This document shows positions 1 through 64,000 of a stretch of DNA of 64,000 bases, in pieces. The translations under genes and the position numbers were made by a program. Source of the stretch: Alistipes sp. (GTDB lineage: Bacteria > Bacteroidota > Bacteroidia > Bacteroidales > Rikenellaceae); assembly GCA_017398555.1 (NCBI GenBank), contig JAFQFV010000008.1, positions 1 to 64,000 of the forward strand, written 5' to 3'. A model generated the notes under the pieces. That model saw nothing but the letters and a program-made list of their open reading frames with translations, had not been told where the DNA came from and searched no databases. The number at the start of each line of letters is the position of its first letter. Positions within the stretch are counted from its first letter, which is position 1.

Positions 1-45
1 AGAATTAATTAAATCTTAGCTCTAATCTCAAAGGTAATTGTTCTT

Positions 46-182
46 TTGAAATTACACTCTTGCGAGTGTGGAAAAAACTTATTTAGCTGCTCAAATACCT
101 CAAAGAACGAATTTGTATCTCAAGACCGAAGTCTATCAATGTTTCTGTTTCTCTTCCCGATTTTTGAAGCGGAAAGCGGTTG
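46..182 (-). promoter_or_regulatory. probable rRNA operon leader with boxA-like element
   Basis: Read on the minus strand, this stretch follows three tandem promoters and contains GTTCTTTGA (complement of 100-108), identical to the boxA-like antitermination motif known from rRNA leaders and spacers of Bacteroidota. No protein frame here looks real. No 16S sequence is seen before the left edge, so the rRNA gene itself would lie outside the window. The call rests on the motif plus the promoter architecture and is an inference. Confidence 0.45.
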
Positions 183-327
183 CAAAGGTAAGGCAACTTT
201 TCCAAACTTCCAAATCTTTTTGAAAAAATTTTCAAACTTTTTTCTGAGAACCTGTTGCCCTCGTTTCTAAGCGAAAGCGGTTGCAAAGGTAAGGCAAGTT
301 TTTCAAACTTCCAAATCTTTTTCAAAA
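172..327. repeat. promoter duplication, 55-bp direct repeat with 101-bp period
   Basis: Positions 172-226 and 273-327 are nearly identical: GAAAGCGGTTGCAAAGG onward, then a T/A-rich tract with AACTTCCAAATC. Each copy holds a complete promoter (-7 and -33), so the duplication has doubled the promoter. About 250 further bases up to the terminator at 572-607 show no gene. Confidence 0.7.
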
Positions 328-404
328 AAAGTTTAATAAAATTTTTTAAGAACCATTTTCTGCATTCAGGAGCTGTTTCGTACCTGATTGCGAGTGCAAA
401 GTAA
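183..404 (-). promoter_or_regulatory. three tandem minus-strand promoters
   Basis: On the minus strand there are two perfect -7 boxes TACCTTTG (complement of 183-190 and 284-291), each with TTTGG 19 bases upstream (210-214 and 311-315), and a third weaker box TTACTTTG (397-404). All are followed by GC. Such stacked strong promoters pointing into a boxA-bearing leader are typical of rRNA operons. No reading frame of plausible composition is driven by them within the window. Confidence 0.55.
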
Positions 405-571
405 CGACAATAAAATGAGATTTGCAAATTTTTTAATAACTTTATCCAACTTTTTTTGAGCCAAAAACGGCACTACACTACTACTCAGGCAGTTAGCGAT
501 AGAGATATTTTTTGGGCACGACAACGGATTAATCGTCCTTATATAATATATATAGGTATAAGACAATTTAC

Positions 572-607
572 ACAAAAAGAGGTGTCGGAAAGCCTCCCGG
601 CACCTCT
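572..607 (-). terminator. Rho-independent terminator of the GLUG lipoprotein gene
   Basis: Inverted arms 578-588 and 597-607 (AGAGGTGCCGG / CCGACACCTCT on the minus strand, one mismatch) are followed by five T. It lies 20 bases past the stop codon of the gene at 627-3959. Confidence 0.8.
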
Positions 608-626
608 TTATAGGGGTATTGAGGGA

Positions 627-3600
627 TTAATTGATATATTCAACCTTATTAACCCTCATAGTAAGTCCATCGGTCATTCCTGAGAGTGGGTCATTACCAT
701 CTGCACGAATAGCTACACCGTTAATCTTAGAGCCCTTGCGGATATTGATTGGGGAGTTAGCCGAGCCGAGTGTCACGGTAACAGCGGAGGTTGAAACCTT
801 ACCACCCAAAAGCAGACCGATATATGTACCTGCCGATGCAGTAAGGTCGGCATTAACGGTAATTCCTGTCCAAGTATCCGAGCCTGAAGTACCCATAACG
901 CCACCAATGGCGATATTATTATCACCCTCTGCATTGATAACACAATCAACCGAGCCACCTGAAATACCCTGCGCAGTATAACCGATAAGGCCACCTATTG
1001 TAGCGTAGCGAGTGGCAGATACATACTTCAAGCGTTTAGCTGTAATAGCACCCTTGAAGCTTGAGTTTATCAAATCACAAGCAGTATATGCTGCCACACC
1101 ACCCAAGCGAACAGCCGCAGGACAATCAACATAGATATCTCCAGTACTAGTACAATTCTTAATTGACGCTATACCATCACCATCATTTGAGCCAATAATA
1201 CCGCCGAAGTAAGAGAAGCCTGCTGTATAAGCATAATTCTTGACGGTCAGCTTACCGCTGTTTGTACAAGAATCAACAGTAATCTTATTATCAGGGTTAT
1301 TGGCATAGTTCTTAGCAATTACACCGCCTATCATAATACCCTTGTTAGCCAATGTTTGGCCAAGATAGGTAAAGTCAAGGGTCATCGGTGCCTTATTCTC
1401 AAGTTTAATGTTACTACCGGCTGCGTAACCAATCACACCACCGAAATCACCACCGACATTTGTATAAACAGTAAGGTCTCCACTCTCGTAGTTTACAACA
1501 TTATCAACATTTGCTTTACCATTTCCAATAACGCCTCCGATATAGTGATATGGTTCACCTCCTGTATAATCAGAGAGCACTAGTGCGATATGGCCGATGT
1601 AGCAAGTGGTCGCAGCGCTATTTGAGCAATTTGAGATAGGAGATGTTGCCGTTGCATAGCCAATGGTAGCACCACAACAAGACTCCATTGATGAGGTATG
1701 ACACTCACCAACACCATAGTTATGGCAGTTTGATACAATATCTTGAGCATAGCCGACCACTCCGCCATAGAAACTCTTGACAGCGGTCTCTCCATTAAAG
1801 ACATCTGTTCTTCCACAAGCAGATATATCGTGCTTAAAAGTCAGTTTGCCATAATTTGCACAATTTGTTATCAAAGCGCCATCCTTAGTAAGACCAATAA
1901 TTCCACCAAAATATGCATACAGACCTGTAGCATCTATATCAACCTGACCATAGTTGTAGCACTCAGAGACAGGAACTGAGGCATAACCTGCCACACCACC
2001 AAAATACTGACGAGTACCGGCACCACTTGAAAGGAAAGGCTTCAATGTAAGCTTACCATAGTTGGTACAATTAGAGAGTGTCTCTGATGTAGTTAAGCTA
2101 TAGTGACCAACAGAACCTGCAATACCTCCAAAGTTAGGATGATTTTGGCCACCTGTAGCTGTTGCACCCGCAGTACCCGCAGATGACCAAGTACCCTCAA
2201 CATAGACCTCGCCTCTGTTTATACAATTATTCACAGAGAAGAGAGTTGAACCGACAATACCGCCGGTTGCAGGTCGTGTTGCAGATTCAGAATCAGATAC
2301 CGGCACCGTAAATGACACCTTACCACTATTCTCACAATCAGTAATTATCGCCTGCGAGTAGCCGATAATACCGCCGACATTAGTATATGTACCCGTACCT
2401 AAAGTTTTGAAGTTATAACTAACCTCTCCATTGTTGTAGCATCGAGCAATAGTACCCTCACTGCTAACAGCCACCGGATTATTCTTACCATCTACCGCCT
2501 CATACTGTGCAGATAGTGATGTAGCACCGATAACACCACCTACGCAACCTCTGTTAGGCTTATCATCAATAGTCACCTTAACATCACCATTGTTGATACA
2601 GTTCTTAATAAACTCCTCTCCCTGACCATTTCCTGATGTTGGATTGTAATAGCCCACAATACCACCAATATAGATATGCTGATCAACAACAGGGAAGTTG
2701 CAGATGAAGTCACCATTGTTGATACAATCCCTGATACGTCCATAACCGGATGCAACAATGAGTCCAAAACGCTTACTATCTACTGTAACATCGCCATTAA
2801 GGGTAACATCTGCATTATTCACACAACCCTCAACAAGACCGGTTGATGAGCCAACCAATATAGCGATATGCTGATTTTTTTCAGCCAAGTTAGGAGTATA
2901 TGAACAAGATTGGTCTATTACCAAATTCTTCAGCTCCGCACCCGCCTCAAGAGTTCCGATAAATGAGAGCTGCGAACTCCAATTCTTCAGTGCAAAACCC
3001 TGTGCATTAAGCTTACCAGCAAAGTTCTTAATCTGTGGCAGAGAGACACCTGCAAGGTCAATATCGGCACCGAACTTAACCTCGCCATCAGCATTCACCC
3101 ACTTAGCATAGCCATTAGTACCATTTGCCAAAGTGACAAAATCTACCAGATCCGCTGCTGTCATAATAAACGACTCTGTAGCTGTAGCGGCGTATGCAAG
3201 CTGTGGCATAGTATATATTACACCCGCAGCAACACTACTGCCGGCACCCTTCAGGCTCTTAACCATAACACCATTGTTATTGTCATACACCTTTATTGTA
3301 AAGCCCTGGCTGTACTCACCGGCAGGAACAGCTACAACAACTGTAGCAACACCATCCTTTGCAGCAACCTCAGTTACGCGGATAATATCCTTACCTGCTA
3401 ACGGAGTGATTGTTGCCTCTTTATAGTCAATGGTGTATGTACCTGAGATAGCCTCACCGCCGGTTGCAACAACAGTAACACCCTTTACATCAGCGGCATT
3501 TGACAGAGAGAACTTTAGATAACCATAGAGGTTTTTCATCTGCACATCTTCACTCTGTGAGTAGCCCACAAGCACACCCGAGCCGACTGCAAAAGAGCCC

Positions 3601-3959
3601 TCAACGAACTTCTGCACCTCTGAGATAGTGAGCACATCACCATCAATCAACTCTGCAGGATAGCCCAATTTATACTCCGCGGCGGCATCCACCTCAAGTT
3701 GGAGGCTATTTGTACCCACAAACTTTGCATCCACAGCAGCAGCCACGCCATTTACAGCCACCTTATCACCCTCACTCCAAAGTACAGGATATGTACCCTC
3801 ACTATCTGCCTCGCCAATATAGGTACGGCTCAGCGAGTTGTCAATCTCTACACCGATGACTCTCTTAACCGAAGGATTGATCTCTGAAGTTGCATCCTTC
3901 GAACAACTTGCGGTTAGCATTACCAATGCTAAACCTGCAATAAGAGATAATTTCTGCAT
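627..3959 (-). CDS. large surface lipoprotein with fimbrillin-like N-terminus and GLUG-type repeats
   Basis: The start is taken at MQKLSLIAG (3959), giving 1110 residues with a clean lipoprotein signal (LTASC-S). An in-frame ATG nine codons earlier would put charged residues before the signal. Residues about 20-265 resemble the Mfa/fimbrillin-like domain of Bacteroidales lipoproteins. From about 290 to the C-terminus there are some 20 imperfect repeats of 35-50 residues with the pattern N-C-x-N-x-G-x-V followed by x-G-G-I-I-G, i.e. GLUG-like repeats that form beta-solenoids. No catalytic motif is seen. The likely role is an exported adhesin or binding protein. It is preceded by a 44-residue peptide ORF ending 30 bases upstream and probably shares its promoter. 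Confidence 0.8.
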   Translation of the reverse strand: MQKLSLIAGLALVMLTASCSKDATSEINPSVKRVIGVEIDNSLSRTYIGEADSEGTYPVLWSEGDKVAVNGVAAAVDAKFVGTNSLQLEVDAAAEYKLGYPAELIDGDVLTISEVQKFVEGSFAVGSGVLVGYSQSEDVQMKNLYGYLKFSLSNAADVKGVTVVATGGEAISGTYTIDYKEATITPLAGKDIIRVTEVAAKDGVATVVVAVPAGEYSQGFTIKVYDNNNGVMVKSLKGAGSSVAAGVIYTMPQLAYAATATESFIMTAADLVDFVTLANGTNGYAKWVNADGEVKFGADIDLAGVSLPQIKNFAGKLNAQGFALKNWSSQLSFIGTLEAGAELKNLVIDQSCSYTPNLAEKNQHIAILVGSSTGLVEGCVNNADVTLNGDVTVDSKRFGLIVASGYGRIRDCINNGDFICNFPVVDQHIYIGGIVGYYNPTSGNGQGEEFIKNCINNGDVKVTIDDKPNRGCVGGVIGATSLSAQYEAVDGKNNPVAVSSEGTIARCYNNGEVSYNFKTLGTGTYTNVGGIIGYSQAIITDCENSGKVSFTVPVSDSESATRPATGGIVGSTLFSVNNCINRGEVYVEGTWSSAGTAGATATGGQNHPNFGGIAGSVGHYSLTTSETLSNCTNYGKLTLKPFLSSGAGTRQYFGGVAGYASVPVSECYNYGQVDIDATGLYAYFGGIIGLTKDGALITNCANYGKLTFKHDISACGRTDVFNGETAVKSFYGGVVGYAQDIVSNCHNYGVGECHTSSMESCCGATIGYATATSPISNCSNSAATTCYIGHIALVLSDYTGGEPYHYIGGVIGNGKANVDNVVNYESGDLTVYTNVGGDFGGVIGYAAGSNIKLENKAPMTLDFTYLGQTLANKGIMIGGVIAKNYANNPDNKITVDSCTNSGKLTVKNYAYTAGFSYFGGIIGSNDGDGIASIKNCTSTGDIYVDCPAAVRLGGVAAYTACDLINSSFKGAITAKRLKYVSATRYATIGGLIGYTAQGISGGSVDCVINAEGDNNIAIGGVMGTSGSDTWTGITVNADLTASAGTYIGLLLGGKVSTSAVTVTLGSANSPINIRKGSKINGVAIRADGNDPLSGMTDGLTMRVNKVEYIN

Positions 3960-3989
3960 TTGTCGTCTTTCTCTTTGATTTAACACTGA

Positions 3990-4124
3990 TTATTCATCCC
4001 AACCCCAACTCTCTTCTGATAGGTTCTCGTTCGATACGGCAAAACCTGCCTCACAAGTCAAACGTATCGCTGTCAACTTAGGCGAGATATAGCCTTCGCC
4101 ATGCTCATTCTGCGTTTTAATCAT
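3990..4124 (-). CDS. EAGFA-type small peptide, copy 1
   Basis: This 44-residue frame starts MIKTQNEHGE and ends SWGWDE. It has no signal peptide. It matches a second small frame at 17356-17487 without gaps across Y-x-S-P-x-L-x7-E-A-G-F-A-x-S, and both end in an acidic tail. A good promoter stands directly upstream (box at 4153-4160) and the frame ends 30 bases before a surface lipoprotein gene, so it is probably the first gene of that transcript. Small hypothetical proteins with a GFA motif near surface-protein genes are known to me from Bacteroidales, but I know of no assigned function. It could be a peptide precursor, a leader peptide or a secretion partner. Confidence 0.7.
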   Translation of the reverse strand: MIKTQNEHGEGYISPKLTAIRLTCEAGFAVSNENLSEESWGWDE

Positions 4125-4152
4125 AATTATCGGTTTTAGGTTAATCACAACC

Positions 4153-4183
4153 CAAAGTTAATACATTTTTATTCCATTTCCAA
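4153..4183 (-). promoter_or_regulatory. promoter of small peptide and GLUG lipoprotein
   Basis: TAACTTTG on the minus strand (4153-4160) with TTG at 4181-4183, 20 bases upstream. It lies about 29 bases ahead of the peptide start codon and matches the Bacteroidota consensus. Confidence 0.65.
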
Positions 4184-4263
4184 GTCATTATACCCATTTT
4201 ATAAATATATGCCTAATATTTAATCTCACGATGAAGATTTCAAAACGATATTTTCTGTCGTTT

Positions 4264-4298
4264 TTTTTGCATGGGGGGGGGAATTTTACTTACCTTTG
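4264..4298 (+). promoter_or_regulatory. promoter with nine-G spacer tract
   Basis: The -7 box TACCTTTG is at 4291-4298 and a TTTG -33 candidate at 4266-4269. Nine consecutive G (4273-4281) fill part of the spacer. Gain or loss of one G would change the -33/-7 distance, so expression of the Sel1 gene may be phase variable. The same layout recurs at 26799-26815. Confidence 0.55.
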
Positions 4299-4318
4299 TT
4301 AAGCTAATGTCAAATAAT

Positions 4319-6370
4319 ATGAAACGACTATTAATAACCGCACTTTCCCTCCTTGGCGTGCTTAATGTCTATGCTGATACAGACAATACTATCAACGCTA
4401 TCAAAGAGTCTGAGCTATCGGCAACATTTATCAGCATATCTAACGAGTGGAGCAAATCCCTGGTTGATTATATTCTCAAGCGTGCAGAGGAGGGTGATGC
4501 TGACGCGCAGGCATCAGCTGCATTTCTCTATATGCAGGATAAGTTTGTTGAAAAGGAGTACAACACCGCATACAGTTGGGCTCGAAAGGGGGCAAAGCAA
4601 AAGAGCGCTTATGCGCAGTATGCGTTAGGAATCTGCCACTACGCAGGTCGTGGAGTAAAGCAGAATTACAAAAAGGCGGTAAAATATTTCAAACTCGCCC
4701 AAAAGCAGGATTTGAAAGAGGCTATCTTCACAATGGGTGGGCTATATCTCAATGGCGAGTATCTGAAGAAGGATGTTGATTTGGGATTAGAGTATATCCG
4801 CGAGGCGGCCGACAAAGGGCTTGCCGAATCTCAGTACCACTTAGGCAGAATCTACGAGAACGGCACAATTGTAACTCAAGATTACAAATTGGCTGAAAAA
4901 TATTACACTCTTGCAGCTAAGCAGGGTAACGCTGATGCGCAGAACACTTTGGGTTGTTTGTACAGCAATGGCGATTTGGGAGAGAAAGACTACGACTCTG
5001 CATTTAAGTGGTTCTATCTCTCTGCTCTGCAGGGCAACAAGTGGGCACAAGCAAATGTCGGCGACTACTATCGTCTTGGTCGCAGTGTAGAGAAAGACTA
5101 TGCTATGGCGGCAAAATGGTACACCCTATCAGCCGAACAAGGTTGGGCAAATGCCATAAATCATTTGGGATTTCTATACTACCGTGGGCATGGTGTTGAA
5201 AAGAACTATGAAAAGGCAATAGAGTTATACAACAGAGCAATTGACCAAAATCACACAGGGGCAATGGTCAATCTCGGTCTCTGCTACGAGTTCGGACGAG
5301 GCGTAGAAAAGAATCTTGACCTTGCCGTGAAGTGGTACAAAGAGGCTGCAGATGGCGGCAATAGGGTCGGAATCCATAACCTCGGATATATGTATTATAG
5401 CGGCAAAGGTATAGAGAAGGACTACAACAAGGCCGTCGAGTTATATCGAAAAGCAGCTGAAATGGGTTATTATAAGGCGAAAAACAAGTTAGGACTTTGC
5501 TACGAACTTGGTCGCGGGGTAGAGAAAAATTATACCGAAGCGCTGAAGTGGTACACAGAGTCTGCTGAGCATGGGTATGAAATTGCACTTTGCAACGCAG
5601 GAAATATGTACTACTACGGTAAAGGCACCGAGATTGACTACAACAAAGCATTTGACTATTACAGCCGCTCTGCCGAAAAGGGCTATGCAAATGCTGAAAA
5701 TATGGTCGGGCTCTGTTACGAACTTGGTCGCGGAGTGAAGGAGGATTTAGCAGAGGCACTAAAGTGGTACATAAAATCTGCCGAGCAAGGGTATGAAATT
5801 GCCCAGTGCAACGCCGCAAATATGTACTACTACGGCAAAGGTACCGAGATTGACTACAACAAAGCATTTGACTATTACCGCCGCTCTGCCAAAGAGGGCA
5901 ATAAGAGAGCTGAAAATAAGCTTGGCTTGTGCTACGAACTTGGTCGCGGCGTGGAAAAAGACTTTACAGCGGCAGCAAAGTGGTACACTTTAGCTGCTAA
6001 TCAGGGATATGATATTGCGCAGTACAACCTCGCTCTATGTTACGACTATGGTAAAGGTGTAGAGAAAAATCCTCAAAAAGCCATTGAACTATACACCCTC
6101 GCTGCCGAGCAAGGCCACAGCACAGCGCACTATCGTTTAGGCGTTATCTATGCCGTAGGCAAGGGCGTTACACAGGACTACACAAAGGCGGTGCACTACT
6201 ACACCATCGCCGCCGAAAAAGGAGATGTAAGTGCGGCGTTCTACCTCGGTGAGTGTTACCACAACGGAAATGGATGCAAGCAAGACATTGCAAAAGCGAA
6301 GTATTGGTATCAGAAAGCAGCCATTGGAGGTTCAAAGTATGCAATTGAAGCATTAAAGGATTTGCAGTAG
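4319..6370 (+). CDS. secreted Sel1-repeat (TPR-like) protein
   Basis: The start is set at MKRLLITALSL (4319) because the promoter box ends at 4298; the upstream in-frame ATG at 4271 would lie before the transcription start. The 683-residue product has a signal peptide (cut near VYA-DTD), then about 17 Sel1 repeats of 36 residues (A-x-x-x-L-G-x-x-Y-x-x-G-x-G-V-x-K-D-Y-x-K-A) filling the rest. Sel1 proteins are alpha-solenoid scaffolds for protein-protein contacts, here probably periplasmic. The repeats at residues about 430-560 are also similar at DNA level, which suggests recent internal duplication. No enzyme domain is attached. Partner unknown. Confidence 0.85.
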   Translation: MKRLLITALSLLGVLNVYADTDNTINAIKESELSATFISISNEWSKSLVDYILKRAEEGDADAQASAAFLYMQDKFVEKEYNTAYSWARKGAKQKSAYAQYALGICHYAGRGVKQNYKKAVKYFKLAQKQDLKEAIFTMGGLYLNGEYLKKDVDLGLEYIREAADKGLAESQYHLGRIYENGTIVTQDYKLAEKYYTLAAKQGNADAQNTLGCLYSNGDLGEKDYDSAFKWFYLSALQGNKWAQANVGDYYRLGRSVEKDYAMAAKWYTLSAEQGWANAINHLGFLYYRGHGVEKNYEKAIELYNRAIDQNHTGAMVNLGLCYEFGRGVEKNLDLAVKWYKEAADGGNRVGIHNLGYMYYSGKGIEKDYNKAVELYRKAAEMGYYKAKNKLGLCYELGRGVEKNYTEALKWYTESAEHGYEIALCNAGNMYYYGKGTEIDYNKAFDYYSRSAEKGYANAENMVGLCYELGRGVKEDLAEALKWYIKSAEQGYEIAQCNAANMYYYGKGTEIDYNKAFDYYRRSAKEGNKRAENKLGLCYELGRGVEKDFTAAAKWYTLAANQGYDIAQYNLALCYDYGKGVEKNPQKAIELYTLAAEQGHSTAHYRLGVIYAVGKGVTQDYTKAVHYYTIAAEKGDVSAAFYLGECYHNGNGCKQDIAKAKYWYQKAAIGGSKYAIEALKDLQ

Positions 6371-6446
6371 AGTTACTATCATTTTTTGGAAGTTTTTCTT
6401 TATCGCGATAGGATTTTTGTTATCTTTGTAGAAAAGTTTACAGGAT

Positions 6447-7535
6447 ATGAAAAGATTAGTTCTCTTTTTTGCTATGGTAGCTATCTCGATGTCGCTATCG
6501 GCACAGAGTCTTGACTACTACTGCCGTCTGCGTAACGAGAAGGGCAGTATTATCACAGATGCCACCGTATTTGTCGAGATAGGCAAGACCGATGAGAATG
6601 GTTGTTACAAGATTAACGCAAGGTACAACACAAATCTGCTTATAAAGGCTGCTGGTTACGACTATACAGGTTTAGTGCTCAAGGCAGACCCGACACAGCG
6701 AGTTGCGCTATTGCCTATCACAGGCAAAAAGTACGATTTTGAGTACCCCGAAGCACTTAAGTCGGAACTTGACTATCCGCTCTATGTTGTAAACGGAGAG
6801 TTTATTCCAAGCTTTAAGCCTTACAACCACGCCGACGAGCAGATAGCCGAGGTGACAACTACAAAGAAGTGGAACAAGGTCACAAAGGAGATATTCAAAG
6901 GTACAGATATTGAGAATATCGATGTTGCAAAGCGTGGTGTGATGATGGTTGCCACAAAGGAGTATATTGCATTCAACACTATAAAAAATAAGATTGGTTA
7001 TACCGTTATTGCCGTTGATAAAGAGGGCAAGCCGATAGAGGGAGCGTCAATCTACATCAGACGCGGCAAGACAGACAAGGTGGGAGATTTAGAGTTCAGT
7101 GCCAGAGCGGGCAGAAGGGCTGTGATTACCTCTGCCAAGTATGAGGCCTACCCTTTCAAGCTCACCGAGCAGCGCGAGATATTTGTAGAGATGGTAGAGA
7201 GACCAAAGCCGGAGGTCATCCCGACAAAGCATATGCCGTCATTCAACGGAGGCTCGATACCTCAGTTCAGGCAGTGGTTTGTGAACTACGCTAACGAAGA
7301 GATGCAAAAGTGTATTCAGAGTGAGGATACCTATGTTGTTGTAAAGTTTATCGTTGGCAAATCGGGCAAAGTTGTCTGCGTAGAGATTGTTAAACATAAC
7401 AATCCTCGTGCGGCTCGCGTGGTAAAGAATGCTATCTATCGCTCTCCACAATGGAGCCCAGGCATAGAGGATGGCAAACCTGTAAATGTTGCCTATACCC
7501 TGCCGGTAAATATTGCTGGAACAGGAGGATATTAG
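6447..7535 (+). CDS. secreted protein with TonB C-terminal-type domain
   Basis: 362 residues with a signal peptide (cut at LSAQS). Two stretches (about 25-85 and 185-250) look like carboxypeptidase-regulatory-type beta domains: each carries K-T-D-x-x-G followed by a strand and an A-G-R/A-A-G-Y-like turn. The C-terminal 95 residues resemble the TonB C-terminal fold, with YVVVKFIVGKSGKV, V-x-I-V-K and the ending W-x-P-G-x-x-x-G-K-P-V-x-V-x-Y-T-L-P-V. In Bacteroidota such domains occur in proteins outside the classical TonB-ExbBD complex. There is no N-terminal transmembrane anchor, so it is not a standard TonB. A promoter box TATCTTTG lies at 6421-6428. Confidence 0.7.
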   Translation: MKRLVLFFAMVAISMSLSAQSLDYYCRLRNEKGSIITDATVFVEIGKTDENGCYKINARYNTNLLIKAAGYDYTGLVLKADPTQRVALLPITGKKYDFEYPEALKSELDYPLYVVNGEFIPSFKPYNHADEQIAEVTTTKKWNKVTKEIFKGTDIENIDVAKRGVMMVATKEYIAFNTIKNKIGYTVIAVDKEGKPIEGASIYIRRGKTDKVGDLEFSARAGRRAVITSAKYEAYPFKLTEQREIFVEMVERPKPEVIPTKHMPSFNGGSIPQFRQWFVNYANEEMQKCIQSEDTYVVVKFIVGKSGKVVCVEIVKHNNPRAARVVKNAIYRSPQWSPGIEDGKPVNVAYTLPVNIAGTGGY

Positions 7536-7608
7536 GGTTTCCTTGCTACGCGTACAGCTAAAAGCCAATAGCAAACAGAGTTTGCACTCCGCTACCTCTA
7601 TGCACTCA

Positions 7609-7732
7609 TTTGTCGTCAAAAGTGCGTAGGTGCGGGGCATCGTGCAAAAAATTAGTGGCGGATAGTACTAAAACGTACAGCCGCCACTAATTTTTAAGGG
7701 ATGTGCCGCAGATGCGTGCTTTTCACGGCAAA
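7609..7732. repeat. palindromic intergenic element, unit A
   Basis: The unit begins TTTGTCGTCAAAA and ends TTTTCACGGCAAA, which are imperfect inverted repeats. Inside is a perfect 15-bp stem (7647-7661 with 7681-7695) whose tip reads TACTAAAACGTA, followed by AGGGATGTGC. It fills the gap between two convergent genes and belongs to the same family as units at 35308, 47706, 47838, 61688, 61845 and 61975. Confidence 0.75.
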
Positions 7733-8476
7733 TTATTCCATTGGGAAGATACGTATCTCTGTCACTCCCTCAACTGCACTCTTCAGCGCCTCTATATCGG
7801 TCTTTTCATCGACCTGACCGTAGTGATATGGGTAGAAGAGTTTTGGTTGGATAGCCTTAACGACGCGGGCAGCCTGCTCGACGGTCATTGTATATGGCTG
7901 ATTTACAGGCAAGAAGGCCACATCTACATTCTTAACAGCAAGCACATCTTCATTATCCTCTGTATCGCCTGCAACATAGATAGTAGTACCGCCCAAAGTA
8001 ATCAGGTAGCCGCAATCCTCGCGAGATTTCGGATGGAAATCGGTATGGCCCTCCGAGATATTATATGCCGGCACGGCGCGCACCGTAACGCCCTCGACAG
8101 GCATAGAGATAGCACGCGGAAGCATAGTCACGCAGTCGTGCTCAAAGGCCTCGGCAGAGGTTTTATCGCACAGAATAACAGTTCCCTGCTTCTGCAGGCG
8201 CTCGATAGTTGCCACCTCAAAGTGGTCATAGTGCGAGTGGGTGACAAGGATAAGGTCTGCCTTTGGCTGGCTATCCCAATCAAACTCGCCAACGGGATCG
8301 ACATAGAGTTGCAGGCCGTTCCACGCAATACCGAGTGAGGCGTGAGCGTAGAAGGTGAAGGTTATCTGCGAGCCGTCAGCCGCAGCAATAGTATCCTGTG
8401 GATAGGTGGTTGTGATCTTCTTGCAACAACCGAAAAGTGTCGAAAATATAGACATAAGTATAAACAGTTTTCTCAT
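7733..8476 (-). CDS. MBL-fold metallohydrolase lipoprotein
   Basis: 247 residues with a lipoprotein signal (STLFGC-C). It carries the MBL zinc motif T-H-S-H-Y-D-H-F (H-x-H-x-D-H, residues about 100-107), then V-A-G-D-T-E-D (metal-bridging Asp) and F-Y-P-Y-H-Y-G near the C-terminus. This fits the UlaG-like/UPF0173 branch (Lactamase_B_2). Substrate unknown; it is probably in the outer membrane or periplasm. Its -7 box (TAAATTTG, complement of 8484-8491) ends only seven bases before the start codon, so the message may be almost leaderless. It is not closely related to the three MBL proteins at 11816-15610. Confidence 0.8.
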   Translation of the reverse strand: MRKLFILMSIFSTLFGCCKKITTTYPQDTIAAADGSQITFTFYAHASLGIAWNGLQLYVDPVGEFDWDSQPKADLILVTHSHYDHFEVATIERLQKQGTVILCDKTSAEAFEHDCVTMLPRAISMPVEGVTVRAVPAYNISEGHTDFHPKSREDCGYLITLGGTTIYVAGDTEDNEDVLAVKNVDVAFLPVNQPYTMTVEQAARVVKAIQPKLFYPYHYGQVDEKTDIEALKSAVEGVTEIRIFPME

Positions 8477-8483
8477 AACATTA

Positions 8484-8532
8484 CAAATTTAATGATATTT
8501 TATTAAATTTTCAATATTTAGAGTTATTTTTG
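8484..8532. promoter_or_regulatory. divergent promoter pair with near-zero leaders
   Basis: The minus box TAAATTTG (8484-8491) serves the MBL gene and the plus box TATTTTTG (8525-8532) serves the PHP gene. They stand seven and four bases from the respective ATG codons, so both transcripts should begin at or within a few bases of the start codon. Confidence 0.6.
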
Positions 8533-8536
8533 CATT

Positions 8537-9718
8537 ATGAGAATTGTTATTAAAACCCTTAAGTGGATTGTTTCGCTCATCTTGGCGGCTCTGTTGGCCG
8601 TTATTGCGACAAGCGTTTCGCTTGTCTATAACTTTGCTGAGCCCAAACCATTCAGCGGAGGCGATATATTCAATCCTTATCGTAATTTTGACAGCGCGGC
8701 GGGTTGGTCGCGTGCCAATTTTCACACGCATACCCGCGTAGAGGGGCCACTGAACGAGTGCGAATATACTCCGGAGCAGACACTCGAATTTTACGATAAG
8801 TTTGATTACAATGTGGTTACAATATCAAACCACAACGAGATAACCCCTCATCCGACAAGCGACACGAGGGTCTATGAGCACGGCTACAACATCATCAAGT
8901 TTCACAAGCTTGTCTTTGGCGCTCAGAGGGAGTGGTGGTTTGACAATCTGTTGCCGATATTTACCTTCCAGAAGCAGTTTCAGATTGACAGGCTCTCAAA
9001 GCGGGGCGATATTGTAGTACTAAACCACCCGCTACGCACCCATACGATGACCGAGCAGGTGATGAGCAAGCTAAGTGGCTATCAGGCAATCGAGCTCGAC
9101 AGCGGAAAGAGCACCGAGAACGACTATTGGGATGCGGCGCTGAGTGCGGGCAGATACTCTTTTGCCCTTGCCAATGACGATTTGCACTACCCTAACCGCA
9201 GCCACGCGATAGCTATGCGCAGCAATATGCTCAACAGCCAGGCTACCGACTATGCGGCTATTCGGGAGCTGCTGCTCGACGGCTGTTACTACTCTATGCG
9301 CACGCCGGACTATGGCTGTGGCGACTGGCAGATAAAGGCCGAGCACAACAAGAGCATACCTTACATCAAAAATATAGGTTTGGAGGAGGATGTCATCTAT
9401 ATAGCCCTCTCGGAGGCGGCCGACAGCATCAAGGTTACAGGTCAGGGTCACACTACGCTTGCCATTGTCAATCAGGCAGACTCATTAGGTTACAAGATGC
9501 AGCAGGCAGACCCTTATGGTCGCTTCACGGCATACTTTGCAGATGGAGAGGTGATATACTGTAACCCATTTGCTCGATATGATGCGCAGACAGAACTCAC
9601 TCCGTTCAAGGCGGGATATGATGTCAATATAACACTTTCAATACTATTCAATTTCCTGCTCTGTGCACTCTTTGTGTGGGTTGCAAGGGCGTTTTATAAA
9701 GTAATTACTGTATGGTAA
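8537..9718 (+). CDS. membrane-anchored PHP-domain phosphoesterase-like protein
   Basis: 393 residues. An N-terminal transmembrane helix (about 8-30) and a C-terminal one (about 360-385) bracket a PHP domain. PHP metal motifs seen are N-F-H-T-H-T (near residue 56), I-S-N-H-N-E (near 97), L-N-H-P-L-R-T-H (near 160) and A-N-D-D-L-H (near 215). PHP domains hydrolyse phosphoesters with a trinuclear metal centre. The stop codon overlaps the next gene by seven bases, so it is co-translated with an EptA-like transferase, which suggests a shared role in envelope phosphate or lipid modification (inference). Confidence 0.8.
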   Translation: MRIVIKTLKWIVSLILAALLAVIATSVSLVYNFAEPKPFSGGDIFNPYRNFDSAAGWSRANFHTHTRVEGPLNECEYTPEQTLEFYDKFDYNVVTISNHNEITPHPTSDTRVYEHGYNIIKFHKLVFGAQREWWFDNLLPIFTFQKQFQIDRLSKRGDIVVLNHPLRTHTMTEQVMSKLSGYQAIELDSGKSTENDYWDAALSAGRYSFALANDDLHYPNRSHAIAMRSNMLNSQATDYAAIRELLLDGCYYSMRTPDYGCGDWQIKAEHNKSIPYIKNIGLEEDVIYIALSEAADSIKVTGQGHTTLAIVNQADSLGYKMQQADPYGRFTAYFADGEVIYCNPFARYDAQTELTPFKAGYDVNITLSILFNFLLCALFVWVARAFYKVITVW

Positions 9719-11235
9719 ATATTCTCAAAAGGGGGTGCAAGGCCACAACGCTATCTCTTATAGTTACAATCTACACACTTTTTGCCTACCACTACCCTCT
9801 CTTCCGATTGGTTGTAAATAATATCGAGGGTGGAATAAATGGCTGGATTATTACAGGCGGACTTGCAGTGCTGATGCTCGCCACCAACTTTATGATGTGC
9901 TACATATTTCTCTATCTGCTGCGCGGTGTGGGCAAGTGGATTATCGGTCTGTCGCTCATCGCGGATGCTGTTGCGCTATACTTTATCAACACATACGATG
10001 TACTTATTACCGACTCGATGATGGGCAATGTCTTCAATACCCGCTACTCGGAGGCATCGGGTTTCTTCTCGTGGGTTGCGGTGCTCTATGTCATCTTTTT
10101 AGGTATTCTGCCTTGTCTATTTGTTGTATCTCGCAAGGTCGATTTCGGCAGTACAAAGCTATTTTTCAAGCGCACAGGCGTAGCACTTGCTGCAATGACA
10201 GCTATGGTGGCGATAAATATCAACAACTTTACCTGGATTGACCGCAACGCCACACAGCTCGGCAGTCTGTTGATGCCGTGGTCTTATACGGTAAATACTT
10301 TCCGCTACTTCAGTGCCGAGAAGAAGAGAAATGCAAAGGAGATTCTGCTCCCCGATGCAAAGATTACATCAACAAGCAAAGATGTCGTGGTGCTGATAAT
10401 CGGCGAGTCGGCGCGTCGCGAAAACTTTTCGCTCTATGGCTACAACAAGCCGACAAATCCGTTACTGGAGCAGGAGAATGTTGTGGCTCTAATGGCAAAA
10501 TCGGCGGCGACATACACCACTGCGGGCGTAAAGGCAATTCTTGACCACAAGCCGACAGACAAACTCTATGAGATACTGCCAAACTATCTCTATCGTGCGG
10601 GTGTGGATGTGATTTGGCGCACAAATAATTGGGGAGAGCCCCCTGTACATATCGAAAAGTATCAGAAGGTTGCCGATTTGAAGGCACTCTATCCCGATGC
10701 GGATGAGAGGTTTGATGCAATTCTGCTTGAGGGGCTGAAGGATGTTATCGAGAGCAGCAGCGCCGACAAAGTATTTATCGTTCTGCACACCTCAACAAGC
10801 CACGGCCCGACATATTTCTCAAAGTACCCTGCTGATTTTGAGCGATTTACCCCTGTATGCACCACTGTTGAGATGGCGAAGGCCGACCCTACAGAGCTGA
10901 TGAATGCCTACGACAATACAATCGTATATACAGACTACCTTATCGACTCGGTAATCGAGGTTCTGCGTGCCATTCCGACACGTCGTGCCGCTATGCTCTT
11001 TGTATCCGACCACGGCGAGTCTTTAGGCGAGAACAATCTCTACATGCACGGTGTACCGATGGCTCTTGCACCGAAGGAGCAGGTCGAAATTCCGTTTATC
11101 GTCTGGAGCAGCGAGGGCGTAGAGTATGTAAAGCAGTTGGAGGAGGTTGGGCAGTACCACACTTTCCACTCTGTATTGGACTTTCTGGGTATCGAGAGTG
11201 AGATTTACAATCCTGAGCTGAGCATCTTCAAGTAG
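9712..11235 (+). CDS. EptA-type phosphoethanolamine transferase
   Basis: 507 residues: about five transmembrane helices in the first 175, then a periplasmic sulfatase-like domain. Motifs seen are I-I-G-E-S-A-R-R-E-N-F-S-L-Y-G-Y (metal Glu), a Thr-rich stretch S-A-A-T-Y-T-T-A-G-V-K-A where the Thr nucleophile of EptA lies, H-T-S-T-S-H-G-P-T-Y, and V-S-D-H-G-E-S-L-G-E followed by M-H-G. The family moves phosphoethanolamine onto lipid A or glycans, and in other bacteria this can reduce polymyxin binding. The acceptor here is unknown. The start overlaps the end of the PHP gene (ATGGTAA). Confidence 0.85.
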   Translation: MVNILKRGCKATTLSLIVTIYTLFAYHYPLFRLVVNNIEGGINGWIITGGLAVLMLATNFMMCYIFLYLLRGVGKWIIGLSLIADAVALYFINTYDVLITDSMMGNVFNTRYSEASGFFSWVAVLYVIFLGILPCLFVVSRKVDFGSTKLFFKRTGVALAAMTAMVAININNFTWIDRNATQLGSLLMPWSYTVNTFRYFSAEKKRNAKEILLPDAKITSTSKDVVVLIIGESARRENFSLYGYNKPTNPLLEQENVVALMAKSAATYTTAGVKAILDHKPTDKLYEILPNYLYRAGVDVIWRTNNWGEPPVHIEKYQKVADLKALYPDADERFDAILLEGLKDVIESSSADKVFIVLHTSTSHGPTYFSKYPADFERFTPVCTTVEMAKADPTELMNAYDNTIVYTDYLIDSVIEVLRAIPTRRAAMLFVSDHGESLGENNLYMHGVPMALAPKEQVEIPFIVWSSEGVEYVKQLEEVGQYHTFHSVLDFLGIESEIYNPELSIFK

Positions 11236-11294
11236 CACGATTTTTGAAATCAAGGACGATTTGCTATAGATGTCAAATTTTACAAATCGTTCTT

Positions 11295-11750
11295 ATGAAA
11301 AATTTATTGATGCTTGCGGTTGCCGGACTCTTTACCCTATCCTCAACCATAGCAGGCGCGGCCACAAAAGATGGTGACCGCATATTGGGAGAGTATAAAG
11401 CGGTAAAAGATGGGAGGCAGACAACCGTGCGTATCTCAAAAATAGGAGAGAATAGATATAAGGCTCAAGTGGTCGGAGTTCGTGACAAAAACCACTCCGA
11501 TGTGGAGGTCGGCACCGATATAAACAATCCCGATCCAACAAAGAGAGATATTCCGTCAAACCAGATTGTGCTTATAGAGAGTGTGAGCTACAACGGCGAG
11601 AAGGATGTGTGGGATGATGGGCAGATATATGACCCGACAAAGGGCGATGTCTATCGAGTGGTGCTCGACTTTAAGAATGACAAGACCCTCCGCGTGCGTG
11701 GTTATCTGGGTCCCTTCTCAAGAAGCCTCTATTGGGAGAAGATTAACTAA
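11295..11750 (+). CDS. DUF2147 secreted protein
   Basis: The start is placed at MKNLLMLAVAG (11295), which gives a normal signal peptide (cut near AGA-ATKD). An in-frame ATG 17 codons upstream would precede it with unrelated residues. The 151-residue product shows DUF2147 hallmarks: G-E-Y-K at the start of the mature part, a D-P-T-K-G-D-V-Y segment, and L-R-V-R-G-Y-L-G-P-F-S-R-S near the C-terminus. DUF2147 proteins are small beta-rich periplasmic proteins of unknown function. Confidence 0.8.
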   Translation: MKNLLMLAVAGLFTLSSTIAGAATKDGDRILGEYKAVKDGRQTTVRISKIGENRYKAQVVGVRDKNHSDVEVGTDINNPDPTKRDIPSNQIVLIESVSYNGEKDVWDDGQIYDPTKGDVYRVVLDFKNDKTLRVRGYLGPFSRSLYWEKIN

Positions 11751-11782
11751 CACTAAAGCCTGTCGATTGACAGGCTTTAGTG
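11751..11782 (+). terminator. strong hairpin terminator
   Basis: A perfect 14-bp stem, 11751-11764 with 11769-11782, loop GATT, followed by TTTATT. It starts at the stop codon of the DUF2147 gene. The minus-strand MBL operon ends 34 bases further on, so the hairpin may act in both directions. Confidence 0.85.
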
Positions 11783-11815
11783 TTTATTGAATGGTTAAAA
11801 ATCCCATTTGGGCTA

Positions 11816-13105
11816 CTATCTTGATGTGTATGGGCCGTGGATAGATTTAACTCGATACTCAAAGTTGGTATCGTCGAGCATATAGACATTAAATGTATCG
11901 CCGCCCTTAGCTACACGCAAAACGATGTGTCCATTATAACCGGCAACCTTGTTATAGAGTTCTTTATTGGCTGCCACAGCATTTTCGTGGCCATTGGTTG
12001 TAAAGAAATCCTTAACCCAGAATGGGAATGGCGCAACATTGTTGAGCACATTGTTGAGCATATCCGGATTTGGCTGACCTTGATACATACTACAGTTCAA
12101 AACCACGCGAGGATTGAAGTTATACTCCTGCATCTTTGAGCCCCAGCTATTAGCGCCGAGGTGGTGGTGTGTCTTGAATGCATCGAGTTTTGCATCGCCA
12201 ATAAAGTCACGATAGTATGCAGCAAACAGGTTCTGACTTGTACTTGTAAGGTCACCACAAGCGACATAGTCAAACTTACCGTATGTAACATGGAAACCAC
12301 AGCAAGATGGATTACCCTTAGCCGACTTTGAGCCACCAAGATAGCCGTTACCCTGACCATTTTTTGCCCAAACAAAACCGTTAGCACAGATATTAAAGAC
12401 CTTAAAGTCCTTGTGAGCATCCTTATTATAGAGCATTACCATCTGCTCTGTACCAGGAGTAAAACGAGCACCTGTAAATTTACCCTCTTTAACACCCCAA
12501 GTTACAAACTTACCCCAATCCTCAGCAAGTCCGCCATCCAATGCAGGTGTTACATCATCCTCTACGTAACCCGGATAGGCATTGTCAATCACGTGAGAAT
12601 ACGGCACCAAGTCAAAAAGAGCCAAAAGACCCGCCTTACGATAACCAACAGGAGAGGTCTCTGTAGCCACCTCAGGCTGACCGATATGGTCAATGTGGAA
12701 GTGCGAAGGGGCACAATAGTCAATAGCGTTCTGACCTTGAGGCAGGAAGTGCTTGATATAACGAGCGTATGTCTCGTATGGACGAATAGATGAGTTTGGA
12801 CGCTGTGGGCATGGGCCATCACCATAAGTCAAAGTCAGCTCACCGGCATCTACGAGCATTGTTGTTCCATCAGGGAAGATATAGAAACAGCACTCGCCTC
12901 GACCAGAGTTGATAAAGTGAATGTCAAAACAGCCCTCCTCCCAATCAGGAAGAACATCTCCTACAGCAATTGTCTGACCCGGTGTCGGAGTTGGTGTTGG
13001 CTTTGTGCCTAAATCATCCTCCCACGGCATCTCGCCATTACTACCGCCACCGCAAGCGACTGCAAGCAGCGCAAAAAGTGGTAAAATCCAAAGAATCTTT
13101 TTCAT
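11816..13105 (-). CDS. ComEC-like MBL-fold lipoprotein 1 of tandem triplet
   Basis: 429 residues, lipoprotein signal (LLAVAC-GGG), a linker with M-P-W-E-D-D-L-G and Pro/Thr repeats, then an MBL domain. It opens D-I-H-F-I-N-S-G-R-G-E-C with P-D-G-T-T-M-L-V-D-A-G, the layout of the MBL domain of ComEC/Rec2. The zinc motif is S-H-F-H-I-D-H (H135, H137, D139, H140), followed by A-C-G-D-L-T and K-T-H-H-H-L-G. It is the last of three paralogues spaced three bases apart, downstream of SusC/SusD, and the most divergent of the three. Family members outside ComEC have varied or unknown substrates; phosphodiester cleavage is a guess from the fold. Confidence 0.8.
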   Translation of the reverse strand: MKKILWILPLFALLAVACGGGSNGEMPWEDDLGTKPTPTPTPGQTIAVGDVLPDWEEGCFDIHFINSGRGECCFYIFPDGTTMLVDAGELTLTYGDGPCPQRPNSSIRPYETYARYIKHFLPQGQNAIDYCAPSHFHIDHIGQPEVATETSPVGYRKAGLLALFDLVPYSHVIDNAYPGYVEDDVTPALDGGLAEDWGKFVTWGVKEGKFTGARFTPGTEQMVMLYNKDAHKDFKVFNICANGFVWAKNGQGNGYLGGSKSAKGNPSCCGFHVTYGKFDYVACGDLTSTSQNLFAAYYRDFIGDAKLDAFKTHHHLGANSWGSKMQEYNFNPRVVLNCSMYQGQPNPDMLNNVLNNVAPFPFWVKDFFTTNGHENAVAANKELYNKVAGYNGHIVLRVAKGGDTFNVYMLDDTNFEYRVKSIHGPYTSR

Positions 13106-13108
13106 AGT

Positions 13109-14404
13109 TTATTTGTAATTATAATATGGTCCATCAATTCGTTTTACCTTATACTCGCTATTCATATCATCAAGAGTATAGACCATAAAACTCTCGCCAC
13201 CCTTTGCTACACGGATAACGATATGTCCGCTTGTGGCGTTACACTTGATATAGTCCAGCGGATACTGCTCAATAAGGCTCTCGCCTACGCTTGTGCAATA
13301 GATATCGCAGCCGCCCTCTGTAATGTAGCCAAACTTATCCTTATCAGGCTGTTCCTTACGTACATAGAAACTTGTTGCAACAAGCACCTGCGGTTTGAGG
13401 ACATTCTGCGCCTTCTCACGATTTGAGTGCGGAGAGAGGTGGTGGTGAGCCTTTGTAGCCTCGACCTGACCAACAACCTCAGCCACGGCATACTCATAGT
13501 CGTAGTAGTCGCCAATATCGCCCGCAGTGAGGAAGTCAAAGTCGCCATAGCGGATAACAAAACCGCACGATGCGGCATTCTCAGCCTTTGCTGCGCCCTT
13601 TTGTGCATAGATATCCACAGACTGATTATTCTTCCAGATGCAGCAGTTTGCACAGACATTCTCAATACGGAAGTTTGGATATGCTGCCGCATTATACTTC
13701 ATTGCAAACTGGTTTACAGCACCGAGCTTGAACTGCGAAGCTCGCAGAGCATTGCGACCTACGTGATAATCGGTAAACTTACGATAGTTTGCAAGAGCTG
13801 CCTCGCTCATACTATTAACCTTCAGACCATCATAGTTACCGTATGCGCGGTCAATAACCTCTATAAATGGGATGTGGTGGTAGAGAGCCGTAACTCCTGC
13901 AAGGGTATAAGTTCCTGTCTCATCCTTGGTGTACTCCTTCTCCAAATTACCCATATGGTCCATATGGAAGTGGGAGATGTGCATATAGTCAATAGCGCTC
14001 TTACCACGAGGCAGGAAGTGCTTGATATAGTCGCCATAAATCTTTGTCGGACGCACAGTGGCGTTAGGTCGCTGAAGAACATTCTTATACTCGCTTGTCT
14101 CGCGGCTAAACTCGCCTGCATCGACAACCATTGTTGTTCCGTCAGGCAGTATGAAGAACAGACACTCGCCACGACCCGTGCTGATGGTGTGGATATCGAG
14201 TTCACCCTCGCTCCACGCTGTAAGAGTATCTCCAACCTCTACTGTAGGGGTATTCGGGTTATCCGGTGTAGGATTTTCAGGTTCCGGCTGTGGCTTTTGT
14301 TGCTCGCCCTTACCCAAATCATCCTCCCACGGCATCTTAACGTCGTCACCGCCACACGAGAGAGCAAAGAGCGCTAATGGTAAAATCCAAAGAATCTTTT
14401 TCAT
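13109..14404 (-). CDS. ComEC-like MBL-fold lipoprotein 2 of tandem triplet
   Basis: 431 residues, lipoprotein signal (LFALSC-GGD), the same M-P-W-E-D-D-L-G tag after the lipid anchor as copy 1, and a Pro/Glu/Asn-rich linker to about residue 58. The catalytic domain has D-I-H-T-I-S-T-G-R-G-E-C, V-V-D-A-G-E, S-H-F-H-M-D-H (H145, H147, D149, H150), L-T-A-G-D-I-G-D-Y-Y and K-A-H-H-H-L-S-P-H-S. All residues expected to hold two zinc ions are present. It ends three bases before copy 1 begins. It is closer in sequence to copy 3 than to copy 1. Confidence 0.8.
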   Translation of the reverse strand: MKKILWILPLALFALSCGGDDVKMPWEDDLGKGEQQKPQPEPENPTPDNPNTPTVEVGDTLTAWSEGELDIHTISTGRGECLFFILPDGTTMVVDAGEFSRETSEYKNVLQRPNATVRPTKIYGDYIKHFLPRGKSAIDYMHISHFHMDHMGNLEKEYTKDETGTYTLAGVTALYHHIPFIEVIDRAYGNYDGLKVNSMSEAALANYRKFTDYHVGRNALRASQFKLGAVNQFAMKYNAAAYPNFRIENVCANCCIWKNNQSVDIYAQKGAAKAENAASCGFVIRYGDFDFLTAGDIGDYYDYEYAVAEVVGQVEATKAHHHLSPHSNREKAQNVLKPQVLVATSFYVRKEQPDKDKFGYITEGGCDIYCTSVGESLIEQYPLDYIKCNATSGHIVIRVAKGGESFMVYTLDDMNSEYKVKRIDGPYYNYK

Positions 14405-14407
14405 CTT

Positions 14408-15610
14408 TTACTCACATTTGAAAGGTCCGTCAATTCTCTTTACACGATACTTGCTATCTGTATCGTCAAGAGTATAGACCATATAACTATCGCCCTTAGG
14501 GGCTACGCGAATAACGATATGTCCGCTTGTGGCCTTGCAAACGGCATACTCCTTCGGATACTGCTCAAGAAGGCTCTCGCCAACGCTTGTGCAGTATATG
14601 TCGCAGTCTAAATTGTCGATATATCCGAACTTACTCTTATCTGGTTGTATGTCACGCACATAGAAGCTTGTAGCAACGAGTGTCTGTGGACTAAGCACCT
14701 CTATAGATGGCTGGCACATAGAGTGCGGCGAGAGGTGGTGATGAGCCTTTACGGCCTCAACCTCTCCTACAGCCTCCGCTACACGAAGCTCAAGGTCGTA
14801 ATAGTCGCCAATATCGCCCGCTGTAAGGAAGTCAAACTTACCATAGCGGACAACAAAACCACAAGAGGCAGCATTTTCACGAATCTTATCGCGAATACCC
14901 TCATAGACATCCACAGCCTTGCCATCGCTCCAAACGTAGCCGTTTGAGCAGATATTCTCAATCTTCAAATTCGGATATGCCGCAGCGTTATGCTTCATTG
15001 CAAACTGATTTACTGCACCAAGCTCGAACTGCGACGCCTTAATATTGCCCTTTGCCACGTGATAGTCCAAGAACTTCTTGTACTCATCCATAACCTTTAC
15101 GCTCATAGCCTTAACCTTGAGCGAATCGTAGGCACCATAAGCGCGGTCGATAACCTCACGGAACGGCACCTGATGGTAGAGCGCCATAACACCTGTAAGG
15201 GTGTAGTCGCCCTCTGCACACTTTGTATATTCAGGCTCCATATTACCCATGTGGTCCATATGGAAGTGTGAGAGGTTGAAATAATCCACCGCATCGTATG
15301 GGTTAAAGTGACGAATATAGTCGCCAAAGGCCTTTGTAGGGCGCGTCTGAGCATTTGGACGCTGAAGTACATTTTTATACTTCTTACCCTCGCGACTAAA
15401 TTCGCCCGCATCGACTACGATAGACGTACCGTCGGGCAGTATAAGGAATATACACTCGCCACGACCCGTACTGATAGTATGGATATCGAGGTAACCCTCA
15501 CTCCACGCCGGCAGAGTACGACCCTTGCGAGCCTTTTTGCCGTTGTAGCTGGCGGTGAGAGTTACCACCGCCAGACACAATGACAGAATAAAAATTAAAC
15601 TTCTCTTCAT
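14408..15610 (-). CDS. ComEC-like MBL-fold protein 3 of tandem triplet, no lipobox
   Basis: 400 residues. It has a signal peptide, but no Cys follows the hydrophobic core (V-T-L-T-A-S-Y-N-G), and the linker and W-E-D-D tag of its two neighbours are missing, so it is predicted to be a soluble exported protein. The MBL core is intact: H115, H117, D119, H120 in S-H-F-H-M-D-H, then L-T-A-G-D-I-G-D-Y-Y-D and K-A-H-H-H-L-S-P-H-S. It is the first of the three MBL genes, starting two bases after the stop of the surface lipoprotein at 15612. Confidence 0.8.
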   Translation of the reverse strand: MKRSLIFILSLCLAVVTLTASYNGKKARKGRTLPAWSEGYLDIHTISTGRGECIFLILPDGTSIVVDAGEFSREGKKYKNVLQRPNAQTRPTKAFGDYIRHFNPYDAVDYFNLSHFHMDHMGNMEPEYTKCAEGDYTLTGVMALYHQVPFREVIDRAYGAYDSLKVKAMSVKVMDEYKKFLDYHVAKGNIKASQFELGAVNQFAMKHNAAAYPNLKIENICSNGYVWSDGKAVDVYEGIRDKIRENAASCGFVVRYGKFDFLTAGDIGDYYDLELRVAEAVGEVEAVKAHHHLSPHSMCQPSIEVLSPQTLVATSFYVRDIQPDKSKFGYIDNLDCDIYCTSVGESLLEQYPKEYAVCKATSGHIVIRVAPKGDSYMVYTLDDTDSKYRVKRIDGPFKCE

Positions 15611-15611
15611 T

Positions 15612-17342
15612 TTACTTTACGTAAATTGGACGAATAGAAAAACGTGCCATAGAACCATAGTTAAAGGTTCCTGTATTATTTCCGCTTGAACGAAGACCAG
15701 AATTGAAGAACGCCTCATTCTCTACTGTTCCATCTGCATAAATACGATGGATAACACCGAAGCCATTACCAGCCTCAGAGTTCTCATTTACGGTAGATGT
15801 ACGATAGAATGCCTGTGTACCTACCTTATAGATATTATACTCAGTGTTGTTATAACCACGACCTGTACAAGGGAGGAAGAGACCAACAGTCAAATCTTCT
15901 ACGCTAAGGCTCTTTGTACCCTCTACAAGACCTGGAGCAGCATCTGCCGCCGGGTTATAGTAGTAGATACCCAAAATATTGTTGTATGTAGCAACAGTGT
16001 AGCATGAGTTAGCATAGAGAGTTGCAAACTCAGCAGCTGTAGGCATACGATACTGACCGTTAGATGCCCAATATGCAATATCGCCATACTTTGCAGCTGC
16101 AAAATCTGTAGTCTCAGCTGTGCAAGCGCTATCGCTATACATCTTACCACTAAAGTCAAATGCCGGAGTACCTGCAATTTGTACAGCCTTAGTAGCATCG
16201 ATAGAGGCATAATCCTCAATACCGCCAAAGTTAAAGTGTGCGACCTTGTTATAATCAGTCAAGTTCTTCAAATCGCCAGATACACCCATATTGAAGTGGT
16301 GCTCCTGACTTGGTGCAATACGCCAACCTGTAGCAAAGTTCTCATCAGTTGTACCGTTAAGCTCATACTCAAGGTTACCCATTGCCCACTTGATACCTGC
16401 AACAGTTACATAATCAGGCATCTCTACCGGTGCATCACTACCAATACCCGCCATATTTACAGTAAAGGCTGTAATCTCGCCAGAGACAAGCTCCATAGCC
16501 TTTGGCAGTGTAATCTCCTTGGTGTAGCTATTGTCATTGTTTGTAACAACAGTAACGGAGCACTTCTCGCCTGCATCAAGAGTTGTTGGCCATACGGACA
16601 TATAGTAGCTAAAGTCGCCTGTCTGTGCCTCAGGAAGTGTCACACTAACAGATGTAGCCGGAGTTGCTACCTCTGACTGAGCGAGTGGATAGTTGCCCGC
16701 TACAAGGTCAGAAATCATCATCTTGGTAATCTTACCTGCGAGAGGCTTATCGCAAGAGAATGTTACGCTCTTTACAGCATCACCCTCAGCGAGTGCAAGG
16801 TTCTTGATAGATACCTTTGCAAGCGCTGTCACGCGTGCCATCTCAAAATTAACAGTCTCTGTTGGCTGCGCTGCAAGCTCTACGCCCTTTGACAGAATAA
16901 GGTCTGCAAGTGGGTCATAAGTATTCATTGCAGTAGGAGCCTGAGCACTTGGCAGAGTAAATGCCAAATATGTTCCTGCGCCATTCATAGAGGCGTTGTT
17001 GTGCGAGAGAACATAGATATAAGAGTCGGCTGTCTTTGCACTAAGTTCAAACTGAACTTTCACACTCTTACCACCCTCTGCAAGGGTTGTGTTAGGGTTA
17101 TTTCCCTTTGCACTTGTTCCGCCGGTAACAGTAACCTCATAGAGCTCGATGTAGTCGCCTGCTACCCACTCTGCGTGGTACTTTCCGTCCTCCTCTACAA
17201 GAACGCTACGTGACTGCGGAGCGTCAGCAGTTGCAGAAAAAACAACCTTACCCTCCGAATTATTGATAGTGATCTCCTCACTCTGCGAGCAAGCTGTAAA
17301 TGCAGCTGCTGCAACAAGAATAGATGTAATAAACTTCTTCAT
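15612..17342 (-). CDS. surface lipoprotein: fimbrillin-like domain plus YWASxGQYRMP domain
   Basis: The start is set at MKKFITSILVAAAAF (17342), giving 576 residues with lipobox TAC-S. A longer frame would run through the small peptide gene in another phase. Residues about 20-290 resemble Mfa/fimbrillin-like domains. Residues about 310-576 hold a module with G-I-K-W-A-M-G-N-L, D-I-A-Y-W-A-S-N-G-Q-Y-R-M-P-T-A-A-E-F, L-P-C-T-G-R-G-Y and the ending R-F-S-I-R-P-I-Y-V-K, which recalls the Fibrobacter major paralogous/DUF1566 group, probably carbohydrate- or ligand-binding. The same module occurs twice in the lipoprotein upstream. Its start codon lies 13 bases after the stop of the EAGFA peptide. 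Confidence 0.75.
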   Translation of the reverse strand: MKKFITSILVAAAAFTACSQSEEITINNSEGKVVFSATADAPQSRSVLVEEDGKYHAEWVAGDYIELYEVTVTGGTSAKGNNPNTTLAEGGKSVKVQFELSAKTADSYIYVLSHNNASMNGAGTYLAFTLPSAQAPTAMNTYDPLADLILSKGVELAAQPTETVNFEMARVTALAKVSIKNLALAEGDAVKSVTFSCDKPLAGKITKMMISDLVAGNYPLAQSEVATPATSVSVTLPEAQTGDFSYYMSVWPTTLDAGEKCSVTVVTNNDNSYTKEITLPKAMELVSGEITAFTVNMAGIGSDAPVEMPDYVTVAGIKWAMGNLEYELNGTTDENFATGWRIAPSQEHHFNMGVSGDLKNLTDYNKVAHFNFGGIEDYASIDATKAVQIAGTPAFDFSGKMYSDSACTAETTDFAAAKYGDIAYWASNGQYRMPTAAEFATLYANSCYTVATYNNILGIYYYNPAADAAPGLVEGTKSLSVEDLTVGLFLPCTGRGYNNTEYNIYKVGTQAFYRTSTVNENSEAGNGFGVIHRIYADGTVENEAFFNSGLRSSGNNTGTFNYGSMARFSIRPIYVK

Positions 17343-17355
17343 AGCTCTGCATTTT

Positions 17356-17487
17356 TTATAATTCATCACCATAATCATTAAAACCAATATCGCCACCAGG
17401 GGTACCTGCGCCATAGCTGGTAGCAAAGCCTGCCTCTACCTTAACATCCTCTACAGAGAGGTAAGGGCTCTGATAATCTCTTTTCAT
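17356..17487 (-). CDS. EAGFA-type small peptide, copy 2
   Basis: This 43-residue frame starts MKRDYQSPYL and ends NDYGDEL. It shares Y-x-S-P-x-L-x7-E-A-G-F-A-x-S with the peptide at 3990-4124, at identical spacing, and a Gly/Asp-rich acidic tail. It has no signal sequence. It lies between a terminator-like hairpin (17523-17552) and a surface lipoprotein gene whose ATG is 13 bases past the peptide stop, so translational coupling is likely. The length is below usual annotation cut-offs. The conserved motif in two unlinked places, each directly before a fimbrillin-like lipoprotein gene, is the main evidence that it is a real gene. Confidence 0.72.
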   Translation of the reverse strand: MKRDYQSPYLSVEDVKVEAGFATSYGAGTPGGDIGFNDYGDEL

Positions 17488-17514
17488 CTCTGATTTTTAG
17501 TTTTAGATTTATAT

Positions 17515-17552
17515 AAAAAGGTACTCTGCGCCCGCAAATTTGGGCGCAGAGT
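17515..17552 (-). terminator. intra-operon terminator or attenuator hairpin
   Basis: An 11-bp stem ACTCTGCGCCC (17523-17533) pairs with GGGCGCAGAGT (17542-17552), followed on the minus strand by five T (17515-17519). It sits between the two-domain lipoprotein gene and the EAGFA peptide. I see no TTTG promoter before the peptide, so downstream genes probably depend on read-through, which would lower their expression relative to SusCD. Confidence 0.75.
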
Positions 17553-17561
17553 GAGATTTAA

Positions 17562-20093
17562 CTATTTTACCTTTACAGGACGGATAGAGTAACGAGCCTT
17601 AGCATCCCATGCTGCATTGTAGAATGCACCATTAAGACCCTTAGAGTTCTTCTCGCTCTCTGTCATTTGATCTACACGATAGATAACTGCGTTAGTAGCA
17701 TCAAGTGTAGAGTTAAGGTTAATGGTTGAGGTACGGTAAGGACCCTGTGCACCAATATTGTTCACAGCATAGTCATTAGCAGCATCTGATACCTTATTAA
17801 AACCACGACCTGCATAAGGTAAGAACAAGCCGACAGCCAGGTCTGCATTCTTAATCACGCGAGGAGAATCTACCTCTACAGCACCTGCGCTCTCACCAGA
17901 ACCCGGATTGTAGAAGTATGTACCATTTACAGTAACACCCTCAGCAGTTATGTAGGTAGCCTTTACACGGCAAGAGCTGTCATAGAGCTGCTTGAACTCT
18001 GCTGCGGTTGGCATACGATACTGACCCTTTGATGCCCAGTAAGCAATATCGCCAAACTTAGCAGCTGCAAAATCTGTAGTCTCGCTTACGCAACCCTGAT
18101 CGGTGTACATCTTACCACTCAAGTCAAATGCAGGCTCTGCAGTAGCTTTTTGAACTGAAGCGGTAGCGTCACAGCTGAATGGATTCTCAATACCTCCGTA
18201 GTTGAACACACTAGTACAGTTGAAGTTCTCAAGATCGGTCTTATTTCCGCTCACACCCATATTAGGGAAGATAAACTGCTGTGCTGAAATGCTCCAACCC
18301 TCAGCATAACCTGTACCTGTCTTACCTACCTCATAAACGAGGTTACCGGTTGCCCACTCAATACCACCAACGGTTACTGTAGCATTTGTTGGCAGTGGAG
18401 TTGTGTCCGGACCCGGCTCTGGCTCTGGCTCTGGCTCTGGATCCGGAGTTGGAGTTGGAGGAGTTACAGCACCTGAACCGCTTACATATACAGGACGGAT
18501 TGAGTAACGAGCTGTAGCACCATAGTTCAGAGGGGTCTTATCTGTATATGCACCCTCGGTCAGCTTCATAATTCGGTAGATGATACCGTAAGAGATATCC
18601 TTTGTAGATACTGCATCTACAGTAGAGGTACGATATACACCCTGCGAGTTAATCTTATAGATATAAGACTCTGCAGTATTCTTATAACCACGACCTGTCC
18701 AAGGCAAGAACAGACCTACAGCCAAATCATCAGCAGTAAGCTCCTTAGTATTCACTTCATCAACCATTGGCTCCTCGCCCCATGCCGGATCGTAGAAGTA
18801 TGTACCTGCAACATTGTTATAAGTAGCAGCTACGCGAGATGCCTTAGTGTAGAGAGCCTCAAACTCCTCAGCTGTAGGCATACGATACTGACCACAAGAT
18901 GCCCAATAAGCAATATCACCAAACTTAGCAGCAGCAAAGTCGGTAGTCTCACTCTGGCAACCCTGATCTGTGTACATCTTACCGCTAAAGTCAAGCTTTG
19001 AAGAGCCATCAATAGAGGCTGCATCGGCAGCAAGACCATTAAATGGATTAGCAATACCACCATAGTTAAAGTGTGCTACCTTATCGTAACCGTAGTCAGG
19101 GGTTGTGCCCTTCATATCGCCATCAACGCCGATATAGAAGTGGAACTCCTGGCTTGCAGAGATGCTCCAATCCTTAACAAAGCCGTTACCGGTAGCACCA
19201 TCCTTCTCATACTGGAGGTTACCAAGTGCCCAGTAGATACCTGCAACATTTACAGTACCTGCGATTGGCTTCGGTTTCTCAGCCTCCATCGGTGCCAACT
19301 CAATCTGATAGTCGAGAAGAAGTCCGCGTGAAGCTGCGATAAGAGAGCCCAGAACAACCTCGCTAATCTTCTTACCATCCTTATTATAAGCAGTAGCGGT
19401 GATGTGTGAGTAGTTGCCAACAGGGAGTGCAAAGAATGCATTTACCATAGTTGGAGCTGCCTCAGCAAATGAGATAGTCACTGTAGCATCACCATCTGTA
19501 GCAGCTGTACCGGTAGTCATACCGTCAGGAAGAGTTACAGAGTGAAGACCTGAGAGGTTCTTATCAGAGCTAAATACGATAGAGCCTGTCTCAGGAGCGA
19601 GTTTATTAATCTGAACATTAGCATAAGCTGTAAGCTGCTTGAATGTCACCTCATTCTTCTCATCAATAACACCTGCCATAAATGCGCAAGAGCCTGTAGG
19701 AGAAGGTGTAATCTGAGCAGGGAGCTCAACAGAGAGGGTCTCGCCAGAGAGCTCTGCTGATGTAGGATAGAGTGCATACTCGCCTACTGACTTACCCTCC
19801 AAAGTGCCTGTAAAGAGTGCACGACGAGTCTCGCCTGTGCCGTCGATATTAAACACTGCTGTAGAGCCATCATTACAAACGACCTTAATAGCATCATTTG
19901 CCTGCCAACGAGCCTCACCTGTAGCTACGAGTGACGCACGGCTATCAGCATTCTCAATAGATGCCAACAGGGTCACATTACCTGTCTTATTTGTATCAGG
20001 CTGGAACTCAGAGATGCCATCATCCTGGGTACAACCCACTGCCAACGCCATTACAGGCAGGCAGTAGCACAAATATTTGAATATCTTTTTCAT
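17562..20093 (-). CDS. surface lipoprotein with duplicated YWASxGQYRMP domain
   Basis: 843 residues, lipobox AVGC-T (C21). A fimbrillin-like part spans about 25-270. Then come two copies of the same module (about 283-535 and 568-843), each with G-I-x-W-A-x-G-N-L, D-I-A-Y-W-A-S-x-G-Q-Y-R-M-P-T-A, L-F-L-P-x-x-G-R-G and the ending R-Y-S-I-R-P-V. A Pro/Glu-rich linker (about 539-564) joins them. It follows susD by 20 bases. In utilisation loci this position is normally held by a surface glycan-binding protein (SusE/SusF or SGBP), and this is the probable role. Ligand unknown. Confidence 0.78.
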   Translation of the reverse strand: MKKIFKYLCYCLPVMALAVGCTQDDGISEFQPDTNKTGNVTLLASIENADSRASLVATGEARWQANDAIKVVCNDGSTAVFNIDGTGETRRALFTGTLEGKSVGEYALYPTSAELSGETLSVELPAQITPSPTGSCAFMAGVIDEKNEVTFKQLTAYANVQINKLAPETGSIVFSSDKNLSGLHSVTLPDGMTTGTAATDGDATVTISFAEAAPTMVNAFFALPVGNYSHITATAYNKDGKKISEVVLGSLIAASRGLLLDYQIELAPMEAEKPKPIAGTVNVAGIYWALGNLQYEKDGATGNGFVKDWSISASQEFHFYIGVDGDMKGTTPDYGYDKVAHFNYGGIANPFNGLAADAASIDGSSKLDFSGKMYTDQGCQSETTDFAAAKFGDIAYWASCGQYRMPTAEEFEALYTKASRVAATYNNVAGTYFYDPAWGEEPMVDEVNTKELTADDLAVGLFLPWTGRGYKNTAESYIYKINSQGVYRTSTVDAVSTKDISYGIIYRIMKLTEGAYTDKTPLNYGATARYSIRPVYVSGSGAVTPPTPTPDPEPEPEPEPGPDTTPLPTNATVTVGGIEWATGNLVYEVGKTGTGYAEGWSISAQQFIFPNMGVSGNKTDLENFNCTSVFNYGGIENPFSCDATASVQKATAEPAFDLSGKMYTDQGCVSETTDFAAAKFGDIAYWASKGQYRMPTAAEFKQLYDSSCRVKATYITAEGVTVNGTYFYNPGSGESAGAVEVDSPRVIKNADLAVGLFLPYAGRGFNKVSDAANDYAVNNIGAQGPYRTSTINLNSTLDATNAVIYRVDQMTESEKNSKGLNGAFYNAAWDAKARYSIRPVKVK

Positions 20094-20113
20094 AATTTTT
20101 TAATTTTAGAGGT

Positions 20114-21922
20114 TTAGTAACCAGGATTGTTATTAGCCTCGCCAATCAGAGGATTAGTAATCATCTCGCTGTATGGGAATGGCCACAACTCATCCTTATT
20201 CAACTTAAAGGTAAGTGTTGTGTGAACACGGTAGTTAGCCTTTGCGTCTTTGAAAGTCTTAGTAGGCTCGTATGTTACAATCCAATTCTCATCAATCTGA
20301 GGAACAAGGTTAAACGCTGTATTACCTGTTGAAGATGCGCCAAATGCAGGAGCGTACTGTGGGCCATTCATAGCCTTGTATGCCAATGGATTGCCATCTG
20401 CACCCTTCCAACGACGGATATCGAACCAACGGAAGCCCTCGCAGCAGAGCTCAACCTTACGCTCATAGCGAAGTGCTGTACGAAGACCGGCCTGATCTGT
20501 AACAGTTACCGGAGGCATACCTACACGAGCACGGATGCGGTCGATATTTGCCTTTGCTCGAGCAAGGTCACCACCCTCCATCTCAATATTTGCCTCAGCA
20601 TCGATAAGCAGAAGCTCCGCAAGACGCATGATAGGTACATCCAGTTCATCCTCATAATCCTTACCAGGAACGCTTGCATAGTACTCCATATTGAGGTACT
20701 TACGCCACAAGTAACCACCAGGACCCTTTGTGCCGTTTGGACCATACTCACTCTTATTACCTGTTACATCACCATTAGGAACAGCCTTACCGATGTTATA
20801 GTCAAAGACGGTCTTATCTGCAGGGTCAGTAGAGAACTGAACGCCCATAGCGCGTGCGCCTGAACGCAAGCAGAACAGGTCAAGACGTGGGTCACGATCC
20901 TTCCAAGGGTTCTTCCAATCGTACTTTGGTGACTCTGCGATAGAGAGACCATCAACACACTGGAAAGTATCGATAAATGACTGTGATGGACCTACAGCAG
21001 CTGAACCATTGTGTACACGTGAACCGTGTGAATAGATACCCTGGTGAGTATTACTTGCTGCAAGACGATCGAACTGAATAGCCCAAATCCACTCTGTAGA
21101 GTTTTTCTCTGCATCATAACCGAAGAGAGGTGTTGGATTAGGCTCACCATCGGCGTGTGTAGCGTAATATGTGCAGTCCAGCGGAGTGAGGTCATAAACA
21201 CCCGCCGCCAGGTCAAGAGCAATCTTTGAGTACTTTGCGGCATCTGCGTAGAAGCCCCACTCAAGGCAGATACGAGCCTTAAGCATATAAGCACCTACAC
21301 GACCGATACGGCATGTGCCCCAAGTTGCCTTATCCCAAGCAATTGGCAGATGGTTGAGAAGCTCATCGTCAAGGTCACGAAGGATGTTTGCAATAACCTC
21401 AGCCTTAGGGGTACGAGCATAAGAGTAGTCGTCCAAAGTCAGAGCATGGTCAACCCACGGCATATCGCCATAAATCTTACAACCCTTGTCGTACTGATAA
21501 GCGCGAAGGCAGAGAAGCTCAGCCTTAAACTGGTAGTACTGCTCGTCTGTAACCACACCACGAAGGTTATCAAGGTTATCAAGCACCAGGTGAACACGGC
21601 CGATTGCCTTATATATACGTGCGTAGGTGTTCTCTACGTGTGAAAGGTTTGATGTAACAGTTGACAAACCAAAGTTTGGCCAGCTTGAGAGAGTGGTTCG
21701 CATAGCACCAATATCAGAGAGCTGATCGTACCAACGATCTCCCGGATTGTACTGGTGAATATCATTTGCAAGGCTCTTGTATGCAGCAAGCAGACCTGCT
21801 TCAGCCTCCTCAGCACTTGCAGGGAAGGTGCCGGTAGATGGTCCGGTAAGCGGCTCGCGATCAAGAGTACAGCTGCTCAAAAGAACCACCGACAAAAGGA
21901 TAGTTATAATATTCTTTTTCAT
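20114..21922 (-). CDS. susD: SusD/RagB-family outer-membrane lipoprotein
   Basis: 602 residues, lipobox LLSSC-T. N-terminal T-F-P-A-S-A-E-E-A-E-A-G-L-L-A-A-Y-K-S-L is the typical start of the TPR-like SusD fold. The C-terminal half has R-L-A-E-L-L-L-I-D-A-E-A-N, the L-R-Y-E-R-K-V-E-L-C-C-E-G-F-R-W-F-D-I-R-R-W segment and the closing L-W-P-F-P-Y-S-E-M-I-T-N-P signature. The protein caps the SusC channel and binds the ligand at the cell surface. It starts 14 bases after susC. Confidence 0.93.
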   Translation of the reverse strand: MKKNIITILLSVVLLSSCTLDREPLTGPSTGTFPASAEEAEAGLLAAYKSLANDIHQYNPGDRWYDQLSDIGAMRTTLSSWPNFGLSTVTSNLSHVENTYARIYKAIGRVHLVLDNLDNLRGVVTDEQYYQFKAELLCLRAYQYDKGCKIYGDMPWVDHALTLDDYSYARTPKAEVIANILRDLDDELLNHLPIAWDKATWGTCRIGRVGAYMLKARICLEWGFYADAAKYSKIALDLAAGVYDLTPLDCTYYATHADGEPNPTPLFGYDAEKNSTEWIWAIQFDRLAASNTHQGIYSHGSRVHNGSAAVGPSQSFIDTFQCVDGLSIAESPKYDWKNPWKDRDPRLDLFCLRSGARAMGVQFSTDPADKTVFDYNIGKAVPNGDVTGNKSEYGPNGTKGPGGYLWRKYLNMEYYASVPGKDYEDELDVPIMRLAELLLIDAEANIEMEGGDLARAKANIDRIRARVGMPPVTVTDQAGLRTALRYERKVELCCEGFRWFDIRRWKGADGNPLAYKAMNGPQYAPAFGASSTGNTAFNLVPQIDENWIVTYEPTKTFKDAKANYRVHTTLTFKLNKDELWPFPYSEMITNPLIGEANNNPGY

Positions 21923-21936
21923 AATCGCAATGTGTT

Positions 21937-24900
21937 TTAGAATTTAATCTCTGCACCGAATGTATATGTGCTACAAAGTGGATAGTTGTTACCAATTTGA
22001 CCGGTTGTTGCACCCTGTGAACCGCTCTGGTAAGCTGTCTCAGGATCGTAACCATCGTAGTAGTCACTAATTGTGAAGAGGTTTGTAGCATTAGCGTATA
22101 CCATCAGACCCTTAATCTTCATAGCCTTAATAATCTTCTTAGGGAAGGTATAGCTGAGCTGGAGGTTCTTCAGACGGCAGTATGCGCCATTTGCCATCCA
22201 GAATGTAGATACCTTCTTATTAAGGTCTGCCTGATATGAAAGACGTGGATACTTAGCATCTGTATTCTCCGGAGTCCAGTTGTCAAGGTGGCTCTTCTGG
22301 AAGGTACCACCGCTAACACATGGCTGAGTATATGCACCGCTGATATAAGCATCTGCCATACCTACGCCCTGGAACTGTGCGCTAAGGTTGATACCCTTCC
22401 AACCTACGTTCAGTGTAAGACCGTAAGTGTAACGAGGGATAAGTGAGCCTACAATCTGCTTATCCTTATCATCAATCTTATTATCCTTATTAAAGTCCTC
22501 ATATACAAGGTCACCAGGATGTGTTATCTGACCATACTGTGGGCAGTTTGCATTTACCCAGTCAGCCTGCTCCTGAGTCTGAACGATACCAAGGCAATTA
22601 AGCAGATAGAGTGAGTTGATAGATGAGCCCTCCTGGTTGCGGATAACGCCGCTTGTACCGTAAGTACCCTTCATATCGACAATCTCATTGATTACATCAG
22701 AGAGGTTTGCCTGTACGCCAAATGACCAATCGCCCCAACGATTATTGTAACCCAAAGCGACCTCCCAACCGTTGTTTGTTACAACACCGGCATTCTGATA
22801 AGGTGCGTTAAGACCGATTGTAGATGGGATATCAAGCTGCATAAGGATACCGTCAGTCTTCTTGTAGTAGTAGTCAGCAGTGATAGTGAACTTCTCCCAC
22901 AATGTCATATCGATACCGATGTCAGCCATATAGGTAGTCTCCCAAGTGATGTCCTTATTTGCAAGTGAAGTCTGTGCAACTATAGGATAAATCTTACCTG
23001 CAGCAGCGATAGAAGAGATGGTAAGCATCTGTGCTGTAGGATAGTTGCTACCGATGTTCTGGTTACCCAGAGTACCGTAAGATGCACGAATCTTAGCCTC
23101 TGTAATCACATCGCGAGTGCTATCCATAAATGCCTCCTCTGAAAGACGCCATGCAGCAGAGAATGATGGGAACAGACCCCAACGATTCTTCTTTGCAAAA
23201 CGAGAAGAGCCATCATAACGGAGGTTAGCCTCGAACAGATAGCGGTTATCGTAGTTATAGTTGATACGACCGAAGAATGATGCAAGGGCAATCTGACTGC
23301 GGCTACCGCTATTGTCCTTAAACTCGTTCTTACCACCGGCGTCAATAACGTCGTACTGCGGATAAGAGAAGTCCTGACGATATGCGCCGAGGCTTGCATA
23401 CTCATAGTTCTCATAAGATACACCGGCAAGGAACTTAAGATTGTGCTTACCGAAGCTGTGAGCCGCTGTGAGCATACCGTGGTAGTATCCGTTGAAGGTT
23501 GTTGCGATACTCTCGTCAAGAGAGTTGAACTCAACATTTGAGATAGGAGAGATAGAACCGTAAGGGTCTGAGTGATACTCAACCATATCCTTAAAGAGGT
23601 GATTCTTTGTAGCTGTGAGCTGTGGAGCAACCTTAGCCTCGAGAGTGAGCCACTTTACAGGCTTGTACTCCAGAACGATAGAGGTCTTGAGGTTGAGCTT
23701 CTGATAGTGACGATTACCGCCCAAGTTCTGCTCAATCATCGGCAGTGGGTTGGTAGTACCACCGGTAAATGGTGCGTAGCTGCCATCAGACCACTGTGCA
23801 AGCATAACAGGGTCCTTCGCATTCATAAATGAGAAGATACCGCCCTGATATGGGTTAATCTCACGGTTTGAGTATGTACCTGAGATATCGAAACTAAACT
23901 TGAGTTTCTTGTGGAGCTGAACGTCGAGGTTGTTACGAAGGTTGAAACGACGGAATGATGCATTCTTGATGATACCATTCTGGTCGAGGTATCCGAATGA
24001 TGACATATTGCGGATACGGTCTGTGCCGGCAGACATTGTTACGATATGGCTATGAGTAAAGCCATTACCTGTCAGCAGGCGCTTCTGCCAATCGATGATT
24101 GGATATGCATCAGGGTCAAGGAAGTTGTTCTTACGATAAGCAGCGATATACTCAGGAGTGTATGTGAGCTTTGTAAGGCCATCGTTTGCCTCGGCAATAC
24201 CCTGAAGGGTCATAAACTCCTCAGGACCAACTACATCCGGATAGACAACAGGCTCCTGCCAACCAACATAACCACGATAAGTTACACCGAACTTATCCTT
24301 ACCTGCACGCTTTGTGGTAATCAGAATTACACCATTAGCAGCACGTGAACCGTAGATAGCAGCAGAAGCCGCATCCTTAAGTACTGTAATCTGGTCAATC
24401 TGAGAGGCATCAACAGAGTTCATATCGCCCTCAACACCGTCAATGAGAATCAGTGGAGCGCAGTCTGAACCACCGAATGAACCGATACCACGAATCTGAA
24501 TGTTACCGGTATCTGCACCCGGAGCACCACCCGCTGTAGTAACAGTCACACCCGGAGCAATACCCTGAAGTGCTGTTGAGAGCTGGGTAATTGGACGAGA
24601 GGTGAACTCCTCGGTAGATACTGAAGATACAGAACCTGTCAGGTTCACCTTCTTCTCTGTACCGTAGCCGACAACAACTACCTCCTCCACAGCCTGACTA
24701 TCAACAGTAAGCTGTACTTTGTAAACAGATTTCTGAGCTGTGATGGCTACCCTCTCACTCTTATATCCCATAAATGAGATATCGAGAGACTGACCCGGCT
24801 CAGCCGAAATTGAAAACGAACCTGAAAGGTCAGTAGTAGTACCCCCCCCCAAGATCTTCTCGCCGCTCATAATTACAACAGAAGCACCAATCATAGGAGC

Positions 24901-25020
24901 ACCATTCTCATCGACAACGGTACCCTGTACAGATACTTTCTGTGCAAAGGCGGACAAACTGAAACAACAAGCAAGGAGCAACAGAAGTTGTCTTGCCGCA
25001 AAATGTAGCAGTTTTTTCAT
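21937..25020 (-). CDS. susC: SusC/RagA-family TonB-dependent transporter with G9 tract
   Basis: 1027 residues: signal peptide (cut at AFA-QKV), carboxypeptidase-regulatory-like domain (about 29-105), TonB-box region V-E-E-V-V-V-V-G-Y-G, plug domain with A-S-A-A-I-Y-G-S-R-A-A-N-G-V-I-L-I-T-T-K, and a 22-strand barrel ending in F-G-A-E-I-K-F. It imports a ligand captured by the SusD next to it. Residues 57-60 are encoded by nine consecutive G (24842-24850 on the plus strand are C). A slip of one base would shift the frame early and abolish the product, so the tract could act as an on/off switch. The transcript has a leader of about 110 bases. Confidence 0.94.
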   Translation of the reverse strand: MKKLLHFAARQLLLLLACCFSLSAFAQKVSVQGTVVDENGAPMIGASVVIMSGEKILGGGTTTDLSGSFSISAEPGQSLDISFMGYKSERVAITAQKSVYKVQLTVDSQAVEEVVVVGYGTEKKVNLTGSVSSVSTEEFTSRPITQLSTALQGIAPGVTVTTAGGAPGADTGNIQIRGIGSFGGSDCAPLILIDGVEGDMNSVDASQIDQITVLKDAASAAIYGSRAANGVILITTKRAGKDKFGVTYRGYVGWQEPVVYPDVVGPEEFMTLQGIAEANDGLTKLTYTPEYIAAYRKNNFLDPDAYPIIDWQKRLLTGNGFTHSHIVTMSAGTDRIRNMSSFGYLDQNGIIKNASFRRFNLRNNLDVQLHKKLKFSFDISGTYSNREINPYQGGIFSFMNAKDPVMLAQWSDGSYAPFTGGTTNPLPMIEQNLGGNRHYQKLNLKTSIVLEYKPVKWLTLEAKVAPQLTATKNHLFKDMVEYHSDPYGSISPISNVEFNSLDESIATTFNGYYHGMLTAAHSFGKHNLKFLAGVSYENYEYASLGAYRQDFSYPQYDVIDAGGKNEFKDNSGSRSQIALASFFGRINYNYDNRYLFEANLRYDGSSRFAKKNRWGLFPSFSAAWRLSEEAFMDSTRDVITEAKIRASYGTLGNQNIGSNYPTAQMLTISSIAAAGKIYPIVAQTSLANKDITWETTYMADIGIDMTLWEKFTITADYYYKKTDGILMQLDIPSTIGLNAPYQNAGVVTNNGWEVALGYNNRWGDWSFGVQANLSDVINEIVDMKGTYGTSGVIRNQEGSSINSLYLLNCLGIVQTQEQADWVNANCPQYGQITHPGDLVYEDFNKDNKIDDKDKQIVGSLIPRYTYGLTLNVGWKGINLSAQFQGVGMADAYISGAYTQPCVSGGTFQKSHLDNWTPENTDAKYPRLSYQADLNKKVSTFWMANGAYCRLKNLQLSYTFPKKIIKAMKIKGLMVYANATNLFTISDYYDGYDPETAYQSGSQGATTGQIGNNYPLCSTYTFGAEIKF

Positions 25021-25166
25021 AGGTGTAATTTTTAATGTTTAATAAATAGGTTTTGGTTTATTTCAAACTCTAATTTGCCACCATTTTGAGGTATTTTTCG
25101 CGCATAATTGTACACATATACGCGCGCACCCTTTACAAAGATAGGTAAGAGCTATTAAACATCCAA
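25021..25166 (-). promoter_or_regulatory. susC promoter and long 5' leader
   Basis: TATCTTTG on the minus strand (25136-25143) has TTG at 25164-25166, 20 bases upstream. Transcription should start near 25131, leaving about 110 untranslated bases, unusually long here. The leader contains the imperfect inverted repeat CGCG-CATA ... TATA-CGCGCG (about 25100-25127). Confidence 0.65.
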
Positions 25167-25330
25167 ACTTTTTACCCAATTTTCATCACTTTTTTTGCAA
25201 AATAGTCTTTTATTGATTACAAAAATTTTATTATGCTCAAATTCCCTATTAATAAACAATAGCAAACAAAAGAAAAATGAAAAGAAAGCCAAAAGGAAAA
25301 TAGAGTGGGGCGATTCGTTGTAAATGACAA

Positions 25331-25363
25331 GAAAAAGAAAGTCGGCTTTTTGGGGCCGACTTT
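25331..25363 (-). terminator. terminator of the AraC-type regulator gene
   Basis: Perfect 9-bp arms AAAGTCGGC / GCCGACTTT (25338-25346 and 25355-25363) are followed on the minus strand by a T-rich run. It separates the regulator from the susC promoter, so the two are transcribed independently. The rest of the 25021-25396 gap holds only the susC promoter and leader. Confidence 0.78.
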
Positions 25364-25396
25364 GCATTTTTTGAATATATTTTGGGATTTTATACT

Positions 25397-26242
25397 CTAC
25401 TCCTTCTTACGATATTTTGCTCGGATTTTAGTTGGAGTATCGCCCAAATATTTCTTACAATACTCGCCCAAATGGCTCGACGATGAGAAACCATACTTCT
25501 TCGAGATATAGTAGATTGGAGCATCTGTCTCAGTCAAGTCGGCAAGCACCTCATCCTTACGCTGAATCTGCATCCAAACACCAGGGGTATAGCCCGGATA
25601 GTGGCGGCGGAAGACAACATTAAACGTATTAATATCGTAACCACAAAGTTCGGCAAGATGGTTAAGGTTTCGAGCCTTTACGCGGTTACCCTCGACCATA
25701 GTTCTGAACGACACTGTATGGTCAAACAGATTGAAGAACAGTTGCGCCAAATCCTCCACATCATAGTAGAAACGGAAGACAATAAAGAGCATCTCTATAG
25801 CAGACTCGTGCATATGTGCACAAGGGATACCGTCATCAAGATAGCGCGAAATAAGTTTCAAAAACTCAGCCAATTGCTCATTTACAGGGTAAGAGTCAAA
25901 GTGATACTCAAAATCGGGCTGACCCTTCGCATACTGCAACAAAGAGGCGATATCACACGCCGCACCGGGACGTGAGAAGTATGCTACAATAATCTCTATA
26001 TCTCCCTGAGGGATAAGCTCATAGTGGCCGCAATTGTAGCAGAAAAAGAAGTTATTAGCCGTAACCGGAAAACCTCTGCGCTCCTCAGAGTTGATAAGCA
26101 GCGTTCCGGACATTACAAATACTAAATGGTGTACATCTCCAGGCTCGATAAAAAACTTGTCTCCAGACTTATACTGTCGATAGTAAAAACCCGCAAACGG
26201 ATCCTTTGCCGAAGGGCAAGATTTTGGGCAGAATTGTTTCAT
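25397..26242 (-). CDS. AraC-family transcriptional regulator
   Basis: 281 residues. The N-terminal cupin-like half (F-F-I-E-P-G-D-V-H-H-L-V-F-V-M-S-G-T-L-L) would sense an effector. The C-terminal half carries two helix-turn-helix motifs: L-N-H-L-A-E-L-C-G-Y-D-I-N-T-F-N-V-V-F-R-R and I-Y-Y-I-S-K-K-Y-G-F-S-S-S-S-H-L-G-E-Y, then the G-D-T-P-T-K-I-R ending. It lies immediately upstream of susC, with its own promoter (TATTTTTG, complement of 26283-26290) and terminator. It is the obvious candidate activator of the susC operon, although AraC proteins are less usual in that role than SusR, hybrid two-component or anti-sigma systems. Confidence 0.88.
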   Translation of the reverse strand: MKQFCPKSCPSAKDPFAGFYYRQYKSGDKFFIEPGDVHHLVFVMSGTLLINSEERRGFPVTANNFFFCYNCGHYELIPQGDIEIIVAYFSRPGAACDIASLLQYAKGQPDFEYHFDSYPVNEQLAEFLKLISRYLDDGIPCAHMHESAIEMLFIVFRFYYDVEDLAQLFFNLFDHTVSFRTMVEGNRVKARNLNHLAELCGYDINTFNVVFRRHYPGYTPGVWMQIQRKDEVLADLTETDAPIYYISKKYGFSSSSHLGEYCKKYLGDTPTKIRAKYRKKE

Positions 26243-26282
26243 AGAGTCTTTTATAAATGGTTAATAGTTTTTCTTTCCGAGA

Positions 26283-26290
26283 CAAAAATA
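26283..26290 (-). promoter_or_regulatory. promoter of the AraC-type gene
   Basis: TATTTTTG on the minus strand, 40 bases before the start codon. Confidence 0.45.
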
Positions 26291-26410
26291 ATAATCTTTT
26301 TCTAAATATCAAAAAAAATCAACAGAAAATAATATTATTTTAGGTTTCATTATACATAATTTAGTTATTTTCACCATTTTTCAACAACCAAACATAAATA
26401 TTTACAATCC

Positions 26411-26443
26411 TTGGGACAATTTTCTCTTTTTTTACTATCTTTG
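26411..26443 (+). promoter_or_regulatory. promoter of the small XRE regulator
   Basis: TTGG at 26411-26414 and TATCTTTG at 26436-26443, 22 bases apart; the gene starts at 26475. Confidence 0.6.
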
Positions 26444-26474
26444 TAACTTGAATATTATGTATTAAAATAGGTAT

Positions 26475-26678
26475 ATGGCAATAAATATCAAGTTATCGAC
26501 GTTAATGGCGAAGAAGAGAATATCTCTTACCGAGCTGGCCGAGAAGATTGGAATTACACAGGCAAACCTCTCTATACTCAAGACCGGCAAGGGCAAAGCC
26601 ATTCGTTTCTCCACATTGGAGGCTATCTGCAAGGTGTTGAAGTGTCAGCCTGGAGATATTCTTGAGTTTGGAGATTAA
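26475..26678 (+). CDS. small XRE-family helix-turn-helix regulator
   Basis: 67 residues made almost wholly of one Cro/CI-type HTH: I-S-L-T-E-L-A-E-K-I-G-I-T-Q-A-N-L-S-I-L, then F-S-T-L-E-A-I-C-K-V-L-K-C-Q-P-G-D-I-L-E. This is the YozG-like/HTH_26 type. Its target is unknown. It is a single gene with its own promoter, between the AraC gene and the M16 protease. No toxin partner is next to it. Confidence 0.85.
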   Translation: MAINIKLSTLMAKKRISLTELAEKIGITQANLSILKTGKGKAIRFSTLEAICKVLKCQPGDILEFGD

Positions 26679-26783
26679 GGTATCGCCTTGATTGTCGGTC
26701 GTTTTCACCTTTGAGTTGTTGAAATAGTTGTACTGACATATTCAAAGCTATATCTAAAAATTATGCAGATTTTCCTTGGAAAA

Positions 26784-26815
26784 TTTGGAAAATTCGTGGG
26801 GGGGGGTATATTTGT
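26784..26815 (+). promoter_or_regulatory. M16 protease promoter with nine-G spacer tract
   Basis: The -7 box TATATTTG is at 26808-26815; nine G (26799-26807) abut it on the upstream side, and TTTGG near 26785-26789 is a -33 candidate. The length of the G run sets the -33/-7 spacing. The start codon follows 59 bases later. Confidence 0.55.
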
Positions 26816-26874
26816 ACCGCCAAAGGTTAATGGGCAATTATTTAAGATAACGTTTAACTAAAACTTTTAAGACA

Positions 26875-29709
26875 ATGAGAAAATTTTTCCTGTCAGTACT
26901 TGCAACCGTTGTTGCATTTACAGCCGCTGCACAGCTTGTAGGCGGTCCGGCTCCGGAGTTCATTCCGAACGATCCGGCAGTAAGAACAGGTCAGCTTGAG
27001 AACGGAATGAAGTACTACATCCGTCACAACAACAAGCAGAAGGGTCTTGCTGACTTCTATATTATCCACAATGTGGGTGCCATTCAGGAGGATGACAACC
27101 AGCAGGGTTTGGCTCACTTCCTTGAGCACATGGCATTTAACGGCACTAACAACCTTCCGGGCAAGATGCTCATCGAGTGGTGCGAGCGAGTTGGTATTAA
27201 GTTTGGTGCTAACCTCAACGCAGGTACCTCTTGGGACTACACTCAGTACTTGATTAAGGATGTACCTGTATCTCGTCAGGGTGTTATCGATACAGCGATG
27301 CTCATTCTGCACGACTGGTCACACTTTATTACTCTCGACCACAGCGAGATTGACAAGGAGCGTGGCGTAATCCAGGAGGAGCTCCGTACTCGTGACGGCG
27401 CATCTTGGCGTTCGACCATCAACCTGCTCAAGAACCTCTTCAAGGGTACTAAGTATGAGCACCGCAACCTTATCGGCCACCTCGACGGTCTTAAGTCATT
27501 CTCATACGACGACATCAAGTCTTTCTATGACAAGTGGTATCGTCCTGACTATCAGGCTGTAGTTATTGTTGGTGATATTGACGCTGAGAAGGTTGAGGCA
27601 CAGGTAAAGAGTCTGATGGCCGACATCCCTGCCCCTGCTGCAGATGCTGCACAAAAGGAGGTTATCGTTGTACCTGACAACAAGGAGCCTATCGTATCTA
27701 TCTTCGAGGATCCAGAGATGCTGGAGAGTGAGATTTCACTGTTCATCAAGCGTCCTGCAGTTCCTGTTCAGATGAACGACACCGTTCAGGCTGAGATGCT
27801 CACACTTATCAACAGCCTGGGTGGCACTATGGCAAATGCCCGCCTTGCAGAGATTGCAACGAAGCCAAATGCACCATTTACACAGGCTTATCTGTCAAAT
27901 GGTGGTGTAGGTATCTGCCCTACTCTCGATGGTCTTACTTTGGGTGTTACAACAAAGGATGGCGGTCTTAGCGAGGGTTTTGCAGCTGCACTGACAGAGC
28001 TTGAGCGTATTCGTCGCCACGGCTTTACAGAGGGCGAGTTTGAGCGTGCAAAGGCGCAGGTGCTTCGTCGTGAGGAGCAGGCTTACAACAACCGCAACGA
28101 CCGTATGAATGGTCAGTATGTTCAGCGTTACCTCTCTGCGTTCCGCAAGAATACTCCATTCCCAGCAGCTGAGCTGGAGTGGAAGATGGATAGCGCAATT
28201 ATCGCGCAGCTCCCACTTGTTGCTATCAATCAGACATTTGCAAGCTACATTACCGACCACAACAACGTTGTTATTGTAAACGCTCCGAAGAAGGAGGGTG
28301 TTGCAAACCCTACAGAGGCACAGATTCTTGAGGTTATGGCGAAGGTTAAGGGCTCACAGATTGACCCTTATCAGGACAACACCGTAAAGGAGCCGCTGAT
28401 TGCTCCTAACGCTAAACTCAAGGGCTCAAAGGTTAAGAAGAGTGGTGCAAATGCAACTCTCGGCACAACTGAGTGGACACTTAAGAATGGCGTGAAGGTT
28501 GTCGTTAAGCCAACCACATTCAAGGCTGACGAGGTACAGATTCAGATGGTTTCACAGAGCGGTGTAAGTAACCTTACTGACGAGGACTACTACACTGGTA
28601 AGTATATGCCACTGGCTATGAGTCAGATGGGTGTAGGTAAGTTCTCATCTACAGAGCTTCGCAAGCAGCTCTCTGGTAAGAGCGCATCTACATCTGTATC
28701 TCCTGACGACTACACTACAACAATCGCGGGTAATGGCTCTCCAAAGGATCTTGAGACTATTATGCAGCTTCTCTACCTCCGCTTTACTGCTCCACGCTTC
28801 AGCGAGGATGACTTCAAGGCTACTATGAGCCAGTATATCAGTTATGTAGAGAATCTGAAGAGCAACCCAGACTTCAAGGCCTCTTCAGAGCAGCTCAAGA
28901 GCCTCTATAACAACCACTACCGCCGTCAGCAGATCTCTACCGAGGTACTGAATTCAATCAAGTACGAGCGCCTGGAGCCTATCTACCGCTCACTTACTGC
29001 TAATGCTGCCAACTTTACAGTGTATATCGTAGGTAATGTAGATTTGGCAACTCTCAAGCCACTTGTAGAGAAGTATATCGGCTCTCTGCCTGCAAAGAAG
29101 AGAAAGATTACCAAGCGTCTTGATGACGGTATTCGCTATGCAAAGGGCGAGGTTGTTAATGACTTCAATCACCCTATGCAGCAGCCAAAGGTTAGCGTAT
29201 GTCGTATCTACACTGGCGATATCGAGTACAACCTTGAGAACGCAGTTACAATGAACTTCCTGCAGGATATTCTCCGCGCTCGTTACACTATCTCTATCCG
29301 CGAGGAGAAGGGTGGTACTTACGGCGTAGGTGTTGGTGGCTCTGTAGATGCACTGTATAATCCTAACTACCAGCTTGTTATTCAGTTTGACACAAACGAG
29401 AAGATGGCAGACGAGCTCTCTGAGATTGTTGTTGCCGAGCTCAAGCAGATAGCAGCTAACGGTCCAAAGAGCGAGGATCTTGAGAAGGTACGTGAGTATC
29501 TGATTAAGGAGTGGAACAACCGCCTTGTTCAGAATGGTGCTTGGATGAGCTACATCTACCAGAACTACACCTATGGCGAGAACATGAACCGCGTAGCTAA
29601 CTACGAGAACATCGTTAAGGGCATGACTGCAGAGAAGGTTGCAGCCCTTGCAGCTAAGGTTCTTGCAGACAACAATATGACATACGTTGTTATGCGCCCT
29701 GCAAAGTAG
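26875..29709 (+). CDS. M16-family zinc metalloprotease (PqqL-like, two-lobed)
   Basis: 944 residues with a signal peptide (cut at AAA-QLV). The active-site motif H-F-L-E-H (H81, E84, H85) is intact, followed by the downstream Glu region E-R-G-V-I-Q-E-E-L. A second, inactive M16 lobe fills about 510-940 and includes the substrate-gripping R-E-E-K-G-G-T-Y-G-V-G-V-G. The length is normal for PqqL-type proteases of Bacteroidales, thought to degrade peptides in the periplasm. Expression may be tuned by the G9 promoter tract. Confidence 0.92.
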   Translation: MRKFFLSVLATVVAFTAAAQLVGGPAPEFIPNDPAVRTGQLENGMKYYIRHNNKQKGLADFYIIHNVGAIQEDDNQQGLAHFLEHMAFNGTNNLPGKMLIEWCERVGIKFGANLNAGTSWDYTQYLIKDVPVSRQGVIDTAMLILHDWSHFITLDHSEIDKERGVIQEELRTRDGASWRSTINLLKNLFKGTKYEHRNLIGHLDGLKSFSYDDIKSFYDKWYRPDYQAVVIVGDIDAEKVEAQVKSLMADIPAPAADAAQKEVIVVPDNKEPIVSIFEDPEMLESEISLFIKRPAVPVQMNDTVQAEMLTLINSLGGTMANARLAEIATKPNAPFTQAYLSNGGVGICPTLDGLTLGVTTKDGGLSEGFAAALTELERIRRHGFTEGEFERAKAQVLRREEQAYNNRNDRMNGQYVQRYLSAFRKNTPFPAAELEWKMDSAIIAQLPLVAINQTFASYITDHNNVVIVNAPKKEGVANPTEAQILEVMAKVKGSQIDPYQDNTVKEPLIAPNAKLKGSKVKKSGANATLGTTEWTLKNGVKVVVKPTTFKADEVQIQMVSQSGVSNLTDEDYYTGKYMPLAMSQMGVGKFSSTELRKQLSGKSASTSVSPDDYTTTIAGNGSPKDLETIMQLLYLRFTAPRFSEDDFKATMSQYISYVENLKSNPDFKASSEQLKSLYNNHYRRQQISTEVLNSIKYERLEPIYRSLTANAANFTVYIVGNVDLATLKPLVEKYIGSLPAKKRKITKRLDDGIRYAKGEVVNDFNHPMQQPKVSVCRIYTGDIEYNLENAVTMNFLQDILRARYTISIREEKGGTYGVGVGGSVDALYNPNYQLVIQFDTNEKMADELSEIVVAELKQIAANGPKSEDLEKVREYLIKEWNNRLVQNGAWMSYIYQNYTYGENMNRVANYENIVKGMTAEKVAALAAKVLADNNMTYVVMRPAK

Positions 29710-29755
29710 TGATATCTTAAGATAGGTTATATAAATTAGACCGAGTGGATTTTGG

Positions 29756-29785
29756 AAGGCTGGCTGAAAAGTCAGCCTTTTTTGT
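29756..29785 (+). terminator. terminator of the M16 gene
   Basis: AAGGCTG (29756-29762) pairs with CAGCCTT (29773-29779), with a run of T directly after. Confidence 0.8.
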
Positions 29786-29807
29786 TTGCCGATAAATAAA
29801 AAATCAC

Positions 29808-29815
29808 TATATTTG
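29808..29815 (+). promoter_or_regulatory. glgB promoter
   Basis: TATATTTG with TTTGC about 20 bases upstream (29783-29787); the start codon is 26 bases downstream. Confidence 0.6.
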
Positions 29816-29841
29816 TAGTAGTCCATTAAAAAGTATCTATT

Positions 29842-31872
29842 ATGAGTGATAAAAAGACTCTGCCTATAGTTGCAGCCGATGAGTGGTTGCAGCCTGTCGA
29901 GGCACAGATTGAGGAGCGACACAATCGCTATCTATCGCATCTAAAGAGCATTGAGGATAATTGTGGGTCTATTATCGACTATGCCAACGGATACAAATAT
30001 TTCGGCTGGCAGTATGACGATATGATGTGCGGCTGGTGGTTCCGCGAGTGGCTACCGGAGGCATACGATGTCTATATCTTCGGAGATTTCAACGGCTGGC
30101 AGCGTACGCAGTTACGTCTTAATAAGGATACAAATGGTGTCTGGAGCATCTTTCTTCCAGATGCTATGTATAGTTATCGCCTTACCCACGGCTCACTATA
30201 CAAGCTCCACATTCACGGTGCTAACGGTTGGCTTGACCGTATTCCGGCATACGCTACCCGTGTAGTGCAGGACGAGCAAACAAAGGACTACACAGCACAA
30301 TTTTGGATTGAGCAGCCATTTGATTGGTCTGAGGATAACTTCTCCGCCTCAAAGTGCACTCCCCTACTCATCTACGAGACTCACGTCGGAATGGCGCAGG
30401 AGAAGGAGGGTGTTGGCACATACCGCGAATTTGAGGAGAAGATTTTGCCAAAGGTGCGCCGTGCGGGCTACAACGCCATTCAGGTTATGGCCATTGCCGA
30501 GCACCCATACTACGGCTCATTTGGTTACCATGTAGCCAACTTCTTCGCTCCATCTTCACGCTTCGGCACACCAGAGGAGCTCAAGTCGCTCATTCGCAAG
30601 GCACACTCGATGGGTATTGCGGTGATTATGGACCTTGTGCATGCCCACTATGTCAAGAACCTCAATGAGGGTATAAATGAGCTTGACGGCTCGCAGCACC
30701 TCTACTCCAAGGAGGGTGGCGCAGGTTATCAGCAGTATTGGGACTCAAAGACCTTCGACTACGGCAAACGCGAGGTGGAGCACTTCCTACTCTCGAATGT
30801 CAAGTATTGGATGGATATTTTCCACTTTGACGGCTACCGTTTCGATGGCGTTACCTCGATGATATATCACCACCACGGATATACCGACTTTGACTGTCGC
30901 GAGAAGTTCTTTGATGAGGGGGTAAATGTAGATGCGTTGGTATATCTATCGCTCGCAAACAAACTTATTCACAGCATAAATCCCGCAGCGATAACCATTG
31001 CCGAGGATGTGAGCGGTATGCCAGGCATGTGTTATCCGATAGAGGATGGCGGTATAGGTTTCGACTATCGCCTCGGTATGGCAATCCCCGACTTTTGGAT
31101 TAAACTCTTGAAGGATATACCTGACCAGGATTGGGATCTTGACGAGATGTGGAGCATTATGACCTCTCGTCTGCCGGGTGTAAAGACCGTTGCATACGCC
31201 GAGTCGCACGATCAGGCGCTTGTGGGAGATAAGACTATCGCCTTCCGTCTGATGGATAAGGAGATGTACTTTGCCATGAACCGCGCATCTGAGAATTTGG
31301 TTGTCGAGCGCGGTATGGCACTGCATAAGATGATCAGACTCTTTACCATCGCCACAGGTGGCGACGCATACCTCAACTTTATGGGTAACGAGTTCGGTCA
31401 TCCGGAGTGGATAGACTTCCCGCGTGAGGGTAATAATTGGAGCTACGCACACGCACAGCGCCTCTGGTCACTCTCGACAAACGGTTTTCTGCGCTACTCA
31501 CAGCTCGGAGAGTTTGACCGTGCAATGATTCGCCTTGTAAAGAAGAATCGAGTGCTGCAGAACGGCTATCCGTGGAAGTGGAACACCGACTACGACAACA
31601 AGACCCTCGTATTCTCGCATCGCAATCTGGTCTTTGTCTTTAATTGGCACCACGAGGCCTCTATTCCGGACTATATCACCGAGGTACCGAAGGCGGGCAA
31701 ATATACCGTAGAACTTACAACTGATGACCCTAAGTTCGGAGGTTTGGGCAGAAACAGTGTCGGCAACGAGCACTTCTCCTACTCTGCGAAGGATGAGAAT
31801 GGCAACCTGCACCACTATATAAAGATTTACAACACCGCCCGAACAGCAATGGTGCTCAAGTGGCATAAATAG
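29842..31872 (+). CDS. glgB: 1,4-alpha-glucan branching enzyme (GH13)
   Basis: 676 residues: N-terminal CBM48-like domain (Y-I-F-G-D-F-N-G-W near residue 80), then a GH13 barrel. The catalytic residues are D335 (Y-R-F-D-G-V-T-S-M), E388 (I-A-E-D-V-S-G) and D457 (E-S-H-D-Q-A-L-V-G). N-E-F-G-H-P-E-W-I-D-F-P is the branching-enzyme signature of the eukaryote-like GH13_8 group. It makes alpha-1,6 branches in glycogen. It is monocistronic, with promoter and terminator close on both sides. Confidence 0.94.
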   Translation: MSDKKTLPIVAADEWLQPVEAQIEERHNRYLSHLKSIEDNCGSIIDYANGYKYFGWQYDDMMCGWWFREWLPEAYDVYIFGDFNGWQRTQLRLNKDTNGVWSIFLPDAMYSYRLTHGSLYKLHIHGANGWLDRIPAYATRVVQDEQTKDYTAQFWIEQPFDWSEDNFSASKCTPLLIYETHVGMAQEKEGVGTYREFEEKILPKVRRAGYNAIQVMAIAEHPYYGSFGYHVANFFAPSSRFGTPEELKSLIRKAHSMGIAVIMDLVHAHYVKNLNEGINELDGSQHLYSKEGGAGYQQYWDSKTFDYGKREVEHFLLSNVKYWMDIFHFDGYRFDGVTSMIYHHHGYTDFDCREKFFDEGVNVDALVYLSLANKLIHSINPAAITIAEDVSGMPGMCYPIEDGGIGFDYRLGMAIPDFWIKLLKDIPDQDWDLDEMWSIMTSRLPGVKTVAYAESHDQALVGDKTIAFRLMDKEMYFAMNRASENLVVERGMALHKMIRLFTIATGGDAYLNFMGNEFGHPEWIDFPREGNNWSYAHAQRLWSLSTNGFLRYSQLGEFDRAMIRLVKKNRVLQNGYPWKWNTDYDNKTLVFSHRNLVFVFNWHHEASIPDYITEVPKAGKYTVELTTDDPKFGGLGRNSVGNEHFSYSAKDENGNLHHYIKIYNTARTAMVLKWHK

Positions 31873-31874
31873 TA

Positions 31875-31902
31875 AAAAAGGATGGGAATTCCCATCCTTT
31901 TT
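31875..31902. terminator. perfect palindromic bidirectional terminator
   Basis: The 14-base arms 31875-31888 and 31889-31902 are exact complements, with A runs on the left and T runs on the right, so it works for glgB and for convergent ruvC. Confidence 0.9.
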
Positions 31903-31920
31903 ACTATCTATGCCATTTAA

Positions 31921-32535
31921 TTACTTTATCCTCTTTGGGTTTTCAGACACGAATTGCTCCCAGGATTTTGTACCGCGCTTACGGGCGGTCTTTTCGCCAC
32001 CAAGACCCTTTACGCGAGAGTCGCCAAGTGCCTGATTTATCGGATTTGTGGTGCTGTAGTAGTGCGAGAGGGCTACAGCCATACCATCTGTGGCATCCAA
32101 CTTGCGCGGAGTCTCTTTAATTCCCAACGTGCGCATAACTATCGCTGCCACCTGCTCCTTTGATGCAGCACCTGTGCCTGTTATCGCCTGCTTGATACGC
32201 GTAGGGGCATACTCGGCAACGGGTTTATTACAGCTCAGGGCTGCCGCCATAGCAACGCCCTGCGCACGACCGAGCTTGAGCATACTCTGGACATTCTGCC
32301 CGAAGAATGGCGACTCAAGGGCCACCTGCGCGGGCGAGTAGTCGGCAATAAGAACCTTAACACTCTCGAAAATATGGCGCAGTTTGTCGTATGGGTCGGG
32401 AATCTTGTGCAGATCTATATCGCCCAAAACTATCGGGCGTAGAGTTCTACCCTCAACCTCCAACACTCCGTAGCCCATATAGTTCGTACCAGGGTCGATA
32501 CCTAGGATTCTGTATATCGCTGTTTCCTTCTCCAT
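31921..32535 (-). CDS. ruvC: RuvC Holliday-junction resolvase
   Basis: Start placed at MEKETAIYRILGIDPG (32535), giving 204 residues; an ATG seven codons earlier is possible and would overlap the upstream gene by 14 bases. The four catalytic acids are present: D14 (G-I-D-P-G-T), E74 (L-E-S-P-F-F), D147 and D150 (D-A-T-D-G). The C-terminal tail (about 175-204) is basic and longer than in E. coli. RuvC cuts Holliday junctions with RuvAB. It follows the HicB-like gene with almost no gap. Confidence 0.93.
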   Translation of the reverse strand: MEKETAIYRILGIDPGTNYMGYGVLEVEGRTLRPIVLGDIDLHKIPDPYDKLRHIFESVKVLIADYSPAQVALESPFFGQNVQSMLKLGRAQGVAMAAALSCNKPVAEYAPTRIKQAITGTGAASKEQVAAIVMRTLGIKETPRKLDATDGMAVALSHYYSTTNPINQALGDSRVKGLGGEKTARKRGTKSWEQFVSENPKRIK

Positions 32536-32542
32536 AACACTA

Positions 32543-32785
32543 TTACAAACTTGCACCCATCACCCACTCAAACGAGAGATTGTCAAGAGCAGATGTATCT
32601 TCGCCCGCCTCGTTACAAATATCTTTTACCTCTGATACGCTCTCAAGAAAATCCTCTTGAGCCTGCTGTGCAGTATCTCCAAAACCGCCAAACGAGTGCT
32701 TGTCCAGATATCTATAATCGGGACAATATGCCGAAAACAGACCATCTGCACCGCGCTCGATTATAACTTTTACTCTATTTCCCAT
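32543..32785 (-). CDS. orphan HicB-like small protein
   Basis: 80 residues: I-I-E-R-G-A-D-G-L-F-S-A-Y-C-P-D and G-F-G-D-T-A-Q-Q-A-Q-E-D-F-L match the beta-strand/helix core of HicB antitoxins. The C-terminal DNA-binding part usual in HicB is absent, and there is no HicA toxin on either side. Promoter TATCTTTG on the minus strand (32807-32814). The stop lies seven bases before the ruvC start, so it is co-transcribed. It may be a free-standing HicB-fold domain with a housekeeping role. Confidence 0.65.
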   Translation of the reverse strand: MGNRVKVIIERGADGLFSAYCPDYRYLDKHSFGGFGDTAQQAQEDFLESVSEVKDICNEAGEDTSALDNLSFEWVMGASL

Positions 32786-32806
32786 CGTTATTGTGTGTTT
32801 TGATTA

Positions 32807-32814
32807 CAAAGATA
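32807..32814 (-). promoter_or_regulatory. promoter of HicB-like gene and ruvC
   Basis: TATCTTTG on the minus strand, 21 bases before the HicB-like start codon. Confidence 0.6.
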
Positions 32815-32833
32815 GTAATATATTGGTTATTTG

Positions 32834-35164
32834 CTAAAATTTAGCAACCGCTCGTACATATTTATAATCGCTTTTATTAAAACTACTACCATAACGAACT
32901 CCATCAGTATACATATCATAGTAACTCGCATCAAATTCGCTAACTTCACCAGCTAACCAATATTCATAGTGTTCCCCTTTGTTAAATAATTTGGTCGCAT
33001 TCTTCTCCTCAAGCGTCTTATTGACAACTTCATAAGTACCCTCATGCCATAAATTACCAATCAGTCTCATTGCAGCAAACCCATCCATCAAATACCAATT
33101 ATCTCCCAAAGTTGCACACCATGCAAATGCTGGAAACTTCGTTTGCCAGTTACTAATTTTCTTTATATAAGCCATGATTTCATCACCATAATAATCCACA
33201 TAATTTGGGATTACATAACTACATTGATAATTATAGTATGAAGTCCATTGTAACGGTGTCTCAGACTGTATCAAACTTACTATCTGGCCGTGCATTCCTT
33301 CATCTACATCATTATCAAGATAGAATACAATACCCTCTTTTTCGCCATCATTGTAATAATCGCCTCTTTTATAAGGGCCTTTAGTTACTCCTATAAAACT
33401 ACCGCCACCGCCCGGAGTATCATCATCGGGATTGTCCGGGTCTGGGTCGTCAGGATTTGGATTCGGGTTATCAGGGTCTGGATTTGGGTTGATCGGGTTG
33501 TAAAAGTCTGGACCGAGCCAATCGCCTCTGTCGTTATAGTCCGGACCTGTAACATCTGCCGACATAGCCAAACGCAAACCGACATTGATATAACGAGCAT
33601 CTTGAGAATCAAGACCATTTCGATATATAATGCGGCAACCAAAGGCATTATCTACATAACTGCCACCGCGCATAATACGGTAAGTTCCACTACTTGGGCC
33701 TATCGGATTGGTTTGATGTGCAGTACTATACATACCAAACCAGTCATAGCACAGCTCAAACACATTGCCCGACATGTCGTATATACCGCGCGGATTTGGT
33801 TTTTTCTGGCCAACAGAGTGGGTCCTATTCTCGGCATTATCGCAATACCAAGCCACCTCATCTACATTATAACTACCGCTGTATGGATATTTTTGAGTGA
33901 GCAGAGCCTCACGTGCCGCAAGTTCCCACTCCGCCTCTGTCGGCATACGATACCTCTTGCCTGTTATAGCATTGAGTTTTGTAATAAACTCCATAGCCAT
34001 ATTCCACGAAATATTTTCGACTGGCAGGTTATCATCACCCCTAAAACCACTCGGATTACTACCCATAACCGCCACCCATAGGGCCTGAGTAACCTCGTAT
34101 TTACCTATAAAATAGTCGCTTACGGTTACAGAGTGAGCAGGTCTTTCTGTATCCAGTGCCTCCGCATCGTCACTACCCATAGTAAATGTACCACCATTAA
34201 CTACAACCATCTCGATACCATTGATAACCGTTGTCGGGTCATTTGGGTCGTTGCCGCCACCGTCGCCGTTGTTGTCATCATCGCCGCCACCGTTGTTGTC
34301 ATCGCCAGAACCGCCACCGTTGTTGTCATCATCGCCGCCACCTGAGCCACCACCATTGTCGTCGCCTCCGTTGTCGTCATCATTCGGGTTGTCGTATATC
34401 TCTTGGTAGATGTCGTTATATATCTCATCGTACCAATCGCCAAAGCTCGCAACAGCGCGGACATAGAACTTATACTTCTTATCGTTAGTTAGTGACTTTG
34501 AGGTAGCTGCATTGACGTAGTAAGCGCGGAAAGCACCATACAACTCGTTATCCTGCCACTCTGTAGATGACCAATAGGCAAATGTAGTTATCGGTGTACC
34601 ACCATTCTCTTTCAGACCTTTATTTATAGCCTCGCGAATTGCAGGGAAGATGATAAACCGCTCCACCTCCTGAAGAGCTGGCAGATACCAACCCTTACCA
34701 TAGTCAAAGCACCACTTAAAGGCAGGGTATTTCTCCTTCCAATTAGGTATCTTCACAATTTTAGCGAGATTTTCGACTCCCCCGGACATATATATCGTAC
34801 CCACCAAGCGGTTTTGCTCCGCCACATCCGAAGCCCACTGCAACGGCGATGACGACTGTCTGAGGCTTATAATCTTACCATTATTGCCATCCTGATCGAC
34901 CTCAATCACAATACCCTCCTTACCACTCTCGTTGTAGTAATCGCCCACCTCATACGGAGCCGAAGTGGTTGGCTTTGACGTATTTTCAGCTCCGCCGTTA
35001 TTGCCGTTGCCGTCGTTTCCGCCACCACCGCCGTTATTCTCACTACCACCGTTATTCTCAATGTCGTCGGAGTTATTGCCGCCATTATCTACACGCTCGG
35101 GAGGTGTGCAGCCAAGATATAGAGTAGCCGCCAACACTACTAAAAGATAGTTCAGCTGTTTCAT
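32834..35164 (-). CDS. modular lipoprotein: two DUF1566-like domains around an FGE-type domain
   Basis: 776 residues, lipobox Y-L-G-C. After a Gly/Asn/Asp linker, residues about 72-250 form a module with Y-E-V-G-D-Y-Y-N-E-S-G-K-E-G-I-V, S-S-P-L-Q-W-A-S and G-W-Y-L-P-A. A second copy (about 605-776) repeats Y-K-R-G-D-Y-Y-N-D-G-E-K-E-G-I-V and T-P-L-Q-W-T-S. Between them an FGE/sulfatase-modifying-factor-type domain (about 312-545) has G-G-T-F-T-M-G-S, Y-E-V-T-Q-A-L-W, R-M-P-T-E-A-E-W-E and M-R-G-G-S-Y. It lacks the Cys pair of true formylglycine-generating enzymes, so a binding role is likelier. Low-complexity (Asp/Gly/Asn) stretches at about 255-305 are DNA-level repeats. Confidence 0.75.
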   Translation of the reverse strand: MKQLNYLLVVLAATLYLGCTPPERVDNGGNNSDDIENNGGSENNGGGGGNDGNGNNGGAENTSKPTTSAPYEVGDYYNESGKEGIVIEVDQDGNNGKIISLRQSSSPLQWASDVAEQNRLVGTIYMSGGVENLAKIVKIPNWKEKYPAFKWCFDYGKGWYLPALQEVERFIIFPAIREAINKGLKENGGTPITTFAYWSSTEWQDNELYGAFRAYYVNAATSKSLTNDKKYKFYVRAVASFGDWYDEIYNDIYQEIYDNPNDDDNGGDDNGGGSGGGDDDNNGGGSGDDNNGGGDDDNNGDGGGNDPNDPTTVINGIEMVVVNGGTFTMGSDDAEALDTERPAHSVTVSDYFIGKYEVTQALWVAVMGSNPSGFRGDDNLPVENISWNMAMEFITKLNAITGKRYRMPTEAEWELAAREALLTQKYPYSGSYNVDEVAWYCDNAENRTHSVGQKKPNPRGIYDMSGNVFELCYDWFGMYSTAHQTNPIGPSSGTYRIMRGGSYVDNAFGCRIIYRNGLDSQDARYINVGLRLAMSADVTGPDYNDRGDWLGPDFYNPINPNPDPDNPNPNPDDPDPDNPDDDTPGGGGSFIGVTKGPYKRGDYYNDGEKEGIVFYLDNDVDEGMHGQIVSLIQSETPLQWTSYYNYQCSYVIPNYVDYYGDEIMAYIKKISNWQTKFPAFAWCATLGDNWYLMDGFAAMRLIGNLWHEGTYEVVNKTLEEKNATKLFNKGEHYEYWLAGEVSEFDASYYDMYTDGVRYGSSFNKSDYKYVRAVAKF

Positions 35165-35194
35165 AATCAGAATGTTTAGGGATGTTCTCGACTA

Positions 35195-35202
35195 CAAATA
35201 TA
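35195..35202 (-). promoter_or_regulatory. promoter of the modular lipoprotein
   Basis: TATATTTG on the minus strand, with TTTGC 19 bases upstream. Confidence 0.6.
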
Positions 35203-35307
35203 CAAAATTTTGCAACTTTTTGCAAATATGATAAAAATATGCATAGATTAGCCGTCGGCTTTTAGGGATGTGCCGCAGGTTTACACTACGTTCAATCTTC
35301 GCACTCA

Positions 35308-35432
35308 TTTGTTGTCAAAAGGTAGTAGTAGCAACGCTCGGCGAAATTGAACACGATGGGCTGTACAAGACGTACTGCCCATTGTGGGCATATTTCGTTA
35401 GCGGAAGCTAATGCTGCCTTTTCACGACAAAT
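35308..35432. repeat. palindromic intergenic element, unit B
   Basis: Ends TTTGTTGTCAAAA and TTTTCACGACAAA. Nested arms: CGCTCGGCGAAAT with ATTTCGTTAGCG, and GATGGGCtgTAC with GTActGCCCATTG around the tip AAGAC. It is identical to unit D3 (61975-62099) except at two bases in the terminal repeats. A fragment of another unit's right half (TTTTAGGGATGTGCCGC) lies just before it at 35260-35277. Confidence 0.8.
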
Positions 35433-35437
35433 GCCAT

Positions 35438-35764
35438 TTAGCCTTTAGAAGCTATCTGCACCTGCAACTTAAACTCCGCCCCCTCAATATCTACAGCAAG
35501 ACGGATGTAGTTGCCGAAGTGGGTGACTTTAACGAAGTAGAGGCCCTCCTCGGAGATTGTCTCAAAAGAGGTACCCTCGTATGCCCAATGTATGCCGTCG
35601 TGAGATATCTCCACGCGAGCATCCAACGTTCCCTCGCCGACAACCTGCTCAACGAAGATGAAGAAGATAACCTCATCTGCCCAACCGACCTCGTAGGGGT
35701 GGGTCTCAAAGTACTCGGAGAAGGACTTTTTTATCTCTAAATGCGCTGCATTAAACTGTTTCAT
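35438..35764 (-). CDS. unknown 108-residue protein
   Basis: I do not recognise the family. The sequence is compact and beta-rich, with I-S-H-D-G-I-H-W-A-Y-E-G-T-S-F-E and G-L-Y-F-V-K-V-T-H-F-G-N-Y-I-R-L-A-V-D, which resembles a small jelly-roll or virion-like beta sandwich. No signal peptide. It is the last gene of a four-gene minus-strand cluster behind a transporter and an oxidoreductase, 58 bases after the preceding gene, so it probably serves the same pathway. Confidence 0.55.
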   Translation of the reverse strand: MKQFNAAHLEIKKSFSEYFETHPYEVGWADEVIFFIFVEQVVGEGTLDARVEISHDGIHWAYEGTSFETISEEGLYFVKVTHFGNYIRLAVDIEGAEFKLQVQIASKG

Positions 35765-35822
35765 GGTATATTGCTTTATAAAATAAAACGCTATTGGCTA
35801 TTAGCAAAAAAGTGCTATAATT

Positions 35823-36764
35823 CTACTCTTGTGATACGACAAACGAATCTATATAGAGGAATACGCGGCGATTAGTATCGGTTTCGAGCCAGATTACAGG
35901 GTTGATAAGTCCGTCGATACGGCGATACTTATCTACTGCGGTAATTTTATGGCCGCGCAGATCGAATATCTTATTTTGGCACTGCATCTCGACATACTCC
36001 TTGTCGATAATATCGACCTTCAGACGGAGATACTGCCAATTAATCTTGCAGTCGGTCTCGTTATAGATAAGGTTTTGTGTTCCATTCGGCACATCCTTAT
36101 AGCCTGCGTGGTAGCCATCAGGGCGACGCTCGCCAAACCACCAGCAGTCCACGCCCCACTTGCACCAATCGCCATCAAGGCCGAAAGCCCAATCCTTATC
36201 TGTGCCTGGGGTTGCCTGGATATACTGCCACTTGCGCATAGGTTTGCCATCTACCGTATTGAGGTAGCGGATACCCCAGAAGAAACGGTTGCCGTCATCC
36301 TGCGTATCGGAGCCTATACCGAAGGCGCGAATAGAGTCCTCGTGCAGACCCGGCTGTTCGCCCTCTCCATCCACCTCATTCTGCTCGCCCGTATATGCAA
36401 ACCAGCACTCAAGCTGCAAATAGCGAGCATTTGGATCCATATTTGATAGTCGCTTGATAGCGTGACCCATAGAGCCCGGAGCAGGTGGCATGGAGTATGG
36501 ATTTGCCACGGGGCGTGTAGAGAGTTTAAGAGAGTAGGTGCCCGACATTGAGCCGTGAGTGCCAGGGAAACGGTATGTGGCCGAGCTGAGCATTACAGGC
36601 GGCCACTGGTCTTTATTGACCTTTGTCGGCGGAACATCGAAATCGGGATGCTCCGTAAAGTTTGGCAAAAGCACCATCCATCCATTAAAGCCGCGATCGA
36701 AGATATCGTAACACAGCACCCTTTTGAGTGGGTTGAAGCGGCTGTAAAGCATAATCTTATCCAT
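35823..36764 (-). CDS. unknown 313-residue protein, lectin-like beta fold suspected
   Basis: No signal peptide and no motif I can assign to an enzyme. It is rich in Trp and Tyr. Segments such as Y-L-Q-L-E-C-W-F-A-Y, W-Q-Y-L-R-L-K-V-D-I-I-D-K-E-Y-V-E-M-Q-C and the closing R-R-V-F-L-Y-I-D-S-F-V-V suggest a concanavalin-like sandwich of the kind used to bind or cut sugars. Its start overlaps the end of the FAD oxidoreductase gene by eight bases, so the two are translationally coupled. Confidence 0.6.
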   Translation of the reverse strand: MDKIMLYSRFNPLKRVLCYDIFDRGFNGWMVLLPNFTEHPDFDVPPTKVNKDQWPPVMLSSATYRFPGTHGSMSGTYSLKLSTRPVANPYSMPPAPGSMGHAIKRLSNMDPNARYLQLECWFAYTGEQNEVDGEGEQPGLHEDSIRAFGIGSDTQDDGNRFFWGIRYLNTVDGKPMRKWQYIQATPGTDKDWAFGLDGDWCKWGVDCWWFGERRPDGYHAGYKDVPNGTQNLIYNETDCKINWQYLRLKVDIIDKEYVEMQCQNKIFDLRGHKITAVDKYRRIDGLINPVIWLETDTNRRVFLYIDSFVVSQE

Positions 36765-38073
36765 ACAACTCTATACCTTTATTTATTAAACGATCTTGCA
36801 ACTGTTTCACATCGAGCTGTCGCGGAGTAACCCCCTGCTCGGCACACATTGCCGCAGCAGTACCCACAGCCTCGCCCATAGCCATACAGATACTCATCAC
36901 GCGGTATGATGCGTGGGCGCGGTGAGTACCAGAGATACAACGACCTGCCGTATATAGGTTTTCAACCCCCTTCGGAGTGAAGCAACGATATGGCAAATCG
37001 TATGGGTCGCAGTACTGAATATGAGCCTCCGCCTGACCAGAGCCTGCCGGATTGTGAATATCGACAATAAACTCTGCGCGATGCACGATAACATCCTCAA
37101 AGCGGCAACCGGCAGCCATCTCCTCGGCTGTAATAACATAGTCGCCAATAACTCGGCGGGTTTCGCGCACGCCCGTAGTAGTACCACTTGAGATGACGTG
37201 GCAATTCTCATAGCCGGGCAGGTGCTTATGGAAGAAGTCGAGCAGTATATAAATCTGTTCGCGCAGCTCAAGGTCTGCCTTGAAAATCTCCTCAACATGG
37301 GTCATATCTACCCCATTGACCTGTGTAGTATTCACCTGACGGTAGCCCGGATAGACCACAGGGTGCAATCTTACAGCGGCAAGGCGTTCAGGAAGTTCTC
37401 CCGCCTCGGCAAGGCGCTTGCAATAGTCCAAAAAGCGTTCATCGCCTAACTTGACATTATCCACATCGCCAATACAGATAACGCCCTTACTCTCATCTAC
37501 GCCCGAAATTGTAAACTCAAGGGTTACAGGCTGCATCAGTCCATCCTCTCGGCCCTTCTCCGTAGTTGCACCGGCAAGGTAGCTAACAAGGCCGTCGCCC
37601 GTAGCATCGACAGTCACTGCACCCTGAAGGACAAACTGACCCTCACCCGCAGTGACAACAACGCCTACAACGGCACTACCCTGCTTGATAACATCTGTAA
37701 CGGTGGTCTGCAGATAGACATCAATATTTGGATGATTGACAAACTGCGCAAGCAACATCTTGGCACGCTCGAAGTCGTGTGCTCGACCCGTCTGACCAAT
37801 CATATCGTTCTCAGCAACACCCAACAGCTCGACAATCTCATCGCGCATTGTTCCCTTGCCGACCATACCCAAAATAGGGCCTACATAACCCGTTGTAAGG
37901 TTACCACCCACAACGCCATAACGCTCGATAAGTGCCACACGAGCACCCTCACGCGCCGCCGCAACGGCTGCACATATTCCCGCAGGACCTGAGCCCGCAA
38001 CAAGCACATCGTAGCTGCCGCGAACCTCTAACTGACGACTATAACTAACTGTTTGCATTTGACTTTGAATCAA
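36757..38073 (-). CDS. FAD-dependent oxidoreductase (FAD_oxidored type)
   Basis: 438 residues. The Rossmann start D-V-L-V-A-G-S-G-P-A-G-I-C-A-A-V-A-A (about 20-37) with E50 at the end of the second strand, G-G-N-L-T-T-G-Y, V-D-A-T-G-D-G and the late N-L-Y-T-A-G-R-C-I-S-G-T-H match the PF12831 group. No signal peptide; cytoplasmic. It overlaps the transporter by 29 bases and the next gene by eight. Members sit in diverse sugar and aromatic catabolic loci, so the substrate cannot be named. Confidence 0.85.
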   Translation of the reverse strand: MIQSQMQTVSYSRQLEVRGSYDVLVAGSGPAGICAAVAAAREGARVALIERYGVVGGNLTTGYVGPILGMVGKGTMRDEIVELLGVAENDMIGQTGRAHDFERAKMLLAQFVNHPNIDVYLQTTVTDVIKQGSAVVGVVVTAGEGQFVLQGAVTVDATGDGLVSYLAGATTEKGREDGLMQPVTLEFTISGVDESKGVICIGDVDNVKLGDERFLDYCKRLAEAGELPERLAAVRLHPVVYPGYRQVNTTQVNGVDMTHVEEIFKADLELREQIYILLDFFHKHLPGYENCHVISSGTTTGVRETRRVIGDYVITAEEMAAGCRFEDVIVHRAEFIVDIHNPAGSGQAEAHIQYCDPYDLPYRCFTPKGVENLYTAGRCISGTHRAHASYRVMSICMAMGEAVGTAAAMCAEQGVTPRQLDVKQLQDRLINKGIELYG

Positions 38074-39784
38074 TATATCTATAGACTAAATATAACACTG
38101 CAATACCGACCATAACAGCTACGCCACCGGCCATAATCTTCTCCACATCAGCGCCATAATCCTCCATCAGCAGCTGCTGCACAAGCAGAAGCGCAATGGC
38201 AAGCAGAGTGATTACAAAGCAGGTGACTGCCATATGCGAATAGTGTTTGGTAGCACGCTTCATCTCTGCACTTGGTTCTGCATCTGACTTAGGGTCGAGA
38301 ATTGCCTGTATGCGCTCATAACCAGGGTCCAACTGACCCTTATACTTGGCAATAAGCTCCATTACAGCAAGCAGCGCGGCAGGGACAACGGTGCCGATTA
38401 CCGACTCAAGGACATTCGGATTTATCCACTCGAAAGTATCGCGCACAGCATCGCTGAACTTAAAGGCCAAACCAAATACTCCGCAAGCGTATGTGATAAT
38501 CATCGCTGTCAGCAGGTGCTTCTGTGTAAGTCGTTTTGAGAATACGCCCCACACAGACGGGATATAGAGTGGGCCGATAATCATCGTAAGCACTGTAACC
38601 ACCACCTTCTCCGCACCACCTGCATAGGGAATAAGCAGTGCCAGAGCGACTATTGCTGCACCGAAGGCGAAGGTAAAGATACGACCTATACGGATAAGTC
38701 CCTTCTCGCCCACCTCTGGGTGTCTCTCCCCATAAATATCGTATGTAAAGACATTTGCAAAGACATTAAGCGTACCCGAAACGGTCGAGAGTGTTGCCGA
38801 AACCATTGCCGCAAGCATAACACCCACCATACCCTTCATCAACACGTGCTCCGACATAAGGATATACGCCTGCTCAGGATTTGCACCCGGCTCGATAATG
38901 CGGAATGCCATAGCAGGGAAGTACCAGATAATCGGAGTGAGCAGATAGAGCACACCGACAAGGTAGGTACTCTTACGGGCATCTTTTACGGTCGGCACGC
39001 TGATATAACGCTGAACAAACGGCCAATCGCCACCGATAGTAAAGCTATTGACAAAGAACCACAATATCAGCCAGAACCACGGATACTCGGCACTAACAGG
39101 TGTAAAGTAGCCCTCCGGGGCAGAGGCGATAAAGTTCTCCATACCGCCAATGGCATTTATCGATAGCGGAATCATAAAGATAACCACCGTAATAAGCACT
39201 CCAAACTGAATGACATCGGTCATCAGCACCGCCAAGAATCCGCCCAAAATGGTATATATCAACGTGATGACACCCAAAATCAGAATACCCCAGCCGACAG
39301 CCAAATGGCCGCTTGCATCCGCCATAAAGTGCCCCTCAGGCAGTACCATCAGCGTTGACATAACGACAGCAATGGCATAGAGAGCAACCGCCGTATGGAA
39401 ACCGCGGCCGATAATGCCGAGCAACGTGTAGAAGCTCAACGAACGCTTACCGAAACGGATTGTCAGATACTCGCCGGGCGACTTAATCTTCATCTCACGC
39501 CACCTGCCCGACAGGTAACGACCCACCAAGAAGCTGGCGAAGCCCAATATATTACCAATCAGCACAGCAACAAAACCCGAACGGTATGCCACACCACCCC
39601 AGATAACAAATGTACTTGCCGAGAAGAGGGTCATATAGGTTGACATACCCGACAACCACCACGACGAGTTACGACCCGCAATAAACATATCGGCAGAGGA
39701 TTTGATACTCTTCGAGACGAGCACGCTCACGCCGATAAGTCCAAGGAAATAGATAACAATTACAAGATAGTCTATTCCGAACAT
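38045..39784 (-). CDS. sodium:solute symporter (SSS family)
   Basis: 579 residues with about 13-14 transmembrane helices, starting F-G-I-D-Y-L-V-I-V-I-Y-F-L-G-L-I-G-V. D-M-F-I-A-G-R-N-S-S-W-W-L-S-G-M-S is the family's typical first-loop signature, and I-G-G-D-W-P-F-V-Q-R-Y lies in the middle. It imports an organic solute with Na+. It is the first gene of the cluster; promoter TACCTTTG lies on the minus strand at 39812-39819. Similar SSS proteins carry sialic acid, sugars or carboxylates. The substrate is probably what the FAD enzyme acts on. Confidence 0.88.
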   Translation of the reverse strand: MFGIDYLVIVIYFLGLIGVSVLVSKSIKSSADMFIAGRNSSWWLSGMSTYMTLFSASTFVIWGGVAYRSGFVAVLIGNILGFASFLVGRYLSGRWREMKIKSPGEYLTIRFGKRSLSFYTLLGIIGRGFHTAVALYAIAVVMSTLMVLPEGHFMADASGHLAVGWGILILGVITLIYTILGGFLAVLMTDVIQFGVLITVVIFMIPLSINAIGGMENFIASAPEGYFTPVSAEYPWFWLILWFFVNSFTIGGDWPFVQRYISVPTVKDARKSTYLVGVLYLLTPIIWYFPAMAFRIIEPGANPEQAYILMSEHVLMKGMVGVMLAAMVSATLSTVSGTLNVFANVFTYDIYGERHPEVGEKGLIRIGRIFTFAFGAAIVALALLIPYAGGAEKVVVTVLTMIIGPLYIPSVWGVFSKRLTQKHLLTAMIITYACGVFGLAFKFSDAVRDTFEWINPNVLESVIGTVVPAALLAVMELIAKYKGQLDPGYERIQAILDPKSDAEPSAEMKRATKHYSHMAVTCFVITLLAIALLLVQQLLMEDYGADVEKIMAGGVAVMVGIAVLYLVYRYIDSKSNANS

Positions 39785-39811
39785 AGTTTTTAGGTTTATA
39801 GTTTAGTCAAA

Positions 39812-39819
39812 CAAAGGTA
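39812..39819 (-). promoter_or_regulatory. promoter of the SSS transporter cluster
   Basis: TACCTTTG on the minus strand, 27 bases before the start codon. The -33 box is not clear. Confidence 0.55.
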
Positions 39820-39854
39820 ATAAATTCAATCCAATTTAACAATAGTACAGGTAA

Positions 39855-39891
39855 CAAAAAAGGCTGTCCAACAGCAGTGTTGTAACAGCCT
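39855..39891 (-). terminator. terminator of the clostripain/DUF4919/dapA/ligA cluster
   Basis: Arms AGGCTGT (39861-39867) and ACAGCCT (39885-39891), with an inner CAACA/TGTTG pairing, are followed on the minus strand by six T. Confidence 0.8.
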
Positions 39892-39950
39892 CTTATCGTA
39901 AAAGTCTCTAACAAGAGTCTTAACGCTGAAATTGCTTATTAAACAGTCTA

Positions 39951-41990
39951 TTAATGTGTTGCCAAATACCACGCACACTCCTTCCACTCCGGAACGTATG
40001 CCGACATTGCATGCAGCATAATCGGCGCAGAGGTGGTAAGGCCTGAGTAGTAGTTAATCTCATTCGCCTTATTATTATATGCCGAATAGAAGGTCTTTGT
40101 GTGGTGCAGGCCCGTCACCGTACGGTATAACTGCGCAGAGAATGCTGCGACAGCATCTGCATCGGTACAACTCTTGATTACATAATCCTCTATATCAAAG
40201 AAGATATGTGTCGGGTTGCGTGTAAGGTTAATTCCATCATACGACTGTACCGAATTAGGGTCGATACGCTGCAGTGAGCCATTTACACGCTTTGTAACCT
40301 CGGCAAGAGCATCGAGCTGACGGCAATCTATCACAGCCGAGCACGCTGAAGAGTATGCACCCTGACGATTATTCTTATAGTAGTCCACAAAGGCCTTTGC
40401 AGAGTTATTCAATCTATCCAAAAGCGGAGAGGTGCTCGCCATAATCGGCAATATATCGCCATACGGCATTCCATTTGCGATAATCTCGCAAGCAGAGCCG
40501 AGGATATAGTCTGTCACCTCCTTCAAGTCATACGCAGACTCGACATTTGCCATATAGCAGGCATCAAAGATGATATAACTCAAGTGGCAACCTGTACTCT
40601 TCAGTGCGCCGGCAATCTCGGTAGTATCCACCTGTGTACTTGTTGTATCGCCGATATGACGTACCATAATTGCACCCGGAGCAGGTGTCCAGATAGACTC
40701 CAAGTGCTCTGCCGAGAAGGTTGAGTAGGTAGAGCTGCTGCCCAAGCTTGCGCTATTTTTCGGAATCCAGCCCTTACCGTGCGAGCCGATAAAGAGTCCA
40801 TACTCCTTTGCAGGTGCTCTTACGGTCATATCACAGAAAATCTCACTGAGCATCTGCTCGGAGTAGAGCTGTGGCAGGTCGTATGTGGCGATAGGGTCAC
40901 GAACAATCTTTCCGAGCCCCTTATCGTAGAATATCTCGTAGAGGCTTCCGCTATTTTGGCTGCTCTGAATAAAGGCTAACACACGTGTATCGCCCAAAGA
41001 GCCACTCTCTACACACTTTTCAACCGTAGCGAGATTTGCGTCGTAAAAACTCTTAAGGCTCATACCCAAATAGTAGAACATCATCGTTCTCTCGGCAAGA
41101 GCTGTACGCTGCCAAACGTCTATAGAGATGTTGCACGACGGATTATCCACCAGTGTAACGGTGATAGCACCGAGCTTTCGCTCCTGAGAGGTTGTATTTG
41201 GCTCAACAACCGTAATATCGACCATACCGCTCTCACCCTTTGCAACCTCAATGGCTGATGTTGTAGCGGTTACGGTAAAGTCAAAGGTGCTATTTACAGA
41301 GACAGATGCCTGCTCCCCGCTATTTCCACCAACGGTAATTCGACTGCGGTCAAACGATAGTGCAGGCCTCTGGATAGCCTGAAGTTTATCGGAAAGAGCA
41401 TCTCCGGCGACCTTAAATGTAATATTACCCGCCGTATTCTCCTCTATCGAGAGGTTATCCTTCGTAGGAGCAACCTGAACGCTATATTTATCCGACCCTA
41501 TAGACTGCGGCTGTGAGCATACGATATCGCCCTCTGCCACCACCTCAATATCACTCTCCTTGCTGGTGTAGGTAAAGGTCGAATACTCACTCTGTACCGC
41601 GCTGAGTGTCACCTGCTCCTGCTCAAGGGTAATCAGCGGGCGCTGCACAGCGGTAATACCTGTAAATCGGGTACGATTAAGGCGGATAATCACATCGCCA
41701 ACCTCTCTGATTTTAAGGCTTCTATTTGACGAATGTATCGTTGCGGTAATCGTTACGCGCTCCGTAGCCTCGCCCTTAGATGGAGAGTATGTAACACCCG
41801 GAGTGTCGAGAATCTCCCACGCAAGTTTTGACGAGAGTGAGAATGTTGCACGCGAACCCTCATTACCATCAAAGGTGAGTTGATTGTTGCTCACTCCGCT
41901 CAGAATTGAGAGGTGGTCTTGGGGTACGGGTGGAACCTGACAACTGCTAAAGAGCAGCGTAAGAAATGCTATATATATTAGTCTCTTCAT
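39951..41990 (-). CDS. clostripain-family (C11) cysteine protease lipoprotein with BACON-like repeats
   Basis: 679 residues, lipobox LLFSSC-Q. About three BACON-like beta domains cover residues 30-300 (each ends in a Q-R-P-x-L/I-type strand). The C11 peptidase domain follows: R-T-M-M-F-Y-Y-L-G near 301, catalytic H404 in I-G-S-H-G-K-G-W, and catalytic C478 in I-I-F-D-A-C-Y-M-A-N-V-E. C11 enzymes cleave after Arg or Lys and are usually self-activated. It is surface-exposed or periplasmic. It is the last gene of the minus cluster after a DUF4919 gene, nine bases away. Confidence 0.9.
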   Translation of the reverse strand: MKRLIYIAFLTLLFSSCQVPPVPQDHLSILSGVSNNQLTFDGNEGSRATFSLSSKLAWEILDTPGVTYSPSKGEATERVTITATIHSSNRSLKIREVGDVIIRLNRTRFTGITAVQRPLITLEQEQVTLSAVQSEYSTFTYTSKESDIEVVAEGDIVCSQPQSIGSDKYSVQVAPTKDNLSIEENTAGNITFKVAGDALSDKLQAIQRPALSFDRSRITVGGNSGEQASVSVNSTFDFTVTATTSAIEVAKGESGMVDITVVEPNTTSQERKLGAITVTLVDNPSCNISIDVWQRTALAERTMMFYYLGMSLKSFYDANLATVEKCVESGSLGDTRVLAFIQSSQNSGSLYEIFYDKGLGKIVRDPIATYDLPQLYSEQMLSEIFCDMTVRAPAKEYGLFIGSHGKGWIPKNSASLGSSSTYSTFSAEHLESIWTPAPGAIMVRHIGDTTSTQVDTTEIAGALKSTGCHLSYIIFDACYMANVESAYDLKEVTDYILGSACEIIANGMPYGDILPIMASTSPLLDRLNNSAKAFVDYYKNNRQGAYSSACSAVIDCRQLDALAEVTKRVNGSLQRIDPNSVQSYDGINLTRNPTHIFFDIEDYVIKSCTDADAVAAFSAQLYRTVTGLHHTKTFYSAYNNKANEINYYSGLTTSAPIMLHAMSAYVPEWKECAWYLATH

Positions 41991-41999
41991 CGTTTTCGT

Positions 42000-42734
42000 C
42001 TATTTATACTCTCTTGGTTTGAGGTTATTTATCTGCCAGGTACGCTCACGCTTAAAGGTGTAGTCATCCGGCTTATTCCAATATATTCTGCTGTAGTCGA
42101 AGTAGTAGCCCTTCAGTTTATCCTTCGGCACATCGAACGGCACAAACTCAACTGTACGGCTGATAATCTTTCCCTTGCGCTGATTCCAACCCTTTGCTGC
42201 GATAAAATCGATACCGTGCGAGAAGAGGATGATGTGCATCGGCTCCTTCTCCTTCGCGCCCGTACCCGATGAGGCTATCGTGCGCAGTATAGCTGCCAAA
42301 TGGTCGGCATACATCTTCTCTCGCTTCCGATCACCCGCAGTACCATAAGCGTATGCCATAATATTGAGCAGCTTCGGAGAGAAGGGGTCTTGCTCCATAG
42401 CCTCACTACAAGCGGCAATAAGCTCATCAATATCGGCAACAGATGGCGTATCGATAGCTATTCGCGCCATAATATTCTGCACCTTGGTCATACCCGGATT
42501 ATCGTTCAGCGGGCGATATGATGCCTGATAAGCGTAACCGTAGTAGAGGTAGTGGTACTCCAAATCTGTCAGAGCATCACCCGCCTGATAGCGCATCATC
42601 AGATTGGGATAGTAGTACTCGGAGTTACTATCGTTTATAGCCGCAAAAATCTTGTCATTATCGGGCACCTGTGCCATTGCAGCGCCCCCGATAACGGCAA
42701 AAAGCAGTGTTATAAATAACTTTTTAAGCCTCAT
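42000..42734 (-). CDS. DUF4919 secreted protein
   Basis: Start at MRLKKLFITLLF (42734), giving 244 residues with a signal peptide (cut near AMA-QVP); a longer frame begins inside dapA. The region N-D-S-N-S-E-Y-Y-Y-P-N-L-M-M-R-Y and L-E-Y-H-Y-L-Y-Y-G-Y-A-Y-Q is typical of DUF4919, a helical-repeat Bacteroidales family of unknown function. It overlaps dapA by 11 bases. Confidence 0.75.
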   Translation of the reverse strand: MRLKKLFITLLFAVIGGAAMAQVPDNDKIFAAINDSNSEYYYPNLMMRYQAGDALTDLEYHYLYYGYAYQASYRPLNDNPGMTKVQNIMARIAIDTPSVADIDELIAACSEAMEQDPFSPKLLNIMAYAYGTAGDRKREKMYADHLAAILRTIASSGTGAKEKEPMHIILFSHGIDFIAAKGWNQRKGKIISRTVEFVPFDVPKDKLKGYYFDYSRIYWNKPDDYTFKRERTWQINNLKPREYK

Positions 42735-43629
42735 AGCGTATAATCTCCATTCTCTGACGAATATCAAGCTCCACACTCGCCTCTGCAAGTGGCAGACGAA
42801 CGGTCGGTGTGCAGATATTCATCGTTGCAAGTGCATTTTTTATGCCGACAGGGTTACCCTCGACAAAGAGTGTATCGATTATCTTCTCAAGTCGGTTCAA
42901 CTCATACTCCGCCTTCTCGAAGTTACCCTCAAGAGCTAACGTTGTAAAACTCTTCACTGCCGACGGATAGAGGTGAGCAAGTACCGACAGCACACCCTTA
43001 CCACCACGGCGAATAGACTCAACAGTCAGAGCATCATCACCACTGACAAGGATAAAATCCTCACGCACTGCAGCCACAGCCTTGCATACAGCCTCCATCT
43101 GCTCCACATCACCCGATGCCTCCTTAATACCAAAGATATTCGGGCACTCCGCAACGATGCGGGCAACGGTCTGCGGTGTCATATTCACACCCGTACGACC
43201 AGGGATATTGTAGAGCATAATTGGCAGTGGTGATGCTGCCGAGATAGCCTTAAAGTGGCGATAAAGACCCTCCTGATTTGGTTTATTGTAGTACGGATTG
43301 ACGCTCAACACAGTATCATAACCCGAAAAATCCCAACTCTTGAGAGTTGCCACGACATCGGCAGTGCAGTTACCGCCAATACCCACCATAAGCGCCACGC
43401 GACCCGCTGCACGCTCGCGAATAAAGCGCGATACAGCGATACGCTCGGCAGCCGTCAGTGTCGGAGTCTCGGAGGTTGTTCCGAGTGCGAGCAGATAGTC
43501 CACCCCGCCCTCTATAACTCTATCTATAATTGCAGCTAAGGCGGCAAAGTCGATGCTACCCTTGCTGTCAAAAGGTGTTACCAACGCAACACCTACGCCT
43601 GTGAATTTATCTGTAATCATATCTAACAT
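42724..43629 (-). CDS. dapA: 4-hydroxy-tetrahydrodipicolinate synthase
   Basis: 301 residues: N-terminal G-V-G-V-A-L-V-T-P-F, L-G-T-T-S-E-T-P-T-L (T-T pair of the proton relay), Y-N-I-P-G-R-T-G-V-N (catalytic Tyr) and G-I-K-E-A-S-G-D (Schiff-base Lys near residue 166). It condenses pyruvate with aspartate semialdehyde in lysine and diaminopimelate synthesis. It starts two bases after the ligA stop. Confidence 0.94.
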   Translation of the reverse strand: MLDMITDKFTGVGVALVTPFDSKGSIDFAALAAIIDRVIEGGVDYLLALGTTSETPTLTAAERIAVSRFIRERAAGRVALMVGIGGNCTADVVATLKSWDFSGYDTVLSVNPYYNKPNQEGLYRHFKAISAASPLPIMLYNIPGRTGVNMTPQTVARIVAECPNIFGIKEASGDVEQMEAVCKAVAAVREDFILVSGDDALTVESIRRGGKGVLSVLAHLYPSAVKSFTTLALEGNFEKAEYELNRLEKIIDTLFVEGNPVGIKNALATMNICTPTVRLPLAEASVELDIRQRMEIIRYEA

Positions 43630-43631
43630 CT

Positions 43632-45773
<2,142 letters not shown>

Positions 45774-45803
45774 TCAAAAAAAAATCAAAAAAAAACTTTG
45801 AAA

Positions 45804-45835
45804 TTGGCGCAATAACAAATTTTTGCTTATACTTG
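45804..45835 (+). promoter_or_regulatory. promoter of the 110-residue acidic protein
   Basis: TTGG at 45804-45807 and TATACTTG at 45828-45835, 20 bases apart; one mismatch to the -7 consensus. Confidence 0.5.
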
Positions 45836-45907
45836 CACCCGAAATAGCTCGCTTATTGATAGAGAAGGGAGCATAGGCAAGTATATAATAACAACAACAA
45901 AATAACT

Positions 45908-46240
45908 ATGGCACCAAACAATAAGAAAAAATCGGTTATCAGCTTCAACAATCTTCCACTGGAGCTTCAGGAGGCGGTAAAGGCTGCCTATCCTAATGGT
46001 TACTCAGACTCGATGATTCGCGTGGATAAGCCAAATGGCGACTTCTTCTTCGCAGTTACCTTCGAGACTGAGGAGGTTAGCTATCTTGTGAAAATCGACG
46101 TTAAGATTGACGACATCACAGATGATGATGACGACAAGGAGTACTACGACGACGAGATCAAGGGCGCAGACCAAATCCAGGATGACGAAGAGGAGGAGGA
46201 GCGTCGCCCATCTCCAATCGAGTTTGACGACGAGGACTAA
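45908..46240 (+). CDS. conserved-looking acidic protein of unknown function
   Basis: 110 residues. The folded part (about 10-75) opens S-F-N-N-L-P-L-E-L-Q-E-A-V-K-A-A-Y-P-N-G-Y and continues V-T-F-E-T-E-E-V-S-Y-L-V-K-I-D-V. The tail is almost pure Asp/Glu with a short R-R-P-S-P. It is divergent from ligA. I cannot name a function; the acidic tail suggests a protein- or nucleic-acid-mimic contact. Codon use is like its neighbours. Confidence 0.7.
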   Translation: MAPNNKKKSVISFNNLPLELQEAVKAAYPNGYSDSMIRVDKPNGDFFFAVTFETEEVSYLVKIDVKIDDITDDDDDKEYYDDEIKGADQIQDDEEEEERRPSPIEFDDED

Positions 46241-46257
46241 TTAGAGGTTGTATTAAA

Positions 46258-46494
46258 CCTATTTACTTTGTTCTTTTACATTACTTACGGCTCTTTTTTA
46301 CTCAATCCCTCGTTACATAGGATTACCTATGCGCCTCGATATTGAGTAAAAAATAGCCACAAAGTAAAAGTAAAATAACTGCGTAAACAGGTTCAAAACA
46401 ACCTCTCGGTTATTTGAAATCAATCCCGAAAACAGGTTTTCTTGTGCGCCTCGATATTGAGTAAAAAATAGCCACAAAGTAAAAGTAAAATAAC
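46258..46494. repeat. two 50-bp direct repeats plus an inverted partial copy
   Basis: 46330-46379 and 46445-46494 are identical over 50 bases (core CGCCTCGATATTGAGTAAAA, then A-rich). 46258-46311 carries a diverged inverted version (TTTACTTTG ... TTTTTTACTCAAT). They occupy the gap before fabI. No protein frame is supported here. Confidence 0.8.
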
Positions 46495-46608
46495 CTTTCA
46501 ATATTTGAAGTCAAGCCCTCAAATATCGAGAATTAAGCATAAGACAGACACACACAGCAAATGGAGACTAACTGGGGTGAATAATCACCCTTTTTAATTG
46601 ATAATGCT

Positions 46609-47424
46609 ATGAGTTACAACCTATTAAAGGGCAAGCGCGGAATTATTTTCGGCGCGTTAAACAGCGCATCAATCGCTTGGAAAGTTGCCGAGCGAGCAGT
46701 TGCAGAAGGTGCAGAAATTGTACTTACAAATACCCCTATATCGTTGCGTATGGGCGAGCTGAACGACCTGGCAGAGAGGCTCAATGCGCCCGTTATTGCA
46801 GCCGATGCCACAAGTGTAGAGGACTTGGAGAACTTGATAGATAAAGCCATGGAGCACTTCGGAGGCAAAATCGACTTTGTACTCCACTCTGTAGGCATGT
46901 CACCAAACGTACGTAAGAACATCCCATATCCGGAACTTAACTACACATTCCTCGACAAGACACTCGACATCTCTGCAATATCTTTCCACAAGGTTATGCA
47001 GGTGCTCTACAACAAGCAGGCGATGAATGAGTGGGGCTCTATCGTGGCACTGACATACCTTGCAGCACAGCGCACATTTATCGGCTACGGCGATATGGCA
47101 GATGCCAAGGCTCTGCTTGAGTCTATAGCTCGCTCTTTCGGCGCCATCTTTGGCAAGGAGCACAAGGTGCGAGTAAATACCATCTCACAATCCCCAACCC
47201 CAACCACCGCAGGTAAGGGCATCGCGGGTATGGAGAGTATGCTCAACTTCGCAAATGCGATGTCGCCACTCGGAAACGCCTCTGCCGATGAGTGCGCAGA
47301 CTACTGCGTCACCCTCTTCAGCGACCTTACCCGCAAGGTAACAATGCAAAACCTCTACCACGATGGCGGTTTCTCATCAATGGGACTGAACCCAGATGTG
47401 TTCACGTATCTGACAAAGGAGTAG
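46609..47424 (+). CDS. fabI: enoyl-ACP reductase, FabI type
   Basis: 271 residues, short-chain dehydrogenase fold. The start G-K-R-G-I-I-F-G-A-L-N-S-A-S-I-A-W is the FabI nucleotide-binding variant. The active site is Y150, Y160 and K167 (Y-G-D-M-A-D-A-K, i.e. Y-x6-K), and I-S-Q-S-P-T-P-T-T-A-G-K-G-I precedes the substrate loop. It catalyses the last step of fatty-acid elongation. plsY and an acyl-CoA ligase follow 600 bases on. Confidence 0.93.
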   Translation: MSYNLLKGKRGIIFGALNSASIAWKVAERAVAEGAEIVLTNTPISLRMGELNDLAERLNAPVIAADATSVEDLENLIDKAMEHFGGKIDFVLHSVGMSPNVRKNIPYPELNYTFLDKTLDISAISFHKVMQVLYNKQAMNEWGSIVALTYLAAQRTFIGYGDMADAKALLESIARSFGAIFGKEHKVRVNTISQSPTPTTAGKGIAGMESMLNFANAMSPLGNASADECADYCVTLFSDLTRKVTMQNLYHDGGFSSMGLNPDVFTYLTKE

Positions 47425-47660
47425 AGATAGCTGTTGCGGATTTAGGATAGCCTTCAGGCTACGCAGTACTGCCCGCTTTTTCGAGAAAAAGCAGGGCGTG
47501 CAAAAAGCTTTCGCCAAAACTTTGTTTTGGTAGTATCTGTTGCGAGAATAACGTTGTCTGCGACAATAGAAAAACAAAAATAGCACTTCACTTTCAAGCA
47601 AGCTTGAGTGAGTGCTATTTTCATTTTTACTATCCTTGCGGATAGCGGTTATTCTCGAAA
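47425..47660. other. dense array of hairpins downstream of fabI
   Basis: No coding frame. Several self-complementary pairs follow each other: GCTTTTTC-GA-GAAAAAGC (near 47480-47497), CCAAAAC/GTTTTGG, and a long hairpin AGCACT...AAGC-AAGCTTGAGTGAGTGCT (near 47581-47618), itself inside an outer pairing CGAGAATAAC (47543-47552) with GTTATTCTCG (47648-47657). It could be a structured RNA, a fold-back element or a terminator cluster. Confidence 0.5.
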
Positions 47661-47705
47661 AAAAAATCAAAACAGAGTTCTGCACCATGCTACCTCTATG
47701 CACGA

Positions 47706-47832
47706 TTTTATCGTCAAAATGTGTTAGAGATGGTGCATCGCGTAGAAAACCCAGCGATGGATAGTACTAAAACGTACAGCCATTGCTGGGTTTTTAGGGA
47801 TGTGCCATATATGACACATTTTCACGGCAAAT
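47706..47832. repeat. palindromic intergenic element, unit C1
   Basis: TTATCGTCAAAAT at one end and TTTTCACGGCAAA at the other; GTGTTAGAGATGGTGCATC follows the left end. Hairpin AAACCCAGCGATGG / CCATTGCTGGGTTT with tip TACTAAAACGTA, the same tip as unit A. Confidence 0.75.
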
Positions 47833-47837
47833 CCCAT

Positions 47838-47960
47838 TTTGTTGTCAAAATGCGGTAGTAGGTGCACATCGTGATATAGGCACGGATGGGACATACTAAA
47901 TGTATTTCCCATTCGGGACTATGAGGGATGTGCGGCTAATGCTGCATTTTCACAACAAAA
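47838..47960. repeat. palindromic intergenic element, unit C2
   Basis: TTTGTTGTCAAAA to TTTTCACAACAAAA. Inner arms CGGATGGGACATAC and GTATTTCCCATTCGGG around AAAT. Tandem with C1, five bases apart. Confidence 0.75.
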
Positions 47961-47966
47961 TCCAGA

Positions 47967-47998
47967 TTTGGTTTTATAAATAATAATACGTATCTTTG
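47967..47998 (+). promoter_or_regulatory. plsY promoter
   Basis: TTTGG at 47967-47971 and TATCTTTG at 47991-47998, 19 bases apart; start codon at 48026. Confidence 0.65.
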
Positions 47999-48025
47999 TC
48001 CTGACACGCACGCATAATTTATGTA

Positions 48026-48688
48026 ATGACAGTAACTTATTGTGCAGTTTTATTGCTACTTATGGTAGCATATCTTTTGGGTTCTATACCGAGTGCCGTC
48101 TGGATTGGAAGGCACTACTATGGTATTGACGTTCGCGAACACGGTAGCAAGAATGCCGGCGCAACGAATATGTTGCGAGTATTGGGTATGCGAGCGGCTC
48201 TGCCTGTATTTGTGATAGATTTTCTCAAGGGTTTTGTTGCTGTTACGCTGATGGCTTTGATGCGTTTTGATGCATCTATCTCGCCGATGTGGATTATCAA
48301 TTTCAAGATTATGGCTGTAGCTCCCGTGGTGTTGGGTCACATCTTCCCTATCTTCGCATCTTTTAGGGGCGGAAAGGGTGTTTCGACACTTATTGGAGCG
48401 ATTACGGGCATACAGCCACACTTGGCGTTGATGTGTTTGGCGGTATGGGTTTTGATATTCATTTTCACCCATTATGTATCCTTTGCCTCTATGGCTGCGG
48501 GGTGTGCCTTTCCGATTTTTGTATCTATATTCTCCACGATAAACTACATTCGTCACGGGGATACATCGATAACGTTTATAATCTTCTCTGTTGCCGTTGC
48601 GGCGTTACTGATTTGGACTCACAGAGCAAATTTGGCGCGACTCAAGGCGGGCACGGAGAGTAAAACCTATATTTGGAAGAAGAGATAA
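48026..48688 (+). CDS. plsY: acyl-phosphate:glycerol-3-phosphate acyltransferase
   Basis: 220 residues, about five transmembrane helices. PlsY signatures: L-L-G-S-I-P-S-A-V-W-I-G near residue 18, H-G-S-K-N-A-G-A-T-N-M-L-R near 39, and F-R-G-G-K-G-V-S-T near 113. It makes lysophosphatidate in the inner membrane, the first step of phospholipid synthesis. Confidence 0.95.
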   Translation: MTVTYCAVLLLLMVAYLLGSIPSAVWIGRHYYGIDVREHGSKNAGATNMLRVLGMRAALPVFVIDFLKGFVAVTLMALMRFDASISPMWIINFKIMAVAPVVLGHIFPIFASFRGGKGVSTLIGAITGIQPHLALMCLAVWVLIFIFTHYVSFASMAAGCAFPIFVSIFSTINYIRHGDTSITFIIFSVAVAALLIWTHRANLARLKAGTESKTYIWKKR

Positions 48689-48713
48689 TAAAGAAACACC
48701 ATATTTTATATTG

Positions 48714-48721
48714 TAATTTTG
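48714..48721 (+). promoter_or_regulatory. promoter of acyl-CoA ligase 1, near-leaderless
   Basis: TAATTTTG ends six bases before the start codon at 48728. Confidence 0.5.
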
Positions 48722-48727
48722 TAATTT

Positions 48728-50428
48728 ATGTTAGAACAGAATTTAATTAAAATGTACGAGAAATCATTTCGTGAGAATCGCGAAATGAGTGCAGTAACTG
48801 ACTATTTCACAGGCGAGACCTACTCTTACTACGGTTTTGCAAAGGAGATTGCAAAGCTCCACATCATGTTTGACGAGGCAGGTATTAAGCCAAAAGATAA
48901 GATATCTCTTGTTGGCCGCAATACTCCGCGTTGGTGCGTTGTATATATCGCAACTATCACATACGGTGCAGTTATCGTGCCTATTCTTCAGGACTTTACA
49001 TCAAACGATATTACCCATATCGTAAACCACTCAGAGTCTCGTCTGCTCTTTTTGACCGACTCTTATTGGGATGGTCTTGACGAGGAGCAGATGCCGAAGG
49101 TCGAGGCTGTAATGTCGCTGACAGACTACCACGTAATCTTCGAGCGCGGTGGCGACAAGATGACCCGTTGCATCAATCATATGACCGAGAACTATCGCAA
49201 GCGCTATCCGAAGGGCTTTACTGCAGATGATATTAAGTATGCAGATGTACCGAACGACCAGCTCATCCTGCTCAACTACACATCAGGTACTACAGGCTAC
49301 TCAAAGGGCGTTATGCTTACTGTAAACAACCTGACAGGTAACGTTTTCTGCATTTCGCATATTGCCGACAAGAAGGGTGAAAACTTCTTCCACAAGGGCG
49401 CCAGAACGCTTGCATTCCTACCACTTGCACACGCATTTGGCTGTACAGTAGATTTCCTCACTCCGTTGGCAGTGGGTGGACATATCAACCTGCTGGGTCG
49501 TATCCCGACACCAAAGATTCTGGTGAGCGCTATACAGAAGGTGCAACCTGAGGTTATCTGCGCCGTGCCGATGATTTTGGAGAAGGTATATCGTAAGCAG
49601 ATTATGCCGCTGCTTGAGAAGGGCCCTCTGAGTATCGCTATGAAGTTGCCACTTGTAAATGAGGTGGTATTTGCTCAGATTAAGAAGAAGTTGCTTGAGT
49701 CATTTGGTGGCAACCTCCGCCTCTTCGTAATTGGCGGCGCTCCGATGAACAAGGAGACAGAGTCATTCCTGATGAAGATTCACTTCCCATTCACCGTAGG
49801 TTACGGTATGACAGAGTGCGGCCCACTCGTCTCTGTCACCGAGCACTTTGACGAGTTCAAGCCATCATCTTGCGGTCGCTATTTGAAGAATATGCTCGAA
49901 GTACGTATCGATTCATCGGACCCTCAGCACATCCCTGGAGAGATTTTGGTACGCGGTGAGCACGTTATGATAGGTTACTACAAGAATGAGGAGGCGACAA
50001 AGAACGCTCTCGATACCGATGGTTGGCTCCATACCGGCGATATGGGTACACTTGACCCAGATGGCACACTCTTTATCCGTGGTCGTTGCAAGACAATGAT
50101 TCTTACAGGTAGCGGTCAGAACATATACCCTGAGGAGATTGAGGATAAGCTCAACAATATGCCACTTGTCCTTGAGTCACTCGTTCTTGAGAATGATGGC
50201 AAGCTCTACGGTCTTGTAGTACCTGATTTCGAGACTTGCGAGAAGGAGGGTATCAGCAAGGAGGCTTTAGAGGAGATGATGAAGGAGAATCTGAAGAACC
50301 TCAACGCGCAGGTTGCCGCTTACGAGCGTTTGGTATCTATCAGCATCTACCCTTCTGAGTTTGAGAAGACACCGAAGAAGAGTATCAAGCGTTATCTGTA
50401 CAACGTTTCAAAGCTCGGTATCAACTAA
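48728..50428 (+). CDS. AMP-forming long-chain acyl-CoA ligase 1
   Basis: 566 residues of the ANL superfamily: the AMP-binding loop N-Y-T-S-G-T-T-G-Y-S-K-G-V (about 180-192), V-G-Y-G-M-T-E-C-G-P, G-W-L-H-T-G-D-M-G, and the C-terminal catalytic Lys region K-T-P-K-K-S-I-K-R-Y. It activates fatty acids with ATP and CoA (or possibly ACP). It is related to the gene at 62111-63751. Its position after plsY fits use of exogenous fatty acids in phospholipid synthesis. Confidence 0.88.
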   Translation: MLEQNLIKMYEKSFRENREMSAVTDYFTGETYSYYGFAKEIAKLHIMFDEAGIKPKDKISLVGRNTPRWCVVYIATITYGAVIVPILQDFTSNDITHIVNHSESRLLFLTDSYWDGLDEEQMPKVEAVMSLTDYHVIFERGGDKMTRCINHMTENYRKRYPKGFTADDIKYADVPNDQLILLNYTSGTTGYSKGVMLTVNNLTGNVFCISHIADKKGENFFHKGARTLAFLPLAHAFGCTVDFLTPLAVGGHINLLGRIPTPKILVSAIQKVQPEVICAVPMILEKVYRKQIMPLLEKGPLSIAMKLPLVNEVVFAQIKKKLLESFGGNLRLFVIGGAPMNKETESFLMKIHFPFTVGYGMTECGPLVSVTEHFDEFKPSSCGRYLKNMLEVRIDSSDPQHIPGEILVRGEHVMIGYYKNEEATKNALDTDGWLHTGDMGTLDPDGTLFIRGRCKTMILTGSGQNIYPEEIEDKLNNMPLVLESLVLENDGKLYGLVVPDFETCEKEGISKEALEEMMKENLKNLNAQVAAYERLVSISIYPSEFEKTPKKSIKRYLYNVSKLGIN

Positions 50429-50450
50429 GCCACAAGGCTATTAACAAACT

Positions 50451-50472
50451 AAGGGGTGGGCAACCACCCCTT
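50451..50472 (+). terminator. GC-rich hairpin after acyl-CoA ligase 1
   Basis: AAGGGGTGG (50451-50459), GCAA loop, CCACCCCTT (50464-50472). The T-run behind it is poor, so termination may be partial and lytS may be reached by read-through. I see no TTTG promoter before lytS. Confidence 0.55.
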
Positions 50473-50489
50473 ACTCTTAAAGGCTGAGA

Positions 50490-51563
50490 ATGAAGTTCAA
50501 AACACCACTTATCCGAAAGCAGACCATTGGTGAGAATGTACTCTACACCTTTGTCTTTGTAGCGGTTTATCTCATCCCCATCTTTAACTCTTTTTTGATG
50601 GCGGAAGAGCATATCGACTTCTACAACAAGGTATTTTTGGCTTGGAGTATCATCACTCCGTATCTCGTACTATTCCTGTTTAACAACTACATTCTCATCC
50701 CCTTCCTGCTCAATAAGGGGCGTATATTCTGGTATGTAGTCTCCGCCTTCTCGGTTGTAACTGCCGCCTTTACAATTATCGAGTTTATGGAGCGGGCACA
50801 CATTATCTCGGATGGTCAGGTGGAGGTGGGTATTCTGCCTCATCAGGCGACACTTGCCGACCTTTCGTGGTATTGGAACATTGTACTCTGTATATTTATG
50901 TTTGCCGCCAATATCGGTATCAAGAAGTTCTACGAATCGATGCAGAAGGATGAGGATAATGCACGTCTGGCTCGAGAGGTTATCGAGGCAGAGATGTACT
51001 ATCTTAAGTATCAGATAAATCCGCACTTTTTGATGAATACGCTCAATAATATCCACGCCCTTGTCGATATAGATGCCGAGAGTGCAAAACAGGGTATTGT
51101 CGAGCTGTCGGATATGATGCGCCACGTAGTCTATGAGTCATCTGCCGACCGCATCCCGTTTATGAAGGATATGAAGTTTTTGGAGAACTATATCGAGCTG
51201 ATGAGGGTACGTTATTCGCAGCATATCGATATTAAGTTCAACTATCCGGAGCTGACAAATATCACCGTTCCGCCGCTGGTATTTATCGTCTTTACCGAGA
51301 ATGCCTTTAAGCACGGTGTGACTCGAAACAGGCACTCATATATCCATATAGATATATCGTTAGAGGAGGATATGTTGGTGGCGACGTTTGAGAATTCGGC
51401 ACACCAGACCTCTCTAAACAGTAAAACTGACGGTGGCGTAGGTCTTGAGAATGTCTCTCGCCGTTTGGAGTATATTTATGGTAAAAACTACTCTCTCAAT
51501 ATAGTTTCAGATAGAGAGAAGTATTGCGTAACACTCAAAATACCAAAGAGTTATGAATCTTAG
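50490..51563 (+). CDS. LytS/YehU-type sensor histidine kinase
   Basis: 357 residues: four transmembrane helices (about 14-36, 45-74, 79-100, 122-146), a short coiled region, then the His_kinase domain with Y-Q-I-N-P-H-F-L-M-N-T-L-N-N-I (H179) and an HATPase part with N-A-F-K-H-G-V and G-G-V-G-L-E-N-V-S-R-R-L. No extracellular sensor domain. It overlaps the response regulator gene by 11 bases. Confidence 0.92.
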   Translation: MKFKTPLIRKQTIGENVLYTFVFVAVYLIPIFNSFLMAEEHIDFYNKVFLAWSIITPYLVLFLFNNYILIPFLLNKGRIFWYVVSAFSVVTAAFTIIEFMERAHIISDGQVEVGILPHQATLADLSWYWNIVLCIFMFAANIGIKKFYESMQKDEDNARLAREVIEAEMYYLKYQINPHFLMNTLNNIHALVDIDAESAKQGIVELSDMMRHVVYESSADRIPFMKDMKFLENYIELMRVRYSQHIDIKFNYPELTNITVPPLVFIVFTENAFKHGVTRNRHSYIHIDISLEEDMLVATFENSAHQTSLNSKTDGGVGLENVSRRLEYIYGKNYSLNIVSDREKYCVTLKIPKSYES

Positions 51564-52296
51564 CTGTATAGTTATTGATGACGAGCCACTTGCTGTCAGA
51601 CAGATGGAGAGCTACATCTCCAGAGTACCATTTCTAACGCGACTTGAGAGCTTTGACAATGCTGTAGATGCCCGCAAGTGGTTAGATGATGGCAATAGTG
51701 TCGATATAATCTTTGTCGATATCAATATGCCGGAGTTGTCGGGTGTTGATTTTGTGCGAGGGCTTGAGAATCAGAGCATGGTCATCTTCACCACTGCATA
51801 TTCGGAGTATGCCATCGAGGGTTTTAAGCTCGATGCGATAGACTATCTGCTCAAGCCATTCAGCTTTGACACCTTTGAGCGTGCTGTAAATAAGGCACAC
51901 TCTGTAGCCGAGCTGCTCGCACTTCGTAACGGTGCGAATGAGGAGAGTAAGGTACCTATCAGCGAGCATAGTGCCGACAAGGAGTGTATCAGCATCCGTG
52001 CCGACCATAAGACTACCCTTGTGCGCTACTCGAACATTGTCTATTTGGAGAGTGCAGGAGAGTATATCAGGCTCCACCTTGCCGACAAGACAAAATTGGT
52101 GACACTCTTCCGTATGAAGAATATGGAGAACGAGCTGCCGTCAGACCGATTTATAAGGGTTCACCGCTCGTATATCGTCAATATCGAGCATATTACAGGC
52201 TATACGAAGGGTCGAGTATTTCTGACCGACGATGAGTATGTGCCGATTGGAGAGAACTACAAAGATGCTTTCACATCTATCGTTGATAAATTATGA
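51553..52296 (+). CDS. LytTR-type response regulator
   Basis: 247 residues: receiver domain with D10 and E11, phospho-acceptor D56 (F-V-D-I-N-M-P) and Lys in L-L-K-P-F, then a LytTR DNA-binding domain (about 145-247: V-Y-L-E-S-A-G-E-Y-I-R-L-H ... F-I-R-V-H-R-S-Y-I-V-N). Its stop overlaps the GH109 start by four bases (ATGA), so the enzyme is part of the same translational unit. Confidence 0.93.
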   Translation: MNLSCIVIDDEPLAVRQMESYISRVPFLTRLESFDNAVDARKWLDDGNSVDIIFVDINMPELSGVDFVRGLENQSMVIFTTAYSEYAIEGFKLDAIDYLLKPFSFDTFERAVNKAHSVAELLALRNGANEESKVPISEHSADKECISIRADHKTTLVRYSNIVYLESAGEYIRLHLADKTKLVTLFRMKNMENELPSDRFIRVHRSYIVNIEHITGYTKGRVFLTDDEYVPIGENYKDAFTSIVDKL

Positions 52297-53687
52297 GAAA
52301 ACTGCTTGCGCTATTAGCCATCGTTTCTACCCTACTTTTAGGCGGTTGCAACAGTTATAGCGACTACCGAATGGTCGATGGAACGATTGTATATAACACC
52401 CCTGAACGTGCTGCAGGTCAGCAAGATATGCTCGGTTTTGCGGCAGAGCCTATAAAGACCGTTCGTGTCGGTTTTATCGGTCTTGGTATGCGTGGTCCGG
52501 GCGCTGTAAGGCGTTGGTGCAGTATCGAGGGCACTGAGATTGTTGCCCTCTGCGACATCAATCCTGAAGGTATAGCGAAGAGCCAAAAGTATATCGCCGA
52601 TGCAGGTCGCAAGCCCGCTGCCGAGTATTGTGGCTCGGAGGATGCGTGGAGGCAGTTGTGCGAGCGCGAGGATATCGACCTTGTCTATATTATGACCGAC
52701 TGGAAGAACCATGCACCGATGGCTCTCTACGCCATGGAGTGTGGCAAACATGTGGCTATTGAGGTCCCTGCGGCGATCTCTATGGCGGAGATTTGGGCAC
52801 TTATCGAGACCTCGGAGCGCACCCGCAAGCACTGCATACAGCTCGAGAATTGTGTCTATGACCGCTTTGAGATGACCGCTCTCAATATGGCACAGCAAGG
52901 TCTGTTTGGCGAGATACTGCACGTTGAGGGTGCATATATACACTGTCTGTCGGAGTTTTGGGACCGCTACTACAATAATTGGCGACTCGACTTCAACCGT
53001 GAGCATGCAGGCGACGTCTATCCTACTCACGGCATTGGTCCGATTTGTCAGGTGCTCAACATCCACCGTGGCGACCGTATGAAGAGCCTTGTGGCGATGA
53101 GCACGAAGGCTGTTTCCGGCGCTAAATATTGGCAGAAGCTCTTCGGCGAGCCTTGCAGTGAGTTTGCCAATGGAGATCAGACCACAACACTCATCAGCAC
53201 AGAGCGTGGTAAGGTTATCCAGCTCCACCACAATGTGATGACACCTCGCCCATACTCACGCGACTACGCCCTTGTCGGCACTACAGGCTATGCGTCGAAG
53301 TATCCCGTGCAGTCATTCCTCCTCGGTGAGCATACCGTGGGTGATGTAGATATCGAGAACCTCAACAGCCACCGATGCGTATCTGATGATGTACGCAAGC
53401 AGCTTATGGAGCGTTACAAGCACCCCGTAACTGCGCACACCGAGGCTATGGCAGCGAAGGTTGGCGGACACGGCGGTATGGACTATATTATGGACTACCG
53501 ATTGGTATATTGTCTGCAGAATGGTCTGCCGCTCGATATGGATGTATATGACCTTGCCGAGTGGTGTTGTCCGATAGAGCTTAGTGCAGTATCTATCAAG
53601 CACGGCTCAGCCCCTGTAGCCGTTCCGGACTTTACTCGTGGCGGTTGGGATAGGATTGACGGCTATCGTCACGCGTGGAGAGAGTAG
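52293..53687 (+). CDS. GH109-type NAD-dependent glycosidase lipoprotein
   Basis: 464 residues, lipobox LLGGC-N (C19). After the linker N-T-P-E-R-A-A-G-Q comes a Gfo/Idh/MocA Rossmann domain V-R-V-G-F-I-G-L-G-M-R-G-P-G-A-V, E-I-V-A-L-C-D-I-N, C-G-K-H-V-A-I-E-V-P-A-A, then Y-P-T-H-G-I-G-P-I-C-Q-V-L-N. This matches GH109 alpha-N-acetylgalactosaminidases, which use tightly bound NAD+ in a redox-elimination mechanism. It is exported, so probably acts on host glycans or mucin-like substrates. Coupled to the two-component pair. Confidence 0.88.
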   Translation: MRKLLALLAIVSTLLLGGCNSYSDYRMVDGTIVYNTPERAAGQQDMLGFAAEPIKTVRVGFIGLGMRGPGAVRRWCSIEGTEIVALCDINPEGIAKSQKYIADAGRKPAAEYCGSEDAWRQLCEREDIDLVYIMTDWKNHAPMALYAMECGKHVAIEVPAAISMAEIWALIETSERTRKHCIQLENCVYDRFEMTALNMAQQGLFGEILHVEGAYIHCLSEFWDRYYNNWRLDFNREHAGDVYPTHGIGPICQVLNIHRGDRMKSLVAMSTKAVSGAKYWQKLFGEPCSEFANGDQTTTLISTERGKVIQLHHNVMTPRPYSRDYALVGTTGYASKYPVQSFLLGEHTVGDVDIENLNSHRCVSDDVRKQLMERYKHPVTAHTEAMAAKVGGHGGMDYIMDYRLVYCLQNGLPLDMDVYDLAEWCCPIELSAVSIKHGSAPVAVPDFTRGGWDRIDGYRHAWRE

Positions 53688-53688
53688 G

Positions 53689-54138
53689 CTAATAAGCCAC
53701 CTTCGGGAAGTGAGGCAGGCGTCGATAACCCTCGGCTGTCAGTTCGGCGCAGAGGTGCTTATGACCATTTGTAAGGATGATATAACGCGCCTTGAGCACC
53801 GCATTATAGCGCACCGCCTGACTCCACACCTGCTCGGTGATATTTACCTCGGGGGCCTTGCACTCAACAAGGATTACGGGGGCAAGGTCGTTGCCCACCA
53901 CAACAATATCGGCACGTTGAGCCGTTCCGTTGAGAGTTACGGGATACTCCTGCGCGATAGAGTGTGGCAGCACCCCGCAGTGGGAGATTAAAAAGGCAAT
54001 AGCGTGCCTTCTAACCCTCTCCTCGGGCGTTAAAAGCAGATATTTTCCGCGCAGAGCATCCCACACAAACTGCTGACCATCAATAACTTTCGTATTGAGG
54101 TCTATGGCAGGAAAATTGATTTGTGAGGCTTTTGGCAT
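53689..54138 (-). CDS. stand-alone HSDR_N-type nuclease-fold protein
   Basis: 149 residues matching the type I restriction enzyme R N-terminal domain found alone in many Bacteroidetes genomes: R-A-D-I-V-V (first acid), V-I-L-V-E-C-K-A-P (E-x-K), then Q-A-V-R-Y-N. The PD-(D/E)xK core is complete. There is no helicase, methylase or specificity gene next to it, so it is not part of an evident restriction system. Promoter TATCTTTG on the minus strand (54174-54181). Confidence 0.82.
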   Translation of the reverse strand: MPKASQINFPAIDLNTKVIDGQQFVWDALRGKYLLLTPEERVRRHAIAFLISHCGVLPHSIAQEYPVTLNGTAQRADIVVVGNDLAPVILVECKAPEVNITEQVWSQAVRYNAVLKARYIILTNGHKHLCAELTAEGYRRLPHFPKVAY

Positions 54139-54159
54139 CGCTATTTACAAATTAGTTAT

Positions 54160-54181
54160 TACCTTTGTAATTGCAAAGATA
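54160..54181. promoter_or_regulatory. overlapping face-to-face promoters
   Basis: The plus box TACCTTTG (54160-54167) and minus box TATCTTTG (54174-54181) point at each other with six bases between, forming a near-palindrome. Each start site falls in or beside the other's -7 box, so only one polymerase should be able to bind at a time. Confidence 0.6.
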
Positions 54182-54189
54182 TAAATTTT

Positions 54190-55488
54190 ATGAAGATTAT
54201 CCTACATCTACTCGCTATATTTGCCCTTGGCTCGCTCAGTGCGCAGAGCCTTGCAGAGCCATTTTCGGGCACAGAGCCTCCACGCAGCATCATAACCCCT
54301 TATGGTCGGGCTGTTGATGCACAGAGTGGAAATTCTGCGCAGTCAAACTATGTTGCTAAGCTCGCCGAGTGGGTCATCTCCGAGGATGGTCGCGAGTATA
54401 GCAGTTCCTTTGCCGTGCCTGTTTGGTGGCTCAATCGTCAGGTTATTGTTCGCGTAGGCAGTTCAACCTCCTCGTATGAGGTGCTTGTGGATGATAAGGT
54501 TGTAGGCTCTGCCGCATCGGGTGCTACACCTGTAGAGTTTAACGTCACAAAGTTGGCAAAGGAGGGTCGCCATACGCTGAAGGTGCGACAGACCGATGCC
54601 GAGCAGAATCGTGTCAATGCCCTTGTGCGTGCAGGTGTTCAGCCTAAGATTGAGGGTATTGAGGTTATCTGCCAGCCATCTATTCGCGTGCGAGATATAC
54701 TCTGCGCAACAACGATAAATAATAAAGGTGAGGGCGTTGCCGAGTTTGGTCTGGTTATAAAGTGTGACGCGCTCAACCCAAAACGTGCCCGCATCGGCTA
54801 TACTCTGCACCTGAACGACACGACCGTTCTTAGTCGCGGCTTTAAGGATGTTGCACTCGATATGCGCCGCGAAGATACGGTGAGATTTATGGCTATCGTT
54901 CCGCAAAATAGTCTGTGGAGCATCAAAAATCCGCACTCGCTCACCCTCGACATTGAGAGTCGTATGGACAATCGCACTGTGGAGTGTCTGCGCCATAAGG
55001 TTGGCGTGCGTGCAGCAGATATGGCAGAGGGGCAGTTCTGCCTCAACTACCAGCCGCTTCCACTTAAACTTGGCGACTATAACCCGTCACAGCCACTCGC
55101 AGAGCAGGTCTCTAACGAGATAAACGGTCTGGTTATTCCGGCATATTACGCAACAGAGTCACTGCTCGATAGTTGCGACAAGGCGGGTATTCTGGTATTT
55201 GTCCAGACCGCTATCGACACCATTCCGCTTGGCGAGAGCATCCGCCGTGGCGGCAACCCGAGCAACGACCCATTTTGGCTTGAAACCTACCTCTCATTTA
55301 ACCGCGCAGCCTACTACACCACACGCCACCATCCGTGCGTTGTCGGCTATGCTATCGCTGCGGGAAAGAGCAACGGAATCAATATCTACGAGAGCTACTT
55401 GCTGCTCAAAGGTATCGAAAAACGCCTCCCGATTATCTATGAGGGCGCCGGCGGCGAGTGGTGCAGCGACGAAATCACCATTCGCTAA
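54190..55488 (+). CDS. degenerate GH2-like secreted protein
   Basis: 432 residues with a signal peptide (cut near LSA-QSL). The order is sugar-binding jelly roll (about 20-150), immunoglobulin-like domain (about 155-275) and a shortened barrel-like part (about 285-432) with G-D-Y-N-P, L-L-D-S-C-D-K-A-G-I-L-V-F, D-P-F-W-L-E-T and the H-H-P-C-V-V-G-Y line where GH2 enzymes have N-H-P-S-V-x-x-W-x-x-x-N-E. The acid/base N-E pair is replaced (A-I-A-A-G-K-S), and the barrel is too short to include the nucleophile. Probably a non-catalytic binding protein or a decaying gene; the frame is intact. Confidence 0.65.
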   Translation: MKIILHLLAIFALGSLSAQSLAEPFSGTEPPRSIITPYGRAVDAQSGNSAQSNYVAKLAEWVISEDGREYSSSFAVPVWWLNRQVIVRVGSSTSSYEVLVDDKVVGSAASGATPVEFNVTKLAKEGRHTLKVRQTDAEQNRVNALVRAGVQPKIEGIEVICQPSIRVRDILCATTINNKGEGVAEFGLVIKCDALNPKRARIGYTLHLNDTTVLSRGFKDVALDMRREDTVRFMAIVPQNSLWSIKNPHSLTLDIESRMDNRTVECLRHKVGVRAADMAEGQFCLNYQPLPLKLGDYNPSQPLAEQVSNEINGLVIPAYYATESLLDSCDKAGILVFVQTAIDTIPLGESIRRGGNPSNDPFWLETYLSFNRAAYYTTRHHPCVVGYAIAAGKSNGINIYESYLLLKGIEKRLPIIYEGAGGEWCSDEITIR

Positions 55489-55552
55489 CACGCTGATTTA
55501 CTGCGACTTCAATAAATTGCGATATTTTTTATAAAAAATTTTTACAAAAAAG

Positions 55553-55584
55553 TTTGGATAGAAGTTTTTTTTGCTCTATCTTTG
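55553..55584 (+). promoter_or_regulatory. tRNA-Lys promoter
   Basis: TTTGG at 55553-55557 and TATCTTTG at 55577-55584, 19 bases apart, 34 bases before the tRNA. Confidence 0.7.
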
Positions 55585-55618
55585 CACTCGCAATCAGGGA
55601 TTAAAACTGATATGTAAT

Positions 55619-55691
55619 GCCTCTTTAGCTCAGTTGGTAGAGCACGACACTCTTAATGTTGGGGTCCAGGGTTCGAGCCCCTGAGGGGGTA
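55619..55691 (+). tRNA. tRNA-Lys (anticodon CTT)
   Basis: The cloverleaf folds: acceptor GCCTCTT with AGGGGGT, D arm GCTCAGTTGGTAGAGC, anticodon arm CGACA-CTCTTAA-TGTTG with anticodon CTT, T arm CAGGG-TTCGAGC-CCCTG, discriminator A. CCA is not encoded. Its last 14 bases are duplicated at 58336-58349 as the far end of an inserted element. Confidence 0.93.
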
Positions 55692-55693
55692 CG

Positions 55694-55728
55694 AAGGACG
55701 AAAATCACAACGATTTCCGTCCTTTTTT
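55694..55728 (+). terminator. tRNA-Lys terminator supplied by the element
   Basis: The stem 55694-55706 with 55712-55724 (one mismatch), loop of five, is followed by T6. It directly follows the duplicated tRNA end. Confidence 0.8.
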
Positions 55729-55927
55729 CGTATAAATACGCTTGGTTTGGCGGTGTTCCGTGGCGGAATTAGGCAAAATCAAACCCCTCCGCAACATTTG
55801 TTGAACCTATGCTGAACCAAAAGAAAAATTGCGTGAACCAAAAATATTTACTTTTACAACTTAATTACTATGATATTTTTACTATCTTTGTAAAAAGATA
55901 ATGAGATAATAATATAATCTATAAATA

Positions 55928-58228
55928 ATGGCAACTAAAAGAGCTGAGAGTAGAGCTAGATATTTTGTTCGCAAAACCTTGCAGAGTAAGGGTTGGAATA
56001 TTAATCATCCTGAAGAGGGTGGTGATTTGTTAGAAGAACAAGAAGTTGTTTCTTATTTCCCTAAAATTGGATTGGGACAAAAGCGCCCAGATTTCCTTGT
56101 ATGCTTAAATGGAGAGCCGGCTATTGTTATAGAGACAAAGAATGAATTTAAAAAATATGATAGTGCCATAAATGAAGCTGTCGAATATTGCGAAATTATT
56201 AATTCTCATCACAAGCACTCAGTTAAGATTGCTATTGGCGTAGCTGGTGAGGATAATAGTGGATATATAGTTAAAATTAAGTATCTGAAAGATGGCAAAT
56301 GGTCTAGTTTAACTTCCAGGGATAATGAAGTTACAGCAATTATATCAAAATTAGAGTGTATTGATGCTATTCAAGCAGACAATTATACATTAAATGTAGA
56401 GATACCATCTAGTAGCGAGTTTATTGATGCAGCCATTGAAATGTCAAAAGTGCTTCGTCAGGCTAAAATTGAACCATCCCTTCGCCCAAAAGTTGTTGGA
56501 GCTGTTACAACTGCATTGTATCGTGGAGATATTAATTTCTTATCAGAAAATCCACTTGCAGAGATTAATAGTTTGCTAGCGCAGACGATTAATGAGAGTG
56601 CTCATTTATCCAATAGTAAAAAAGAAAGACTGATTGAGGCAATTACATTAACTGGAGGGGACTACGATAGATTGTCTCCATTCATAAATCGCATCATCTC
56701 TATTTTGCAGAGACTTAATGTAAGGGTTGTATTACAATCTGATGCGGACTTTTTGGGAATGTTCTATGAAGCATTCTTGAGATACGGATCGGATAACAAT
56801 GCAATGGGTATTGTATTTACGCCTAGACATATTACCCGTTTATGCATTGACTTAGTCGGTGTTGAAATAGGACAAAAAATCATTGATATTACTTGTGGAA
56901 CAGGAGGTTTTCTTGTATCTGCATTTGACAAACTAAAAGTACAATCTACTTCGGAAATATCATTAGAGCAAATTAGACAGTCAATTTGGGGTTATGACAC
57001 AAATCCTACAGTATGGGCGTTGTCATGCCTAAATATGTTTTTTAGAGGAGATGGTAGAAGTCATATTGAAAACCAGTCCTCTTTGTGCGAAGAAGCTAAG
57101 AATAATGTTTTTAGACAGTGTCATAGAGCATTTTTAAATCCTCCATTTCATCAAGAAGGTGAGCCTGAACGAGACTTTATTGATGCATCAATGGATGCCT
57201 TGTGTCAAGGCGGGTTATTTGCAGGCGTGGTATATGCTGGAATGTTTGCTGATGAAGACAATGCCATATGGAGAGAGTCTTTCCTAAATAAACACACCTT
57301 GTTGGGAATGATTAGTTTGCCAGATGATTTATTCTATCCAACATCTGCTCCTACATCTATCATGATTGCGAGAGCGCATGTCCCGCAACCTCGAGGAAGT
57401 AAAGTTTTTATGGCTAAAATATGGAATGATGGCTTTGATAAATTAAAGGGTAAAAGAGTACAATGCAGTGGCAGTCAAATCCCAGATATCTTACAAGCCT
57501 TTAGAAACTTTATGGAAGGAAAATCTTGTGAGTCTGAAAATGTAATAACTATTAATTCAGACCTTATTCGTGGTGGAAATGAATATAGCCCACAGCAATG
57601 GTTGCCTCGAATATCAGTCTCTGAAGAACAGAATAACAAAGAAAATCAAAAATCGTTATTTGCTTTATTCCAAGCTATAACGAATTTTCCTGATATTACA
57701 GATAGTTTGGAGTGTGATTTTGAGGATAAAATACCTAGCAGTTTACCTCGCTTACCAATAGGAGTGGCTAATTCGCTGTCGTATTTTTTCTATATAGAAA
57801 CTGGTCATTCAAAAGGAGAGAAAAACTATTCGCAGGGAATATGTCCATATGTTTCAAGTGGCGATGATATTAATGGTGTAGTAAGATTAGTCAATGAGGT
57901 AGAAGATGAATTGTGCGATGGCTGCATTACAGTATCTGCATTTGGAACAGCATATATTCAACCATGGAAATTTATAGCTAGAGGAAATGGAGGTAGTGCT
58001 GTGAGAGTATTAAGGCCTAAATTTCGAATGACAACAAGAGAATTATTTTGGTTTGCTGCTCAAATCAATTCCCAGAAATGGAGATTTTCGTATGCACGTA
58101 TGGCAATAAAGTCAAGATTGGAAAGATTAGAAGTTGAAGCACCAAGTCAATACATGAATGCTCCGGTTAATCTTGTATCTAAGTTAAAGGCGTTTAAAGA
58201 TTCTCTGGTTAGTCATAGTTCATTATGA
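55928..58228 (+). CDS. single-chain restriction-modification protein (nuclease-methylase-specificity fusion)
   Basis: 766 residues. N-terminal PD-(D/E)xK nuclease: R-P-D-F-L-V (D55) and I-V-I-E-T-K (E69, K71). A helical part follows, then an N6-adenine methylase: F-T-P-R-H-I-T (298-304), SAM motif D-I-T-C-G-T-G-G-F (320-328) and catalytic N-P-P-F (404-407), in gamma-class order. The C-terminal about 190 residues (R-L-P-I-G-V-A-N-S onward, with I-C-P-Y-V-S-S-G-D) look like one HsdS-type target-recognition domain. This is type IIG/IIB-like architecture but short, with a single recognition domain. Codons are strongly A/T-ending, unlike neighbours, so recent transfer is likely. A nuclease-dead methylase cannot be excluded. 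Confidence 0.85.
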   Translation: MATKRAESRARYFVRKTLQSKGWNINHPEEGGDLLEEQEVVSYFPKIGLGQKRPDFLVCLNGEPAIVIETKNEFKKYDSAINEAVEYCEIINSHHKHSVKIAIGVAGEDNSGYIVKIKYLKDGKWSSLTSRDNEVTAIISKLECIDAIQADNYTLNVEIPSSSEFIDAAIEMSKVLRQAKIEPSLRPKVVGAVTTALYRGDINFLSENPLAEINSLLAQTINESAHLSNSKKERLIEAITLTGGDYDRLSPFINRIISILQRLNVRVVLQSDADFLGMFYEAFLRYGSDNNAMGIVFTPRHITRLCIDLVGVEIGQKIIDITCGTGGFLVSAFDKLKVQSTSEISLEQIRQSIWGYDTNPTVWALSCLNMFFRGDGRSHIENQSSLCEEAKNNVFRQCHRAFLNPPFHQEGEPERDFIDASMDALCQGGLFAGVVYAGMFADEDNAIWRESFLNKHTLLGMISLPDDLFYPTSAPTSIMIARAHVPQPRGSKVFMAKIWNDGFDKLKGKRVQCSGSQIPDILQAFRNFMEGKSCESENVITINSDLIRGGNEYSPQQWLPRISVSEEQNNKENQKSLFALFQAITNFPDITDSLECDFEDKIPSSLPRLPIGVANSLSYFFYIETGHSKGEKNYSQGICPYVSSGDDINGVVRLVNEVEDELCDGCITVSAFGTAYIQPWKFIARGNGGSAVRVLRPKFRMTTRELFWFAAQINSQKWRFSYARMAIKSRLERLEVEAPSQYMNAPVNLVSKLKAFKDSLVSHSSL

Positions 58229-58353
58229 TAAACCCTCCGCCCATTGCGACAAAATGCGACAAAAGTGTTGAACCTATGTTGAACCTAATGTTGCGAAATA
58301 GGCGTTGTAGGCACATAAACCCCAATACATTATACCCCCTGAGGGGGTACAGG

Positions 58354-58380
58354 AGCGAGAAACGAAAGTTTCTCGCTTTT
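58354..58380 (+). terminator. original tRNA-Lys terminator, now beyond the element
   Basis: AGCGAGAAAC-GAAA-GTTTCTCGCT (58354-58377), then a T run, four bases after the right 15-base repeat. It would have followed the tRNA before insertion. Confidence 0.85.
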
Positions 58381-58423
58381 TTGTTTGCTGGAGGTGGGAG
58401 CTTGCTCACAGGCTCACAGACAA

Positions 58424-58457
58424 ACAAAAAAAAGATGCGAGGTTTTCACCTCGCATC
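58424..58457 (-). terminator. tRNA-His terminator
   Basis: A perfect 10-bp stem GATGCGAGGT/ACCTCGCATC (58434-58443 with 58448-58457), loop of four, followed on the minus strand by a long T run. Confidence 0.9.
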
Positions 58458-58468
58458 CTGCTTTCAAG

Positions 58469-58543
58469 GGTGGAAGATGGGATTCGAACCCACGACCTTC
58501 GGAACCACAATCCGTCACTCTAACCAGCTGAGCTACATCCACC
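58469..58543 (-). tRNA. tRNA-His (anticodon GTG)
   Basis: On the minus strand: extra 5' G opposite discriminator C (the tRNA-His identity pair), acceptor GTGGATG, D arm GCTCAGCTGGTTAGAGT, anticodon loop TTGTGGT (GTG), T arm GTGGG-TTCGAAT-CCCAT. The terminator follows at once; the promoter lies at 58569-58576. Confidence 0.93.
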
Positions 58544-58568
58544 ATATAATTCGTTTCCGAATCGGGGA

Positions 58569-58576
58569 CAAAAGTA
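58569..58576 (-). promoter_or_regulatory. tRNA-His promoter
   Basis: TACTTTTG on the minus strand, 25 bases before the tRNA. The rest of 58577-58660 is featureless. Confidence 0.6.
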
Positions 58577-58660
58577 ATACAGATTTTTGTTACATCCAAA
58601 TTTCCAAGGCAGTTTTTCGCAAAATTTCGCAAAAAAGTGTACTGTGCTTACCGTTTTTTA

Positions 58661-59446
58661 CTATTTATCCTTACGCAGATACTTGAAAAACTCAACAATC
58701 TCCGGAAGCATTGTTCTCTGTATATCGTGTCCGTATGGATGGGTAGCATCAACAACGTGCGCTCCGTTGTTTCCATAGTAGATAGTAGTAGATTTTGTAA
58801 ACTTTTGAGAGGAACCGCTACAGCCATTAATCTGTTTTGCCACCTTTACATCTCTTCTCACCCTTTCAATATTTACAATTTCGTCCAACTCGCCTCCCAT
58901 AATAAAGACAGGTTTTGGCTTTCGTTTATCTGCATTTTCACCCAACCTACGCGTACTTGAGGCCGACGGAGCAAAGCCCTTAAATTTATCACCACGAAAT
59001 GCCCACAGGGCGTATGTAAAGCCACCGCCGTTTGAGTGACCCGTAGCAAAAACATTACGGCTATCTACATTATAATTCTTCTCAAGATAGTCCAGCAGCA
59101 CATCAAAGAAGCGGATATCTCGGCCCTCGTCCTCCGTGTCACTTATCACCCAACCAAAGCCGTCGCGATAGCCGCCCTCGCACCACATACCCTGCGGATA
59201 GACCACTATAGCCTCGCTCCAAAAGTTGTGGATATCTATCTTTTTGGATATCCCGTACATAGAGCCACCCCTGCCGTGAAAGACAAAGACAAGTGGAGCG
59301 GGTGCTCTCTGTTCTTGCGGTGCATAGACAAGGGCGCGGCGAGTTGTTCCGTCGCTTGTAACAGAGATAATCTCGCCTTCTCTACCCTCCGCCCTACATA
59401 GCAGAGTTGACAAGGTTGCAAAGCAGAATAGTACTATTCGTAGCAT
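58661..59446 (-). CDS. secreted alpha/beta-hydrolase esterase (PHB-depolymerase/LpqC-like)
   Basis: 261 residues with a signal peptide (cut near CRA-EGR). Oxyanion segment F-V-F-H-G-R-G-G, nucleophile elbow G-H-S-N-G-G-G (Ser near residue 155), late Asp in G-G-E-L-D-E-I-V and a terminal His in T-H-P-Y-G-H-D. The family includes feruloyl and acetyl-xylan esterases, so an ester-linked glycan is a plausible substrate. Promoter TACATTTG on the minus strand (59463-59470). Confidence 0.85.
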   Translation of the reverse strand: MLRIVLFCFATLSTLLCRAEGREGEIISVTSDGTTRRALVYAPQEQRAPAPLVFVFHGRGGSMYGISKKIDIHNFWSEAIVVYPQGMWCEGGYRDGFGWVISDTEDEGRDIRFFDVLLDYLEKNYNVDSRNVFATGHSNGGGFTYALWAFRGDKFKGFAPSASSTRRLGENADKRKPKPVFIMGGELDEIVNIERVRRDVKVAKQINGCSGSSQKFTKSTTIYYGNNGAHVVDATHPYGHDIQRTMLPEIVEFFKYLRKDK

Positions 59447-59521
59447 AGGTAATCATTTTATACAAATGTATTAAAAAGTTGAGAGAGTTGCAAATTTTTT
59501 GTATTTTATCAGGCAAATTGT

Positions 59522-59529
59522 TATCTTTG
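59522..59529 (+). promoter_or_regulatory. sdaA promoter, leaderless layout
   Basis: TATCTTTG ends four bases before the ATG at 59534. The join TTTGCATTATG is identical to that of the PHP gene at 8530-8539. Confidence 0.6.
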
Positions 59530-59533
59530 CATT

Positions 59534-60733
59534 ATGGAATCACTTCGCGAATTATACAAAGTTGGCTGTGGTCCTTCAAGCAGCCACACCATGGGCCCCA
59601 AGCGTGCTGCCGAGCAGTTTGCCGAGCGCACTGCGGGGGCTGAAAGCTATCGTGTAACGCTCTACGGCTCACTTGCTGCAACGGGTAAAGGTCACCTCAC
59701 TCACAGCGCAATTCTCTCTGTGTTGGAGCCACTTGCCCCTACAGAGATTGTCTGGAAGGCAGAGGTTGTGCTCGACTTCCACCCTAACGGTATGTTGTTC
59801 GAGGCGCTCAAGGGCGGTGAGGTCTTTGACAGCTGGACTATCTTCAGCGTTGGTGGCGGCTCACTCGCGAATGAGAACACCGTTGCCGCAGCACCACAGA
59901 GCATCTATCCTCTGAACACTATTGAGGAGATTAAGCAGTGGTGTTACGATGAGGGTAAGACCTTCTGGGAGTATGTAGAGGAGTGCGAAGGCCCTGAGAT
60001 TTGGGACTTCCTCGACAATATTTGGAACATTATGTGCGAGACTGTGCAACGCGGGCTCAACAATGACGGCGTACTTCCTGGCGGACTGAAGGTTGCCCGC
60101 AAGGCGAGTACCTACTACGTCAAGAGCAAGAGTTACACCGGCTCACTGAGCTCTCGCGCAAGGATATATGCCTATGCCCTTGCCGTAGCAGAGGAGAATG
60201 CTTCGGGTGGAACAGTAGTAACTGCACCAACTTGTGGCTCGTGCGGAGTGTTACCGGGCGTGCTCTACCATATGACTACATCGCGTGAATTCCTCAGAAT
60301 CAGAGTATTACGTGCACTTGCCACAGCGGGTCTGTTTGGCAATGTAGTAAAGCATAACGCATCTATCTCGGGTGCCGAGGTTGGTTGTCAAGGCGAGATT
60401 GGTGTTGCTTGTGCTATGGCGGCAGCGGCAGCGTGTCAGCTCTTTGGCGGAACACCGGCACAGATTGAGTATGCTGCCGAGATGGGTCTTGAGCACCACC
60501 TCGGTCTTACTTGCGACCCGGTCTGCGGACTTGTGCAGGTGCCTTGTATCGAGAGAAATGCCGTAGCGGCAGCGCGTGCGTTGGATGCAAATGCCTTTGC
60601 CACACTCTCTGACGGTTCACACCTCGTCTCTTTCGACAAGGTTGTGGCTGTGATGAAAGAGACAGGTATCAACCTGCCAAGCCTCTACCGAGAGACCTCG
60701 GAGGGCGGTTTGGCTGTACATATTAAACGTTAA
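59534..60733 (+). CDS. sdaA: L-serine ammonia-lyase, single chain, iron-sulfur
   Basis: 399 residues: V-G-C-G-P-S-S-S-H-T-M-G-P near the N-terminus (substrate loop), T-C-G-S-C-G-V-L-P-G, H-N-A-S-I-S-G-A-E-V-G-C-Q-G-E-I-G and C-D-P-V-C-G-L-V-Q-V-P-C-I-E-R-N, whose Cys hold the 4Fe-4S cluster. It converts serine to pyruvate and ammonia and is oxygen sensitive, which fits an anaerobe. It is the first of four closely spaced genes. Confidence 0.94.
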   Translation: MESLRELYKVGCGPSSSHTMGPKRAAEQFAERTAGAESYRVTLYGSLAATGKGHLTHSAILSVLEPLAPTEIVWKAEVVLDFHPNGMLFEALKGGEVFDSWTIFSVGGGSLANENTVAAAPQSIYPLNTIEEIKQWCYDEGKTFWEYVEECEGPEIWDFLDNIWNIMCETVQRGLNNDGVLPGGLKVARKASTYYVKSKSYTGSLSSRARIYAYALAVAEENASGGTVVTAPTCGSCGVLPGVLYHMTTSREFLRIRVLRALATAGLFGNVVKHNASISGAEVGCQGEIGVACAMAAAAACQLFGGTPAQIEYAAEMGLEHHLGLTCDPVCGLVQVPCIERNAVAAARALDANAFATLSDGSHLVSFDKVVAVMKETGINLPSLYRETSEGGLAVHIKR

Positions 60734-60744
60734 ATATAGAAGAG

Positions 60745-61101
60745 ATGATGAAGATTGCCGTTCCTACTCGTGAGGGTCTGGTCGATGACCACTTCGGCCA
60801 CTGCGACCACTACACAATTTTTACAATCGACGAGGGTCGTATCACAGAGACCACTACCCTGCCGTCACCGCAAGGCTGCGGTTGCAAGTCAAATATCGCC
60901 TCTGTACTGCAACAGATGGGCATAACCGTTATGCTTGCAGGCAGTATGGGCGAGGGTGCTAAAAACAAGCTTGAGGCGCACTCTATCCGCGTTATCAGAG
61001 GCTGTTCAGGCGTTGTTGCAAATGTCGTAGAGGGATTTTTGAGGGGTTTTGTATTTGATTCGGGGGTAGGATGTGCAGCTCACGAATGTCACGAACACTA
61101 A
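60745..61101 (+). CDS. NifX/NafY-type iron-molybdenum cofactor-binding-like protein
   Basis: 118 residues of the dinitrogenase FeMo-cofactor family (COG1433 type): K-I-A-V-P-T-R-E-G-L-V-D-D-H-F-G-H-C (near 3-20), then G-C-G-C-K-S-N-I-A and L-A-G-S-M-G-E-G-A-K-N-K-L. The tail is unusual, with Cys/His-rich G-C-A-A-H-E-C-H-E-H, a likely metal site. No nitrogenase genes are near, so a metal-cluster handling role is likelier. It starts 11 bases after sdaA (ATGATG; the second Met is also possible). Confidence 0.85.
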   Translation: MMKIAVPTREGLVDDHFGHCDHYTIFTIDEGRITETTTLPSPQGCGCKSNIASVLQQMGITVMLAGSMGEGAKNKLEAHSIRVIRGCSGVVANVVEGFLRGFVFDSGVGCAAHECHEH

Positions 61102-61110
61102 ATTTGAGAT

Positions 61111-61437
61111 ATGAACAAGCTGAAGACAAATATTATTATCGATATTCTAATGCTCGTTGCAATGGCTATTGTCAGCGGTTCGGGCTATCTGATTGAGGAG
61201 GTATGCCGTCGTGGTGTCACCTTCTTGGGTATGGGTCGCCGAGTTTGGACAGATATACACATTTGGTCGGGCATTATTCTGGTTGCGCTGCTTATAGTAC
61301 ACATCGTCTTTCATTGGAAGAGCGTAAATGGGTTCTTTACAAAACATATTCCTAATAGAGCCATCAGATATGTTGTCTATGCTCTGCTGTTGGCACTTAT
61401 TTTGATAGCTTCAATTCCTTGGTTATTTTTCATCTAA
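61111..61437 (+). CDS. DUF4405 membrane protein
   Basis: 108 residues with three hydrophobic helices (about 9-27, 50-68, 84-106) and two His in the second (I-H-I-W-S-G ... I-V-H-I-V-F-H-W), the pattern of a small membrane cytochrome b. DUF4405 proteins are thought to bind haem. It lies between the NifX-like gene and rubredoxin, which suggests an electron-transfer unit. Confidence 0.8.
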   Translation: MNKLKTNIIIDILMLVAMAIVSGSGYLIEEVCRRGVTFLGMGRRVWTDIHIWSGIILVALLIVHIVFHWKSVNGFFTKHIPNRAIRYVVYALLLALILIASIPWLFFI

Positions 61438-61450
61438 AAAAATATAAGCT

Positions 61451-61609
61451 ATGAAGAAGTATCGTTGCGTTGTATGCGATTGGGTCTATGACCCAGCTGT
61501 TGGAGATCCTGATAATGGTATTGCACCGGGAACACCTTTTGACCAGTTGCCTGACGATTGGGCTTGCCCACTCTGCGGCGCCGGCAAAGAGGATTTCGAA
61601 GAGGCATAA
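61451..61609 (+). CDS. rubredoxin
   Basis: 52 residues, short enough to be missed by length cut-offs. Both metal knuckles are present: [11 protein letters not shown] near the start and [10 protein letters not shown] near the end, with the usual [12 protein letters not shown] between. It carries single electrons on Fe(Cys)4. It starts 13 bases after the DUF4405 gene and closes the operon. Confidence 0.95.
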
Positions 61610-61614
61610 CAAAC

Positions 61615-61634
61615 ACCCCCGCGGGGGTACTTTT
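61615..61634 (+). terminator. short GC terminator after rubredoxin
   Basis: ACCCCC-GC-GGGGGT followed by ACTTTTT, five bases after the rubredoxin stop. Confidence 0.65.
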
Positions 61635-61687
61635 TGATTGTTGGTTGCTCCTCCAAACCTCCCTTTAATCCACCTAAAGGTGGGTCA

Positions 61688-61823
61688 ATGTGTTAGAGAT
61701 GGTGCATCACAAAAGAAATCCCTTTGGGATAGTAGTAAAACCTACAGCCCAAAGGGGTTTACTTTTAGGGATGTGCAGCAAATTTGCACTCTGCTTACTC
61801 TGTGCACTCATTTGTCGTCAAAC
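61688..61823. repeat. palindromic intergenic element, unit D1
   Basis: Contains GTGTTAGAGATGGTGCATC as in C1, the hairpin AAATCCCTTTGGGA / CCCAAAGGGGTTT with tip TAGTAAAACCTA, then TTTTAGGGATGTGC. Its right flank TTTGCACTCTGCTTACTC ends TTTGTCGTCAAA and recurs after unit D2. Confidence 0.7.
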
Positions 61824-61844
61824 ATCACTTAAAGTGACGACCGT

Positions 61845-61987
61845 TTTGTTGTCAAAGCGTGTTAGAGATGGCGCATCGTGAAATATCCCCGGATGGGACA
61901 TACTCGACGTATTTCCCATTCGGGGATATGAGGGATGTGCTACAAATTTGCACTCTGCTTACTCTGTGCACTCATTTGTCGTCAAAA
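61845..61987. repeat. palindromic intergenic element, unit D2
   Basis: TTTGTTGTCAAAG start, GTGTTAGAGATGGCGCATCG, hairpin CGGATGGGACATAC / GTATTTCCCATTCGGG with tip TCGAC (compensatory to unit C2), then AGGGATGTGC and the same right flank as D1. It abuts D3. Confidence 0.7.
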
Positions 61988-62099
61988 GGTAGTAGTAGCA
62001 ACGCTCGGCGAAATTGAACACGATGGGCTGTACAAGACGTACTGCCCATTGTGGGCATATTTCGTTAGCGGAAGCTAATGCTGCCTTTTCACGGCAAAT
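61975..62099. repeat. palindromic intergenic element, unit D3
   Basis: A 125-base copy matching unit B (35308-35432) at all but two positions, both in the terminal inverted repeats. It sits between rubredoxin and acyl-CoA ligase 2, genes that converge on it. Confidence 0.85.
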
Positions 62100-62110
62100 G
62101 CACAACAGAA

Positions 62111-63751
62111 CTAATCTTTCTTTTTGCCTCGTCCATCATACAAGAACCTACGAATCTTCTTCGACGGAGTCTTTACGAACTCTTCCTCCTCCTCGACTAC
62201 CTCGGTGATGCGGGAGTTACGATTTACCTTGGAGTTAATCCACTGCTTGATGTCATCCATAACCTCATCGCGGACCTTTGCCCACTCCTCCTTCTTCTCC
62301 TCGAAGTCATCTACCAGCTCCTCATAACGAGCCTTAATGGCATCCATATCGAAGTTCACGAGCGCTACCAGATGGCCCTCATGCTCGGTAACGAGTGACT
62401 CGCTGATAAATACGTGCTGGTTAAGTACGCTCTCGATATCCTCAGGATAGATATTCTCACCACTTGGGCCAAGAATCATATTCTTCAGTCGGCCCTTGAT
62501 GTAGAGCCAGCCATCCTTATCGAAGCAAGCCAGGTCGCCTGTACGGAACCAACCATCCTCGGTAAATACAGCCTTTGTAGCCTCCTCATTCTTATAGTAA
62601 CCAATCATCTGGCTTGGGCTCTTAACGACCAACTCGCCGATACCCTCCTCATTAGGGTTCTCGATACGGCCCTGAACGCCCTGCAACAGTGGGCCTGTAG
62701 AGCCGAGGCGCAACATACCATCAACAGCACCTGCAAGCAGCGGAGCGGTCTCGGTAAGGCCATAACCGATGTCGTAGATAAACTTTGCATCGAGCAGGAA
62801 CTGCTCCACCTTTGAATCGAGCTTTGCGCCACCGATACCAAAGAAACGAACACGACCACCGAAGGTCTTTGTCAGCTTCTTACCTGCCATACGGTGCAAC
62901 ATCTTACGGATAAAGCCAACGCCATAGAGGGCACGCATAAATGCAGAAGATGTAAACTTCTTAAGCACTGCGCCACGGTATATCTTCTCAATAATCAGCG
63001 GCACGGTAAGCATAATTGTCGGGCGAACCTCCTTAAGTGCCGGCAGAAGGATAGATACGGTCGGAGCCTTATCCAGATATACCACATGGCAACCGTGCGA
63101 AAAGGCGAGAATAAGGCCGATTGTACACTCGTATGTATGCGCAAGTGGCAGTACAGAGAGGAAGATATCCTCCGGATAGACCATAAAGAGCTTATCAATC
63201 ATCTCCAACTGCGAGCAGAGGTTGTAGTGGGTAAGCATAACGCCCTTTGGCTGCGAAGTGGTACCTGATGTGTAGATAATAGCTGCAAGATCATCCGGCT
63301 GCGGAATACGGGTAGTACCTGCGCCACCCTTAACATTCTGAGCAATGATACCCAGGTTCTTTGTACGAATAACGATATTAAGCTTATCGGCTGTCTTCTT
63401 TGCCAACTTCGAGAAGAGGCGGTCAGAGACGAAAAGCGCCTTAGACTCAGAATGTTCTACGATACGGTCAATATCCTCAGATGTAAAATCGGGCATAATA
63501 GGCACAACTACATAGCCCGCAGATGTAATTGCGAAGTATGCAACGCCCCAATTTGGAACACTGCTACTCAAAATAGCAACACGATCGCCGGGATGTATAT
63601 CGGCATCAGCCAACATCTCATGAATCTGCTTTACTCTCTCTCCAACCTCACTATAGGTCACCTCGGCTCCTCTCCACAAAGAGAAGGCTGTACGGTTTGA
63701 AAAACTCTTCAAACTCTGATGAAGTGCCTCATACAATGTCTTCACACTCAT
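62111..63751 (-). CDS. AMP-forming long-chain acyl-CoA ligase 2
   Basis: 546 residues: I-Y-T-S-G-T-T-S-Q-P-K-G-V (AMP loop, about 165-177), I-G-Y-G-L-T-E-T-A-P, G-W-F-R-T-G-D-L-A and the C-terminal F-V-K-T-P-S-K-K-I-R-R-F with the catalytic Lys. It is a paralogue of the gene at 48728-50428, with the same F-x-K-T-P-x-K-K-I ending. The message has a leader of about 75 bases with a stem-loop. Confidence 0.88.
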   Translation of the reverse strand: MSVKTLYEALHQSLKSFSNRTAFSLWRGAEVTYSEVGERVKQIHEMLADADIHPGDRVAILSSSVPNWGVAYFAITSAGYVVVPIMPDFTSEDIDRIVEHSESKALFVSDRLFSKLAKKTADKLNIVIRTKNLGIIAQNVKGGAGTTRIPQPDDLAAIIYTSGTTSQPKGVMLTHYNLCSQLEMIDKLFMVYPEDIFLSVLPLAHTYECTIGLILAFSHGCHVVYLDKAPTVSILLPALKEVRPTIMLTVPLIIEKIYRGAVLKKFTSSAFMRALYGVGFIRKMLHRMAGKKLTKTFGGRVRFFGIGGAKLDSKVEQFLLDAKFIYDIGYGLTETAPLLAGAVDGMLRLGSTGPLLQGVQGRIENPNEEGIGELVVKSPSQMIGYYKNEEATKAVFTEDGWFRTGDLACFDKDGWLYIKGRLKNMILGPSGENIYPEDIESVLNQHVFISESLVTEHEGHLVALVNFDMDAIKARYEELVDDFEEKKEEWAKVRDEVMDDIKQWINSKVNRNSRITEVVEEEEEFVKTPSKKIRRFLYDGRGKKKD

Positions 63752-63779
63752 TTTCTAAATATTTAATTTACACGCAGTT

Positions 63780-63838
63780 AAGAGTGTTATCTTATTGTTT
63801 ATCAATAAATTAAAAGTACACTCTTCTTTGCAAATTTA
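63780..63838 (-). promoter_or_regulatory. promoter and structured 5' leader of acyl-CoA ligase 2
   Basis: TAAATTTG on the minus strand (63831-63838). Just after the presumed start, AAGAGTGT (63818-63825) pairs with ACACTCTT (63780-63787), enclosing a second pair TTATTG/CAATAA (63792-63797 and 63803-63808). The DNA palindrome could be an operator or the RNA a hairpin. Confidence 0.5.
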
Positions 63839-63860
63839 CTATTTTTTACGTAAAAAATAC

Positions 63861-63868
63861 TATTTTTG
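63861..63868 (+). promoter_or_regulatory. queG promoter
   Basis: TATTTTTG, 17 bases before the ATG, divergent from acyl-CoA ligase 2. Confidence 0.55.
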
Positions 63869-63885
63869 TAGAAAATTTTATACCA

Positions 63886-64000
63886 ATGCTCAATTCTGAC
63901 CTCATAAAAGCTACAGCAAGTGCTATCGGTTTCGATATGTGCGGTGTTGTTCGATGCCAAAAATTCGCTGCCGAGGGAGAGTTTCTCAAGCAGTGGATTG
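63886..64000 (+). CDS. queG: epoxyqueuosine reductase, N-terminal part (runs off the window)
   Basis: Only the first 38 codons are present. L-I-K-A-T-A-S-A-I-G-F-D-M-C-G-V-V-R and E-G-E-F-L-K-Q-W-I match the very start of QueG, the cobalamin and iron-sulfur enzyme making queuosine in tRNA. The catalytic parts lie beyond the right edge, so the call rests on this N-terminal pattern alone. Confidence 0.75.
   Translation, partial: MLNSDLIKATASAIGFDMCGVVRCQKFAAEGEFLKQWI

What the first reader, a model, noticed from the sequence alone, without database searches (positions are those of the whole stretch)
11816..25166. SusCD operon whose only enzymes are three tandem ComEC-like MBL proteins
Seen: one minus-strand string of SusC, SusD, duplicated-domain lipoprotein, 43-residue EAGFA peptide, single-domain lipoprotein, then three MBL paralogues spaced two to three bases apart, with an AraC gene upstream. 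No glycoside hydrolase, lyase, sulfatase or protease is included. Known: SusCD loci normally pair with enzymes that cut the imported polymer; ComEC-type MBL domains act on DNA or other phosphodiesters. Inference: the locus may harvest a non-glycan polymer (extracellular DNA, teichoic-type phosphodiester or a lactone/phospho-glycan). This is the best candidate here for an undescribed utilisation system.
Basis: partly seen in the sequence, partly recalled or inferred. Interest (0 to 1): 0.82.

Follow-up and report, generated by a model that had tools for sequence, protein, structure and literature searches.

The report
SusCD importer locus with phosphodiesterase-like enzymes
A gut bacterium related to Alistipes carries a conserved nutrient-import gene cluster whose only enzymes resemble phosphate-bond cutters rather than sugar-bond cutters, so it probably feeds on a phosphate-linked molecule (for example teichoic-acid-like or lipid head-group material) instead of an ordinary polysaccharide.

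Summary
The operon is real and conserved: SusC-SusD-lipoprotein-(43-aa peptide)-lipoprotein-MBL-MBL-MBL recurs in nine other Alistipes-type genomes. Of 59 loci with this MBL family, 23 have SusC upstream. The AraC gene has no homologue before SusC in five relatives.

The MBLs keep a two-metal motif (positions conserved in 86-91 of 91 sequences). Their nearest solved relative is pneumococcal teichoic-acid phosphorylcholine esterase (E 7.6e-8); ComEC is weaker (3.5e-4). In four lineages the transporter-MBL locus also holds a glycerophosphodiester phosphodiesterase (8 of 26 transporter loci, 1 of 33 other MBL loci). Others carry phosphonate- or nucleoside-type genes.

Best reading: a SusCD locus for a phosphodiester-linked nutrient, the MBLs being exported phosphodiesterases. 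The substrate is unknown. DNA uptake is not supported.

SusCD loci for organic phosphorus (PusCD) and a TonB/phosphodiesterase system for a sugar phosphodiester are published, so this is a new variant of a known kind.

The parts
21937..25020 (-). SusC, TonB-dependent outer-membrane transporter
   Evidence: TIGR04056 E 1.5e-280; nearest solved chains 8aa4 (E 7.8e-137) and 5t3r (1.4e-104), RagA 6sli weaker (1e-76); 83-95% identical in nine relatives, several of them read only in part
20114..21922 (-). SusD, surface lipoprotein partner of SusC
   Evidence: PF07980 E 5.7e-45; 69-84% in nine relatives
17562..20093 (-). LP1, lipoprotein with a doubled C-terminal domain; position of a surface binding protein
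   Evidence: lipobox-like MALAVGC then TQDD; no Pfam family and no solved relative; homologues in all nine relatives, with one or two domain copies
17356..17487 (-). 43-residue EAGFA peptide gene
   Evidence: homologue at the same place in 9 of 9 relatives
15612..17342 (-). LP2, lipoprotein with one copy of the domain
   Evidence: Met start inferred at 17342
14408..15610 (-). MBL3 (alpha clade), predicted exported phosphodiesterase; no lipobox cysteine in this copy
   Evidence: PF00753 weak; alignment A1; tree; start of protein
13109..14404 (-). MBL2 (alpha clade), predicted lipoprotein phosphodiesterase
11816..13105 (-). MBL1 (beta clade), predicted lipoprotein phosphodiesterase
   Evidence: no Pfam hit alone but 43% to MBL2 with the metal motif intact
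25136..25167 (-). Bacteroidota-type -33/-7 promoter-like element (TTTG...TATCTTTG) upstream of SusC; the consensus is recalled
   Evidence: similar element 63-90 bp before SusC in L120, L121, L122, the one in L120 with a change in the -7 part
25397..26242 (-). AraC-type regulator; neighbour, not a conserved part
   Evidence: PF12833 E 7.4e-12; no homologue upstream of SusC in L120-L124
35823..36764 (-). DUF6772 gene of a separate three-gene cassette; possible downstream module (guess)
   Evidence: PF20562 E 4.3e-81; 61% to the DUF6772 protein of the L100 SusCD-GDPD-SSS-MBL locus
36757..38073 (-). FAD-dependent oxidoreductase of the same cassette
   Evidence: PF12831 E 6.4e-104; 30% and 35% to the L100 and L081 partners
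38045..39784 (-). sodium:solute symporter of the same cassette
   Evidence: PF00474 E 2.7e-29; 50% to the L100 symporter

Best explanation
A SusCD-type utilisation locus for a phosphodiester-linked nutrient. LP1, LP2 and SusD hold the substrate at the cell surface and SusC imports it (inferred from family and position). The three MBL proteins are exported two-metal phosphodiesterases (inferred from the intact metal motif and the nearest relative) that cut the substrate outside the cell or in the periplasm, releasing a phosphate-bearing head group or a polyol/sugar phosphate. Phosphomonoesterases and sodium symporters, encoded elsewhere in this genome and next to the locus in some relatives, would finish the job. 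Likeliest substrate class: a glycerol/polyol or sugar phosphodiester such as teichoic-acid-type polymer or deacylated lipid head groups. Shown: the operon, its conservation, the metal motif, recurrent phosphoester-related neighbours in relatives. Inferred: enzyme activity, substrate, cell location.
For: Conserved cassette in nine relatives. Profile of 34 MBLs against PDB: phosphorylcholine esterase 1wra E 7.6e-8, 12qj 1.1e-7, 2bib 4.4e-7; ComEC-type 9ic4 3.5e-4, 30bt 0.0074. Metal motif kept in 86-91 of 91. GDPD (PF03009, E 1.5e-23 to 3.3e-19 in L019/L072, L073, L075, L100, L101, L114; G101 and G1347 copies) on the same strand in 8 of 26 transporter-MBL loci, four lineages, against 1 of 33 other MBL loci, that one on the opposite strand. 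In L073-L075 the strand upstream of SusC (read as L126-L128) carries FAD oxidoreductase, SSS symporter, Zn-alcohol dehydrogenase, PfkB kinase and a histidine acid phosphatase whose solved relatives include inositol-phosphate phosphatases, and the operon ends in GDPD. L100, outside this class, has SusC, SusD, GDPD, SSS, MBL, DUF6772, FAD oxidoreductase, a piece of Zn-ADH, a mannitol-dehydrogenase-family enzyme and PfkB. L114: SusC-SusD-MBL with an MFS protein most like phosphoglycerate/glycerol-3-phosphate antiporters, below cut-off, and GDPD. L102 and L105: PbfA and HpnW above cut-off, PhnX-like below cut-off, phosphodiesterase-family (PF01663) proteins.
Against: The ten loci of the window's own type (window plus nine) have no GDPD within 8 kb of the MBLs; the link to phosphoesters comes from relatives and from the MBL itself. 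Similarity to the esterase is remote (about 35 bits). 36 of 59 MBL loci lack SusC upstream (six of those 36 are on short stretches), and L103 and L117 sit near genes that look sugar-related by eye. GDPD was picked out after looking, and this genome has eight GDPDs, so the enrichment flatters the link. 18 of 26 transporter loci have no GDPD nearby. SusC is nearest to solved chains that I recall as glycan importers.
Confidence: 0.6

Rival explanations
1. Phosphate-scavenging (PusCD-like) locus: the purpose is phosphorus under starvation, not carbon; the MBLs and unlinked phosphatases free phosphate from mixed phosphodiesters.
For: PusCD complexes in Flavobacterium are co-located with phosphodiesterases, phosphonate enzymes and organophosphate transporters (PMC8115612, passages read); L102, L105 and L114 resemble that.
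Against: No alkaline phosphatase family in the window's operon. In L073-L075 and L100 the partners look carbon-catabolic (kinase, polyol-type dehydrogenases, symporter); two of those (L074, L075, read as L128, L127) have a LacI-type regulator by eye. Inorganic phosphate is plentiful in ruminant gut (recalled).
Confidence: 0.25
2. Ordinary glycan locus whose glycosidases are encoded elsewhere; the MBLs remove a phosphate or other substituent from that glycan.
For: SusC is closer to 8aa4 and 5t3r than to RagA, which I recall as glycan importers and a peptide importer; L020 has a PF00884 sulfatase before its SusC and a GH9 protein about 8 kb after its MBL.
Against: No glycosidase inside the operon of the window, nor seen by eye inside those of the nine relatives or of L072-L075.
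Confidence: 0.2
3. Extracellular DNA or nucleotide utilisation, the MBLs being ComEC-type nucleases.
For: ComEC-type matches at E 3.5e-4 and 0.0074; in one relative, L104, an MBL follows a TonB-type barrel and is followed by an adenosine deaminase-related protein and a purine nucleoside phosphorylase-family protein.
Against: ComEC is the weaker match; no nuclease or nucleoside gene was seen by eye in the operons of the window's type.
Confidence: 0.08
4. Lactonase or antibiotic-inactivating MBLs attached to a transporter.
For: The MBL fold includes lactonases and beta-lactamases (recalled); a weak hit of MBL3 to the AHM family (E 4.2e-5, 22.6 bits against a cut-off of 590).
Against: Far below cut-off; partner genes in several relatives are phosphoester-related; three co-transcribed exported copies fit nutrient use better (judgement).
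Confidence: 0.04

Closest known systems
PusCD / phosphate utilisation systems of Flavobacterium (PMC8115612; passages read)
   Same: SusCD pair co-located with phosphodiesterases; some relatives of this locus also carry phosphonate genes and an organophosphate-type transporter
   Different: enzymes there are named as other families (terms 'metallo' and 'beta-lactamase' gave 0 hits in the main text; supplements not seen); they are induced by phosphate limitation, unknown here; plant-associated rather than gut bacteria
Xanthosan uptake system XanT-XanP of Xanthomonas (PMC12807533; abstract and passages read)
   Same: outer-membrane TonB-dependent importer plus phosphodiesterase feeding on a sugar phosphodiester
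   Different: XanP is a 2H-phosphoesterase, not an MBL; no SusD is mentioned in the passages read; the nutrient is made by an effector in the host
Pneumococcal teichoic-acid phosphorylcholine esterase Pce/CbpE (1wra, 2bib, 12qj)
   Same: MBL fold, same order of metal motifs, exported, acts on a phosphodiester (function from PMC4929436, passages read)
   Different: remote similarity; no choline-binding module here; lipoproteins in a transporter operon
ComEC C-terminal MBL domain
   Same: shared fold and motif order; Pce was also the nearest structural template for ComEC (PMC5031224, passages read)
   Different: weaker profile match; no competence channel domain in these proteins
Canonical polysaccharide utilisation locus (Sus)
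   Same: SusC-SusD-lipoproteins-enzymes in one operon
   Different: no carbohydrate-active enzyme in the operon

Membership tests
Canonical Sus-type PUL | adjacent SusC and SusD | tested here: met
Canonical Sus-type PUL | carbohydrate-active enzyme in the locus | tested here: not met
   no such Pfam or NCBIfam match in the operon's genes
PusCD phosphate utilisation system | SusCD co-located with phosphodiesterase or phosphomonoesterase | tested here: inconclusive
   MBLs resemble a phosphodiesterase and some relatives have GDPD; activity not shown
PusCD phosphate utilisation system | induced by phosphate depletion | not testable with these tools
   no expression data
Pce/CbpE | two-metal MBL motif HxHxDH...D...H | tested here: met
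   alignment and 86-91 of 91 sequences; which Pce residues bind zinc is recalled
Pce/CbpE | choline-binding repeat module | tested here: not met
   no Pfam domain other than a weak Lactamase_B; the MBL alignment runs to the C-termini
Pce/CbpE | phosphorylcholine esterase activity | not testable with these tools
   needs assay
ComEC | transmembrane competence channel plus MBL | tested here: not met
   TIGR00361 14.9 bits against a cut-off of 190, matching only its last part; 400-431 aa proteins
Xanthosan-type system | TonB importer with 2H-phosphoesterase XanP | not tested
   no search with XanP was made; the enzyme in the window's operon is an MBL

The most novel reading that the evidence does not exclude
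A dedicated gut SusCD system that feeds on teichoic-acid-like or glycosyl/polyol phosphodiester polymers, in which an undescribed Bacteroidota-wide family of exported Pce-like MBL phosphodiesterases (an alpha/beta pair, alpha later duplicated) takes the place of glycosidases, with GDPD plus polyol-catabolic genes completing the pathway in relatives.
Probability: 0.3. Interest if true: 0.78.

Novelty: new variant of a known kind. Interest (0 to 1): 0.58.

Why it matters
SusCD loci are usually read as polysaccharide loci. If the MBLs are phosphodiesterases, a conserved set of loci in herbivore-gut Bacteroidales is a phosphodiester harvest system, possibly consuming Gram-positive wall polymers or plant lipid head groups. 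That would give a testable function to an unnamed MBL family and a new carbon or phosphorus route in the gut.

Tried and rejected
Set aside: DNA uptake (ComEC is the weaker profile match); a role for the AraC gene (no homologue in L120-L124); beta-lactamase or lactonase (22.6 bits against 590). LP1/LP2 gave no family: Pfam none at 0.01; of 13 family members scanned, the most shared weak hits were Trypan_PARP (6 members, best E 0.0021, probably low-complexity sequence) and Lcl_C (5 members, 0.0054); PDB one hit at 0.27. A binding role is inferred from position only. Inositol as the substrate was considered because of the acid phosphatase, but the kinase is closest to a fructokinase (2qhp E 2.7e-69), so it is not claimed. 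The chance estimate for GDPD proximity (P about 9e-5 for 4 of 11 lineages) used guessed GDPD counts and genome sizes for two lineages and a family chosen after looking; it is not relied on. Literature searches: among the papers listed, judged by title and start of abstract, none is on MBL enzymes in SusCD loci; four of these lists were capped (12 of 18, 15 of 78, 12 of 45, 10 of 36), and only open-licence PMC text was searched. PMC12406696 (passages) gave nothing on SusC.

Rows dropped: L106 and L107 (weak matches) were left out of the 59 loci. Of 36 matching genomes in the family search, at least one neighbourhood was fetched for 33 (window included; not G180, G196, G247); further matches within fetched genomes were not all read (e.g. 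G232 contig 26). L077, L080, L087, L096, L115 and L118 are on stretches under 14 kb, so a SusC may be missed there. The genome searches sampled larger groups and used different thresholds.
Full report
Observation. The minus-strand gene string is as described: SusC, SusD, a lipoprotein with a doubled domain (LP1), a 43-residue peptide, a single-domain lipoprotein (LP2) and three MBL proteins with gaps of 1, 3 and 3 bases before them. SusC and SusD are firm. Two MBLs match PF00753 weakly, under its cut-off, and the third not at all, but a 34-sequence alignment shows the same invariant motifs in all three. Two of the three window MBLs have a lipobox-type cysteine; the third (14408-15610) does not.

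Conservation. A scan of GTDB contigs returned 14 loci, all from metagenome assemblies titled Alistipes, Rikenellaceae, Bacteroidales or Bacteroidia; 9 of the 14 titles name a ruminant host. Nine of them (L008-L016) carry SusC (83-95% identical, several cut by the end of the stretch), SusD (69-84%), LP1/LP2-type lipoproteins and three MBLs (four in L013) in the same order, with the small peptide in each. In whole-genome samples the MBL family was found in 36 of 250 genomes of the family (E <= 1e-15), 6 of 393 of the order (1e-30), 4 of 395 of the class (1e-30) and 9 of 395 of the phylum (1e-10, two of them weak), own genome included each time. Of 59 MBL loci examined, 23 have SusC upstream on the same strand within 8 kb; three more (L101, L104, L119) follow another TonB-type barrel (PF25183). 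So the association recurs, but the MBL family also lives elsewhere: for instance near a calcineurin-type phosphoesterase lipoprotein on contig C33 of this genome and in six of six relatives fetched for that locus.

Regulation. Five relatives read upstream of SusC show no homologue of the AraC gene. A Bacteroidota-type promoter-like element (consensus recalled) sits before SusC in the window and, with small changes, in three relatives. By eye, a LacI-type gene stands near the locus in L127, L128, L020 and L021; none was seen in L126.

The enzymes. The family profile matches pneumococcal teichoic-acid phosphorylcholine esterase best (1wra E 7.6e-8; 12qj 1.1e-7; 2bib 4.4e-7), ComEC-type chains less (9ic4 3.5e-4; 30bt 0.0074). 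With a single sequence as query the same esterase led but weakly (E 0.0067). HxHxDH, GD and HH line up with the esterase; in 91 sequences H145, D149 and H150 are kept in 90 (one gap), H147 in 86 (four D, one gap), D296, H321, H322 and H394 in 91. A FastTree tree, read without support values, puts MBL2 and MBL3 in one clade (alpha) and MBL1 in another (beta); both clades occur together in L021 and in L072-L075, which suggests an old pair and a later alpha duplication.

Neighbours in relatives. GDPD lies on the same strand within 8 kb in 8 of 26 transporter-MBL loci (L072-L075, L100, L101, L114, L119), four lineages, and in 1 of 33 other MBL loci (L097), there on the opposite strand (Fisher P 0.007, loci not independent; family chosen after looking). 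HMM support for GDPD: L019, the same locus as L072; L073, L075, L100, L101; L114; the copies in G101 (L074) and G1347 (L119) over the Pfam cut-off. By eye, one relative of the window's type (G198) has a GDPD-like gene about 2.5 kb before SusC on the other strand (L123). In L073-L075 the SusC gene is preceded on the same strand (L126-L128) by FAD oxidoreductase, SSS symporter, Zn-alcohol dehydrogenase, PfkB kinase and a histidine acid phosphatase (for L126: 7r5y E 2.9e-40; BtMinpp 4fdt 7.5e-30); the kinase is closest to fructokinase 2qhp. L100, from outside the class, has members of the same families, though its SSS and FAD oxidoreductase are only 23-25% identical to those of L127, so they are not close orthologues. 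L102 and L105 carry phosphonate-type genes: PbfA above cut-off (E 2.6e-218), HpnW above cut-off, PhnX-like below cut-off. L104 is a nucleoside-type locus. L103 and L117 look sugar-related by eye.

The window's own type lacks these neighbours. Eight GDPDs and four acid-phosphatase homologues at 30-34% identity are elsewhere in this genome. A separate cassette at 35823-39784 (DUF6772, FAD oxidoreductase, SSS symporter) matches three genes of the L100 locus at 61%, 30% and 50%. Whether it works with the SusCD locus is a guess.

Known systems. SusCD complexes co-located with phosphodiesterases and induced by low phosphate are described in Flavobacterium (PMC8115612, passages read). A TonB importer plus phosphodiesterase that feeds on a sugar phosphodiester is described in Xanthomonas (PMC12807533, abstract and passages read). 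In what I read neither uses an MBL. The searches listed no paper whose title or abstract start is on MBL enzymes in SusCD loci.

Verdict. A conserved SusCD locus with exported MBL enzymes that are probably phosphodiesterases; substrate class likely a phosphodiester, exact substrate open. It is a new variant of a known kind, with no biochemical proof.

Noticed in passing
window 17356-17487: The 43-residue EAGFA peptide is conserved at the same place in nine relatives with a PG-rich, EL-ending tail; a similar tail ends a lipoprotein in L014 (4143-5045). Function unknown.
   Followed up: partly
G000 contig C33 (L006 12928-15392): Two further MBL paralogues two genes from a calcineurin/PQQ lipoprotein; a homologue of that lipoprotein is also in L108-L113.
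   Followed up: partly
L013 12580-14595: A fourth MBL fused to an N-terminal domain that looks like a fimbrillin-type lipoprotein (by eye).
   Followed up: no
window 35823-39784: DUF6772, FAD oxidoreductase and SSS symporter cassette whose families recur in the L100 SusCD-MBL-GDPD locus.
   Followed up: partly
window 8537-11235: A protein that looks PHP-like by eye (no Pfam hit) and an EptA-type phosphoethanolamine transferase (PF08019) on the opposite strand just past the MBL end; both recur beside the MBLs in L012.
   Followed up: no
G000, eight places: Eight GDPD genes in a 2 Mb draft genome; only their immediate neighbours were looked at.
   Followed up: partly
L124 6208-7398: An integrase-like gene (by eye) just upstream of SusC in one relative, and flanks that differ between relatives, hint that the locus moves between genomes.
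   Followed up: no
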